This document shows positions 1-64,000 of a DNA stretch of 64,000 nt, in pieces. Origin of the DNA: Odiellus spinosus (lineage: Eukaryota; Arthropoda; Arachnida; Opiliones; Phalangiidae); contig OY987226.1 in NCBI GenBank assembly GCA_963920705.1, positions 23,445,636 to 23,509,635 on the forward strand, in the 5' to 3' direction. A model generated the notes under the pieces. That model saw nothing but the letters and a program-made list of their open reading frames with translations. It was not told the DNA's origin and searched no databases. Positions within the stretch are counted from its first letter, which is position 1; each line of letters starts with the position of its first letter. Both the position numbers and the translations under genes were made by a program.

Positions 1-402
1 AGTTCGAAGCGTTTTCCGTTTTCCTTGGTTCACACGCTGACAAGACGGTTTCGCGGCCGTTCGCCCCGGGTTCGACCTAAGCCAAGGCTTAGCGTCGTTT
101 TAAAAAATGCCCAGAATTTAAAATTTTTAAATAGTTATCTTAAACTAATTAGTAAATCGTGTTTGTAACTCGTTGGTTAATAATTTTTGACAGAAAGTAT
201 AATTTTAATCGCGTTATTTTAAGATTTATCAGCATATTTGTCTCCCCGCCTCGTTATATTCAAAGCGGATTGAACCGAAGTGACTTGGCCAAGCTGCTTC
301 CCGAACCAACACGAACTGATTTCTCACGTTGGTTTGATAACCAGTTAGAGAAATCGAACCGCAACGAAGCGCATTTAGGCCTATGTATGAACGAGGCTTA
401 AC
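1..402. mobile_element. Partial non-autonomous repeat, left edge cut by window
   Basis: The right end near 379-400 (AGGCCTATGTATGAACGAGG) resembles the right end of the repeat at 36191-36505 (AGGCCTAGTATGAACGCAGC). Both stretches are rich in TTCGAT/GAACC-type words. I see no credible protein; the open frame at 159-401 lies inside the repeat. Probably a diverged non-autonomous DNA transposon whose left end lies outside the window. Confidence 0.4.
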
Positions 403-828
403 ATGAATTTAACAAAAATTGACCAAATTTTAAAACGCCTTTGATCCACTATTGCTGAATTCAGGTTATTTCATTTGGTCAAATTCTATTGGTATTTTCC
501 AATTTTGACCATTTTTTTTCCAAAATTAAAATATTTTTCCTAAAATAATGCATAACTATAAATTATAACTTACAAAACTCTGCAATATAGTATGAAAATT
601 CATAGTTCTCTTCACACCAGTCTAGCGTACTTGTTGGTTCTCCCCAGAAACCTTGAACTGGAGCCATAATGAGTTTTCCCCAGCTAGTTGTTCAATTCAA
701 TACACTCGCATACCGCTACTTGATTATTTTACGATTTTGTTCAACTGGAAACCTAAAAAAATAAATGTTATTTAGAGGCCAGGAATCATAAACGTAGGTT
801 AACTCAAATAGTAGTGACCAAACTGAAA

Positions 829-928
829 GCAATGATTGTGGGCTGAATTCTCAGCAATGATTGTGGGCCAAATTCTCAGCAATGACTGTGGGCCAAATTC
901 TCAGAAATGATTGTGGGCTGAATTCTCA
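829..928. repeat. 25-bp tandem repeat, 4 copies
   Basis: Four consecutive 25-bp units share the core AATGATTGTGGGC followed by AATTCTCA, with two or three differences between units. Nothing else recognisable is seen in the surrounding 403-1415. Confidence 0.9.
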
Positions 929-1415
929 ACCATGACTCAACACCTTACTTGCAGCAGTTTTGGGACTGTTTCACAGGGGGTAATACAGTAGAAGGCTAGG
1001 GAAGCAATTCACTGAAAAGTGCTTCGTTAGCCTCTACAGTGCTAGTGCTTCCCGAAGCACATCGAGGAAGTCTCACTTCTGACATGCAGATAAGGTTATG
1101 TTTAAGTTTCGTACCATATAACATTAAGTAGTATAAGAACTACTTTGCTAAGCCAAAACCAAGGATTGTAACCTCGTACTTGTGTCAAAATCAAAATAGT
1201 TACAAAGTTAATTCTAACTTGGAATTATATTTAGAAACAACGTTATAAAGACCCATAGGCAGGGAGAGTAGAAAAAATTAACACAAATTCAAAATAACAA
1301 GCCATTGGCACACGAACAGGTTGTAAGTATATAACTATGAAAGGTCCCTCTAGTGATGTTTGTATAGAACAGATGGTACAGAAGAAAAGGAAATTGAGGG
1401 TACTATTTTATTTTT

Positions 1416-1612
1416 TCAATAACATGAATCATTCGCTTTTCTCAAGCTCATCTTGTTGACGTAGAGTAAGCAAAGAAGGTTCAATCCACCCAGCACAGCT
1501 GATATAAAATACGGTAGCAGCCAGTGGCCTAACGACATCATGCTGCTGATATAGTGCTCTTTCTGCCCATGGGCCAAGAAACGATAAATCCAGGAGATGA
1601 CTCTAGCGTCTA
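1416..1612 (-). CDS. Possible terminal exon of an unrecognised membrane protein
   Basis: On the - strand a pyrimidine-rich stretch ending TTTTAG (acceptor at 1614-1613) opens a 65-codon frame ending in TGA at 1416. An AATAAA lies a few bases past the stop (about 1406-1411). The peptide contains SWIYRFLAHGQKEHY, then a hydrophobic stretch (LLPYFISAVLGGLNLLCLLY) that could be one membrane span, then a basic tail. I do not recognise the family. Upstream exons would lie between 1613 and about 3000, divergent from PHF5A, but I found none. A roughly 30-bp inverted copy of part of this exon occurs at 1768-1800, so it may instead belong to a repeat. Confidence 0.25.
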
Positions 1613-3097
1613 CTAAAAGAAACAGGCCACGTCATCACCGTACCGTGATGACGCGTTTTTTGGGGTCAAGTTTGTACAGTCAAAGCTATGGCATTTTGGG
1701 AGCAAAATGACGTCATACGGTTTGTTTGGCCGACCGAGAATTTTATTCCCTCAAACGGGGAAGAGTGATGTCCTGGATTTATCGTTTCTTCGCCCATGGT
1801 CTGCCTATTATCCCCGAGACCCATAAATTTGGATCTTTACAGAACAGAGACCTGTACAGCCTTCAGGCCCGATTCCAGCCTGGACTAGGGTTTAAGATTG
1901 AAAAAGCATGAAACCAGGTCCAGGCCGGATTATAATTACGAAGCATTTGTAGGTCCGTAATGGCCTGTTACATGAAATGACCCAGTAAATACTAAGCGCA
2001 TTTGGTAGTTTTATTTTTTTTTTAACATATCATAAATGAATTTAAACCATATTTGCCTTACAGTCGTTTATCATGAATTTATTTCTGTAATAGTTTGTCA
2101 TATTTGTTCACATAAGCTAATGTTCCTTTAAAATATCTTTTATATGAATTAATGGGGAAAACCATCCAAGCTCGACTTGTCCCGAAATTCGAAAACTAAA
2201 TTGAAGCCTGACCTGGTCACCTGGCCCATTAAATTCTCTGTTACAGAGCTATTTTATCACAAGATATTGTAGCGTCATATCCTCCTATCGCTTAGCAGCC
2301 TTATAATGAGAGTTCAACGATAATTCTTTCACAATTATTAATACATTCAACAAAGTTAAATTATGAACCAAAACAATTGCACTTAATTGTTTAAGGAAAA
2401 AACAAAATCAAACCTATGAGTATGACTCCTTGTTTCTACCAGTACTTAGTTTTTTGAGCAGACGACAAATTTAAAAATCAGCGTTATAATTACCCAGGAA
2501 GAGAAATATCCACAGAAAAGTGGACACTTTACTTGAACAGAGTCCACTCATTTCCAAATTTAATTGGGTGGTATAGAGCAAAGAAAACTATTTTATTAAT
2601 CTTACCATGATTAAGATATACTTGAAATTATTGTTTTTTCAGAGAAAACTACATGGCACTGAGCGAAAAAAATAAATAAATAAAGATCCCGCGCCAAATT
2701 AAAATTCCAAAAGTACGTCACTTGCAAAATAATTGATAAAAAAGTTCAAATTTAATGCCAATGCCACGCGCTTAATAAAAACCACGCGGCCGAGTACGGC
2801 AAGAAACGCAACTTTTCGCAAGCGGGAGTGAATCAGATATCAACTTTCCTCAACGGGACCAGTAAAAAAATAAGGTAGTGATAACTGGTCCTAAGGACCA
2901 GTTTATTTTGTAGAAAATAATACTGAGGACATGTTTTAAAAATTTCCTTATTTCCAAGCCTGGTTTTTAAGCGATCGGAGAAAATTAAGCCGTACAGTAA
3001 ATAACGATGCGCTTTGGTATAAGTTCAGTGATATGCCGCTTTCTTGGATACTTCGGTCAAGGGTACGCGTCAGTGAACACAGTCAAGCTTGGCAGCT
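1613..3097. other. Intergenic, no gene seen
   Basis: Holds an imperfect palindrome (GTCATCAC...GTGATGAC, 1631-1652), a perfect CRE-like octamer TGACGTCA at 1708-1715, and the partial inverted copy of the 1416-1612 exon at 1768-1800. The open frame at 1726-1911 contains that copy and resembles no known protein. The rest is AT-rich without recognisable coding potential. Confidence 0.5.
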
Positions 3098-3103
3098 TAT
3101 AAA
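3098..3103 (+). promoter_or_regulatory. Candidate TATA box of PHF5A
   Basis: TATAAA within CTTATAAATATTTTTC lies 171 bp upstream of the PHF5A ATG. It is followed by a pyrimidine-rich stretch with initiator-like TTCAGTC near 3143-3149. Placement is plausible, but the transcription start cannot be proved from sequence. Confidence 0.4.
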
Positions 3104-3273
3104 TATTTTTCGTTTCCTTCCTGCCCTGATCGCTTCCACTATTTCAGTCTGCTGTCTGCTACAAAGAAAATAATTTTCAACATTTTTAAGTGACATTCTG
3201 GTATGGTTCTTAACTTCTTATAGCACATATAGTAAAAAAAAGTATTTTACAGCGTAGAAGTTGCATATCAATT

Positions 3274-3325
3274 ATGGCGAAACATCATCCAGATTTGATA
3301 TTTTGTAGGAAACAGGCTGGAGTTG
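3274..3325 (+). CDS. PHF5A: PHF5A coding exon 1
   Basis: Encodes [17 protein letters not shown] plus the first base of the next Ala codon. Donor GTATGT at 3326. Confidence 0.96.
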
Positions 3326-6300
3326 GTATGTGTGAAATGTTATAAATTAAATCATAAGCTCATGAACCCCTATTTCCCACCATGCCTATAAATAATGTAT
3401 TGCAGGATTTTTTGCTATGGTTGGGACTGAATTAGGGCCCCCTTTGTTTTGGTTCCTTTGCCAAGTTAGCGCTGAGTCAGCCTTTACAATTCTAGGAATA
3501 TAGAAATACAAAAGGGACTTTGAAATATACCTGTTCAGCTTGGAATTGTACCCATTGCCAGCCTCTACAGTGCTTTTGCACTGCGGTTAACTTCCACCAC
3601 TGTACATATTTCATTAGAGTTAGGTTACACATTATAAAATGGAGCTTTATTTCCATATGTTCGGACAATTACCTAGTGGTTGTCTGAAACCTGTGGCCCT
3701 GGTATCACTAAAGTCAAAGACTATGGTGCATGCTTGCTTTACCATTGAAATTACCAATGGACTGCGTGAAGACTAAATCTTTGTGGGTGGAGAGCATTCT
3801 TGACTGTTATAGTACTGAAGAATGAGTATTTAAGAGAGTCAGCCCAGTTGCTGGGCTAATCACCTCTCTGAGCCACTTTTCCCCTTTAGTTTTGGCCCTC
3901 AAAGGATATATACCATCTCGTGAGTTTTCCAGAATTGCTGATAGTGGCATTTAATTCAGTATAATGAGAAAATAATTGTGGTGCAAAAATTTTCCACCGC
4001 ACACCATTATTAAGAAAGTTACAAGAAATTGAAATTTTAACTATCCTATGTAGGGGTGTGCGAGCCCTAAATTTCAGACTTCGAGCCGAGCTCAAGCCCT
4101 GGAATTTTTCCTTAGCGAGCCTGAGCCGAGCTCAAGCCCTAAAAATTTTCCTTGTCAAGCTTTATTCGAGCTCAAGCCCTAAAAAATTTACCTTGTCAAG
4201 CTTTATTCGAGCTCAAGCCCTAAAAAATTTACCTTGTCAAGCTTTAGTCGAGCTCAAACCCCAAAAAATTTACCATGTCAAGCTTTAGTCGAGTTCAAGC
4301 CCTGATTTTCATTGATCGAGTTTTTACGCTTTGTTAAAATTTTATTTTCAGCCTATATATAATAAAAATAACCATAATTATTATTAAATAATAAATATTA
4401 ACTTTTTATTGTTAGAGTCTTAGAGATAAAGAATTTCCAAAATATCCAACTCAAACCAAAACCAAAAGTATACAGCTAAACTGCAATGAAAAGCATCATA
4501 TAAAAAAATGTTGGGTTTATTTTCTTTACTCCTCCTACTCTAGAGGGGTAAAATATCACACCTACAAAACCCCTTTCCAAGATAGAGTAATAGCATCCAA
4601 TGCGAGTGCTACCTGGTATTTACTAAGGTCAAGCATAAAGTGTGTCGAACTCGTCTAGAGAAGATCACGTGACTCTTAAAATACCCCTTAAATAATGGAA
4701 TAGGTCCTAAAACCAGGTGGAAAGGGGTTGGCAGTCAGTTCACTTTCTTTTGTCAAGTCGATTCACTTTCTTTTGTCAGTACATACAAAGCTACACTATA
4801 GATAGTAATAGATAATGGAAATATCCACAAAATAGATTTGCAGGCGATGCAAATTCAAAGTGTAAACTAACAAAGAAATTCAGAAATTGTAAAGAAAAAG
4901 GTTCCCCTCAAAAAAGTCTATTTCACTTGCCTACGCTCCTTATTATACCTATGATTGGGTTTAAAGCGATAGAAGGCTTACAAAGTTACAATACAGAGTG
5001 ACGACAATTACAACGTTTTTTGTTCAGGGCTCGCCGAATTCTAGTAATAGAGCTCGACCCCCCACAAGCTCTAGGATTTGAGCTCGACCCCAGACAAGCT
5101 CTAGGATTTCAGCTCGACCCCTGACAAGCTCTTGAAAACTCGCTACGAGCGAGCGATCGCACACCCCTAATCCTATGTAAAAATCTGATAGATTAAAAGA
5201 CTTTTTTTTTCACAAGACGAACATTTAATGAAATTTTTACCAACACAGCCATTTTCGAAATTTTTTTAATGAAAATATTTCTACAAAACAACATTGTAAC
5301 TATGGTCTCGTAGCTATAGTAAAGTATACAGTTGATTCTTGCGTGTTCTGACTCGTGATAAGGTCACTTTCAGGTGGTCTTTTTCATTAAAGTACTACAA
5401 CAATTAATGTTATGTCATTTATGAAAAAAAATTCCAAGTTTCTTAAAGGGAGAATGCAACCTAACAACAAGCGATTTTCGATTCTTTATCGTTTAAATAT
5501 GCCTAATCCATCAGTAAAAAAATTTACATAGAAATGTTAAACTAGAAATAAATTTAAAACTCACCCATAAAATAGGCTTAGCTGGATTCATGGAGACCCT
5601 GATAGAAGTGCTAGCGACCAATTAGCAAAGGCCCGTCGATAAGGCGAGATTTCCAATAGCATTTGATTGGTCGCTAGCCCTTATACGCAAGGAAATTAGG
5701 TTCTCCATGAATCCAGCTAAGTCTACTTTCTGGGTAAGTTTAATATATATATTTTTTTACTGATGTATTAGGCATTTAAAATTTTGAACATGGCGTTTTA
5801 ATACCATTATAAAACAAAATATTATCCATTGGCATTCGAAACAAAATGGTGACTGCCTCACCATAGTAATGTCAATAAATTTTGTGTAAAAAGAATTCTG
5901 TTATACAGTTACTTTTCACTTTAGAGATAAACAGTTCTACTGATTCTAATTTCTTTATTTTTTCTTTTTAGCTATTGGACGCTTATGTGAAAAATGTAAG
6001 TTATAATTAAACTTTGAAGTACTTGTAGGCTATTAAACCTCTATTTTATTTTTTTTTGCAGGTGATGGAAAATGTGTTATTTGCGATTCATACGTTCGCC
6101 CTAGTACTTTGGTGAGAATCTGTGATGAATGTAATTACGGATCCTATCAAGGACGTTGCGTTATTTGCGGAGGGCCTGGAGTTTCTGATGCCTATTATTG
6201 CAAGGAATGTACAATCCAGGAAAAAGACGTAAGTTAACAGTCTAACCTGAAAGTTAGCTTGTTTGCTTTAACTATTATCAGTAGAAGGTACACACCGCTA

Positions 6301-6454
6301 CACACTATGTTTACGGATGTATTTGAATTGCTTGTAGTTAATGTAGTTAATTTTCTTTAAACAGAGAGATGGCTGCCCCAAGATCGTTAATTTGGGAAGT
6401 TCAAAAACTGATCTTTTCTACGAAAGAAAAAAATATGGTTTCAAGAAAAGGTGA
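3274..6454 (+). CDS. PHF5A: PHD finger-like domain protein 5A (SF3b14b), 4 exons
   Basis: Coding exons are 3274-3325, 5972-5995, 6062-6228 and 6365-6454, all with GT-AG introns. They give a 110-aa protein, the standard family length, almost identical to vertebrate PHF5A from [17 protein letters not shown] to the final KYGFKKR. It is a core subunit of SF3b in the U2 snRNP, where it helps form the branch-point adenosine pocket with SF3B1. All Cys-X2-Cys pairs of the three zinc fingers are present (for example CEKC, CVIC, CDEC, CVIC, CKEC), as is the tyrosine in CDSY that lines the pocket. Residue 40, Cys in human, is Ser here (RPSTLV); as I recall it is not a zinc ligand. Intron 1 is 2.6 kb and holds a hAT-like element and a foldback. 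The start is fixed by identity to the family. Confidence 0.97.
4051..5169. mobile_element. Non-autonomous hAT-like element in PHF5A intron 1
   Basis: Terminal inverted repeats are TAGGGGTGTGCGA at the left and TCGCACACCCCTA at the right. Both are flanked by a perfect 8-bp target duplication ATCCTATG (4043-4050 and 5170-5177). 8-bp duplications and a TAGGGGTG-type end are typical of the hAT superfamily. There is no transposase. Subterminal regions hold imperfect direct repeats of about 45 bp built on GAGCTCAAGCCCTAAAAA (about 4090-4310) and GAGCTCGACCCC repeats near the right end (5048-5130). A second copy lies at 26786-34616. Confidence 0.9.
5492..5779. mobile_element. Foldback MITE in PHF5A intron 1
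   Basis: An inverted repeat with arms of about 120 bp around a short spacer. GGCTTAGCTGGATTCATGGA near 5576 pairs with its complement near 5705-5724, and GCCTAATCCATCAG (5501) pairs with CTGATGTATTAGGC (about 5760-5773). No coding capacity. Confidence 0.8.
5972..5995 (+). CDS. PHF5A: PHF5A coding exon 2 (24-bp microexon)
   Basis: A 24-bp exon encoding AIGRLCEK with split codons at both ends, between TTTTTAG and GTAAGT. The intron after it is only 66 bp. Confidence 0.93.
6062..6228 (+). CDS. PHF5A: PHF5A coding exon 3
   Basis: Encodes the central zinc-finger part, [11 protein letters not shown] through CTIQEKD. Donor GTAAGT at 6229. Holds the Ser at residue 40. Confidence 0.96.
6365..6454 (+). 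CDS. PHF5A: PHF5A coding exon 4 with stop
   Basis: Encodes [20 protein letters not shown] and the basic tail KKYGFKKR, then TGA at 6452-6454. Confidence 0.96.
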
Positions 6455-6533
6455 CATGGCTTACAGTGAACGAACCCACGCACATATTTTCATGAGGATA
6501 ATTTTTCTCTGTTCAACTTATCATCACTTTCTT

Positions 6534-6539
6534 AATAAA
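6534..6539 (+). terminator. PHF5A polyadenylation signal
   Basis: AATAAA lies 80 bp past the PHF5A stop, a normal spacing for a short 3' UTR. Confidence 0.75.
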
Positions 6540-6928
6540 ATCATTTGATTCATTAGAGTTAAATTTTCTACTTCTATTGAATTGTTTTGTTTATTACTCT
6601 ATATACCTACAAATGGTTAGTCATTCGCCCACAGCTATACTTGCAAGTGATTCAATTATATTTCAAGTTCAACCCTGAAATATATCCACGAAGACGTTGC
6701 TTGAATACCAGACTTACTTTAAGTCAGGCTTTGCTACAGTTGATTCATTGAAATAGTATTAATTGAAGTCTACATTTTCTGCTGTTAGTTTTTAATAGGG
6801 TAGTTAATGAAAACTAAATATTATTCTTTACACACATTTGAGCCTCTCTTTTTCCAATTTCCAAAGTCAGACTAAACCCGGATTACAATTTATTCATAAT
6901 TTTAATTGAAATCAAAACTAGATAAAAG

Positions 6929-7271
6929 CAAGAATAGATTCAACACAAGAATATGGAAGAGCTATACCTTTGTCCGCGCGCTAGTCTCAAGCGGATGCAG
7001 CCTACGGAGGTCTTACGCCGCGCCTCATGTTACGTGCACAGGAAGTGGTTGGCTGTTTTCTACGATAAGTGGGGGGGGGGGAGGCTATCAGGCTGCGGGG
7101 ATAGGCGCTGGCGCCAGAGCTAGCTCTCTGTCACGGACCTCGAAAGCTCGTGATAGGGTGAAAATCATAACGCATATAACGTCAAATATAGTAAGCTCCT
7201 CCCGTTCAAAACTAGCGTTATACCAGAGGTATAGCGTACCGTTCGATATTCTTGTGTTGAATCTATTCTTG
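6929..7271. mobile_element. MITE with CAAGAATAGATTCAACAC ends
   Basis: Ends are inverted repeats of about 28 bp (CAAGAATAGATTCAACACAA inward from the left, its complement at the right). It is flanked by ATAAAAG on both sides (6922-6928 and 7272-7278), a 7-bp direct repeat that could be 8 bp if one base is shared with the TIR. The interior is GC-rich and contains the open frame at 6906-7304, which I regard as non-genic. A diverged inverted copy lies at 51191-51684. Confidence 0.85.
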
Positions 7272-7933
7272 ATAAAAGATATTAGATTGGTTGGTAAGTT
7301 CTAGCTATTTGCTCAAATACAATATGTGGAGAGAGAAGAGTGAAAGCTAAGTACTCAAGTGCACAAGATATGAATATTTATTTTTAAAAATTAGTTTAAT
7401 GCTAATATCTCTTGACTTGACTGGTTTCAAATTTTTTTTAAATATTTTAACTTGAGTAATTATTTCCTTTGGATGTATCTTTAGGTTTCTTGACTTATGT
7501 AAAAAATTTGAATACTCAACTTTTACTAGCAACTAAGGATGAAACTATAACTAGGCTGACCCTTTCCAACTTTCTGGAACAACTGGTCTCCCCTTCAGGA
7601 CTGGAAAAAGCACACGTCCACTGGTCCAAAACCAGTTTATTAATTGCTTGGACCAGTTTTTTAATTGAAAAACTAGGGGTAACTGGTCCATTGGACCTGT
7701 TTAATAAAGTTTTTTGATGGAAATTGAGGTGGGACCTGTTTCAAAATTGAAGCTTTCTCCCAATTTCTACTCCTAGACTATTTACTTTGAAACACAATAA
7801 ACGTCAATTTAAAGCCCAAGACTAAGATTAAGGGCCTATCAAGTTCCCAGCCTTTGGTAGTGGTATTAAGTTACAATGAATATTGGCGTAAAAACTACGC
7901 GGCAGAGTGCGGCACGGCTTAACATTGCGTATT
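7272..7933. other. Intergenic, repeat remnants
   Basis: Contains several spaced CTGGTCC/GGACCAGT words (about 7590-7710), also seen near 2885-2905 and 15357-15390, suggesting a decayed repeat. No gene seen. Confidence 0.4.
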
Positions 7934-8780
7934 ACCAAGAGGGGATAGAAAGTTAAAATGGCGCTACTGGGCTTTGAGTCTAGAACCTGTAATATGGAGA
8001 ACTACTGATCTCCCCTCTGAATTCCCCGCCCCCCCTTATTGGCGTAAGATCTTTTTGTGCCGTAGCACTGAAAATATGAGCGAAGAGGCCGAAAAATAGT
8101 TCTAATGCCAACCAAGAAGTACAGCGTCAAGAAGTAGTTTCTCTAGGGAATATATTTTAATAATCTGCAGTTTTAAAGAAATAAATATAATAATCTTAAT
8201 AACATTAAATATAATTGTAATATTTTTGTCCCAAAAATAAATATCCTTATGGTAAATCCACTTGGACCACGAATGCGAAAAGCTAGAATAGCCACCAGGC
8301 GCATCATCTTCATGTTTTCTAAAGTATATTATACTGGCCATTCGTATTAATAATTAAGTTTTTCAAAGTAACCTTAGCCTCCATATGATTTAATATATTT
8401 TTCCTTAGACCAGATTTATCAATCACGCAATTATCACAATTCCTAACCACATCCGCGAGGTCGGTACTTCCATGTTTAACTAAGCCTATGCAAAATGCTT
8501 CTCTTTAAACTAGCAGACGATATTAATCTTTCCGGCCGATAGGCTCGCTACAATCGGAGAACTACTTACGGGAGAGGAAAAAAAAAAAAATAAAAAAAAA
8601 TAAATAAATAAATAAATAAATAAATAAATCGATATTGTAGTGAGGTTAGAGTCATCGTGATTGGCCAAAATATAGGGGGAAGGGGGGTAAGTATTTCGTT
8701 CTCCATATTTCAAGATCTCTGCAGCTAAAGGCTTGTAGTTTAGGGAGAGGCGCCCTTTTTACTTTCTATCCCCTTTTGGT
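7934..8780. mobile_element. Non-autonomous TIR element, copy 1 (847 bp)
   Basis: Ends ACCAAGAGGGGATAGAAAG and the complement of ACCAAAAGGGGATAGAAAG form an inverted repeat of about 30 bp, with weaker similarity for another 45 bp. The flanks are ATT on both sides, a 3-bp target duplication. No transposase; the short frames at 8102-8341 and 8510-8713 are internal to the repeat. It holds a (TAAA)n tract at about 8600-8629. A second copy in opposite orientation (28553-34430) is interrupted by a copia element; this copy shows the uninterrupted sequence. Confidence 0.88.
8579..8629. repeat. A-rich and TAAA microsatellite
   Basis: Poly-A followed by about seven TAAA units inside the TIR element. 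Confidence 0.85.
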
Positions 8781-10772
8781 ATTACTTCGCATTTGCTGTT
8801 ACTCTATTGCCAATTAGTACCAATTTTCGGCACCGGATCGCTGTCAACCGAGACAAGCTTCTTAATGCTATTCAATGGGATATGGTTTTTTGAAAGTGAC
8901 TTCTTTCTGATTTATTTTCTAATCCTTCCAGATATTTTACAGCCTTGATTTTTCAATGAGATATGAAGAAAGTTTCAAGCATAATTTTAAGATTAATTTC
9001 ATATTTTTACGCTTCTTAGTTCGTTCACAATCTTTTTTTAAAAACTTGGGTAATTTTAAGGCAGGAAAATTGATTCGGCCTCCATTTTACCATGAAAACC
9101 TAAGCCTTGTCTGCATCTCACGCGTAATTTGAAGAAATATTTTTCACGAGGTTTGAGAATTAGGCTTATGTTTTCAGTTCAGATTTGCTGAAATTTGTGC
9201 CTGACCCCATTGTAAAGGGGATTGGATGAGAACAAATTTTTCATTGGTGGAGATGAAACCTACACTGAACAAAGGCTTGATGTTCTAAAGATTTGCGTTT
9301 GTAATTACAGTACTCTCTCAACAGTTTTTTTACCATATTTCTCTGGAAGTGTAAATAAACTTGTAACACCCTTTGGGCACAATTTACAACCTACAGAAAA
9401 TTCCGGCATTTTCAAGAGAAAATTTTACTCCAAGGCGTCTGTAAGGCTTCAACATTACATATCAATACACGTATTCTCTCTTTTACTGTAAGGTGGTATA
9501 TCCTCGTGTGACAAAAAACCACGTAACTAAATTACAGACTTGCGTTCAGCGATAAATGATGGAGGGCAGCAGTTAAGGAGGTGAGAGCCTACTGCACACT
9601 TTAGTTATTATTACTGAACGCACCTAAGATTACCAATAAGAATACACTCCTGTTTTGTGTTTAACAGAGAAGAAATTTACAGGAGTAATGCGATTATGTC
9701 AACCCTTATCCTTATGTTTTGTTAGTTAAAAGCTAATAGCTGAATAGTTACCAATCTCGGATGAAAAATAATGATTGATTTTAACATTTTAAGCAGTAAT
9801 GTTTTAAGCTCAAGAGAAAAATTAGGTTAAACTTTTCCTTTAAAATAAAGGACAGTAACTGTGAGTAGAGGTTAAACATGTGTAAGTGAACTGAATTTAA
9901 TGAAATTTAGAACTCATATCACCTCAAGCGTTCTTCGCTATATTTTAAATGACTCATTACACTAAGAGAAGGTATTTGTGAAAGAAAGGAAGAAGTACCC
10001 AGAGGTCTCCACCTAGCAGGCTTTTTTTAATCAAGGGAGGTCAGAAATCTAACCATGTACTTTGACATGTAGTCCATTGTACAATGAGACCAGCTAGCTG
10101 CCATAAAATCCAGCGAAAGAATGTAAATGAAAACGTGCAAGCATGTCACAGAATTATCCCCTGAAAGCTTAACCCTTAAACGGAGAAAATTCTGTACGCT
10201 CTTCTCCTTCATACGATATTGTTCTCCCAGATTCAACTCAAGCTAATGCTTTCGGCTTTAGGGCTCTGGCACGTCCTATTTAGATCACTTCTCTGTCGCT
10301 TTATAAGTTCAACTCTTGTTAATATACATCCTATAATATATCAATATTTCGATATCTTAAATCTAAAAATACCCAATAATGTTGTCTTATTGGACCTTAA
10401 GTACCTATATTTTTTTTCATGAACTTTGGTAACAGCCATATATAAACCTGAAGTGCTTGACATTCTACTTTATCACTATGGTTGATTTATCCAACAAACG
10501 ATTTTATCGCATTATGATAAGGCTGCTGTTATGGTCTCTTTGCTCAACAGGTCCTAAACTTGCCTTTCATTTTTAACTTAAATTTATCACATTTTTCTTG
10601 CACTCTACGTCATCAAGTGGAAAAAATTAGATTAATTTTTGTAATTTAACTATTGAAGTTCTTAAATTGTGTTAACCCCAAAGGTATAAAATTTTAGTGA
10701 AAGGTTTTTAGTACTTGAAAAAAATCAAAAATCTATAGGCCCTAGAAAAAATGCTGACAGCATAACATTAAT
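8781..10772. other. Intergenic, nothing recognised
   Basis: AT-rich. The open frames at 9222-9491 and 10027-10422 have no ATG-led, family-like or spliced structure that I can support. Confidence 0.5.
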
Positions 10773-11723
10773 GGGAAGCCTCTAGCGTTTTTCTCTGGAC
10801 CCTACTTTAGACATGATTTTCTTCTTTTTAGGGCTATCAGAAATATATCCTTACTTGATAATTAAACTGCAATAATAATATTTTCAATTACGGTTATACT
10901 AAATTTTTAATTAACTTTAAACTTCACTAAATAGTGAGAAGTTAGGCCCACTTAGGCTGGATTTATTCGAAAACGAATATATTTTTTCAGGCAGTCTTTT
11001 TTACTTATGAGATATGATGACGTAACCTTGATGTTATTTTTTCAGTGTTAACACAATCATTTAATTTTTTTTTATAAATAAGCTACTAGATGAGATATTT
11101 TAATATCATATGAATTTGAGATTTAATTCATATACCATTAAGAGATATGATCATTTAACATAACCAAGTTTTCCACTAAATTTACCAGAGACTCATGTAG
11201 GTTAAAAAGGGAATGCTCAGAAAAGAAAAGGGTTTTTAGTTTTGGCTCCATCTACCACGGCACTCCTTATCATCGGGAGCCTTCATAAACTTACCATAAC
11301 TCGCTTATTTCAAACATTTGTACAATGGATGAATAAAGCATCTATTACCCTGTTTAGAAGAAACATAATTAGTTCTGTTAGTTAACAAAGAAAATTAACA
11401 TCAAGGGTAACAAAATGTTAATACAAATTTTTTTAAATTTCTCTCTGGGAAGTTACGTAATCATATCTCATATAGTAAACAAAAAAGACTGCCTGTAAAA
11501 AATCTTTATTCGTTTTCGAATAAATTCTGCCTTAGTGGGTCTATCATTTCACTATTTAGCGAAGGTCAAAGTAAATTTAAAAATTAAGCACAACCGTAAT
11601 TGAAACGGTTACTTGGGGAAGTTACTTATAATTTTCTCTAGTTTCAATATCAAGTGAGGAAATAGTTCTGATAGCCCTGGAAGCAAAGAAATTGTGTCTA
11701 AAGAAAAGCAGTCAAGGCTTCCC
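10773..11723. mobile_element. Foldback element with ~265-bp arms
   Basis: GGGAAGCC at the left pairs with GGCTTCCC at the right, and complementarity continues inward for roughly 265 bp. Example pairs are GGGCTATCAGAA, ATTTATTCGAAAACGAATA, AGGCAGTCTTTTTT and GATATGATGACGTAAC with partners in 11450-11723. The unpaired centre is about 400 bp. No transposase seen. Confidence 0.8.
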
Positions 11724-11756
11724 CTTAAGCCTGATCTGATTTGGTATCTGTTAGGA

Positions 11757-12060
11757 ATATTAACATACTATCTTAATAGATAAAGATGAATAACAAAACC
11801 TCTTGAGAGGCAGCTATGGATAAAGAATAGACCCATGCGCACATGTTTTTTTAGTTCCTCCTTTTGCCACTGTTTGCTGCAAGGGGACTCTTATGAACGC
11901 CAGGTTTTGTTAATCATCTTGATCTATTCTGGTTTTGAAACAGCTAAGGTTAATCCTGCAGAAAATATTACGAGAAAGTTTGGAATCTTAATTAATTTAT
12001 TGATAAAAAATAAAAACTAAGATCAAGCATTTATACAAAATACCATCTTGGCTTAGCATG
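11757..12060. repeat. Dispersed repeat, relative of 18420-18650
   Basis: The words GCTATGGATAAAGAATAG, TTGCCACTGTTTG and AGGTTTTG occur here and near 18468-18565 in the same order and spacing. It also contains the inverted pair AGATGAATAACAAAACC and GGTTTTGTTAATCATCT. Probably a MITE remnant lying between the SKIV2L 3' end and the 10773 foldback. Confidence 0.6.
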
Positions 12061-12124
12061 AAAAGGTGCGGAGATCATCCATTTGATGTATAAATTTTGA
12101 GTTAAAGGGATAGTAACCATTTTT

Positions 12125-12130
12125 TTTATT
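12125..12130 (-). terminator. SKIV2L polyadenylation signal
   Basis: AATAAA on the - strand, 85 bp past the SKIV2L stop codon. Confidence 0.7.
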
Positions 12131-12214
12131 GATTTAAAGAATGATAAAATTATGTCAAAACCAATAGTAAAACTACCCCACCTTGAGTTTTATGTCATGC
12201 ATCTGCCACTTATA

Positions 12215-12415
12215 TCACTGCGTGTATAAACTGGTGGTGAAGACAATATCCCTTTTAACAGCTTGAATGGCATCTTCCATCTTCGCCTTCAATATATCAT
12301 TTCCAAATGTATGAGCGGCATTGCGGATATCCTTCATAATTTCTGTTAATCTTTGGATAGTTCTAACTATTATTCCTTCATCAACATCCGTCATGAGCGC
12401 TATTTCAGCAAAGGC
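12215..12415 (-). CDS. SKIV2L: SKIV2L exon 18 (last, with stop)
   Basis: Acceptor TTTCAG, then [17 protein letters not shown] to the ending [11 protein letters not shown] and TGA at 12215. Matches the family's invariant C-terminus. Confidence 0.96.
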   Translation of the reverse strand, partial: AFAEIALMTDVDEGIIVRTIQRLTEIMKDIRNAAHTFGNDILKAKMEDAIQAVKRDIVFTTSLYTQ

Positions 12416-15400
12416 CTGAAAGTACGAAAAGACAATGAATTGTTAGTTTGAATGGAAAAATCTTGTCAGAAACTCATGTTTTTGCTTCAAGGATGAATGC
12501 AGGCCCACAACTAATGAGTTTACATGGATTCATTATCGTTTAATTAGGTCTTATCCGCTCGTAAAAAAATTACTTACAAATATCCAGACATGACACTTTA
12601 CAAGTTCAAATTTGACTAGAAGAACCTGAATACTGGGCCTTAACTTTAACCCCTACGGATCGCAAGATACGTATTGAATAGCATCTAAAAATTTGTTAGG
12701 TCAACCCCTATTGAGCATAAGATACACTGAATACCATCTAAAAATTAACTATTGAGCAGCTAGGTATACCGAACAAATAAAAATTGTTTTAAAATCACTT
12801 GTTATAGTTAAAAAGTCAAGATGTATTGGTATAACCAGAGTTCTTTCTCTGCTGGCTAGTAAGTAAATAAGCCTTGCAATTAATTCAACCTACAAACACA
12901 ACAAATAAGAAACTTACAACTCCTTTGGCCCATTCGTGCACAACCATTGTAAGTCCAAACTTCAGTTCTTCAACCAGCTTGTAATCAGGCTCATTTTGTA
13001 ATCCGTGTCGGTTTTGAACAGCTTCAATTCGTTTGGCCATTTCTAAAATCACTTTGCAACCTTCTTTTAACTGTTTAGTCATATCGGGTTCGCGGGAAGT
13101 TTTCATTTGAAAGACGAAACAAGTTAGGAGGCCAGCTATTTCAGCGGTACTTCTATCAGCAAAGTAATTGGAGCTCAGCATTTCCGTTAGAAGAATTTCA
13201 TAATTGCTTATCTCGCACGCAACGAGCCCCTTCATGTGTAGCATTCGCTGCTCACTAACATAACCCAGTTCTAAAAGAACTTCCACACAACTCCTGTAGT
13301 TTGGCAGAAGCTGAAGATTTTCGTCAGAAAGAAGTCTCTTTGTTTGATTCAGCTTGTCTTTTGTTATTAAATTTCTCATTGATTGTTGGTACTAAAGACA
13401 AAACAAGAATAGAAGTATCAATGATCAAAAAATTAAAAAAAAAATATATATTTAGGAACTATTTCCTGAAATAAAGTAACCAAAATGATCAGGGAGACAG
13501 GGCTCTCACCAAAATCTAAAAAAAAAAAAAAAATAGGGAAAAGGGGATTTTTCAGGCTAGAAATAGGGTGAAATACTAGGAACCAAAATTTTTAAAATAG
13601 GGAGCAAATAGGAACCAATTTAAGAAGAAATGAGATCTTTAATTTTCTCAAAATAACTATTAATGAAGTTTTTTTTTGTAAAAGCATTATATCACAAATC
13701 TAACTTTTTATCACATTTTTTCGTGATATTATATCAAACTGACTTAGTCAGTTTTTCGACTTAGCATAAAATTTGGGTTCTATAGGACGACGGTACTTTT
13801 AACCAAATTTACTAGAATATGGTGATTTAGGGACCAAAAATCACAATTTTATGGTGATTTAGGTACCAAATCACGATTTTATGGTGGTATAGGGACCTCC
13901 AAAAAAAAGGAAGTGGTTTTAGGTATTTTAGGGACCTGGTGGGAGCCCTGGGGAGTTTTTTTTTAGATAGGCATTTTCTTTTGAGTACTAGGGTAGAGTG
14001 AAGTACAGGATGCTTCGTAAATTTCACTCTCCTGTAGGAAATATACACCAGGGAATCACAAGAAACAAGATGGTCTCTAGTGACAGGAAAGAATATTATT
14101 GGGTTCAAGAGAAACCTAGGCTTCGCCGTTAATAAGCGAAGCTGTGAGAGCAATAATGGAAAACGAGGAGCCAAATGAAAGCTTATTCTAACAAAGTAGG
14201 CTTTGTAATTATCTTTTAACAAAAGGCTTCTAAATTTTATTATTAAATATGAGTGGAACGGGTTCTACTTTAGAGTATTAGCCACTGCGAAAAGAAGATA
14301 CTATAGGTCTTGAGAAGTCGAAATAGCCAGACATTAAATATTTTTAAACTACAGAATTGATTAAAACTGTTTGTGATAAGTGAATCTCATAATTATGCTT
14401 CTATCTTTTAAGAAACAATTTTGACAGTTTTAAATACTTTTTAATATTTAATCAGATCATAAATCTTTATTCAGGTCAAAGCAGTTAAAATTACTACAGG
14501 ACGTTGCTGAATATGCCACGCCATAGCTAAAGCTAAAACGCTAGTCAAATGGAATTTTGATATTTTTAAAGAATGAACTTATTTAATTTTCTAATAAAAA
14601 TAACTTATTGGATAAAATAATACATCTATTAGGTGGAGGCTTAGCTGTATTGTCAACTCCTTGGATTTTTGTTTCTAATTATACTACACACAACCGATTT
14701 AAGCAAGCGCAAGGTACGTATTCATAGTTTCTGGGTGTAGTTGCCCTTACCGAAAAAGTTACTAATAAGAGGTCTTGGGGAAGTCTCTCAGGTGTCTAAT
14801 GTAGTCTTAAGAGGTCTTGAGGATGGCTTTCAGGTGTCTAATGTAGTTTTAAGAGGTCTTAGGGAAGTCTTTCATTAAGTCTTGAGGAAGTCATTAAGAT
14901 GTCTTAAGCATCTTTGTAGTGTTCTTGAGGATCTCTTCGGAACATAATACCTTTTTTGGGTAAGGGTGGAGAACACGCCTCTAGTGATTGAGGAATAATA
15001 TAATATATATTGGTTTATATATTTCGGCTATTGCTTTACATTTGTGATACAAATTAATTTGCGTGTTGTGTTATTTTCTAAGAGTTCCAGCTTACTATGA
15101 GCCTTAAACAATCGCAGAGTATAAATAAATCTTCAAAACTGGGTTAGTATTGAGACCGAATTAATTCAAAGGGGAACACTAAAAACAAGTTATTTTTAAT
15201 CAATTTGGACTGTTAAAGTCAACATTAAAAGTAACCAAAACTCACCAGTACAATGTCAAAGCTGCAAATTTGTTCAAAAGAAATTTCAGGCTGAAGAAAT
15301 ATATGCTTGGATCCATTTTGTAATTCAAAATCTGAGGACTAAGTAATATTCCTGGGACCAGTTAACTTATTCAAGACTGGTCACTGGTTTTGAAAAATAA

Positions 15401-15805
15401 AATCCTGCTATTGAGAAACCAACTAAAAATGGCTCGTGAACCAAATTAAAACTATTTCTTAAACACCATGTCTCATTTGCATCAGGAATTCTGGTTTTAT
15501 TTCTATTGTTAAGATTCTTCGAGCCTTATTTTGCAGCTTTGATAATTACCTGTGAATTAAAACGAATTTGATTCTTTCTAATAATATTTTTACAGTCCAA
15601 ATTGATAAAAAGTAACTCGTTTCCCGAGTCTAGTATTCTATCCTAGCTTTTAGAAGTATATGGTGATACTGGTATCATTAAAATCACATTTTTGGTTTTA
15701 AAACATTGAAATAGAATTCATCACTGAGAGCTTGAAAATGAGACTATATAATTACAGCAAAATCGTAGTTACAATATTTAGGATTAAAGTGAGCTTCAAG
15801 TTCTA

Positions 15806-15837
<32 letters not shown>

Positions 15838-18800
15838 TTGTCTTCAGTCAGAATAAGCATTTATGTAAATCCCCTTGTAACACCAAATGAACGTGGGGTG
15901 AGCAAACAATTTAAATCAATAAAAATCACAGTGATGTTTTATAAATATATTCCAATAATTTATAAGGTGTATGCTTATGGGAAAATGTGTTAGTGAACTT
16001 ATTAGCGAAGACGTTTTTATGCTAGAAAACTATATTTCTAGATAGTGCCCACAATCAGAGGCATACCTAGAATTTGATACCACGGGGGAATCAAGATTTT
16101 CCCCGTAAAACGTTTCTGGCAACTTTATTGGACAGCCTGCTTCCACCCCCCCTAGATACTCCACTACCCACAATTTACTTTTCAGTTGATCATTTCAATG
16201 TTTTACTATTTTCAATGATTAGTGTCACTGTTAAGCACATTTATAACACATGAATTAATAATCTTGGAAATTTAACTTTTGTAATTAAAAGCTTTATGTC
16301 AACTGCCTCTTTTAGCCTATTTATTTAACAGTAAAAACTCACGTGGTCTAAAAACTGAGGACATCTAATGCATCTGAAACTTTCCAGAAGCACCTCATTG
16401 GAGGAGAGTTCCTTCCTCATTTCAACAACCTCCAAGTCGAGTTCGGACACAGAGCACCAGGGAAGTACCTTTATTTGTTCCGCTAATGATTGCAAGTCTT
16501 GTAACATTGCCAAACCCAGTTCATCCACTGCCTCATTCCTGCAAATATTTTCAAACAAGTCAAAATATGATTCTTAACTAACGAAGATTATTGACAAAAA
16601 AAAAAAAAAAGAACTGGCAGGTTGACCAAAACTTGTTAACTTTTGTCAAGCGTAATACCAACTCGAAAAGGTGGAGCGGTGGTTTAGGCCAAAACATTAC
16701 TTAATAAAAATATTATGATAGAGCTCTCTTTTAAAACAACATGACTAAATCAAATGTTTAGTAAATCCTTTAGAATTGACTCAATTCTGATAACTGACAG
16801 AATTCAGAGATCATTCAACCAGTTACGATTAAGCCACCCGTGTTGAATTCTCAAGTTCATTTGTCCAGTTCTAAGCTCTTACCGTCAAGATTCAAGGGTA
16901 TTATGTTCGTGAAGGGGACCATGTATATCTGATTAGAGGCTAGTTTACTTGCTTATATAATTCTCTGTTTAGGTCTAGGTTCTATTGTTTATCCCTGTCA
17001 GCTATATTGTGTCCAATAATAGACAAACTGACCCTTTATATATATTTTTATATAATGAATTGCTAACTATTCAAACACTCAAAATTAAAGGTTTTTTGAT
17101 TTATATACAATGGGGCGACATTTTTGCTATGTCCAATATGGAATACATTGCAATCTCCCAGTTGCAATGTACCAGTTTCACTCTAAGCGAGATCATTCGG
17201 ACCCATTTTTTTTGTCTTTAGTTATGATTAAATTTTTATTATTTAATTTTCTAGGAAAGTTTAATATCAAGAAAAGAATAAACATGATTGATATAAAAAG
17301 ATCTAGGAACGAAACTGGGTGGAAGTCTGTGTGTAAGACTGTAGGGAGAAACTAATTTTGGTCTACATTTTCTAGCCATTCTTGCATATTTTTTCATTAT
17401 TAATAAACATGCAGCGTTAAAAAATTGAACTGCGCTGAATAAGGGCGCAAATCTGCTTTTTGAGGCTTAGGTGATTGCCCTCTCTTTATGAATGGTTAAG
17501 GTAACCTTTGTTTCCTAGTAAACTAGCAAGGTTGTTTCCTATTAGTTGAACAGTTGTGAATCCCAGAGTAACCGTTACAAAGTATTAATCATCAACCTAC
17601 CTTAACTTTTGAGTTTTTTTCTTGCTAAGAGTTATAATTGAAGGTGAGATTTTGGTTATGCATTGAATATCAATGTTTAACAAAACATCATAGCCCCCTT
17701 TCTTGTCATAGTGAATATTATTTGTCCATGGTTGAGAGGAGATGGCTTTTTTAGCCTCGATTGCTTTGTCTTTTCGGGATAAGCAAAATACACCAATAGT
17801 TTTCTTCTGGTAATTACAGTTAAGAATGGCTGCTAGGACATTCGCGTGTTGAGAAGTTGAAATTGTAATGACGCGCCCAGTATAAAACAATTTTCCACTG
17901 TCAGTTGATAAGAGGTGATTCTGGAAAATATCAAATTTTATGAGAAATAGCAAACCCCATCAAATCGAGTCGGTTAGAAAAAAAAAAAAAAAAAAAAAAA
18001 AAAATACCAGAAAATCAAAATAAAGTGGCTAAGAAGATCTACGTTTTCAGGTAGAATAATTAAAATTTGAGTGTAAAAATAATTTATTGAATAGATCTAA
18101 ATATATTAGTGTTCACTTTGGTAGATGGTTTAAAACTTTTAACTTTATTATTAAATTAGTATTTTTTTGGAAAGTCTAGCAAAAGCATTGTTTAATTTAT
18201 TTGACGCCCCCATTTTTCCCCAAGTTTTAACTGGGCCTTCAATTTGGAAATAATTCTTTCCTGTAATAACTATTTATGACATATTTATTATAATTTTTTT
18301 TAAAGTCAAGTTAATTAAGGCCAAAAAATATGCTACTGACTAGTGCTAATTAACATTAGTTTGTAAATATATACTAGTAGCCTTCCTACTTGAAGCTAGG
18401 ACTACTTACATCTAAGGACTATCTTAATAGTTTATTGAAAAATCAAAAGTCTCAAGCGTGGCTGCTATGGATAAAGAATAGGCAGACACGCACGTGGTTT
18501 GGTTAATTCCTAATTTTGCCACTGTTTGGCATTAGAGGACGCATTTTAACGTAAGGTTTTGATATTCATCTGTATCTATAAAGAAAGGTGTCCATTGTTC
18601 AAAGCCCTAGCTTAAAGCTCAGAAATCAATAGATCAAAATCACCTCTAAGATTTTATTCTACCTCAATCAAAGAGATCCTGGCTATAATCTTCCACCTTG
18701 GGCCTAGGCTAGGATTATTAACAATGGACTACTATCTCCATAAGGCGAGAACTATAACACAAACTGACATTCATGAGCATCAACAAGCGAAACAGTGGCT

Positions 18801-21800
18801 AAAGTAGTAACTAACAAAACCAAGCGAATGGTTGCCTTGAACAGGCAGATGTAATGCGGTTTTGTTAGTTACTGCTTTAGCCACTAACTGTTTATTTCTC
18901 GCGTTATTGACATACATGTCCATTGTTAATAGTCCTAGTTAAATGAAGACTCGACTGACTTAAAACCTAGATCATAATATGATGATATCTCACGATAAAT
19001 TCACTCCTCAGGCTTGAATAGGAATGTAAAGCGGTGTAATAGGATTCAATGTCTTCACATAGTGGGCACTCCAGAGGTTCAATATTGGCTAATTCACTAG
19101 TCAGTAACTTGAGCTCCAGCTCAGTTTCTCCTTTGACTCTTTGCATTCCAGCTTCTCGAAATGATCTCTTAAGCACTTCTTCGACTTTCAACTGGCGAGC
19201 TCGAAGTAGATTCAAAACCATGCTGTAGGTAATCCTGAATTTGGATGTCATGACTGGTGGTTTACCCTACAATTAAATAAAAGTTCATTGTACAGACACT
19301 GTCAAAAACCAAAATGAGGGTGCTTAAACTTCGCTCCAGCTGAAGTTAAAAGTCGTCTTAGGCCAAATATTCCACAAGACTTATTGACATAATGGAAGAC
19401 TTACCCAAAACCTCTTAAGACTAACTTTTTTTGGTAAGGGACGTTTTGTTTATTTGCGTATTATACCATCTATTGATATTATTTGGAGTTTTATATTCAA
19501 ACTGATAAAATTTAATATAAAAACCATCGACACAGCATTTAGTATACTCTCTTAAGAAATTGCATTGATATATTCTTCTGCTCTAGCTTTGCCAGTTTGT
19601 ATCCTTGCAAGGTTGCACGGAAATAACTAAGGGACAGTTCGAGGCAAAGAATTAACATTAGCCTCTCTGAAGAACAGTCCTTGACAAATCCTCACCAGAA
19701 TTTGTTGAGTGAAAACAAAAAATATTATGCTTTTAACGCTACTTACTACAAGGAAATTAATATCCCAACCATTTCCGGTGTTCAACGAAATCCAGCTAGG
19801 GGCGTCGTCAACAAAACGTTTTTTCTGATTTTCTTGTCTGCAAACTGTCCCCCTTACCGAAAAAAGTAAGTCTGATACGAAGAGGTCCTCAAGAAAAATA
19901 CAGAGGTGCTAAAGACATCTTAAAGACTTCCCCAAGACCTCTTATGGGTAATTTTTTCGGTAAGGGCCCTTAGTTAATTAGTTCAATGAAGAGTAAAAGG
20001 TACCAAGGTTTACACAGTCGCGTTAATAAACTATCATCATTTTTCTCGTGACTCAACTACAATTAGTCAAATTTAGTTAACAATCAGGTTCGAAAAGTGT
20101 ATTTTTATTTTCTTTCAAAGGCTTGGTAAGTAAATCTATACTTGTACGAGAAGGGTACATTTTTACTTAACATTTTAAGAGAGCGAATATATCAAAAAAT
20201 ATTCTACCGCAGAAAGTTCTACTATAATTGTTATTGAAAAGGGATTACTCACCAACATCATAACTTTCAAAGTAGCAATTGGTGGCATTTCCCCTTTAAT
20301 GAGTATAATGACCGTTCCTGTAGTATCCAAACCTCTTCTTCCAGCTCTACCAGCCATTTGAATATACTCAGATGATATAAGACTGCGAAACTCTTTGCCA
20401 TCGTGCTTCTGAATGCTGTCAAAGACAACAGACCTGGCTGGCATGTTAACACCCATTGAGAATGTTTCAGTTGCAAATAAAACCTTGATTAAATAAAATA
20501 CAATCAAAAAATTTCAATGCACAGTCAGTTTTTATAAAAAACTAAGCATGAAATGTTAATCGTTTTGAACTTATAAAATAAACATTAAAAAAAGTAATGA
20601 AATTAGGCTCAAAGAGATTTCACATTGGAAATTAAATGACAGAATATTAACGCAAATCAGAGTTTGTTTTTGAAATACTTACAGCTAAAATGGGTCACGC
20701 GCCATTTTAATACAGTGCATTCTGTTACAAATGCACCCACAAGTGAAAAAGATGTTAATGAGCTATGCCCGTGACTTAACATCATTTTATGGGTGGGTGC
20801 ATTTGTAACTAACCGACTCGAAATTTGGATATAGTCATTTTAAGTGTAACCTCTCTTTGGCCTAAGGAATTCCTACTTAACAAAAATTTTCACATTCAGA
20901 TTCTTTCAAAACAGGTTTATGCTTAGCGAGTTCAGTTTTCAGCTTTGATAATAAACTGTGAATTACGGCCAAACCATTGGTGAGTTTTTAACTTTTTTTT
21001 GCAGTCAGAATCTATTAAAAATAGCTTATTCATAGATTCTCGTACTCCTTTTAACACTATACTTGTGTTACAGAGGAATTGTTAATGCATACTATTATTT
21101 CTATGTGGGTGAGAATTGTGTATTCATCCGCGTCATGATTCCTTACTATTAAAGAGAACAGCTATGACTTCCTTAGAAATATCTTATCTATTATTCTTCA
21201 AGTAAAAATATTTATTTCTGCTAATATGCCTAAATATACAGGGGGTTACGCTCATCGAGTCAGCCCAGCTTGTTTGATTTTTATACAAATTTATGAACAA
21301 AAACCAAATATTTGTAACTTACGTACCTTAATAAGACCTTCTTGGAAAAGCATTTCAACTATTTCCTTGAGAACTGGAAGGATACCACTATGATGAATAC
21401 CGAAACCCATCTTCAGATAATTCTCCATACAAAGAATCTGCCAAAACCAAGATACAAAACTAAAGATCTTGATTGTGATTTCAGCTTTTGACTTTATCGC
21501 AATGAGAGGTCTATAAAAGGTTTGCCGACCTTTCGACTAGTTAAAGTTCATAATAAAACAAAGATTGACTGAGTGCACTATTTTTTTAAACCATAAATAT
21601 AAACACGACTCTCCAAGTTTGGCTTTGCAAATACCACTGCCCTAAATAATATGAAATGGTGCATCTAGTCAATCTTTGTATATTTTTCTCCTAAATTATA
21701 AAGAGATCTATCTAAACGGATTGGAGACCCATGCTGAAGAAATAAGTAATAATACTATAGACAAAGTCTGGATCGACAGACTATTGTAATTTTCCTTGTG

Positions 21801-24800
21801 ATTGACTGAAATTATATTATACTATATTTTCCTCTCTAACGACTTAAAAAAACAATTATGCGTTTTATAGTCCTTTCGGACATAGAGCGATTCTTAGCTC
21901 AAGAAAAAGGTTTAATAATCTTATAAACCAGTTTGACCCAATTTTTCAGTAGATTTAAATATTTTTATACTTCTACAGGGCTATTCTAAAACCAAAACCA
22001 TTTTTTCATGACAGGTCGATTGCGATAGTGTTTGATGACATTATTTTAAAGAAAACCATTTTTTTTAATTATTTAAGCCATTATTTCAGTAAGAAATCAC
22101 ACTTAATAATGGACTTCATTCAATTGCAGTATTGACCAAACCATCGGCGTTTTAAAACCAATATCATGATGTTCGCTTACTAACTATACATTATTTTAGG
22201 AAAATTAGACACACCAAAAATGTCGAAATAGAAAAATTCTGTTGCTTATACCTATCCAAAGTGAAATTGTAGAAATAAAGTGTAGAGAAAATTATACTTA
22301 AATAAATATTTTTAAAAAGTCAATTTTCTCTTGGTTAACTATGACAGTTGTAGTTTCAGTTTTTCTAGGAAAAAGTGCATCCTACAGAAAAATATATGAA
22401 ACCACTATTATACCTACATACCCTCCCACCTCTCCCGTTTACTATCAGCGAAAACTCAACAACCAGTTTCTCTTTGAATTAAGCGGCAAAGATTTACTAC
22501 CAGAGTAGTTTTGGATAATTTGAAAGCAGTGAACATTAATCAGGGTAAAAATCTTCATTTCAGATAACACTTTTCCTTTAAACAGGCATGCAACCGAATT
22601 TACAATGAAAAAATTATAGTTTGTTTAAAGTTACCTGGGGAAGCTTTTGGTCAGGCGGTTTAAGATTGGATATGCTTTTCCTGAAGAATTTGTGGATCGC
22701 TGATTTTTCCGAGGCTGTCGTCAAATCTAAGCCACTCAGCAGTTCAGCACTTAAATTGCAACGTCTTCGGGAGAGGGTGAAACATATGACAGGAAGTTTA
22801 TCTCCCTTTTGTAAATGAGCGATCAACCCTCGATATATGTTTTTGTCCTGATTTAGAGAAACTCTATATTTAGTTCCTTTACTCCCATAGTCTTGCACAC
22901 TCTTTTTCATTCTATCTTCTTTGGCATCTCTTGCTTGATTGTACCTACATAATTACATATTTAAAAACATTTAACATCCACCAGGTGATCATATCTATCG
23001 TATAAGTAGGTGATAGTGACAGCTACACTTTCAGAAATGTCAAAAATGTAACTAACTCAATGGTTTTAAAGAAACTACTAACGCAGAAATACTTCTAGAA
23101 ATTAGCAACCTTTGAAATAACTCTGCCCCTGGTGACGATGAAGTTTTCCCTAAAGTTTTAAAATATGTAGGAGTATTTTTGGCTACCCCAATGAGCTACT
23201 TGATAAATATTTCCCTCAAGCAAGGTGTGTATTGTGATAAAAATGATCCCTCCAACTATAGACCTATCTCATTATTGATAGTTATAGCTAAAATCTTTGA
23301 AAAGTGTTTTTATACTAGATTAGCCAGTTTCAGTTAAGGCCTATGGACTTATTGATAAAAATCAGTTTGGCTCTAGAGAAAAAAGTGGGGTTGAGAGATT
23401 ATTACGTAAACTATATGTTATGGGTATACACAAAGTAGAGTGGGGGTAAATATATTGGAGAGGAAAGTAATCTCTAGGGGGTCCCACAGGGTTCAATTCT
23501 TTCTCCGCTGCTATTTAACTTCTATATATATGATGTAATTAAAACCTGTCCTGAGGATATGGTTAAACTATATGCGGATGAAACTATTGGGATACTTGTT
23601 GGACCTGATATAAGAAAGTTAGAACAAGATGCTAACGATCTTATGGCAACTATGCAGGTGTGGCTGACGCAAATTAAACTCGAACTAAATTACGATAAGA
23701 CTGTGTACAACATGATTATATGTAACAGAAACAATCGAAGCGATTATAATTTGACAATCACAACAGGGGACACTAGATTAGCACAAGTCGATGAATACAA
23801 ATATCTAGGTGTGTGGATTGATAACAAACTCACTTGGGACAAGCAAGTTGAAAAAGTAGCTAAAGTGTTGACCTACAACACAAATAGAATTAATGTGAAT
23901 AAAAGATATTTTAGTTTGAGGATAAGAAAACAACTACACTACGCGCTAATTTATCCACATTTACTCTATACTGTACACATATGGGGAAACACTACCCAAA
24001 AAAATCTAAATAGACTAGAAATAATACAAAAACGGGTAATAAGAATAATAAATGATAGCTCTTATAGAGAGCATGCTGCGCCTATTTTTCGTAATCTTAA
24101 AATTCTTAATTTTAAAAATCTTGAAAGCTACGCGACACTGGTTTTTATATATAAATCACTTTATTGTAGTTTGCAAAATGAATTTGAGTTGAGCACTGCA
24201 TGTAGATACAATGTTAGGAAATGCGATACAATAAAAATACCGACTGTCAAAACCATAAAAAAATTTAACTCAGTGTTTGTATGCGAAGCTAAAATGCTTA
24301 ATGATATGTTAAACCAGATAAGTCCTAATCACATAGACTCGCTCTTACATTTAAAAAAAAAGCAAGAGATTTTGTTATTCAAGAGTATCATTTATAACTA
24401 CAATCATTGTTATCCAAGAGTGCATTTAATAATTTACTAGTTTAATAATTTAATAATTTGATAATTTAATAATTTGATAATTTAATAATTTGATAATTTA
24501 ATAATTTGATAATTTAATAATTTGATAATTTAATAATTTGATAATTTAATAATTTGATAATTTAATAATTTGATAATTTAATAATTTGATAATTTAATAA
24601 TTTGATAATTTAATAATTTGATAATTTAATAATTTGATAATTTAATAATTTGATAATTTAATAATTTGATAATTTAATAATTTGATAATTTAATAATTTG
24701 ATAATTTAATAATTTGATAATTTAATAATTTGATAATTTAATAATTTGATAATTTAATAATTTGATAATTTAATAATTTGATAATTTAATAATTTGATAA

Positions 24801-27800
24801 TTTAATAATTTGATAATTTAATAATTTGATAATTTAATAATTTGATAATTTAATAATTTAATAATTTGATAATTTAATAATTTGATAATTTAATAATTTG
24901 ATAATTTAATAATTTGATAATTTAATAATTTGATAATTTAATAATTTGATAATTTAATAATTTGATAATTTAATAATTTGATAATTTAATAATTTGATAA
25001 TTTAATAATTTGATAATTTAATAATTTGATAATTTAATAATTTGATAATTTAATAATTTGATAATTTAATAATTTGATAATTTAATAATTTGATAATTTA
25101 ATAATTTGATAATTTAATAATTTGATAATTTAATAATTTGATAATTTAATAATTTGACAATTTAATAATTTGACAATTTAATAATTTGATAATTTAATAA
25201 TTTGATAATTTAATAATTTGATAATTTAATAATTTGATAATTTAATAATTTGATAATTTAATAATTTGATAATTTAATAATTTGATAATTTAATAATTTG
25301 ATAATTTAATAATTTGATAATTTAATAATTTGATAATTTAATAATTTGATAATTTAATAATTTGATAATTTGATAATTTAATAATTTGATAGTTAAATAA
25401 TTTAACAATCTAATAATTAAAATCAATGTGATTTAAAATGATTCTAATAAGGGGACCCTGCCCTACTTGTAGAGTCCTAAAAGTCAGTCCTGCCTTGCCC
25501 TCAATTAATAGTGTAATGTTTATAGAAATAAATTAAATTGAAATTGTTTAAATTGAAAATATTTTAAAGCTTTTTCATTTTGTATTTTAAAGCTTTTTCA
25601 TTTTGTATTTTAAAGCTTTTTCATTTTGTATTTTAAAGCTTTTTCATTTTGTATTTTAAAGCTTTATGGTGGTGGCAGGTAATTCTGTCCTCTTTTTAAA
25701 AAATCAAGAAAACTTTCCCAATGTTAACTGTGTCCAATTTAGGTGTATCTTTCTATAAAATGAACTTTTTGCGTGTATTTCAAGCTACTATGCTTTGATT
25801 GGTCTAAAAGATATGATACGTTTTTCAAAGTCAGTCGACAGGGTCAATTCCGTCCAGAAGAGTAATTCCGTCCGGCCTAAGTCTAATTCCGTCCACCCTA
25901 AGTCTAATTCCGTCCGGCCTAAGTCTAATTCCGTTCGGCCTAAGTCTAATTCCGTCCGGCCTAAGTCTAATTCCGTCCGGCCTAAGTCTAATTCCGTCCG
26001 GCCTAAGTCTAATTCCGTCCGGCCTAAGTCTAATTCCGTCCGGCCTAAGTCTAATTCCGTCCGGCCTAAGTCTAATTCCGACCGGCCTAAGTCTAATTCC
26101 GTCCGGCCTAAGTCTAATTCCGTCCGGCCTAAGTCTAATTCCGTCCGGCCTAAGTCTAATTCCGTCCGGCCTAAGTCTAATTCCGTTCGGCCTAAGTCTA
26201 ATTCCGTCCGGCCTAAGTCTAATTCCGTCCGGCCTAAGTCTAATTCCGTCCGGCCTAAGTCTAATTCCGTCCGGCCTAAGTCTAATTCCGTCCGGCCTAA
26301 GTCTAATTCCGTCCGGCCTAAGTCTAATTCCGTCCGGCCTAAGTCTAATTCCGTCCGGCCTAAGTCTAATTCCGTCCGGCCTAAGTCTAATTCCGTCCGG
26401 CCTAAGTCTAATTCCGTCCGGCCTAAGTCTAATTCCGTCCGGCCTAAGTCTAATTCCGACCGGCCTAAGTCTAATTCCGTCCGGCCTAAGTCTAATTCCG
26501 ACCAGTGGTGGGTAATACCCATCCACCCGCGGCTAATCGCTGGACAGTGGTGGGTAATGTCCATCCACCCGTAGATAATCACAGAATAATGAATACAATA
26601 TCCTCTGCACCCAAAATTTTCAACTATCTGCTCTATCTGGACAAAAACAACCATCGTAAAAGTTAAAAGCTACCAAAAGACATATTCCACATTTTTTACT
26701 ACGAAAACAAATAACAAATTTCAGCTTTAAATATTAAATTCATAATATTTTACTCAGTTTCAAACACCCACACAAGCATTTTTACTAAAGGTGTGCGAGA
26801 GCTTAGTCGAGCTTTGAGCCGAGCGCTCGGCTCGAAGCTAGATAAGAGAGTTCTTCAAAAACTCATAAGAGTTTGAGTCCAAAAATCTAGAGCTCATCAG
26901 GGTTCGAGCTCGATAAAAGCAGCGGGGAACCCTAAACAAAGACAGCCTTATCACAAAAAAAAAAAAAAAAAAAATCTTTAATTTCATCTTGTATTGCCTT
27001 CTTTAGCTCTTGAAAAAAAATCATAGGTGTAATGAAGCAACTAGGTTTACACCAAGTGAAAAATGAAAGTGGAAGAGACTTTTTTGAGGTGCCAGTTTTT
27101 CTTTAGTATTTCTATGTTAGTTTCCAGCTTGAATTTGCAGCGTGCACAAACCAGCTTGTCGATATTTCCATTAACGATTTCTATCAATAGCGTAGGTTTG
27201 TACCTACTGACGAAAGAAGGTGAAATCGACTTTGAAACTGTCAAAAATAAGCTTCTAAGTTCCGCCCAGGTATAAAATACTTGTTTTTCATTGGCTCTTT
27301 TGGTGTTTCTGGCCAGTTAAGCATGGTTTGTATATAAATATTTAACTTTTGGTTTTAGTTTGAAACGCTTTGTTGCCTGATCGTCTTTAGCTTGTATTTT
27401 ACTTTTGGTTTTAGTTTTAAATGCGTTGTCAACCAATTTTATGGTATCGGTCCCTGTATTGGCCTAATTATTTACAGGCAAATATATGGTGGTGCCGGGT
27501 AATTCCGTCCGCTTTTTATATAATCACCAAGAAAACTCTCCCAATGTTAACCGTGTCCAATTTAGGAATATCTCCTTATAAATTGAACTTTTGCGCGTAT
27601 TTTAAGCTAATTTTCTTTCCATAATTTTTATTGGTTTAAAAGATACGAGACATTTTTCAAAGTCAGTCGAGGCGGCCAATTCCGTCCAGAAGAGTGTAAT
27701 TCCGTCTGGCCTGAGTCTAATCGCCGGACAGAGGTGGGTAATACCCGTCCACCCGTAAATAGGAAGCGTCTAATTTCCGGATAACCTTCATTTATTAAAT

Positions 27801-29278
27801 TCATAATACTTTACTCAGTTTCAAAGGCAACTAAAACACCCACACAGTAAAAACCGTAATATGAACATTGAACCAGGTTTAATATTAAAAAATAAATGGA
27901 ACATCCCCAAAATATTTGTTTAACGCCCGCACTGATAAAAATTTAAAAAACAATGTCATTAAAATTAGTATATATTAACCTTGTAAAATATAGCTGCAAT
28001 CAGATTGAATAACGAACCACGGTTCGAAACTGTCTCCAATTTTTAAAACTTTTAAATAAACCAGTTTTATTTTTAATTCTTTCACGTGTTTTTTCTTCGC
28101 TAACCCAACTAATATTTAATTAATGTCCGTGATTGTTTTAAATCCTTATTTGCGGAGCCATAAAAAGCTTCATTCCCTTAAATTGGCATTAATTTAATCG
28201 GAGTAAATCGCTACTTTGTTAATTATAGTCGTATCTTAGCCGAACCTTTTCCTATGGCCTTGAAATATTTTTTTTTCTGACGGGGCGTTTATCAGTGTCT
28301 AAAATAAGTCCTTTTTCGTTTAATTTGAGCAACCAAAATTAAAGATTCACATTTTTGAACCAAAGTGGACGGAATTAGAATTGGATGGAATTACCCGTCA
28401 CCACCCTATATTATTTAATTTAAAGTATTGCTAAATTTATTTTTTTATTCTATAATGCTTGCAAAAAATGTTTTAAGCTCGCTAAACGCTTGAAATAACC
28501 AAATTTAAGTCTTAGTGAAATTATAACAAAGCATAAAAGCTTGATAAGTAAAATCAAAAGGGGATAGAAAGTAAAAAGGGCGCCTCTCCCTAAACTACAA
28601 GCCTTTATCTGCAGAGATCCTGAAATATGGAGAACATAATACTTACCCCCCTTCCCCCCTATATTTTGGCCAATCACGATGACTCTAACCTCACTACAAT
28701 ATCGATTTTTTTTTCCTCTCCCGTAAGTAGTTCTCCGATTGTAGCGAACCTATCGGCCGGAAAGATTAATATCATCTGCTAGTTTAAAAAGAAGCATTTT
28801 GCACAGGCTTAGTTAAACATGGAAGTCCCGACCTCGCGGATGTGGTTAGGAATTGTGATAATTGCGTGATTGATAAATCTGGTCTAAGGAAAAATATATT
28901 AAATCATATCGAGGCTAAAGTTACTTTGAAAAACTTAATTATTAATACGAATGGCCAGTATAATATACTTTAGAAAACATGAAGATGATGCGCCTGGTGG
29001 CTATTCTAGCTTTTTGCATTCGTGGTCCAAGTGGATTTACCATAAGGATATTTATTTTTGGGACAAAAATATTGTTGGAAATATGCATGTTGATTCACAA
29101 CCAATAAAGACACTGGAGTAATAACTAAATTATTTGTTTATTAAAACTATATTAAAATAAAGGTTACTCTATTAATCATTTAAACATAACTGTTGGGACT
29201 AGGCATATTAAAAGGATATAACTGCTAACTGCTCATGACTGCAACAACAAGAACACTCCTGGCTAACTGATGAGAGAG

Positions 29279-29328
<50 letters not shown>

Positions 29329-32300
29329 GTCTGCTATAATTAAGTCATGTGACTTCCTCTCTAGTTGACCTAATACTTCAACCCTTGACCTATGGTTATG
29401 TTAAAGTGCAAGTCTAAATATTTACAATTCTCTCCCTCTTTAACATAATTTATATACATATTTACTTTATACAATATTAAAGAAGTTAATCTGTCGTAAC
29501 TGGGGTTAATTTTAACATATTGCAAAAATTGAGAAAAATTAGTTTTGACAATGCTTTCGTAAAATTATCAGCTACATTTTGTTTTGATCTAACGTATTTT
29601 AGTTCGAATAACTTTTTCGCTAATTTTTCCCGAATAAAATGGTAACGTATGTCTATATGTTTAGACCGATTATTTTCGACGGGATTCTTCGTATAAAATA
29701 TTGCTGACTGATTATCACAATATGCGCGAGGAATGTTTATAGTCACAGCAAATTCCGCTGAAATTTCTTCGGTTATCGGGCTTAGCCACATTAATTCTTT
29801 TATGGCTTCCGTAAGGGCAATATACTCCGCTTCCATAGTAGAGAGTGACACGGACTTCTGTCTAAATGATCTCCATGAAAATGGACAGGCTCCAAAATAG
29901 CAGACATACCCACACATTGATTTTCGCGTGTCGCGGTCACTATCTGAATAGATAGTAATTCTGGAGTCAATATCTTTGTAATAGTGAAGTCCGTATGTCG
30001 CTGTCGATATTGTATATCTTGCCAATTGACATAACCTGTTCCAATGTATATAACCAGGATTCGCATTAAATTGCGACAACGTTGTTACTGCAAAAAGAAT
30101 GTCTGGCCTTGTTCGAAGCGCCACGAACATTAAAGCCCCGATTAAAGCTCGATATGGATAGTCTTTCATTCGTTTCTGGTCGTATTCATCAGACGGACAG
30201 TCATTTCTGGTCAAAATTTGTCCAGGGCTCAATGGTAGGCTTACTGGATCTTCTGCAGATATATTAAATTGATTTGATAGTTGTTTTACGTAACTTGTTT
30301 GATTTAACTTGATTCCTCCGCTTGCTAATTGCTTAAACTCCACTCCCAAGAATTTACTGATAGGCCCAAGACTTTTCATCTTGTAAATACTTGATAGGGT
30401 GTTGTAAACCTCCTTTAGGGCCTCATTGTCCTTTCCAATCACCGCCAAATCATCCACATAAACGAGTATGATTATTTTCATTGGAATAAAATACACGCAA
30501 TTCGTGCCAATTAGTTTCTTAAAACCAAGTTTCTTGAAGGTTTTATCCAACTCTAAATGCCATATTCTGCCGCTTTGAGGTAATCCATATAATGCCTTAA
30601 GTAGTTTTAAGCATTTCGTCGATGAGTTCTTCATTTCTAATCCAGGTATAGGTTTCATATAAACTGTATCGGGTAAGTCTCCATATAAATAGGCGATCTT
30701 TACATCGAGGTGGCAATGAACCCAACCCATAGTGACGACAAATAGTGCAATGAAGAATCGTATCAACGAAAAGTTAATAACGGGACAAAAGGTTTCGTCG
30801 TAATCAATTCCAGGTACCTGGTTGTACCCTTGCGCTACTAAACGAGCTTTATAGCGTATAATTTGATCTTGGCTATCCCTTTTGACGTTGTAAATCCAAC
30901 GGCACCCTATTATTTTGTCGTTTATAGGTCTTGATACTGTCTTTATGACTTCGCGTTCTGTCAAACTATTATATTCTTCCTTCATAGCCAACTGCCAATT
31001 ATGTTTCTGGGGTGATTTCATTGCTTCGTCATAGGTATTTGGAATGACCATTTCTACGCAATAAGCTTCAAAATATTCTTCATCGTCGGCTTCCTCCTCC
31101 TCTAGATCAGTAAGTTGATGTGATACTGCTAGTGAGGCAATCACCTTCTTTTTTGAAAATTGAAATGCATTAATATCATACGGTAATTGATTGGTCTTTA
31201 TATATTCATTCACAGCTTTTCTAGAGCGAAATCTTTTTCCTTGTGGATCACGATAATATATGTCAAAATCTCCGGCTGAAGCTCCACTTTGTCTGGTAAT
31301 AATTTCTTGCTTCCACCCATCAGGTAATTTTGGTACCAGGGTCTCAATAACGGGTTCCTGTTCCTCTCCCGGTTTGACATCTTCATTTTTCTTCAACCGA
31401 AGTTGATTTAAAACTTCATTCTGTTCTTCAACTGTATCTTCTATCTGTTCGTCAACAGTGTCTTCTATCTGATTTCGTATAGTTAAAGCTTCTGGGGTTT
31501 CTTCATTTGACCATCTAAATTGTACTTGGTTATCAGGTTGAACGTCTTTATTTACTGGGATTCTACCGATACGTTGTTCGTCAAAAGTGACATGTTTTGT
31601 TTCCTTCACTGTTCGTTCTTCAGGATACCATATGCGATAACCTATACTTTGGGTCGCGTAGCCCACAAGAATACCGATGTTGGCTCGTCGTTGAAATTTA
31701 TGTTTTCTCTGTGGCTTATGGATATGAGCGAAAGCAATACAGCCAATACGTCGCAGGTGTCTGCTACTTGGTTTTATACCGGTCCAGTACTCTAATGGTA
31801 CTTTGTCTTCGAGTTGACTGTGTTTTAGTCGATTTTTAATATAAGCTGCTGTGCGTACAAGTTCTCCCCATAAATTCACCGGTAATTTTGCTTCCTCCAT
31901 AAATGTCCTAGCCATGTCAACTAACGTACGATTCACCCTCTCGGCTACTCCATTCATTTGGGGTGAATAAACGTTTGTTCGTTCGTGTTTTATTCCATTC
32001 TTATTACAAAACTGTTCGAAATTCCTTGACCAAAACTCAAGACCATTGTGGGTGCGTATGGCCTTTATCCTTTTTCCTGTTTCGTATTCTACTCTGGATT
32101 TATACTGTTGAAAACAGCATAATACTTCGTCTCTTTTTGCCATAGTAAAAATGGTAATATGTCGACTACGATCATCTACGAATGTCAAGTAATAGTTCGC
32201 TCCTCCTAATGAGGTGACAGGGGCTGGTCCCCATACATCGGAGTGTATTAGCTGCAAAATATCTTGATGATATATTCTTATGCGCTTGTGAAATACTCTT

Positions 32301-35300
32301 ACTGGTTTTACACGCTAAGCAGGTGTTTAATTTTCCTTCGAGAGGCTCTAATCCACGTAGCATTTTATGATTATTCATATACTTTAAATCTGCCTCATTT
32401 ACATGTCCTAGACGTCTATGTAAAAGTTCCAATCCTGTACTTTCTGATTTACTCGTTTGATGCGTTTCGGCTGCACTGTTTTTTACTTCACTCTCATTCG
32501 ATTTAATATTCAAAATTCGTGTTTCGATCGTATACAGATTCCTGTTTAATCTTGCAATAAATTCAAGTGCACGGTTTGGAAAATATATTGAACATGACCG
32601 ATTTTAATTATAACTTTATATCCAGCTTCATCGATTAAACGCGCTGCAATTAAATTCTTCCCCATCTGTGGAGTGTGTAATACATTTTTTAGTGTAAAGC
32701 GTTTCTTCCTCCCTTGATTAAGTACTTCAAATTCGATGTCGCCAACTCCCTCGGCTCTTGAATTCCCTACTCCAAGAGTTATTTCTTTCTGCAAAGGGTT
32801 ATATGTCTTAAACCAATTTCGCTGATTACATAAGTGATGCGTAGATGCTGAATCAATAACCCATTCATTTGCCGCTGTTGCTATATAACTTGCTGATGCG
32901 AAGAAGGCCCCACTTATGTCGTCGCTCTGTTTACTCTGCGGTGGGCCCCTTTTAGCTGACCGACAGTCTACGCTCCTATGTCCCTTCCGTCCACAATTGA
33001 AACATTCACCTTGGAATGTTTTAGCTGAATAACCTTGTCTAGGATACGTACGCCTTCGGTCCTGCAAAGGTTTTCCTACTGGTTTTTTCGCTACTGGTCG
33101 CAACACCGTTGCAAAGGCATCTACTGTATCGTACTGCTTCTCCTTAATAGCTTGCCGTCAAAAATTCTGCCGTTAATTTTTGCATGATGGTTTCAGATGT
33201 GAACTCTTGATCTGATAGATGATATAAATGTTGCGTTAAAGCCTCGTACGTATCAGGTAGAGACCCAATTAATTGATAGGATACATCTTTATCCTGAACT
33301 GTTTCACCAGCTTCGGTTAAATTTCTACGCGCGCATAATACTCTTCCGATGAACGCTGACATTGTCTCTCCCTGTTTATATTCTAGTGTATAGAATTGTT
33401 TACGCAATGTGGCAATTCGTGCCCTGGACTTGGGTTCAAATACATCTTTTAACTTTTCCCATACAACATTTGCTGTTGTTAAATCTTCTATAAGGCCTCT
33501 GATGTCTTGAATCAGAGTCATAGCGAGAATTGAAAAAGCCCTTGAGGCTCTTGCCTGATATTTCTGTTTGACCTCCACTGTAGCTGTTGAATCTGGTGCA
33601 ACTTCTGTGTCCATGACTATTTCCCATAGGCATCTTTCTCTCAGAATCATCTCTATCTCAAACCTCCAGTTACGATAATTTGTTGAATCAAGTTTGACAA
33701 TTTGTCCGACTGAAAACGCGTTCCCGCCATCTGCCATTGTCGCTAAGCCTGTGTCGACTTGTTCACTAAAAGAGGCCGAGGCTTAAACCACGCTCTGCTA
33801 CCACATGTTGGCAATATGCATGTTGATTCACAACCAATAAAGACACTGGAGTAATAACTAAATTATTTGTTTATTAAAACTATATTAAAATAAAGGTTAC
33901 TCTATTAATCATTTAAACATAACTGTTGGGACTAGGCATATTAAAAGGATATAACTGCTAACTGCTCATGACTGCAACAACAAGAACACTCCTGGCTAAC
34001 TGAAGAGAGGGAGTAACAAAAAAAAAAAAAAAAAAAAATTTTCGTCTGCTATAATTAAGTCATGTGACTTCCTCTCTAGTTGACCTAATACTTCAACCCT
34101 TGACCTATGGTTATGTTAAAGTGCAAGTCTAAATATTTACAAATATTACAATTATAGTTAATGTTATTAAGATTATTATATTTATTTCTTTAAAACTGCA
34201 GATTATTAAAATATATTCCCTAGAGAAACTACTTCTTGACGCTGTACTTCTTGGTTGGCATTTGAACTATTTTTCGGCCTCTTCGCTCATATTTTAGTGC
34301 TACGGCACAAAAAGATCTTACGCCAATAAGGGGGGCGGGGAATTCAGAGGGGAGATCAGTAGTTCTCCATATTACAGGTTCTAGACTCAAAGCCCAGTAG
34401 CGCCCTTTTTACTTTCTATCCCCTTTTGGTAAAATCCAGGGCTTGAGCTCGACTCCTGGCTCGACAAGGAAAAATTTTCTGGCCTAAAGCTTGACTACCA
34501 GCTCGATCAGAAAAATTTTCAGGGCCTGCATGAGCTTGGCTCGAAGCTTGACAAGGAAAACTTTCAATGGCTCGAACTCGGCTCGAAGCCTGAAATTTAG
34601 GGCTCGCACACCTCTAATTTTTACACAGTCATATTATGTTCTAAGCCTTTTCTTAAAGTATTGTTACGAAACACTACCGTCCTCTAAACTGTATTCGCGT
34701 TAAAAATATTTCCAGCCCTGAAAGACTGCGGAAAAAATGCGGGAAAATTGTCAATCGTCAATGATTTTCAAGCTCGCAAATTCGTGTTTTAATAAGGTGT
34801 TTTGAAGTTAACTTTGTAATAGTCTGACCCCACCCCATTCGGTCGTCTGCCTAACATATTGTTCTTACTATTTTATGTCAGGTCTTATATTTGTATATTT
34901 TTTCTTTCCACGCGTATTATTTTTTTAGCGGGGGGATAAAACCAACCCCCCCGCCCAACGAAGGGGGGCTGATTTCTCTCTCCTTCGGATGGGATGGTTA
35001 GATTTTTTTCTTCAGTAAAATTTGATTCTGTAGCGCGTCGGGTTACAACTGATTGTCATTAATTATGGATAATTTGGTAATTAAATCTTTTTAATTTTGT
35101 TGATCATATTGTTGTCTTTATTTATAAATTTCAGGTGAATTTTAATTCTTCGGCACAAAACGATCCTTAGTGTTAACAGACCCCAATAGGCCCTACATTC
35201 TGAATATTTCCTCAGTCCGTTACAACTTTAAACTAGAGGTTGTTTCCAGCGGACGGAATTGGCCTCTGTCAGTAGTTTTTTCTAATATTCGATAAATAAT

Positions 35301-38300
35301 TAAATACGGTGTTAAGATGAAACCGGAGACGAGTATTTTGTAGCTAAAGCTCTGGGTTTTCGAGTGGTATTGTGTTCTTGTCTGTACAATTTCCGTGATT
35401 GTTTTTAAACCTTATTTCTGGAGCTATAAAAAGCTTCATTCCCTTAAATTGGCATTAATTTAATGGGAGAAAATTGCTATTTGGTTAATTATAGACATAT
35501 CTTAGCCGAACCTTGTCCTACGGCCTTGAAATATATATTTTTTTTCTTACAGGCCTTTATCAGTGTCTAAAATAAGTACTTTTTCGTTGAATTTGAGCAA
35601 CCCAAATTAAAGATTCACATTTCTAAACCAAAGTGGACAGAATTAGCTTTAAACGGAATTACCCGCAACCACCCTGCCTATTGCATTTTAAAGCTTTAAT
35701 TATTGTATTTTAAAGATTTTCAAATTATATTTTAAATTATATACTAAATTTCCTCGTGATTGACCTACAAAAACACTGCACATTTTTTAGTCCTTTCCTA
35801 CACAGAGCAAGCCCTTACGGAAAAAAGTTAGTCTGATCTGAAGAGGTCTTCAAGAACACTACAAATGTCTTGGGGAAGTCTTTTAGACTTTCCCAAGACT
35901 TTTGGACATAATGAAAGACTTCCCCAAGACCTCTTAAGACTACCTTTTTTTGGTAAGGGAGTCTTAGAACGTAACCAATTTGAGCTTTACCAAAAGTATT
36001 TTTACAAGGATGGAATCTGTTTACTTTAATTTTTTGCATAAAATCAGAATCTCTCGCGATAGACCCCTTAGTCATAAAAGGTCTTGTGGAAGTCTTCCGG
36101 GTGTCTTATGTAGTCTTAAGAGGTCTTGTGCAAGTCTTTCGGGTGTCTTATGTAGTCTTAAGAGGTCTTGTGGAAGTCTTTCATTATAGCTATGGTTACA
36201 TTAGCATTTCTTAATCGATTTGAAAAGGCAAAATCAAATCGATATTCAAATCGCCAGGAATCGTTTTAAGAGTCATTTCTTCACACATTATCTTTATAAA
36301 TCTATTTATTGTAGCTTTATCAATCAGCTGTTGAAATCGAATCGGTATGAAACTGGTTCCCGAAGCAGTTTCGATAAACCGAATCAAAATGATTAGAGAA
36401 AAGACGGCTTCCTGTTCACACGACTCTACCGAAACGTTTTGAGACGGTTTAAATAGATTCCAAGGCCTAGTATGAACGCAGCTAGTGTCAAGAAGCTTTT
36501 CAGTAAGGGACTTTGGAAAGCTCACAACTGACCATTTGATGACCCTGTTTAAAAGTTTTTCCTGTATTATTTTAAAGATTCTTTCCTATTACATTTTAAA
36601 GATTTTCCTATTACATTCTAAAGATTTTTCTATTACATTTTATAGTTTCTTATACGTTTTATAGTTTCCTATTACATTTTATAGTTTCCTATTGCATTTT
36701 ATAGATTTCCTATTATCAAGATAAGAAATATGGCTCCACAATCATTCTTATGAGAGGTATGAATTCCTGATTAAATATCATAGAGAAAAGCGCCCCCTTA
36801 CATAATCTTGAAAATCTAAGATTACATATACAATGACTGAAGGGTATTATTCAAGATGACATTGATTTAATTTGTACATAATATCTAAGGAATCAGAATT
36901 AAAATACTTCATTTCAGTTAGTAGACTTATCCCTTTAAAAATTTGGCCATGTGTTAACAGGGTTAGCTAAAGGTTAAAGTGAGTAAGGCCTTCAGCGGCG
37001 AAATCCTGGGGTTGTGGAAGCTTTTTATAGGGATAGAAAACCTGCAAGGCCTTCTATACAGGTGAACTTGATGATTTTAGCGAGGATTTCCATAACACAC
37101 CACTAACCAACGCTAAAATTTGCAGGGATTACAGACATTTGAACCTTATAGAAGGGTGTAAACAAACTGCAGAGAGGTTCCATTCTCTTAAGTGGTGTTG
37201 CTACACATCCCTTGAGAATTTAAAGTGTAACCCACCTCCTCTCTCTAAGGTATTTGACGCTGGTTATTGTTCAACCCTAAAATTATAGAGATCTTCTGAA
37301 AAGAAAGCATTGCTGGCTCTATTCTCTTTTAAGGATATGCAATTGAGCAAGAAAAGAAAGAGTTTTCAGGGGGCAAATTATTATTTGAGATTAGATTTCT
37401 TTTATGCAAGTATTGAATTTTTTATTGGGAGAAATTGGTTTATCATATTCAACAGAGTTTGGGTCATATATCATTTCTCTTGATCAGTAGGTGCAAGACT
37501 TAAAGGAATTGTATAAAGAAATGGAATTAGGGAAAACAAGCTTACTTGTGGTCTAGAAATTGATTACTGGAGTCAACTATTAAGAACTTTTCATTTTGAG
37601 TCTTTCCAATGCTGCCAGTGTAGAGATAATGTTCCAGTGGGACTGGCCTCTTCAATGTACTTATGACATAGATTTTTTTATTTTTGGTTCTCCTGTAAGA
37701 AAAAAAAAGGAATTTTAGGTCAAAAAATTCTGTATTTTTGGTCTGCATAGATAATGTAAAGAATGCTAAGGTTTTACTAGCAAGGAAAAAAAGTAAAACG
37801 TCAAAATTCTAGGAGTTTTAGGAAAAAATTTAAAATATAGGAATTGTGGTCACCCTATATAAGTTAACACATTTTTTAACCAATAGGGTGTAAAGACCCA
37901 ATTGAGAGAGACTAATGTTCTTAAGAAAAGAGATTCCTTGAAGAAATAGACAGTTGCTATTCAATTATATTATAGAAACTCCTCGTGTTATCGGCTATTG
38001 TTGTGTGAACTTACCCAACCCAATCGGCCAGGTCCATAGTATTTGATACAGTTGCACTAAGCATAACTAGTTTAACTTGTTCCGGTAGCATAATAAGTAC
38101 TTCTTCCCATACAACTCCTCGCTGGATGGATATATAAAAGATAAAATTAGACAAGGATCACAACTATAGTTCATACTACTTTGAAATACATTTTATTATT
38201 TACACTTCAATTATAGTATGGGAAAGAGCCCAAAAATTGGAAAAACAAAGAATAGTTAGAGACAAAAGCCAATTTCTGTAAGAATATTTATGTATACACT

Positions 38301-41300
38301 ATGTTTTGACATCCAGAATCATATACTCCTTGGTTTATATCTGCGGTCTGGTAACTCTGCACTAGTTTCTGACTAGTCGTCTGTTAGTTGACCCGTGACC
38401 CGTGACCCAATATTTATGATGTAACCCCACTTCTCATCGGGCTGGCATTGCGTTTAGTTCAATGATATGTTTACTTTATATTAATAAATTAATCAACAAG
38501 TTATAGGATTAACTTTTATTCGCTTTTACACCTCTACACAACAATTTCAAAGGGAATTTGTTTGATAAACAGCAAATTTAAGGGTAACGCCCCCCCCCCC
38601 CCCACCAAACTGCTGCCATCTTGTATTTTTGTGATTTTTTGGATTTTACAGCAAAATGGTTAGAGATAGTTGCAAACCAATCATTATTATTCATAATTAA
38701 TGTATCCACCATTTACTAGAGAAATTGGCAATGACTAATTTTTTTCTGGACACTAAAGTTAGTCACAACTACCTGATTTTCTTCACTTGCCTCGTTACGT
38801 AACCTGCATGGTATGTCTATTCGCAAACATCTTCCACACAACAAAAATTTGCTTTGCTCTTTCGCTTATTACTAAGCCTGGTCCTCGAAGAGATTGCAAA
38901 AGATCGTTGCAATTTTGCTTAAATGTGAAGCTGTTATAATTTAATCCTCCCCGACATATTTATCCCAAAGCTGGTTCCATTTTGCTTTTCATTCCTTGAC
39001 TAAGACGAAAATATTAATGGATTATATATTTTATCCATTCCAAAATTCTGATCCAGGCTGAGTCTTTGTATCTACTATTATTGTTTATCAGGAGGTTAAA
39101 ATTCCACAGCTCCTGAAAACTTCTCACTTCATGAATTAATCATTTTTCGTTAATAACTAATCTATCAGCAACTCATTTAAATGTCTCTTTGACAGAGATT
39201 GATTCCAGCAGAGCTAGATTTGATATAATACGCAAAAAATATGTGTAGATGCTTAGGTGTTGTGACGGTCACACAAAAAAAAAAAAAAAAAAAAAATTCT
39301 TATGTCTAGCCCCAAAAATTTACCCTAGAAAAAGAACCCCGATTATCTCCCCCTGGTGATGACCGCCACAATTATAAAGTTTTGAGAGATCCTTCTAAAA
39401 GGAGATAGAAGAGGTCAGTTCTCATATATTCTCTGAACAGAGAACCACCTTGAGTTTAATATAGAAAAAGCTTCTTCATTTAAAAATACTTTAAGCCAAG
39501 TATACGGTGGATTTCTGTAAATACAACTAGAAAAATTAAATCTTTCAAAGAAAGAATTTGCGAATCTTTTATTGGAAATGTCTAGAGAACATAGGTGGGC
39601 GAAAGACGTTTCGTCTAGCGAGACCTCCTCGTCGGAAGAAGATAATCAGGTATTTATAACAATTTAAAATTGTAATAGCGTAAAAACAAAAACAGCGAAG
39701 ATAGGGGTTGAACCACTAACTGGGTTAAATAGCTGTAACCATCCTCTCATCCTGATAAAGAGAGATCCCATACGGGAGACGGTTACAGAATTGGTGCCGT
39801 GACCATACCCCTTTCCCTTCGCCATTTTTCGCCTACCCCGTCCGCCATCTTGGCCTCCCCGACCTCGGCTTCGTTTTTTTTTCTTTCGCCGTTCGCCCTT
39901 TTTGGCCCGTCTTTTTTAGTGGGGGTGGTGATAGGCGTTATCTCGCCTATTCTTTTGCAGAATTCCTTAATTTTATTAATGGAAATTTTCCACGAATTTA
40001 TCCTTTTGATCTATTACTTTTGATTTTGATATTTATAATTATAAAACCTTTTTAACAATACTTAATTAGATGAATTAAACACACAATTTTGAGAAATATT
40101 TTCCTATTAATACCAGGTTATTCAAACACTTTTATTTAATAAACGAAAATATTTTTTGGCCTAACACTGACGTCACCTAACCGGAATTTAGCTTTTATCA
40201 CCCCACAAGATAAAAATCCTTCCTTGACATCTGAGTCTGAGACTAGTATTAATTGGGAGAGACTACAGCCAAACGATTCTGAAGAACAATTGGTAGAGAT
40301 ATCCCCCCCTGTAACTACTTACAATATACAAAATATTATACGCCCATCAAGGTTACAATTAAATAAGGGAAATTCTATTATGGCGACGTCTTCTCCACCT
40401 ACTACAATTGTACCAACTACACCTACACCTATATCCCCTCATACACCTGTAATAAGTCCTCCACTATCCCCACATGCACCGGTAGTAAGTCCACCATTAA
40501 TTGGAGTGGGGATAACAAGTCCTCAAAGTTCAGTAGCAAATATATCGGCTATAAGTTCCCCACCAAGGATTCATAGACGTTTAATAAGGGTTAAATCATT
40601 TCCAAATTTAAAAAGTCCTACAGGGAGTATTGGTTCTCCAATTTTTCGAACTCCCATGATGGGATTACCTTTTGGTAGCACAGTAGGGAACATCCAATTG
40701 GGTTTAAGTATGTCTATACCTAGTGCCTCTAGGCATGACAACCCTATGGGCTCGCTACAAGCGATATTAACTACAACCACTACAACTACTATGGCCACTG
40801 GAATTGTGACCACACCTTCAATTCATCCATCCGGTATATCACTTCTTCCTACGACGACTCAAGGCGCATTTGGAATTTCGGGTCCTCAAGTTCTCCAACC
40901 ACCATCAATTACACAACCAATTAATCCAGCTGGAAGCTATGGACAATTTCCTTCAACTAGTACAACACTTGGACAGCCTCAAGGTCAACTTCCACCTCAG
41001 GCTCAGTACCAAATTCCAAGCGTCACACAGCCACAATATCCACCAATAACAACTCAATCAACGTATCCTCTTGGATTTCATCCTCAAGCATCGAGTACTT
41101 TTTACCAAGGACCACCTACATCTACTCCTGCACAAGCTTATCAAGGATGGTATCAGTCACAAGTACCCTTACCTCAACAACAAGTATATTCAGCCCAGCC
41201 TCAACCGGGATGGTTCCCAACTCAAGCTCACTGTCAACAGGGTCCTCCTTCACAATTTCCTTCAGCTCCTCAACCAACAGGAATACCAGGAATATCTCCT

Positions 41301-44300
41301 ATACAAGGAACACCAGGACAAGGTCAAGGTCAAGGACAATTATCTCCACCTTTATCTCCTCGATCAACATCGATGCTGAGGACCATGACTAAAGTCATGA
41401 AGGAGAATAAAGGCCGAAGCTTAAAGGAACCACCTGCCCGATTAGTTTTCTATGGGACGCACCAAGAGAAGGTTTCCGAATTCTTACGAGATCTAGATGA
41501 ATTCGCAAAGTTCAACGAACTAACAGAAAATCAAAAGATGGGACTCCTGCCTATGGTATTAAAGGCTCAAGCTCAAACATGGTACAGAGGATTACCTCAA
41601 CCAATGGGATGGAGTGAATTTGAAGGGAGAATAAAACGTCACTATCGAGCTGAACAAAAAGAAGCTTTAGCTAAAGCTGAACTAAATCTCAGATTTCAAG
41701 GTCCAAACGAAACTATAGAAGAATTTTTCAGTCACTATGCACGAGTTAACCAAAGTTTGACCCCTCCGATCCCAGACAAAGAATTGCAAGATATGATAAG
41801 AAGAAATATTCGTCCAGAATTTAGAGGTTTTCTAACTTTCATGAGTGCCGCTACCGTCGGAGATCTCCATGATCATTGTCTCAAGCTAGAAGAAAGTCTT
41901 GGATTAACGAGAACTCTTAGTTATGGAACAACGATACCTCAACACGGAACATATCCAGCTCAGTGGACATCTCAAGGTCAACTGATTGCTCATGTCACTC
42001 AACCATCAGTTCAACAGTTTCCATATCAACAATATCCAAAGACTCTTCAATATTCAACGGCGACGATTCAACCTACTCCAGCGATACCGAATATAATTAC
42101 TCCAACTATACCAAGCTCGACTACAGCTATATATCTACCCAAAGGAACATCTCAAATACAATATCCTGTTACAGGAAACCTTCAATCAAGTTCACTTCAT
42201 GCAGGATCACCAGCACAGATATATACTCCTACTGGAAATCCACAACTACCAACACCTGGAACATCATGGCTAAACTATCAACAACAACAACCTACGACTG
42301 TATTATCGAATACATTTCAGCAAGCTCGACCTACCACTCCTGGTCCCTTTGAACAAGTACCTCCATATCAAACAGGATATATGATTCAACCACAACAAGT
42401 TCCTCAAACATATCCAGTAGTAGAACAAAGGACAAGACAAACTCAGTTGAACACCGCTGGAAGAAGAACCGGACAATCAAATCTTCAAGGAGCTCGAAGA
42501 ATTCCATCGAGGTCACCAAGAATAATTACTCCTTCATCTACTCGACCTCTAGGACAATCATATCCGACGAGACCTACAGTTTTACAACCAAATATTACTT
42601 GTTTCACCTGCAACGGAAGAGGTCATCTGTCGAGAGACTGTCCATCAGTCAGAGTACCAAGAACGACTCGTCCGGAAAACATCGGAGCGGGAGGGCAAAT
42701 GGGCCAACGCTCTCCCGCGCCAAATCAATAGCCCAACCAAAGGTCCGTCGTACTGTTTCAAGGCCCCAAACCTATCAATTATCAGCAATACGACGAAGAC
42801 GGGGCTTGCAAAGAAGAAACCCTCATATTATTACAACAATCTTCGAACATGGAAAACTAAATACCCGGATAGACAATGGAGCAGAAGTCTCCATGATTAG
42901 TTCTGATCAGTGGATGAAAATACGACAGTATAGAGGCGAATCGTATATCCCTTATGAGAAGATATCCGAATGCATCGTCATGGGTGTTGGAAGATATACC
43001 TTCACTAAAGGATCCATTCTTTTGGATTTTGAAATTGTTTTCGAGAATCAAAGGAACCGGATGTTCACCCATGAATTCCATATCGTACCGTCTCTATTAT
43101 GCGACGCCATTCTTGGACAGGATTTCTTAGAAGATTGGGGAATGAAAATCGATTTTGAAAATTTGACTTGTTCAATTCAAGGAGAAACTCTCAAGTTCGT
43201 TGGATGGTACAAGGATAAAGGACCCCCTTCCCCAATCATGGTAAAGAATGTAACTGAAGCTGTCGACGCAACAGAGCTACCCGAACAGAAGAAGAAGGAA
43301 CTAAAGGATCTTTTGCTAAACTTTCCGGATCTCTTCAGTGACAAATTAGGACATACAAGTCTAGTCGTACACGAAATTCACACAGGAGATGCCAAACCGA
43401 TAAATAAAAGAGCTTATAGAGTCAGCGATGCCAAGAAACGGATTATCGAAGAACATATCTCTGAAATGCTAAAGGACGGCATCATAAGACCATCTACCTC
43501 TCCATGGGCTTCTCCTATAGTCATTATTCAACAAGATGATGGATCCGGAACCGGAAAAACCAAAACAAGGTTTTGTGTTGACCTCCGAGAAGTAAACTCA
43601 GTTACGATAAAAGATCCTTACCCGATTCCTCGTATAGAAGAAACCCTAAACAAAATGGGAAAACCAAAATATGTTACGACTCTGGATCTAAAAAGCGGAT
43701 ATTGGCAAGTCGAGTTGGCTCCTGAAGCAAAACCAAAGACTGCCTTCATTACCCATGCCGGTAAATACGAGTTCAACGTATTAGCCTTTGGTCTTTGTAA
43801 CGCTCCGAGTACGTTCCAGCGTCTAATGGATGAAATCTTTCGAGACAGCGAACCTTTTTCCATCGTGGTCTACCTCGACGATATCCTAATCGCGTCCGAA
43901 ACATGGGAAGAGCATCTAAACGCTCTGGAATACGTTATGAATCGCCTAAAGAATGCCGGATTAACTCTCCAACTAAAGAAATGTCGTTTTGCCAAGCCTG
44001 AAGCCATTGTCCTAGGACATATCATCAATGAAAATGGGATATTTATCGACCCATCGAAGATAAAAGCCATTCAAGAATTTCCAAGGCCGAAAACTCTAAA
44101 ACAAGTACAAAGATTCTTAGGCATGGCCGGTTGGCACCATCGCTTTATTCCAAATTTCTCTGAGATAGTAGCTCCAATCAACCATCTAAAGAAGAAAAAC
44201 GTTCAATTTCGTTGGGGAGAAGATCAAGATAAAGCCTTCCAACAGATAAAAGACGCCATTGCCTCAGCTCCGTCATTAGCTCCATACAAAGCGGATATAC

Positions 44301-47300
44301 CTTGTATCCTAACAACCGACGCTTCTGGTACAGGATTAGGAGCTATGCTGTCTCAAGTACAAGATAGTGTTGAAGTACCAATAGCATACGCTAGTCGAAG
44401 ATTATCCAAAGCTGAATCCAACTACAGTAACACCGAACGAGAATGTCTAGCAATCTATTGGGCTGTTGGATATTTTAGACCATATTTGGAAACGCTTCCG
44501 TTTACCGTAATTACGGACCACAAGGCTTTACAGTGGCTATTCACCCTTAAAGAACCACATGCAAGATTGGTGAAATGGGCTATGTACCTACAGACATTCG
44601 ATTTTAAAATCCTACATAAGAAAGGAGTAGAAAATGTCGTAGCAGACGCCTTGTCTAGAGCCCCTTTGGGATTGTTGGTAATGCCACTTCATGGATTATC
44701 CACTTCTGAAGAGTCTCTACGAATCCCAGACAACGACGAAAATAGAGAAAATCCAAGGGAGAATGTTTTACCTCCTTTTCCACATGCGAATTTCCATATC
44801 TTCAATAGAAATGAAATCATTACTGCACAGCAAGAAGATCCAAGCATGGAAGAAATTATCGAACGATTGTCAAGAGAAAATGCTCCCGAAGATAGAATGT
44901 ACTTACGACGAAATAATCTCGTATACGGAAAAGAAACAGGCAGACATCCTGAACGAATATATCTTCCGACAAGACTCCGACCGGAGATACTACGCTTACT
45001 ACATGATCACCCTCTTGCTGGTCACCGTGGAAGAGATAAAACGATAGCAAAAATAGAAGCCAGATTCTGGTGGCCCACCTTACGAGCTGACGTCACGAAA
45101 TATGTCAAAGAATGTCTATTGTGTCAGCAGTATAAGATAAGGAACACTCGTACTCCCGGACTCATGAAGTCGACCGAACCAACGGCTCCCTGGGATAAAA
45201 TAGGCGTGGACATAATGGGTCCATTCCCAATTAGTAGAAAGGGATACCGATACTTGATCGTATTCGTCGATTACATGACCAAATACGTCGAACTGGTTCC
45301 TATAGTCGCCATGACAGCTGACGCATGCGCAAGAGCTCTGAAGAAGGTCATCTGTCGATGGGGCGCTCCCAAGCAAATACTAAGTGATCGTGGAACTCAA
45401 TTCGTCTCAACTCTATGGAAAGATACTTGCAAGTTATTCCGGATAACTCCTATATACACTACGCCGTATCATCCACAATCGGATTTGACTGAAAGAGTCA
45501 ATCGAGTCCTAGGAGAAACGATTTCTATTTACGTCGGAAATAATCATCGAACTTGGGACGAAACGTTGAATTCATTAGCTTTCGCTATAAACTCCACTCC
45601 GCACGATACTACAAGACGCTCACCATTTTATCTAACTATGGGACGAGAGCCCAGGCTTCCATGGGATTTCGATATCGGAATGCCTGTAGAGGAGTTCGAA
45701 GATCGATCAGAAACTTTAAGAACTCTTCGAGAGCAATGGGAATTAACTAAAGGATTTTCCCGACTAGCCCAAGCTAAACAAAAGAAGTATTATGACCGAA
45801 AACGAGCGGATCTTGAATTTGAACCAGGAATGCTAGTCTGGAAAATGACTCATCCACTGTCAAGAGCCAATATCGGAAGGATGGCAAAGTTATGTCCGAA
45901 ATGGTCAGGTCCTTATAGGATAATCGAAAAACGAAATCCTTTGGTATATGTTTTGGAAGACGCTATTACTGGAAAAAATATTGGACCAATGAACATTGCC
46001 CAATTAAAATTGTATCATGCGAAAGATATTCAAATCGAGGAAATAGAACAGCCTTTACCTGCTGCTCCGGAACCGGAAGTACTTCCACCCGAAGAAAACT
46101 TACCAAGAGAGAATGAAGTAGAACCTCCGCAAATATCTGACAGAGACAAAGACAGAAGATCCTCGGGATCGCAAGTCCGAGTACTTACAAAAGAAAGACA
46201 AATATCTCAAGAAAAGAAGAAGGCTCCTGCGACTGATTCAAGCGAACGTATGCGTCGACATCTAAGGAAAAAGAGACCTCGACGATACATATCTTCTTCG
46301 TCATCAGAAGATGAAATACCATCACCTGTTATTAGGAAAGAAGCAAAAACTCCTCCAAGGATTCCCCAACCAAGGAGCCCAAACGTACTCCTTAGGCGAC
46401 CTCAAGAAAGTTCAGAATCAGGAACTGACAGTGACGATGATTCAGGAGGAAAACGAATAGCTAAATTGAAGAAGCAACAAGAGACTGTACCAAAACAAAT
46501 TGGTTTACCATCAACAGGACTAGCGCTAGCAAAGGACATACCTTTACCGAAGACGAGCACGGATACACCAACAAAGCCAACTGCTGAATCAAGCAAGAAA
46601 ACTTTACGAAAAACCCCGGATCTTAGCTCTAGCGAAATTTCCTCAGGAAGAAAATGGGAAGAAGAATACCCTATCCTATACACAGGTTCTTCGACAAGTG
46701 AAGACCTCAGAAAGGAAGATATACGACTCAAGGAGAAACAATCTTTACTAGAGTCACCTCGAAAGGAGTCCAATAAAGATCTAGACAGAGTAGAAACTCA
46801 AAAACGGATAAGAGAATCATCTTCAATGAACTCTGAAAAACAAAAGGATAAACGTTTAAAATCGAGTCGTGTCACTCATACTTTAAGTCCGAGTCGAAGC
46901 TCCTCAGAACAGGAATCAACATCGCTCAGTACGAGAAAGGAAAAAGAAAAATCAAAGGAAAGTGACACGAAACCTAAAACGAAGAAACGTGAACGAGAAG
47001 TTTCGTCTCCTCCAGAATTGGAAGCCGCTATACAAAGAGGGCGAGAGATTCTAAAAAGGAAACAACAAAGAAAAGAAATTCCTTATTTAAGAAGAATACG
47101 AGAAAGTATGCCTAGTACAAGCAGAATTGGTCACGTTTCAAGCGAAGGACATCTGGAAACAGGAGAGCCAGAATTATTACCTGATATGGAGACACGCTTA
47201 GAATTACCCTTTAGAAAAGGATGGAGTCGAGAAGTGTGCTACAGGCACACAACACACCCCGGAAAACCAATTATGGATATATACTATTATCCTCCAGTAG

Positions 47301-50300
47301 CTCCTAGGAAACGATTGCATTCTCCGAACGAAGTTCAAGCTTATTTAAGAAAACATAATATAGAAAATGTTTCAGTAGACAATTTCGATTTTAAACGCCA
47401 TCATATAGCTTGTTCTCCATGGGAAAAAATTACAACAGCTCGGGAGAGATCACAACTCCCTACCGCTTGTTAAACTTATCCCTATCCTATTAAGGAGACA
47501 ACATTGACGGTTTCTTTTCTTTTTAGATGGAAGTAACTATCTATAACGATGCGAATAACGCGCAGACAGGATGGTCTACCAATACAGGAAGGGGGAAAGC
47601 TATTCAAACAAGTAAACCAGATGTGGGACTCAACAAGAGTAGAGGTATTCTATTGGACTGGTATAAAGAATTTACCCAGGAAGAAACCAAAAAGAGCTCC
47701 CTCAGCGAAATGAAGGAAGCACCGGAAGCCCAACCTCAAACAACTCAGGATCAATTCGAAGATGCAATCGAATCCGAACAAGGAGCTTACGCTATGGCCC
47801 CCGCTTTTTCTCCGCCGAAATTGAATCCTGTGTCAAAGGAAATAGACCTAAATCCAGAACAAAAAAGGGATTTATCCACCCGTCCAAAAATAAGGGACTA
47901 CAATTACAACTCAACGATTCCAGACTCCGGAGAAGAAATAAATACTCTTATTCATTCAAGCGATGTACGCTTACGAACTCAACGATTAGAAGTAACTTAT
48001 TCGATCTTCAATGAAAGTGAGACCTCCAAGATGGAATTAGAAGGGCGGTCCGAAATAAGAAAAATCATGATGGGACCTACCCCGCAATCACGGGATACTT
48101 ACTTGTCTATAGCGACACCTGAGAACTCACTTCCGGAACGACGTCTAGCTCTAAGACGAAACGTAAGCCTTCCAACTATAAGTTCTTCCCAAGAGAGACA
48201 TCGAAATCCGGAAACAGTCCCTCTCTCACCACGAGAAAACCAATTTAAGAGTGGACAAGGTACACCCTCTACAAGCGCTTATGGACCCCTACCTGTTCCG
48301 TCCCACAGATTTCTTATATTATCGAATGAGGCCAAAAGAAACCCTCCGCCCATGCAGTCAACGGCTCCCATCGGTCGACAATTTTTCCCTGTTGTCTGGC
48401 CAGGGATAACGAGAAAAGAAGAGGTGCAATGGTACCCTATCGACGAAAAAGGATGGCCGATAGTAAAAACCCCCGGGAAAAACGACCCATGTGTAGCATG
48501 CGGAGTATTCGGACAACATTTTGCAAAATGGTGCCCACATCGATACCAACTGCGACAACGAATTGGAGAGCTAAAATCGAAGAGGGCGGAAAAAATGAAA
48601 AGAACCAAAAACCTCCCGAAGAACCTACCTCGAGGTCCAGAAGACCCCCCAACTGGAGGAAGCTCGTCCTGTCCCATTTAAACGTCAACAAAACTCTAAT
48701 TTTGTTCTCTATATATTTTGTTTTTGGGGCATAAATGCTCCTATAATTTGTTAACTTTTTTTTTGAGGGGGAGGTTGTGACGGTCACACAAAAAAAAAAA
48801 AAAAAAAAAAAAAAAATTCTTATGTCTAGCCCCAAAAATTTACCCTAGAAAAAGAACCCCGATTATCTCCCCCTGGTGATGACCGCCACAATTATAAAGT
48901 TTTGAGAGATCCTTCTAAAAGGAGATAGAAGAGGTCAGTTCTCATATATTCTCTGAACAGAGAACCACCTTGAGTTTAATATAGAAAAAGCTTCTTCATT
49001 TAAAAATACTTTAAGCCAAGTATACGGTGGATTTCTGTAAATACAACTAGAAAAATTAAATCTTTCAAAGAAAGAATTTGCGAATCTTTTATTGGAAATG
49101 TCTAGAGAACATAGGTGGGCGAAAGACGTTTCGTCTAGCGAGACCTCCTCGTCGGAAGAAGATAATCAGGTATTTATAACAATTTAAAATTGTAATAGCG
49201 TAAAAACAAAAACAGCGAAGATAAGGGTTGAACCACTAACTGGGTTAAATAGCTGTAACCATCCTCTCATCCTGATAAAGAGAGATCCCATACGGGAGAC
49301 GGTTACAGTGTGAATTTATGTTGCATGGAAGAGTTTTGCGAAAGGCGTACCATGCGCCCTAGAAGGGGGTTCTGGACTATAACGCGCACTCACTAAAGCC
49401 AGAAAGAAATTAATTCTTTATTTATGAATTCTTTATTTATGAATTCCTACCACGAGTAAAATAAATAACTTTCAGGACTCACCTCTGGATCATTTATGTA
49501 ATGGACTTCATCAAATATTACCCATTCAAGATCTCTGATTGTTTCTGCGCTTCTATACAGCATTGACCTGTAAAATGTATATTTATTTCTAGTTACACAT
49601 GTAAGATCTATAACACACGCAGTAAAATTTTTCAAATTTGATCAGCCTGTTTAAGTTAATAATACTTTGCAAGGATAAGTACTTTGTAGTTAAAGACTTT
49701 TATCAAGTTAAGAGAATGTGACAAAAATGAATGTGAAAGAGATAAAACATAGCAAATGCAATTTGACTCAGACAAAATTAGAGACAATTAAGCAACTCTC
49801 AGCGGAAATGATATCTATCCATGGTGCTAATGAAGTAGAAAACAGTTGACTATAGGGAGACAGCAAAGAGCCAAGGGGAAAAGAAAACCTGACATCATGG
49901 AACTCCCTTAATGGGGGAGCGCTTGTAAGGGTGAATACTGTAACTCCCTCACCAAGGGGATGACACAGGCGAGAGATAGAAATCTCTTACATATTAATGT
50001 CACCCTTCCTGACTCCCTTTTTTAGGGGGGTGGAAGTTCCCCAAAAATGGCGGCCATCTAGGAATGTTTAGTTATTTACAATTTTCGGAAAAACCAATAG
50101 ATTTAGCCACATGAAAGTAAAGCAATTTGATTCTACGTGTTATTACTTATTTAATAAAACAAACCACATCAAAATATTCCAATTAGATCAAATGTTACGC
50201 AGAAAAAAAACAAAAAAAAAAAAACACATCGTTAATTTCGTATTTTTCCAGAGTTAAGTTGGTGTTTCCCTGGAATTGTTTCAAAAACGCTAGCTTCCCT

Positions 50301-53300
50301 TTCTCGTACAAGGTTGAAGTACTATCACACCCGGATAGAGCATGGACGAATGGCAAAAAAGCCTCCGTCTCTCCTAGCTTAGTTTTAAGTTCATAGATAT
50401 CAGTAACTTTATTTGACTTGGCCAACTTCCCAGATTGCATCAGTCGCAAACAGAATTATTTGGTGATTTGAACGAGAGTGCGGTTGATACTATAATGATA
50501 TCTGCGTTGGATAGCGCTTGAACGACTTTGCACAAAACAAACAGTGTTTCATGAAATCGAATTTTGGAATCAATTTTCAAGTTGTAGATTTGTCTGCATC
50601 ACGCCTTTCCAACTGATCTCCTCTTTGATTACTATACTGAATACAACGTTTTGAAATGTACTTCAAACGGCAAGACTTGTGAACTACGAGGAAGCTAGAT
50701 TCTCCACTAAGTTACAATATAGCTTCCACTTTCCATCATTTCGGGGTGAGCTAGCAGGTTTGATAGCTTCGATTTCCTTTAGCTTTAACTCTTACAGTTG
50801 TAATATTTGGTTCATTTAACGAATCTCTGCAAATAACACACACATGTATTCGGAGTTGTGTAAAACACTGTCAACAAAGGAGTAAGACTTTCCTAAGTCA
50901 AACCTTTTTTCACTGTTCATATTCAGGCACAGTAAAATCCCTCCAATAGTACAAAGCTCGGCCATGGGGCTAGACACCCAGTTCTTTTATAGAAGTACGG
51001 CTACTATAAACTCTATATTTTTATGGCTTTTCCTTGAAAAGACTGCTGGCTGAACTTTCATCATTACAAAAATGTTTTTGCCAAATTCAGGGAAATTAAC
51101 TAAAATCGTAATTCGATTTTGCGGTTTTTTGAGTGTAATATTTGATCGAATTTGGATATTAGGATGCGGTTTGTTTGTTTTACTTGATACCAAGAATATA
51201 TTTAACACAAGAATATAGCTCCAGTTTAACACTAGACAGAATCGGCAGGAGTCTTCTATATTTGACGTAATATGGGATTTCACCCTATCACGAGCTTTCG
51301 AGGTCTACCCCTCACCAAAAAAAGATAGTCTTAAGAGGTCTTGGGGAAGTCTTTCAGGTGTCTTACGTAGTCTTATGAGGTCTTACGTCAAGAATCCTTG
51401 GTGAGGTCTTAAAGACTTCCCCAAGACCTTTATAGTGTCCTTGAGGACCTCTTCACATCAGACTATCTTTTTTCGTTAAGGGGCAACACTAAACTGGCTC
51501 TGCCGCCAGCGCCTCCATCCCCGCAGCCTAATATCACCTCGCACTTATTGTATAAAACTGTTAACCGCTTCCAGTTCTCGTGACAGGAAGCGAGGCGTAA
51601 GACCCCCATAGGCTCAGCCCAATGGTGACTAACGCGTATACAAAGCTATAGCTCTTATATATTATTGTGTTAAATCTATTCTTGATAATATGTAACAACA
51701 TGTAGAATCAAATTTCTTTTCACTTTCATATGACTAAATCTAATGGTTTTTCCGAAAATTGCAATTAACTAAAAATTCCTAAACGGCGGCCATTTTTGGG
51801 GAAGGTCCACCCCTCCTACAATAAGCCATTTTCTTCCCAATTCTTTAGCACCATCGATAGATGCCATTTCCGTTGAAAATTGCTTGTCTCTAATTTTGTT
51901 CAAACCCCTTTTTTATTTTAAATGCACTGTACTAAGAATGCTGTTTTATAATTAAGTATAAAATAATATAGTTTAAGCTAGATGAAAAATAACCTTAAAG
52001 TACACATGCAACCTGGCTCAATTTGGGCCTCGCCAAATTGATCTTGCGTAAAAACAGCTAGGTGAATTTTCTTTTCAAGAATGGAAAGAAAAAATCCTGA
52101 AGGTGCTTGCAAGTGTATGATGTCAGTTTTAAGATTGAATTTACTCTCGCATAGAAAATAACGCTAAAAAAGTGTGGTAAAAGTTTAAAGGAAAACATTT
52201 CGCGTTATTTATTTAAATATTAACTAGATCTTAAATTACAATATTATCTAACATTTAGAGCAGCTGGCGGCTTTGGAGGAGCCCTGGTGAAAGTTTCTTC
52301 CCTGATGCACGCCAAATATGCCTTATCAAAGGCAGGAGCCAATGGGACCCACACATATCAGTTTTTTTGTTAAGGAGGCGGACCATGCTAGGAAGCATAC
52401 AACACCCATGCTCAAATCATGCATCATCACTTGTCTACTAATTGCCGCACGCAAAACCACGCCTGGAATGGGAGACAAAGTTATGTACATCCAGTGCTAC
52501 CGCACACATGCATCAAGACTAATGTAGTAGAAGACAGGGAAGCGCGCAGGCGTCAATCTATCCGCGACCCCAAGGATAGACTCAACCGCGTAGGATGACA
52601 CTGAGGCTGGTACCAATAACGTGACAGTGCAGTCCAGGGCTGCCACCCTTATAAGGAAACCAGTACCCGGGTCTGTTGGCCCAAACCCGGCTAGGGCACA
52701 GTCCTTTAGAGCAGCGACTCTGGGAACCGCCACGCATAGGACTTCCAGAGCAAGCCGGGCTGGGGCGAGATAGTGTGTTACCATTTAGCGAAAGACAGCC
52801 GGATCTGCCAACTAGGGCCCCTCACCACGAGAAGGCACGTAACACCATCCCCTATCACTGCGCACGATCAGATAAGGGGAACCCACATACACTTATAAAT
52901 CACTCCTTTCTGTCTTTGGTAAGGTAAATTAATTGTGTAGCCAAAAAGCTGGCATTTAGGAGATACTCTAGAGACGCCGGTTGCTTTAAGGTGTTAAAAA
53001 CAATAATGGCTGAAAGAGGCACAAATTATGAGAATTCTGATCAAAATGATTTTAGTTCATTGGAAGTTTAATCATCAAATGATGATCATGGTATTTAACG
53101 TGTCTCTTGAATTAGTCGTATTAATTGGCAAGTAGATTAGTATTCTTAAACATAGCATTCTTGATAAAATTAGACTCTTGAACTTTGACACCAACATTAA
53201 TATGAACGATAGGTGGCACTAGTAAAGAGGTCAAAGGGATAGGTGTCGGCTGCTACCAATTTTCAATCTCCCACTCACTCTCTAGCTCTCAGCTGTTTAA

Positions 53301-56300
53301 GTTAACAAGTTAATAAACCTTTGTTTAGTTAGTTAAATGAGTTAATTCTTTAAAGATGAATAGGCATTATAATAATATAAATCCATAAACAGACGTTTAT
53401 GTGGGAACTGTACACCAATGACTACAGAATAAGTCATAAACTGAAAATTCTTAACTAAAGGGGTCTTTCGTAAAGTATCGGTTATCCCAAGTTGGTAATT
53501 CTTTACGAAAGGCCCTTTAACTAAGAATTTTCAGTTTATGATTTATACTGTTGTTATAGCTTTCACGTAGGCATTGGCCTACAGTTTCCACATAAACATC
53601 TATTTATGAATTTATAATATTATAATGCTTATTTATCTAAAGAATACTAGGCTTAGAAACCTAACTTTATATCCAAAAATAACACTAATCTACTTAAAAA
53701 TTTATACGACAAGTTCTAGAGACACACTACATATCATGATCATCGGATGATTCAACTTCTGATGAACTATATAATAATTTTGATCAGAATTCTCATCATT
53801 TGCGCCTCTTTCGAGTCAAACTGAAAAATCTTAACTAAAGGGGTCTTTCGTAAAGAATCACTAACTTGTACCATCAAAAATTGGTATAACTGACACTTTA
53901 CGAAAGACCCCTTTAGTTAAGCATTTTTAGTTTATTTATGACTTGTTATAGCTTCCCTGTAGGCATTGGTCTACAGTTCCCACATAAAGACCTATTTATG
54001 AATTTATATTACTATATGCTATGAATGTAATATAAATAATTATAATGCCTATTATCTATTGAGTTAGTGAAAGAATCAGTGGCGGATTTACCAGCAGGTT
54101 GAGTAGACTGGAGCCTAGATGGCAATTTTGGGACAAAATGTGTTTTATGTGTTACATAAATTAAAAAGATTCATATTTATATACCTAAATGTTATTAGGT
54201 CCACATTAACAACTTACTTTGGCAATCCGAAATCATAACACGTCCTTCTGGGTCTTTGTTCATAAAGACATTTTTGATATAATTATTTTAGGAGGTGGTA
54301 GATAAAAGTAATTAGTAAGACGGGTTACAGGTAGTCTGCTTTGCTTTAAAAAAAGTCATTTGCAAAGTTTTAATCTCTGTATCTCTCTAAATTAATAATC
54401 TAACTTTAAGAATCATTTGTTAAAAGCAAAATGAGTGGCAAACCTAAAAAGGTAATTCCCTTCTGGAAAAAAGTTAGTCTTATCTGAAGAGGTCTTCAAG
54501 AACACTATAAAAGTCTTGGGGAAGTCTTTAAGACTTCCCCAAGACCCCGAAAGACTTCCCCAAGACCTCTTAAGACTAACTTTTTTTTGATAAGGGTTAG
54601 ATTTTCAATATATGAATGAAATGTAATAAGTTTAAATGTCAAAATTGTAATTCTTACGAGCCAACCAATGCTTAACCCAAAACTCTCTTCTTCTAGTTTT
54701 TGTTTCCCTCCCTATCATCAGCTAGTAAAACTGATAGAATCAAGGCACTGGCGGCTTTTCTTTTTAGTGCCATTATTTCGAACAGTATATTTGCCTACAT
54801 TTTGCGTGAAAATTCAAAATCAACACTATTAAAACAAAACTAGAAGCCTTGTTTTGCTTAGGAAACTACGAAATGTAAATCAGTTCCTCTTTTCGGTCAC
54901 GTGGTCATTGCAGTATTTTTATTTGCTCTTGAAAAGATGAATATAAATACTTGACAGCAAAAGTTTAGTTGTGTGAAAAGGTGAGATTTCTGAATTTTTT
55001 TACTCACGTAGTTGAACGAGTTGAATAAACTTTTTGACTCATCTAGTTTAGTCAAAGGTTTTATCGTCTGAACAGCCCTTAAGTAGAAGTCTAGTATCAT
55101 AATTAAACATACCTAAGGATTTCGGTAGTCATGATAATACAGGATGCCTTTTCATTAATTTGAATATCACCAGTTAAGAGGCCAACATCGGAAAAAGTCA
55201 TTTTAAAATCACGAAATTTTTGATTGGACAATGCCTTCACAGGTGATGTGTATATGACCCTAAGGTAAAAAACATTCAATTGTCCTTTTCATTTTTAATT
55301 CTGATTGAATTGTTCATCATAAATGAATAGCCTAAACAGATTTATCTTAATCTGACATACCGAGTTCCGTGTTTTAAAGCTAGAGCAATAGCGTACTCCG
55401 CTACAACAGTTTTTCCAGCCGAAGTATGGGCAGCCACAAAAACACTGTCATGAGACTCTAGTTTTAGTATTGCTTGTTTTTGAAAAGTATCCAGTTCAAA
55501 CGGCCACTTAAATAAATAAATAAATTTATTAAATTTTAAGACATGACATGTATCCCTTCGCCTCTAAGATACTGTAAAATCTTTATCATAATCTTATTTT
55601 TAATTTACTATAACCCTAGTATTGGTCAATTTTTTTATTTTATACTAGCTCAGTAAGATAAATTAGTACAAGGGTGTTTGATAGCTAATGATAATAATTT
55701 TTTAGCGATATAAAATTTGTAGGCGACCAAAGAGGCAAATCTGGGTTATAGGAGGACAGCTATAAGATTAGAATTTTGATTTCGGACTTCCAGCACTTAG
55801 ACATAGATTGCACTTTTAGTGAAATTCATACATGGTCGCGTTATTCATAAAACATTACTCGTTACTGAATTAATTAACCAATGACACCACAGTAATGTTT
55901 TATGTTTTACCATTATGAGAATATAAAATTTACAGCTTCCTTGGAGGCGTTTTTACAGACTTATGCTCTGAATCAATGCAAAATGTGTCTCAGTTTTCTG
56001 ACACACGAGACAGGGGAGTAAAACCATCTAATAATATGTAAATATAGCGTATGGAGTGGTTTGGGTGTTAATTCGAATAAAGTTGATATTCATGATGGTC
56101 TTTGCAAGGTAAAGAAGGAAAAAATATTCCATTTGGAAATAACCCTGATGTAAAAAACAATAATTTACTACATTTGGGCTCTGAGAAAAGCTTAATTAAC
56201 CAATGACACCACCGTGATGTTTTATGTTTTACCATTATGAGAATATAAAATTTACAGCTTCCTTGGAGGAGTTTTTACAGACTTATGCTCTGAATCAATG

Positions 56301-59300
56301 CAAAATGTGTCTCAGTTTTCTGACACACGAGACAGGGGAGTAAAACAATCTAATAATATGTAAATATAGCGTATGGAGTGGTTTGGGTGTTAATTCGAAT
56401 AAAGTTGATATTCATGATGGTCTTTGCAAGGTAAAGAAGGAAAAAATATTCCATTTGGAAATAACCCTGATGTAAAAAACAATAATTTACTACATTTGGG
56501 CTCTGAGAAAAGCTTAATTAACCAATGACACCACCGTGATGTTTTATGTTTTACCATTATGAGAATATAAAATTTACAGCTTCCTTGGAGTAGTTTTTAC
56601 AGACTTCTGCTCTGAATCAATGCAAAATGTGTCTCAATTTTCTGACACACGAGACACGGGAGTAAAACCATCTAATAATATGTAAATACAGCGTAGGGAG
56701 TGGTTTGGGTGTTAATTCGAATAAAGTTGATATTCACGATGGTCTTTGCAAGGTAAAGAAGGAAAAAATATTCCATTTGGAAATAACCCTGATGTAAAAA
56801 ACAATAATTTACTACATTTGGGCTCTGAGAAAAGCTGATAATCATGGTCAGCCTTGAAAAATCTCTGATAGCACCCTCCTCCATATAAGAAAAAGTAAAC
56901 CAGGTCCCAGAGAATGCCCAAATTGCCTCACTCCCAAGGCACTTGAACATACATTTGAGCAAAAAGAAGGGGAAATATATTGAAAGTTCCATAGACATAG
57001 AATTCCTTCATCCAATGTATATTAAAATCAAACCTCGCGACAAAAAATAAGAATACGGTTGAGGTCGCCTTCTATGCAGTATGAACTAAAAGAAAATTCT
57101 CGTACCATTCAGGGCCAAACTGGTAAAGTTAATAATCATTTCAAATTGAACTTCTGGCCAAATCTAGCAGTACTGATTTTGTTCTATTCATACAGTTGAA
57201 ATGAAAAATAGCTGGGGGTCAAAAGTCCTAAACTAACTCAGGGTCTCAGTGGCGGGAGCAGAAAGTTCAGAGTCTAAATGGCGGAGTCAAAACATACTTT
57301 TTAAATTTTGCAGGACATACAAATCAAATATGTATGTATGCAGTATGAACTAAAAGAAAATTCTCGAACCATTCAGGGCGAAACTGGTAAAGCTAATAAT
57401 CATTTCAAATTGAACTTCTGGCCAAATCTAGCAGTACTGATTTTGTTCTATTCACACAGTTGAAATGAAAAATAGCTGGGGGTCAAAAGTTCTAAACTAA
57501 CTCAGGGTCTCAGTGGCGGGAGCAGAAAGTTCAGAGTCTAAATGGCGGAGTCAAAACATACTTTTTAAATTTTGCAGGACATACAAATCATAAAAAACGA
57601 CACTTTAGAGCACTGGGAGCAAGCTGCGAAATAAGGCGATTTCACTGGACATTTGATTTCAATATTATAAATCTTAACTAAAGAGCTACCCTTACCAAAA
57701 AAGGTGGTCTTAAGAGCCTACAGCCTGATGAATAAATTTCTCATATCAATACCACTTCGTTCCCATATTAATACAGGTATCCTACCTCTCTAGCCATTTT
57801 GGGTAAGAGAGTGCTAAAATTTTCCACTGGCTGGGTTACATTCACATAAACTGCCCAGTTGTGAATTTTCGAGAAAGTATCGTCATTGGAATTTTTGGTT
57901 TCACTGATCGCTAATACAGGAATCTCTGGTTTCTAAAAAAACCAAAAAAACATTGAAGCGTTAGCTACTTGTGTATAAGGATTCAAATGAAAAAATTCCA
58001 ATTTCATGGTAAAAAGGTTTATTACACTCACATTTTTCATGATTTCATTGATATCCAAGTTTGACTTGTCGACCAATATTTTTTCCTATTAAAAAAAATT
58101 TAAAACTTTCAATCAAGAAAGCCTTTAATTTCTATCTCAAAGAGCATTTGTGTTTTCATACCATCCAAGATTCTCCTTAAGTGGAGTGGGAGGGGGATGG
58201 AAAAGTAGTATGCTCTATTTTCTTACGATTTCCAAGGCATACAGTTATCCACCCTTGAAAAGGTTAACTTTTTACGCCTCCGCAGAGTTGTAAGCCTACT
58301 CTTCTACTAGGCACGGAACAGCACAATAACATCAAGACAAATAGCTATAATACAAGACTTTAACTTGAACTATTTAAACAACTAGGGGACTCCGAGCCAC
58401 AAAGTGGTAATGGGTAAGTATATTGGAGGAGGGTGGGAAGGCTCCCGTGACACAGTTGAGAAAGATGAAAACAGGTGATACTCCACCAAAGAAAATTGAT
58501 AAAGAATATAAAAGTGATAGAGATGTGTGCGTTTACTTTTACCAACTGAAAACTAAATTCATCGCCATGCGCTGTCAACAGAATGTAGGTCTTTAGGAGA
58601 AGGGAAAGAGTAAGAGTCTACTAGACTTTGTTAGTCGTGTCATGTGACAATAAGGCGCGAGTATAGGTTTGTTGGTGAAACCCCATGGAGAAAAATGCTT
58701 AGCTTGTCCTAGAGCTCCGCAAACTCCTTAAGATAATAAACATTTAAAAACTGAGGGCTGGAACTATTTGGTATTATGCTAATGTATAATTCTGCGTGGG
58801 GTTGGCCTACAACTCTAGCGGAGGCATAAAGTTACCATTTCCAAGGTGGATAACACTATAGCACACTATCTTGAGGTTAATTTTTCATCATTTTCATGGA
58901 GGAATGCCATAAATGCAAATTTCATTGACTTGTAAGAGCTTATAGTATAGTTTCTCTAATGGGTGGAATGAAACCAATTAGGGTCAAAAATCTAGCAAAT
59001 CTACTCTTTCTTTCAGAGATGAAAAAAAAAATATTGTTCCTATAAAATCCATGATTGATACAGGGTTTTAGAATTTTTAATCTTTGTAGGAAAAACCTCT
59101 TTCCGTAATACAAATTTAACAGATTTCTTAAGACAGTTAAAAAATTTTAATTGACAGGTTGTTTAGGTCAACTGCTTAAAACATTGGTCGATCAAATTAA
59201 ATGAAATTAACCACTTAAAGCAGATAAGCAGCCTGACTCAATTCGGGCATAATAAAATGGATCTCGTGCCAAGCTTGTGAATTTAATCTTCAGAAAAAAA

Positions 59301-59540
59301 AAAAAAAACGTGAGGGTGTTTGTACGTACTCGTAGACGTCAACTATCATTTCAAAATGCTCCCATAGAATAATGAAAGAAACCAGCTTTCTAAATGAGGA
59401 AAATTCTTATAATTTCCTCAAAAACTGTGCAAATTGGAAAATTCCAACAGAATTCGACGAAACTAGAACAAATGAAAAAACCTAAAATCAACAAAGGTGG
59501 ACCAATATTTAAAATGCCTTTGGCCCACTTTTATTAAATT

Positions 59541-59574
<34 letters not shown>

Positions 59575-62500
59575 CATTTTGTCTATTTCATCATTTGAAT
59601 TCAGAAGGAATGTTCCATTTTTAACCAATTTAGAATTTTTTTTCTCATAGGGTAAGCCAATCTCTTTCATTATTTTATGGGAGGCTATATTGAAATGAAA
59701 AGTAAAACCCACATCACGTTTATGTTAAAACAGCCTCACCAAAATTTTCATTTTCTGAAGATTTGCGAGCTTGTTGCTTTAAAAAATTCGAAGATCATGA
59801 TTCTAAAATATTTATTTTTACTGTTCCGTAAATGTTTCAGAAAATGCTACTCAAATCTTATTTGGAATCAAGTACTTCTGCAATTTTTTAAATACTTTGC
59901 ATTGGAAACATTGACCGTAATATCTACTTCTCCTATTTTCTCAAGCTCCCCTTACCGAAAAAAGTTAGTCTGATCTGAAGAGGTCATCAATAACACTACA
60001 AAAGTCTTGGGGAAGTTTTGAGACTTTCCAAAGACTTCTTGACACAATGAAAGAACTCTTAAGACTACATATGAAACTGAAGGACTTCCCCAAGACCTCT
60101 TAAGACTAAATTTTTTGGTAAGAGTCTCTTAATTATCCCACTAATTTCAAATCTTGCGAAATAATTTTAAATTCATAAAATCCAAGAGTCAAACAATTTA
60201 AGACCGATTTTAAATTCATATATTTCTTTTGAAACATAGACTTTATTCACCTCTTTACTGATATCGGTGGTATCAGGGACTTTACAGTCATTCTTTGGAT
60301 TGCTAACCATTTGGTCCGAATCCAAAGAAATACCATGCTCGGTTAGCACTTCGGAAAGATCAAATATAACATCAAGAAGCCCAGTTTTACTGGGTTCAGA
60401 ACTGGTTTGGGTATACAAAGGTGCTGTCAAGAATTCTGTAAAAGATTTATTGCTTGAGAAAACAATCACTTAAGTTTTCCACCTGCTAAAGACGCTTGCC
60501 TTCAAACAGACCACAGCTTTGATACATTTCATTGTCATTTGTTGTTTTAGAGATGACATCAGGCTTAATAACCTCGACAAAGTCCACAATCAATCCGCTA
60601 GACGAATCTCTTTCAACCTGGAGAGTCGTTGGCTGAGGTAAAATTTCAAAATGGTACAGTGACTTTGGATTTGCAGTTCTAGGTAGAGTTCTGAAATAAA
60701 TTGATCAAATTTGTAAAAAAAAGGAGGAGCTCTTCCTTGGACTACGAGTTTGAATAAAGCAAAGGCAGTACGTCAAATATTTTTCCTATATTTTTATATG
60801 AATACCAGTATATGTATAAATTAATAAGTTTGTATATGTTCACTTTATCATAGAGGGCGCTGCCATATTGGTAATCTGGTGTTTCTTTGACAGTATTTCT
60901 AAGATATGCATGACGTTTCCAACCACCGGGTCATTCCATGACAAAACGTACAAGCGTGTCCACCCTCCCATCTCAGAATTGGACCAAATTTTGTACCTGG
61001 GGTTCTTTTACGCGTAGAAACCGAATTCCGGAATATTTTTACAATCGGTCAAGCCGTTTTCGAGATACAGAGGGTCGGTGTTTCAGAAACTGGCCTTAAC
61101 ACCCATTTTTAAATTAGCTGTATCTCGATAAATAATTGCTTGATCATCGCGTTTCAAGAACCGAATTAAAGGTCCTGAAGTGAAGAAGAATGCTATTGAA
61201 AATTCGAAACTACTACTAGTTGGTAAAAGGGTCAAAAGTAATATTTAAATGATTGACCTTTGACCTTTTAATGAAGCCACACTTTAATTCGAGCTCTAAC
61301 ATTTTTTTTCGAATTCCCTGCATGTGAATTAGTCGAAAAGTATGAAATCCCAAAGTATTTTTTTAGATCTTGAGATATTCTTATTTTAGTCAGACCCCAC
61401 AAACATTATATTTATTTAAAAATATTTACATTTTAATTTTCGAAAAAGCAATTTCAATTTTCAATTCTATCGTTTGGCAAAATGCAATATTTCGATGTTT
61501 CCCTTACCAAAAAAAGTTGGTCTTAAGAGGTCTTGGGGAAGTTTTTCGGGTGTCTTATGTAGTCTTAAGAGGTCTTGGGGAAGTCTTCATTATGTCAAGA
61601 AGTGGAAGTCTTAAAGACTTCCCCAAGACTTTTGTAGTGTTCTTGAGGACCTCTTCAGATCGGACTATCTTTTTTCGGTAAGGGTTGTGACTTGATCGTA
61701 ATTGGTGGATCGATTTTACCAAGTATATTTTCAGATAAGACCCACCATTGATCTTTAGTTTTTGGCCAAAACTGTTTTTCGCATGTTTCAGGTGGATGCA
61801 TTAAAGATATAAAATAATATTCGAATTCCACTGAATATTCTTCAAATTTTCCTACTTCTTTTCATAAACACTATATCGAACATTAGAGTAGTAGACTTCA
61901 AAGGAGGGTTTCATCGGCTTCTGCTATAAATGGAACCCAAAGATTTCATAAATCTATCCCTGAAAGTACAACTCAAATAAAAGCAACCACCCTTTCAGTT
62001 TTAGATGATATGCAAATATTTAATATTTCTCGCCATCTTAAAGAAAGTTACGCTGAGGATAAGAGAAGGGATCTAACTTGCGGTAATTTTGTGGAATGTG
62101 TTTATGAAAAGAAGTAGGAAAATTTGAAGAATATTCAGTGAAATTCGAAGATTATTTTATATCTTTCATGCATCCACCTGAAACATGCGAAAAACGGTTT
62201 TGGCCAAAAACTAAAGATCAATGGTGGGTCTTATCTGAAAATATACTTGGTAAAAATCGATCCACCAATTACGATCAAGTCACAAACATCGAAATATTGC
62301 ATATTGCCAAACGATAGAATTGAAAATTGAAACTGCTTTTTCGAAAATTAAAATGTAAATATTTTTAAATAAATATAATGTTTGTGGGGTCTGACTAAAA
62401 TCAGAATATCTCAAGATCTAAAAATAATACTTTGGCATTTCATACTTTTCGACTAATTCACATGCAGGGAATTCGAAAAAAAATGTTAGAGCTCGAATAA

Positions 62501-63077
62501 AAGTGTGGCTTCATTAAAAGGTCAAATATTACTTTTGACCCTTTTACCAACTAGTAGTAGTTTCGAATTTTCAATTGCATTCTTCTTCACTTCAGGACCT
62601 TTAATTCGGTTCTCGAAACGCGGTGATCGAGCAATTATTTATCGAGATACAGCTAATTTAAAAATGGGTGTTAAGGCCAGTTTCTGAAACACCGACCCCC
62701 TGTATCTCGAAAACGGCTTGACCGATTGTAAAAATATTCCGGAATTCGATTTCTACACGTAAAAGAACCCCAGGTACAAAACTTGGTCCAATTCTGAGAT
62801 GGGAGGGTGGACACGCTTGTACGTTTTGTCATGGAATGACCCCACCCTCTAAAAATATTGATGCGTCATGATTTGAAATATCTACCACTTTTGGGCTGAG
62901 CAGGATCGAGTCGAAATCATTTATAGCAATTTTTATTGTAAAACACACAAAAAAAATATCAGCCACTTACTTTTGTGAAAAATCCAAACTATGAATTGGT
63001 AGTTTCTCTGGAAAATCCAATAGACTCTCTAACTGATCTGTCAGATTTTCTAGAACAGGCGGAAAACCAAATGGCAG
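12215..63077 (-). CDS. SKIV2L: Ski2-type RNA helicase, superkiller complex (18 exons, 5' partial)
   Basis: Eighteen phase-consistent exons (listed separately) give about 1143 codons matching human SKIV2L (SKIC2; Drosophila twister) from its residue ~43 to the C-terminus SLYTQ. It is a DExH 3'-5' RNA helicase that, with the SKI3 (TTC37) and SKI8 (WDR61) subunits, threads mRNA into the cytosolic exosome. Visible motifs are Walker [24 protein letters not shown] box, [18 protein letters not shown] and [12 protein letters not shown], followed by the arch insertion and the C-terminal helical domain. The N-terminal LPFGFPP and [14 protein letters not shown] segments fit the SKI3-binding region. One intron uses a GC donor (after 60500). 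No frame break was seen. The first coding exon was not found up to 64000. Introns of 14.6 kb (22945-37545) and 11.4 kb (38122-49482) are swollen by mobile elements. Confidence 0.96.
12918..13391 (-). CDS. SKIV2L: SKIV2L exon 17
   Basis: 474 bp, the largest exon. Begins [15 protein letters not shown] and includes [29 protein letters not shown] and [13 protein letters not shown] of the C-terminal helicase-associated (DSHCT) domain. Confidence 0.95.
13506..13940. repeat. Intron 16 low-complexity repeat
   Basis: Imperfect short repeats built on ATTTTATGGTGATTTAGG and ATAGGGA words plus poly-A. No gene; the frame at 13827-14222 is intronic. Confidence 0.45.
14744..14966. mobile_element. MITE, CCCTTACC family, copy 1
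   Basis: Ends CCCTTACCGAAAAAGTT and CCTTTTTTGGGTAAGGG. The interior has repeated AAGAGGTCTTGGGGAAGTCT blocks typical of this family in the window. Lies in a SKIV2L intron. Confidence 0.8.
15150..15640. mobile_element. Imperfect inverted-repeat element
   Basis: Left-arm words (ATTAATTCAAAGG, AAGTTATTTTTAATCAA, TTTGGACTGT near 15155-15215) pair with complements in 15560-15640. A related fragment occurs near 20930-21050. Non-coding. Confidence 0.5.
16343..16538 (-). CDS. SKIV2L: SKIV2L exon 16
   Basis: TTTGCAG acceptor, then [19 protein letters not shown] to [10 protein letters not shown] and donor GTGAGT. Corresponds to the end of the arch insertion. Confidence 0.93.
17601..17920 (-). CDS. 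SKIV2L: SKIV2L exon 15 (arch/KOW region)
   Basis: TTTTCCAG acceptor, then [18 protein letters not shown] through [15 protein letters not shown] and KTQKLR. Matches the SKIV2L arch region (GRVVVVKNQEHHNALGVIL in human). Confidence 0.93.
17979..18003. repeat. Poly-A tract in intron 14
   Basis: Homopolymer of about 25 A on the + strand just upstream (in gene sense) of exon 15. Confidence 0.8.
18420..18650. repeat. Dispersed repeat, relative of 11757-12060
   Basis: Shares GCTATGGATAAAGAATAG and TTGCCACTGTTTGG with the repeat near the SKIV2L 3' end. Adjoins the foldback at 18708-18945 and may be part of the same element. Confidence 0.55.
18708..18945. mobile_element. Foldback MITE in intron 14
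   Basis: Outer arms CTAGGATTATTAACAATGGA and TCCATTGTTAATAGTCCTAG. Inner arms AGTGGCTAAAGTAGTAACTA (18792) and TAGTTACTGCTTTAGCCACT (about 18865-18884). Non-coding. Confidence 0.75.
18994..19266 (-). CDS. SKIV2L: SKIV2L exon 14
   Basis: Begins [19 protein letters not shown] and includes [12 protein letters not shown] and [12 protein letters not shown]. Covers the winged-helix and start of the arch, as in the family. Confidence 0.95.
19369..19440. mobile_element. MITE, CCCTTACC family, truncated copy
   Basis: Only the right end is clear: CCTCTTAAGACTAAC then TTTTTTTGGTAAGGG at 19426-19440. Confidence 0.6.
19851..19966. mobile_element. MITE, CCCTTACC family, short copy
   Basis: Ends CCCTTACCGAAAAAAGTAAG and TTTTTTCGGTAAGGG, 116 bp, lacking the internal direct repeats of longer copies. 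Confidence 0.8.
20253..20483 (-). CDS. SKIV2L: SKIV2L exon 13 (helicase motifs V-VI)
   Basis: Encodes [54 protein letters not shown] and ATLKVMML. Carries the arginine-finger motif VI; nearly identical in order to human SKIV2L. Confidence 0.97.
20724..20809. repeat. Hairpin-forming inverted repeat
   Basis: GTTACAAATGCACCCAC and GTGGGTGCATTTGTAAC arms, with inner GATGTTAA/TTAACATC, in intron 12. Confidence 0.7.
21327..21437 (-). CDS. SKIV2L: SKIV2L exon 12
   Basis: TTGGCAG acceptor, then [20 protein letters not shown] and [14 protein letters not shown]. Motif IV region, HHSGILP conserved. Confidence 0.96.
22635..22944 (-). CDS. SKIV2L: SKIV2L exon 11
   Basis: Acceptor TTATGTAG, then [50 protein letters not shown] and PDQKLPQ, with donor GTAACT. 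First part of RecA2. Confidence 0.95.
23060..24440 (+). pseudogene. LINE remnant, 3' part of reverse transcriptase (CR1/L2/Jockey-like)
   Basis: Translated pieces show non-LTR reverse transcriptase order: NYRPISLL (about 23260), NQFGSRE (about 23360), [17 protein letters not shown] (about 23476-23525), then [11 protein letters not shown], where the usual YADD is YADE. Downstream, 23559-24440 is open for 293 codons with [31 protein letters not shown] and [13 protein letters not shown], typical of the C-terminal part of CR1/L2/Jockey-type elements. The 5' part is missing and the early RT region is broken by stops and frame changes, so it is a dead truncated copy. The frame ends exactly where the tandem tail begins. 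It lies antisense in SKIV2L intron 10. Confidence 0.85.
24441..25395. repeat. 16-bp AT-only minisatellite, ~59 copies
   Basis: Nearly perfect array of TTAATAATTTGATAAT. Only a handful of variant units are seen (for example GATAATTT changed to GACAATTT near 25155-25175, and a few units with TTAATAATTTAATAAT). It directly abuts the end of the LINE frame and probably grew from the LINE's 3' terminal repeat. Confidence 0.95.
25556..25677. repeat. 23-bp tandem repeat, left part
   Basis: About five units built on ATTTTAAAGCTTTTTCATTT. Related units continue at 35680-35740 and 36545-36718, so the array was split by insertion of the 25678-35674 element. Confidence 0.85.
25842..26502. repeat. 21-bp minisatellite, ~31 copies
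   Basis: Tandem units containing ATTCCGTCCGGCCTAAG. The 21-bp length keeps several frames open on both strands, giving artefactual 7-aa repeat frames (SNSVRPK, TELDLGR, GIRLRPD). The unit is an internal tandem expansion of the element's terminal AATTCCGTCC motif. Copy B at 27488 has only about one to two units. Confidence 0.95.
26956..26975. repeat. Poly-A tract
   Basis: Homopolymer of about 20 A inside the hAT-like element. Confidence 0.8.
27488..28405. mobile_element. TIR element with minisatellite, copy B (918 bp)
   Basis: Ends GGTGGTGCCGGGTAATTCCG and the complement of GGGTGGTGACGGGTAATTCC. Uninterrupted copy of the 25678-35674 family, with the minisatellite collapsed to one or two units (about 27690-27735). 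No protein recognised. Confidence 0.85.
29073..29426 (-). repeat. Copia 3' LTR
   Basis: 354 bp, near-identical to 33806-34141. The length difference is mostly the long homopolymer at about 29283-29324. Confidence 0.93.
29429..29441 (-). other. Copia polypurine tract
   Basis: AAAGAGGGAGAGA on the - strand immediately before the 3' LTR. Confidence 0.8.
29486..31080 (-). pseudogene. Copia reverse transcriptase and RNase H region
   Basis: Shows [38 protein letters not shown], the catalytic LVYVDDLAV, then copia RNase H with [17 protein letters not shown] and [13 protein letters not shown]. Part of the 29073-34141 fossil. Confidence 0.93.
31145..31336 (-). other. MBD-like domain inside copia Pol
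   Basis: About 64 residues between integrase and reverse transcriptase read [38 protein letters not shown], then YDINAFQFS. This is the methyl-CpG-binding-domain pattern of MeCP2 and MBD1-4 (LP-GW, R-SG-SAG, D-YY-P-GK-FRS, FDF-like end). It includes the two arginines and the Asp/Tyr pair that contact methylated CpG in the known structures. An acidic stretch follows ([15 protein letters not shown]). The identification comes from motif memory, not a search. Confidence 0.85.
31490..32513 (-). pseudogene. Copia integrase region
   Basis: Contains the pre-integrase zinc motif ([15 protein letters not shown] and CLACKTSKS), then the integrase core [21 protein letters not shown] and [10 protein letters not shown]. 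This is the usual copia layout. Confidence 0.9.
32546..33737 (-). pseudogene. Copia gag, CCHC knuckle and protease region
   Basis: Gag opens [17 protein letters not shown] and has the UBN2-type [32 protein letters not shown] knuckle and the protease-type [13 protein letters not shown] follow. Part of the 29073-34141 fossil. Confidence 0.9.
33793..33803 (-). other. Copia primer-binding site (initiator Met tRNA)
   Basis: TGGTAGCAGAG on the - strand equals the complement of the initiator-Met tRNA 3' end (CTCTGCTACCA), two bases inside the 5' LTR. Confidence 0.85.
33806..34141 (-). repeat. Copia 5' LTR
   Basis: 336 bp, TG...CA ends, partner of 29073-29426. Confidence 0.93.
35812..35959. mobile_element. 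MITE, CCCTTACC family
   Basis: Ends CCCTTACGGAAAAAAGTTAG and CCTTTTTTTGGTAAGGG, 148 bp. Confidence 0.8.
36064..36186. repeat. MITE fragment, CCCTTACC family
   Basis: Three direct copies of AAGAGGTCTTGTGGAAGTCT-type blocks separated by GGGTGTCTTATGTAGTC. The terminal inverted repeats are missing. Confidence 0.7.
36191..36505. mobile_element. Small TIR repeat, relative of 1-402
   Basis: Left end AGCTATGGTTACATTAGC and right end GCCTAGTATGAACGCAGCT are imperfect inverted ends. The interior is rich in ATCGATTTGAA/GAATCG words. No protein. Confidence 0.5.
36545..36718. repeat. Tandem repeat, ~23-bp ATTTTAAAGATTTTCC type
   Basis: About seven diverged units (ATTTTAAAGATT, ATTTTATAGTTTCCTATT). Probably the far part of the array at 25556-25677. 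Confidence 0.7.
37546..37692 (-). CDS. SKIV2L: SKIV2L exon 10
   Basis: TCTTACAG acceptor, then [36 protein letters not shown] and FLDHK, donor GTAAGC. Links RecA1 and RecA2. Confidence 0.96.
38015..38121 (-). CDS. SKIV2L: SKIV2L exon 9 (motif III)
   Basis: ATCCAG acceptor, then [36 protein letters not shown], donor GTAAGT. SAT motif present. Confidence 0.97.
39261..39787 (+). repeat. Gypsy 5' LTR
   Basis: 527 bp, begins TGTGACGGTCACAC and ends GGTTACA. Has a poly-A run near its start. Confidence 0.95.
39792..39803 (+). other. Gypsy primer-binding site (tRNA-His)
   Basis: TGGTGCCGTGAC, 4 bp after the 5' LTR, complements the tRNA-His 3' end (TCACGGCACCA). Confidence 0.8.
40380..42731 (+). 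CDS. Gypsy gag
   Basis: The first ATG of the frame ([15 protein letters not shown]) gives 783 residues; the frame is open further upstream without an ATG. A long low-complexity Pro/Gln/Ser/Thr N-terminal half is followed by a retrotransposon capsid-like domain near 41435-41910 ([49 protein letters not shown]). A single CCHC knuckle [14 protein letters not shown] lies at 42600-42641. The end overlaps the pol frame, as expected for -1 frameshift expression in this group. Confidence 0.9.
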   Translation: MATSSPPTTIVPTTPTPISPHTPVISPPLSPHAPVVSPPLIGVGITSPQSSVANISAISSPPRIHRRLIRVKSFPNLKSPTGSIGSPIFRTPMMGLPFGSTVGNIQLGLSMSIPSASRHDNPMGSLQAILTTTTTTTMATGIVTTPSIHPSGISLLPTTTQGAFGISGPQVLQPPSITQPINPAGSYGQFPSTSTTLGQPQGQLPPQAQYQIPSVTQPQYPPITTQSTYPLGFHPQASSTFYQGPPTSTPAQAYQGWYQSQVPLPQQQVYSAQPQPGWFPTQAHCQQGPPSQFPSAPQPTGIPGISPIQGTPGQGQGQGQLSPPLSPRSTSMLRTMTKVMKENKGRSLKEPPARLVFYGTHQEKVSEFLRDLDEFAKFNELTENQKMGLLPMVLKAQAQTWYRGLPQPMGWSEFEGRIKRHYRAEQKEALAKAELNLRFQGPNETIEEFFSHYARVNQSLTPPIPDKELQDMIRRNIRPEFRGFLTFMSAATVGDLHDHCLKLEESLGLTRTLSYGTTIPQHGTYPAQWTSQGQLIAHVTQPSVQQFPYQQYPKTLQYSTATIQPTPAIPNIITPTIPSSTTAIYLPKGTSQIQYPVTGNLQSSSLHAGSPAQIYTPTGNPQLPTPGTSWLNYQQQQPTTVLSNTFQQARPTTPGPFEQVPPYQTGYMIQPQQVPQTYPVVEQRTRQTQLNTAGRRTGQSNLQGARRIPSRSPRIITPSSTRPLGQSYPTRPTVLQPNITCFTCNGRGHLSRDCPSVRVPRTTRPENIGAGGQMGQRSPAPNQ
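42599..47473 (+). CDS. Gypsy pol (protease-RT-RNase H-integrase-MBD-like)
   Basis: The open frame has no early ATG and overlaps gag in the -1 frame. Rough order in 1624 residues: protease-like 80-190; RT 290-480 with [19 protein letters not shown] and YLDD; RNase H 570-690 with [13 protein letters not shown]; zinc H2C2 803-844; integrase core 865-1020 with [17 protein letters not shown] and [13 protein letters not shown]-type module 1075-1140 with KWSGPYRI. A Ser/Arg/Lys/Glu-rich linker fills about 1150-1530 and an MBD-like domain 1534-1602. The tail beyond GPY/F is about 480 residues, far longer than in ordinary gypsy elements. Confidence 0.93.
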   Translation: MFHLQRKRSSVERLSISQSTKNDSSGKHRSGRANGPTLSRAKSIAQPKVRRTVSRPQTYQLSAIRRRRGLQRRNPHIITTIFEHGKLNTRIDNGAEVSMISSDQWMKIRQYRGESYIPYEKISECIVMGVGRYTFTKGSILLDFEIVFENQRNRMFTHEFHIVPSLLCDAILGQDFLEDWGMKIDFENLTCSIQGETLKFVGWYKDKGPPSPIMVKNVTEAVDATELPEQKKKELKDLLLNFPDLFSDKLGHTSLVVHEIHTGDAKPINKRAYRVSDAKKRIIEEHISEMLKDGIIRPSTSPWASPIVIIQQDDGSGTGKTKTRFCVDLREVNSVTIKDPYPIPRIEETLNKMGKPKYVTTLDLKSGYWQVELAPEAKPKTAFITHAGKYEFNVLAFGLCNAPSTFQRLMDEIFRDSEPFSIVVYLDDILIASETWEEHLNALEYVMNRLKNAGLTLQLKKCRFAKPEAIVLGHIINENGIFIDPSKIKAIQEFPRPKTLKQVQRFLGMAGWHHRFIPNFSEIVAPINHLKKKNVQFRWGEDQDKAFQQIKDAIASAPSLAPYKADIPCILTTDASGTGLGAMLSQVQDSVEVPIAYASRRLSKAESNYSNTERECLAIYWAVGYFRPYLETLPFTVITDHKALQWLFTLKEPHARLVKWAMYLQTFDFKILHKKGVENVVADALSRAPLGLLVMPLHGLSTSEESLRIPDNDENRENPRENVLPPFPHANFHIFNRNEIITAQQEDPSMEEIIERLSRENAPEDRMYLRRNNLVYGKETGRHPERIYLPTRLRPEILRLLHDHPLAGHRGRDKTIAKIEARFWWPTLRADVTKYVKECLLCQQYKIRNTRTPGLMKSTEPTAPWDKIGVDIMGPFPISRKGYRYLIVFVDYMTKYVELVPIVAMTADACARALKKVICRWGAPKQILSDRGTQFVSTLWKDTCKLFRITPIYTTPYHPQSDLTERVNRVLGETISIYVGNNHRTWDETLNSLAFAINSTPHDTTRRSPFYLTMGREPRLPWDFDIGMPVEEFEDRSETLRTLREQWELTKGFSRLAQAKQKKYYDRKRADLEFEPGMLVWKMTHPLSRANIGRMAKLCPKWSGPYRIIEKRNPLVYVLEDAITGKNIGPMNIAQLKLYHAKDIQIEEIEQPLPAAPEPEVLPPEENLPRENEVEPPQISDRDKDRRSSGSQVRVLTKERQISQEKKKAPATDSSERMRRHLRKKRPRRYISSSSSEDEIPSPVIRKEAKTPPRIPQPRSPNVLLRRPQESSESGTDSDDDSGGKRIAKLKKQQETVPKQIGLPSTGLALAKDIPLPKTSTDTPTKPTAESSKKTLRKTPDLSSSEISSGRKWEEEYPILYTGSSTSEDLRKEDIRLKEKQSLLESPRKESNKDLDRVETQKRIRESSSMNSEKQKDKRLKSSRVTHTLSPSRSSSEQESTSLSTRKEKEKSKESDTKPKTKKREREVSSPPELEAAIQRGREILKRKQQRKEIPYLRRIRESMPSTSRIGHVSSEGHLETGEPELLPDMETRLELPFRKGWSREVCYRHTTHPGKPIMDIYYYPPVAPRKRLHSPNEVQAYLRKHNIENVSVDNFDFKRHHIACSPWEKITTARERSQLPTAC
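46160..47190 (+). other. Low-complexity charged linker in gypsy Pol
   Basis: Encodes runs such as [22 protein letters not shown] and [16 protein letters not shown]. It is Ser, Lys, Arg and Glu rich and probably disordered. SR-like stretches suggest nuclear or phosphorylated character; that is inference only. Confidence 0.6.
47198..47404 (+). other. MBD-like domain at the C-terminus of gypsy Pol
   Basis: Residues 1534-1602 of the frame run [17 protein letters not shown], then [27 protein letters not shown] and [10 protein letters not shown]. The GW, the D-I-Y-Y-Y-P strand, the Y-L helix and the N-F-D-F end match methyl-CpG-binding domains. The flavour looks closer to the divergent SETDB1/BAZ2-type branch than to MeCP2. 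It occupies the place where chromoviruses carry a chromodomain. Confidence 0.75.
47507..47526 (+). promoter_or_regulatory. Candidate splice acceptor before the third ORF
   Basis: A pyrimidine run ends TTTCTTTTTAG directly before the ORF3 ATG at 47527. Gypsy-group env genes are known to be expressed from spliced RNA through such a site. Confidence 0.6.
47527..48681 (+). CDS. Gypsy third ORF, CCHC-type protein, not an envelope
   Basis: 384 residues starting [16 protein letters not shown]. There is no signal peptide, membrane span or fusion-like segment, so it is unlikely to be env. Near the end, [15 protein letters not shown] (48490-48534) forms a Cys-X2-Cys-X5-His-X4-Cys pattern like a nucleocapsid knuckle, followed by a basic tail ([17 protein letters not shown]). 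Function unknown; nucleic-acid binding is the best guess. Confidence 0.75.
   Translation: MEVTIYNDANNAQTGWSTNTGRGKAIQTSKPDVGLNKSRGILLDWYKEFTQEETKKSSLSEMKEAPEAQPQTTQDQFEDAIESEQGAYAMAPAFSPPKLNPVSKEIDLNPEQKRDLSTRPKIRDYNYNSTIPDSGEEINTLIHSSDVRLRTQRLEVTYSIFNESETSKMELEGRSEIRKIMMGPTPQSRDTYLSIATPENSLPERRLALRRNVSLPTISSSQERHRNPETVPLSPRENQFKSGQGTPSTSAYGPLPVPSHRFLILSNEAKRNPPPMQSTAPIGRQFFPVVWPGITRKEEVQWYPIDEKGWPIVKTPGKNDPCVACGVFGQHFAKWCPHRYQLRQRIGELKSKRAEKMKRTKNLPKNLPRGPEDPPTGGSSSCPI
48765..48774 (+). other. Gypsy polypurine tract
   Basis: GAGGGGGAGG ends one base before the 3' LTR. Confidence 0.85.
48776..49307 (+). repeat. Gypsy 3' LTR
   Basis: 532 bp, matches 39261-39787 except for one substitution and a longer poly-A run. 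Confidence 0.95.
49483..49567 (-). CDS. SKIV2L: SKIV2L exon 8 (DEVH box)
   Basis: TTTTACAG acceptor, then [30 protein letters not shown], donor GTGAGT. Walker B motif II. Confidence 0.97.
50195..50560 (-). pseudogene. Broken FEN1/XPG-like nuclease-related fragment
   Basis: The 50195-50449 frame includes [20 protein letters not shown]. Just upstream, in another frame, is [17 protein letters not shown] (about 50466-50523). The HALSGCD-x-x-S-x-L-x-x-K-G-K pattern, preceded by an ADxxIVxTAL segment, recalls a family of uncharacterised multicopy animal proteins that I associate with FEN1/XPG-type nucleases. The two pieces are in different frames with a stop between them, so the copy is dead. It probably travelled with the surrounding inverted-repeat element. 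Family assignment is from memory. Confidence 0.45.
51191..51684. mobile_element. MITE, CAAGAATA...AACACAAG family, with nested MITE
   Basis: Diverged copy of 6929-7271 in opposite orientation (CAAGAATATATTTAACACAA at the left, its counterpart at the right, shared CCTATCACGAGCTTTCGAGG). Interrupted by a CCCTTACC-family MITE at 51308-51483. Confidence 0.75.
51308..51483. mobile_element. MITE, CCCTTACC family, nested
   Basis: Ends CCCCTCACCAAAAAAAGATA and ACTATCTTTTTTCGTTAAGG inside the 51191-51684 MITE. Confidence 0.8.
52257..52930. other. GC-rich island of unknown origin in intron 7
   Basis: About 670 bp visibly richer in G and C than the surrounding AT-rich intron. Open frames run on both strands (52318-52527, 52497-52784, 52676-52927) but no recognisable protein, TIR or LTR. 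Could be a transposon fragment. Confidence 0.5.
52994..53815. mobile_element. Foldback element in intron 7
   Basis: GGCTGAAAGAGGCACAAATT through GTATTAATT at the left pairs with complements ending GCGCCTCTTTCGAGTC at the right. Arms are about 130-150 bp. It encloses a further palindrome at 53355-53640. Confidence 0.7.
53435..53540. repeat. Long hairpin, AACTAAAGGGGTCTTTCGTA type, copy a
   Basis: Arms of about 43 bp (CATAAACTGAAAATTCTTAA at the base, CTTTCGTAAAG near the loop) in a very regular stem. Confidence 0.85.
53818..53932. repeat. Long hairpin, same family, copy b
   Basis: Same stem sequence (CTTAACTAAAGGGGTCTTTC paired with GAAAGACCCCTTTAGTTAAG) with a different loop. Copies a and b are two insertions of one MITE or products of duplication. 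Confidence 0.85.
54458..54596. mobile_element. MITE, CCCTTACC family
   Basis: Ends CCCTTCTGGAAAAAAGTTAG and CTAACTTTTTTTTGATAAGG. Confidence 0.75.
55113..55259 (-). CDS. SKIV2L: SKIV2L exon 7 (motifs Ia-Ib)
   Basis: TACCTTAG acceptor, then [35 protein letters not shown] and IIMTTEILR. Confidence 0.97.
55361..55506 (-). CDS. SKIV2L: SKIV2L exon 6 (Walker A)
   Basis: Encodes [20 protein letters not shown], then [21 protein letters not shown]-motif Gln and Walker A Lys are present. Donor GTATGT. Confidence 0.97.
55871..56836. repeat. 322-bp tandem repeat, 3 copies
   Basis: Starts of the units at 55871, 56193 and 56515 are exactly 322 bp apart. Units differ at only a few positions. Each opens TAATTAACCAATGACACCAC and closes GGGCTCTGAGAAAAGC. 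Non-coding; the frame at 56672-56998 on the - strand runs through unit 3. Confidence 0.95.
57074..57590. repeat. 264-bp tandem repeat, 2 copies
   Basis: Two near-identical copies starting at 57074 and 57338 (ATGCAGTATGAACTAAAAGA ... TTTTGCAGGACATACAAATC). Separated from the 322-bp array by only about 240 bp. Confidence 0.93.
57689..57716. repeat. MITE end fragment, CCCTTACC family
   Basis: Only CCCTTACCAAAAAAGGTGGT and the next eight bases remain. Confidence 0.6.
57787..57932 (-). CDS. SKIV2L: SKIV2L exon 5
   Basis: TTTTAG acceptor, then [38 protein letters not shown] and KMARE, donor GTAGGA. Matches the WAIPVD segment of human SKIV2L just before the Q motif. One boundary may be off by a base. 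Confidence 0.9.
58032..58085 (-). CDS. SKIV2L: SKIV2L exon 4 (54 bp)
   Basis: Encodes [18 protein letters not shown] in phase with both neighbours, between AATAG and GTGAGT. Poorly conserved region, so support is mainly splice sites and phase. Confidence 0.75.
59546..59574. repeat. Poly-T tract
   Basis: About 29 T on the + strand in intron 3. It creates a spurious poly-Lys frame on the - strand. Confidence 0.85.
59949..60125. mobile_element. MITE, CCCTTACC family
   Basis: Ends CCCTTACCGAAAAAAGTTAG and CTAAATTTTTTGGTAAGAG. Confidence 0.75.
60251..60435 (-). CDS. SKIV2L: SKIV2L exon 3
   Basis: TTTTACAG acceptor, then [34 protein letters not shown] and DISKE, with a weak donor GTGAAT. Phase fits both neighbours. 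The sequence is in the variable N-terminal region. Confidence 0.8.
60500..60690 (-). CDS. SKIV2L: SKIV2L exon 2 (GC donor)
   Basis: TTTCAG acceptor, then [35 protein letters not shown] and MYQSCGLFE. The only in-phase donor is AAG|GCAAG, a GC-AG intron of the strong type, and it joins exon 3 only 64 bp away. Matches the family's early N-terminal domain. Confidence 0.85.
60928..62842. mobile_element. Large foldback element, arms ~750 bp
   Basis: Begins GGGTCATTCCATGACAAAAC and ends with its complement, flanked by CACC on both sides (60924-60927 and 62843-62846). Near-perfect complementarity runs inward to about 61872 and 62097 around a loop of roughly 225 bp. The left arm is longer because a MITE sits in it (61501-61684). 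No transposase seen. Lies in SKIV2L intron 1 (numbering by visible exons). Confidence 0.9.
61501..61684. mobile_element. MITE, CCCTTACC family, inside foldback arm
   Basis: Ends CCCTTACCAAAAAAAGTTGG and CTATCTTTTTTCGGTAAGGG. The opposite foldback arm keeps the empty site (GATGTTTGTGAC after complementing), which shows that insertion duplicated only two bases, TT. Confidence 0.88.
62971..63077 (-). CDS. SKIV2L: SKIV2L exon 1 of those visible
   Basis: TTTTCACAG acceptor, then [32 protein letters not shown], donor GTAAGT. Aligns with human LPHGLPPCAPDLQQEAEQL, about residue 43. The preceding exon with the start Met is not visible. Confidence 0.93.
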
Positions 63078-64000
63078 CTGTGAAAATTGAAAAAATTTAA
63101 TATAATAGTTTCACCACTTAGGAGAAACTTTTTTCTCCACATAATTTATTTACATTTAAGCATTTTATTCGTCGATGGTAAAATTCTTCATTTGGTCAAT
63201 CGACCAGTCATGACACCATGGGTCAGCCGAATTTTATGTAACTTTCAACATATGTTCAGAGACCAAAAATAATAGGTTATCCAAAGTATTGGCCTACAGC
63301 GATTTGAAAAAAGCCTGGTTTTTGCTTTTCGCCGTTGTCCTTTTCGGTAGCTTTCAGAAAAGTTTTAATAGTTAAATTTTGAATTAAGCTACACACTCGC
63401 ATATTTCACGCCTTATATAAAAAGAAGCAACGGACACGACAGTGTAAGATTCGAAAACCTACGCTGAATAGACCTTCCTTAATTTACGTCTAAACTCAAA
63501 AAACAAAATATCGTTGGGGGGTTCCATTCTATGGCCCACGTTCAAAAAGGTGCAACTTGAATTGTTTGAAAATGGAAATTTTTCAATAGCTTTTGGCAAG
63601 GACCTTCAGAATATAATAGTATTGATATAGTTGTTTTTGTCCTAAGAGGAGTTTTTTTTTTTTTAAAAAAAAAAAAATCAAAATATTTTTTTTTTAGTTT
63701 TTTCAAATATTTAATATAATGTATGCAAAAAAATACTTGTCAAGTAGTTAACTTTTTTAATTCTTTTGACGAAATTTTGAAAACTTGGCTTGGTTTTCTG
63801 CAAATTAATGAAGGGTCTGCTACTTTACACAATAAACAGCTCAAGGGAACGTAACGTTTGTCATTTTTCTTGGGCCATGTCAGTATATTTTCTCTGCCTC
63901 TCTTCATAAAGTTGATTAAACAATCCGATTCTAAAATACAGTTTTTTGTTACGACACCGATGAAATAATGTTGGTCATAAAGAGCTGCTACATACTGCCC
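63078..64000. other. 5' intron of SKIV2L, nothing recognised
   Basis: AT-rich with T and A homopolymers near 63650-63705. I looked on the - strand for a first exon with a start Met and found no convincing one. Confidence 0.5.

Follow-up and report, generated by a model that had tools for sequence, protein, structure and literature searches.

Integrase-linked MBD modules in Ty1/copia and Ty3/gypsy retrotransposons of Odiellus spinosus as candidate methyl-CpG readers

Why should two LTR retrotransposons from different superfamilies, lying in introns of one gene, both carry an MBD module beside the enzyme that inserts them? This question is raised by the window analysed here, a stretch of 64 000 nucleotides from the Odiellus spinosus assembly (contig OY987226.1). 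An MBD next to the inserting enzyme suggests that the elements sense host methylation marks, and the original prediction held that two separately captured readers may guide insertion into methylated gene bodies. The features of the window are collected in table 1. The host gene is SKIV2L; the one exon piece compared with the PDB had Superkiller complex protein 2 as its best match (7e-31). Both elements are indeed intronic: the copia element lies between exon pieces 37545-37691 and 22632-22943, and the gypsy element between 49483-49566 and 38014-38121.

Table 1. Coordinates of the host gene and the two MBD-bearing elements in the window.
Feature	Position	Strand	Basis or remark
SKIV2L (SKIC2) gene	12224..55506	-	13 exon pieces located in span
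Ty1/copia element with MBD	29073..34141	-	LTR pair, borders, domains; gene-sense
copia 3' LTR	29073..29426	-	LTR pair
copia main ORF	29486..32314	-	order integrase, SH3, MBD, RVT_2 (reverse transcriptase), from Pfam
copia MBD	31142..31333	-	E 6.5e-16, 58.2 bits; contacts R-D-Y-R
copia zinc knuckle and Pol beta-barrel piece	32546..33157	-	domain search
copia gag piece	33144..33782	-	Retrotran_gag_2, E 4.1e-29; frame differs from rest
copia 5' LTR	33806..34141	-	primer site TGGTAGCAGAG immediately internal to LTR
Ty3/gypsy element with MBD	39261..49307	+	LTRs, borders, domains; antisense to SKIV2L
gypsy 5' LTR	39261..39787	+	primer site TGGTGCCGTGAC immediately internal to LTR
gypsy gag ORF	40143..42731	+	862 aa, zinc knuckle
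gypsy pol ORF	42353..47473	+	1706 aa
gypsy MBD	47192..47398	+	E 1.5e-10, 41.0 bits; contacts R-D-Y-H
gypsy third ORF	47527..48681	+	384 aa
gypsy 3' LTR	48776..49307	+	one substitution plus A-run length versus 5' LTR

The minus-strand element has LTRs, a copia gag and an integrase ahead of RVT_2, and thus belongs to Ty1/copia. A 5 bp target duplication flanks it, reading AATAT on the + strand; a second copy of the host repeat it occupies has an empty site at about 8190-8250. This copy is disrupted, with gag out of frame and 10 stops within one 87-codon stretch of the main-ORF frame. Its integrase has a His at one site, which we take to be the position of the catalytic Asp in copia integrases. 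The primer site TGGTAGCAGAG presumably matches the 3' end of initiator-Met tRNA, and TGGTGCCGTGAC of the gypsy element that of His tRNA; no tRNA genes were found within the window.

The plus-strand element is assigned to Ty3/gypsy by its LTRs, by reverse transcriptase (RT) and RNase H placed ahead of H2C2/integrase and by a tree of its relatives, and has a 4 bp target duplication (GTGT). The order along pol is protease, RT, RNase H, integrase, GPY/F module, a Ser/Glu/Lys/Arg-rich linker of approximately 385 aa and a C-terminal MBD, with Pfam matches for RVT_1, RNase H, H2C2, the integrase core and the MBD. The gypsy ORF shows no chromodomain match at E<=1, so the element does not classify as a chromovirus, and its third ORF had no match in Pfam or NCBIfam. 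The MBDs of both elements exceed the curated Pfam cut-off (PF01429, 21 bits), as does that of a gypsy relative, P0030 (27.1 bits). The prediction of two integrase-attached MBD modules is borne out.

The modules are not confined to the window. Of 415 candidates in the 443-Mb assembly, 150 MBD matches were scored, and every one of them exceeds the same cut-off. We read 57 copies, two in the window and 55 outside; the latter comprised 29 copia copies, 18 gypsy copies, assigned by an integrase or GPY/F found upstream (GPY/F in 18/18), and eight without assignment, two of which resemble host BAZ2 and SETDB1 exons. In 27 of the 29 outside copia copies, integrase lies upstream of the MBD and RT downstream.

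The IN-MBD-RT layout of these copias is presumably that of the CopiaMBD retrotransposons of arthropods reportedly described by de Mendoza, Pflueger and Lister in 2019, for which methylation-guided integration is said to have been proposed. Both would then have an MBD beside the integrase of a Ty1/copia Pol; unlike CopiaMBD, the present case spans many diverged copia families and adds gypsy as a second MBD-bearing superfamily. In the literature searched for MBD-bearing gypsy elements, no report was found. As a candidate for an undescribed system, the gypsy half seems to be new; for the copia half, which resembles the published case, that status is not supported. Retrotransposons with captured DNA methyltransferases, reportedly described by de Mendoza in 2018, also acquired methylation machinery, although there it is a writer and here a reader. 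Should the modules read 5mC, transposons would have put a host epigenetic mark to use as an address more than once, with two unrelated superfamilies doing so side by side within one genome. The gypsy case would also carry the published copia case into a superfamily with known chromodomain targeting. A natural comparison is available in one methylome, of MBD-bearing with MBD-less elements and of copia with gypsy, and would test reader-steered integration.

Four residues, R-D-Y-R, serve as methyl-CpG contacts in MBDs. They are intact in 43 of the 57 copies, including the window copia, and on these residues the window copia and most genomic copies are predicted 5mC readers. In the window gypsy module a His replaces the second contact Arg, while the 11 close relatives compared retain R-D-Y-R; this copy (R-D-Y-H) is accordingly not a predicted reader by its contacts. 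Canonical MBDs conserve one Arg, a residue that is critical in MBD1 (PMC10783490). The corresponding residues of the host BAZ2-like and SETDB1-like domains are R-E-C-R and L-Q-F-R, respectively.

The modules are under purifying selection in several families. Pooled pN/pS was 0.21 for the window's gypsy family (66 pairs), 0.23 for another gypsy set (3 pairs) and 0.33, 0.43 and 0.58 for three copia sets. Two near-identical copia sets gave no selection signal, one with a pN/pS of 2.0 from 3 pooled synonymous differences and the other with zero synonymous differences. That the modules are functionless passengers might be suggested by the disrupted state of the window copia and the contact residue missing from the window gypsy; however, with contacts retained across many diverged families and a gypsy-family pN/pS of 0.21 (66 pairs), we regard this as very improbable.

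Comparison of the modules with known MBDs points to two origins. In Smith-Waterman (SW) comparisons, the copia module scored z 26.1 with MBD2 and 23.5 with MeCP2 but only 7.9 with the gypsy module, for which BAZ2B gave the top score (z 18.2). In an MBD tree of 49 rows, from which 14 of 63 had been left out as near-duplicate or truncated, the copia and gypsy modules fall on opposite sides of a weak split (76/86), the window gypsy module on the BAZ2/SETDB1 side. Since the copia module resembles MBD2 and MeCP2 while the gypsy module leans towards BAZ2, they were probably captured separately, as predicted; exchange between copia and gypsy is rejected on the SW scores and the tree. The 19 gypsy MBDs did not group as one clade in this tree, but a single clade was not rejected (p-AU 0.33). 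A structural model of the copia module (pLDDT 65.5) had MeCP2, MBD3, MBD2 and MBD4 as its first structure matches. It is 33-44% identical to MBD2, MeCP2 and MBD4 in the structure alignments listed and shares their R-D-Y-R contacts, but unlike them belongs to a retrotransposon polyprotein. For the window gypsy module BAZ2B was the best PDB match, with MBD1, MeCP2 and MBD4 within about 4 bits; its model was poor (pLDDT 48.1), and no MBD appeared among the 50 structure matches listed for it.

Among the 120 gypsy relatives listed, P0030 is the only MBD carrier. It has the MBD at the same place and is 46% identical across 98% of the query region; in the careful tree it forms a pair with the window gypsy at 100/99. 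Before the first gypsy tree 28 of 121 rows had been left out for coverage below 85%, and a further 55 of 93 were left out for the careful one. Protein searches with the MBD alone were negative (0 of 26 and 0 of 31 candidates); such searches are insensitive for so short a domain, since P0030 exists yet was missed. Viral contigs scanned with four queries yielded no relative, and bacterial and archaeal genome contigs yielded six gypsy-like loci, in which no MBD was detected.

Among solved structures the window gypsy module is closest to the TAM domains of BAZ2A/BAZ2B, which counts against methyl-CpG tethering: BAZ2 TAM domains do not discriminate methylated DNA (PMC10783490). The gypsy module could accordingly be a methylation-blind DNA or RNA binder from BAZ2, leaving copia as the only methylation reader, and its SW score and place in the tree would fit. 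Yet most gypsy copies read have R-D-Y-R, with the D and Y contacts that BAZ2 lacks, and the P0030 module is closest to MBD4; we consider this reading distinctly unlikely. A purely BAZ2-like, methylation-blind gypsy module had been our initial interpretation and was weakened by the relatives with R-D-Y-R.

The explanation we favour, and consider reasonably probable, is that separately acquired and selected MBD modules influence where elements integrate, or where the integration complex is retained, through integrase-linked methyl-CpG binding. Each superfamily would have gained its own module independently, copia between integrase and reverse transcriptase and gypsy at the Pol C-terminus beyond GPY/F, and selection maintains both, mostly with all four contacts. 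Moving along with integrase, the module would bind methylated CpG in host chromatin, so that integration or complex retention would be biased to methylated, CpG-dense and mostly repeat-rich DNA. We infer both the methyl-CpG binding itself and the tethering. Chromodomains, which bias chromoviruses via histone marks, offer a parallel: there too a chromatin-reading module follows the GPY/F region at the integrase C-terminus, although the window gypsy has an MBD in its place. A more specific version, possible but doubtful, is that a gypsy lineage took a BAZ2-type (TAM) domain blind to methylation and regained the methyl-CpG contacts within the transposon, converging on the integrase-linked 5mC reading that copia derived from a canonical MBD, with a copia and gypsy community sharing a methylated niche. 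Alternatively, the module might come into play once integration is complete, or on the DNA of the element itself: it would bind methylated element copies and hinder or exploit host silencing, or else concentrate Pol in methylated chromatin, and would have no part in site choice. Conserved contacts fit any 5mC-dependent function, but the module directly follows integrase in both superfamilies, as in targeting modules such as chromodomains, and we think this rather unlikely.

Where the elements insert bears on the original prediction that the modules may steer them into constitutively expressed genes with methylated bodies, whose introns tolerate insertions. Methylation of the gene is itself supported: CpG occurs at 25 SKIV2L codon junctions against a synonymous-shuffle mean of 42.4 (0/1000 shuffles as low), with TpG/CpA in excess, and from this depletion of its exons the gene looks germline-methylated. 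Both copies are intronic in this conserved gene, the distance from the gypsy element to an exon piece is 182 bp, and a precedent for copia reportedly exists in a spider. However, SKIV2L takes up 68% or more of the window (75% if the ORFs up to 60469 are part of it), so two intronic insertions are expected, and 15% of intronic positions are equally near an exon piece. For each of the three flank sizes, CpG density at both insertion sites fell within the 5-95% range of the background, although the 500-bp flank of copia (3.1 per 100) came close to the upper bound of 3.4. The element ends used for these flanks and for the exon distances were internal to the final borders by a few bases.

The genome-wide matches likewise speak against guidance into gene bodies, which we judge unlikely. 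The 150 matches are grouped in megabase blocks across the assembly; 49 of 114 have a neighbour within 50 kb, compared with a mean of 10.7 and a maximum of 23 in 500 uniform draws, and on contig C2 all 26 lie in the last approximately 12 of 34.5 Mb. This clustering may reflect that of LTR elements in general. We also took the outer flanks of 20 other, high-scoring MBD-copia loci, including two that share about 900 bases. Five (L019, L021, L022, L027 and L033) contain a second LTR-element piece, so part of their flanking sequence belongs to other elements. As a group the flanks are not CpG-depleted: their CpG o/e averages 0.97, while 28 non-LTR pieces taken from the window give 0.68.

SKIV2L, a minus-strand gene, contains two LTR elements in the window, one copia and one gypsy, each with both LTRs present (see table). 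The claim that both carry an MBD module was borne out, with Pfam scores well above the cut-off: the copia module (58.2 bits) follows the integrase SH3 region and precedes the reverse transcriptase (RT), and the gypsy module (41.0 bits) sits at the end of Pol, approximately 400 residues past the GPY/F module. The copia LTRs are four substitutions apart, besides the length of a T-run, and an empty counterpart of the insertion site was found in an unoccupied part-copy of the host repeat. Judged by its LTRs, which differ by one substitution plus the length of an A-run, the gypsy insertion is young. Its third ORF yielded no match in Pfam and NCBIfam searches.

Coordinates of the two LTR elements and associated features in the window
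Feature	Position	Strand	Details
Copia element	29073-34141	-	LTRs of 354 and 336 bases; 5-bp target duplication
Older repeat in which copia is nested	28122-28443, 35388-35711		Flanking direct repeats; two blocks, 89% and 82% alike
Empty counterpart of copia site	~8190-8250
Unoccupied part-copy of host repeat	7932-8787	other strand
Gypsy element	39261-49307	+	LTR pair; 4-bp target duplication
Gypsy third ORF	47527-48681	+	384 aa; zinc-knuckle-like Cys/His pattern near end
Minisatellite	25759-26669	both	Four open frames; 7-residue repeats, e.g. SVRPKSN
Tandem duplication and further repeats	55870-56836, 57073-57590, 60928-62842		Tandem duplication with 322-bp offset, 98% alike; second direct repeat; inverted repeat of ~570 bases, 95%

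These two modules exemplify something widespread throughout the genome. A PF01429 search of the assembly (443 Mb, 286 contigs) gave 415 candidates, and all 150 that were scored exceeded the cut-off. The DNA read (8 search loci, plus twenty 10-kb, twenty 2.4-kb and four 0.6-kb stretches) targeted 52 of the 150 scored matches, two more being in the window, and held 57 domain copies, window included. Outside the window, 29 of 55 copies were assigned to copia and 18 to gypsy, with eight left without assignment. The MBD lay between integrase and RT in 27 of the 29 copia copies and 178-1165 bases past GPY/F in all 18 gypsy copies, an order that is partly by construction, as gypsy assignment was made by an integrase or GPY/F upstream. 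At two loci, L022 and L027, copia and gypsy copies with an MBD occur together inside a single 10 kb stretch. Among the eight copies left without assignment, L007 is a host BAZ2-type exon by resemblance to BAZ2B, L053 is presumably, from its sequence, a host SETDB1-like exon, and L047 resembles the window gypsy family, with no integrase region found; L010 is a truncated copy, and the shortness of L055-L058 precludes superfamily assignment.

The four methyl-CpG contact positions of MeCP2 (R111, D121, Y123 and R133) were occupied by R-D-Y-R in 43 of the 57 copies. The 14 exceptions comprise three copies of one copia family, two truncated copies, the two host-like exons (BAZ2-like R-E-C-R and SETDB1-like L-Q-F-R) and seven others, including the window gypsy (R-D-Y-H), whose close relatives have R-D-Y-R in 11 of 11 compared. 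Pooled pN/pS on the MBD was 0.21 for the window gypsy family (66 pairs), 0.23 for a second gypsy set (3 pairs); three copia sets gave 0.33, 0.43 and 0.58. Two near-identical copia sets carry no informative signal of selection, one giving 2.0 on three pooled synonymous differences and the other having zero synonymous differences. Contact retention and low pN/pS together argue that the MBD is maintained and, in most copies, looks as a 5mC reader should. Three copia copies (L023, L024 and L025), each with a 1450-residue open frame, share an identical MBD in which Ile replaces the contact Tyr (R-D-I-R), possibly reflecting a changed specificity.

Could one element have taken its module from the other? 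Among PDB sequences, the copia module matched MBD2 (1.6e-12), MeCP2 and MBD4; the structures that its AlphaFold model (pLDDT 65.5) matched first were those of MeCP2, MBD3, MBD2 and MBD4. The gypsy module matched BAZ2B (3e-5), then BAZ2A, with no MBD2, MeCP2 or MBD4 at E<=10; its structure model was poor, with no MBD among the 50 structure matches listed. Smith-Waterman z-scores gave the same picture as the sequence matches: 26.1 for copia against MBD2 and 18.2 for gypsy against BAZ2B, versus only 7.9 between the two modules. Recent exchange is therefore very unlikely, and the modules stand as separate, as originally predicted. In a 49-row, 74-column MBD tree, a weak branch (76/86) divides the gypsy modules, grouped with BAZ2 and the SETDB1-like domain of the host, from the copia modules, grouped with MBD2, MeCP2 and MBD4. 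Neither set is monophyletic in the best tree, and a single gypsy-module clade was not rejected (p-AU 0.33).

P0030, a gypsy protein from another assembly, also carries an MBD. It is among the best 120 of 3470 matches in a protein search with the RT-integrase region, and is the best single-stretch match of the window gypsy (46%) among those listed; our own MBD profile found no further MBD in the other 119. The two pair with 100/99 support in a 38-row tree, and when either is omitted the other falls in an 18-row set with full SH-aLRT support; a 93-row gypsy tree carries a warning that two long branches meet at this pair. Their linkers show no convincing alignment, and likeness restarts exactly at the MBD and runs to the C-terminus of P0030 (tail score equalled in 45 of 20000 shuffles). 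This suggests that a gypsy lineage captured the module once, long ago, and retained it while the linker diverged. A profile of both modules placed BAZ2B first (33.0 bits), then MBD1 (30.5), MeCP2 (29.8) and MBD4 (29.0); that of P0030 alone is nearest MBD4. The BAZ2A and BAZ2B TAM domains do not discriminate methylated DNA, according to PMC10783490. Had the gypsy module come from BAZ2, its D and Y contacts would have re-evolved, which the data allow. Separately, contigs of bacterial assemblies contained six gypsy-like elements (L001-L006; 31-41% identical), which are probably eukaryotic contamination; no MBD was found in them.

The original prediction further held that the modules guide insertion into methylated gene bodies. 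SKIV2L itself looks methylated: its exon codon junctions hold 25 CpG versus 42.4 expected from synonymous shuffles (0/1000 as low), with TpG/CpA in excess, the footprint of germline CpG methylation. No such depletion was found in three element ORFs. Guidance does not follow. From its located exon pieces the gene covers 68% of the window, or 75% if it includes the ORFs up to 60469; neither insertion has surrounding CpG outside the 5-95% background range, although the 500-bp copia flanks come close to the upper bound; and 15% of intronic positions lie no farther from an exon piece than the window gypsy does. Across the genome, clustering of MBD matches is strong. Among 114 MBD matches on 14 contigs of known length, 49 had a neighbour within 50 kb, compared with 10.7 on average and 23 at most under uniform placement; on contig C1 all 26 matches lie in the first 20 of 35.4 Mb, and on C2 all 26 lie in the last ~12 of 34.5 Mb. 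CpG o/e is 0.97 in the outer flanks of 20 MBD-copia loci (at least 1.0 in 12 of 20), while all 28 non-LTR pieces taken from the window stay below 1.0. This clustering and these flanks look like accumulation in CpG-dense, repeat-rich DNA, but LTR elements without an MBD may cluster likewise.

De Mendoza, Pflueger and Lister (2019) report that a family of arthropod retrotransposons captured an active MBD, so the copia half of what had been proposed as an undescribed system, and the central inference behind it, have precedent. The gypsy half appears new, with no report of an MBD in gypsy elements in the literature searched, whose coverage leaves out most subscription journals. The precedent family is reportedly Copia, named CopiaMBD; in a centipede its bias is said to be towards methylated CpG-dense repeats, and in a spider towards methylated gene bodies. 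Our best reading of the sequences is that copia and gypsy separately gained integrase-linked 5mC readers, kept by selection, which would target integration. As a minor observation, the tandem duplication and accompanying repeats lie upstream of every SKIV2L exon piece that was located.
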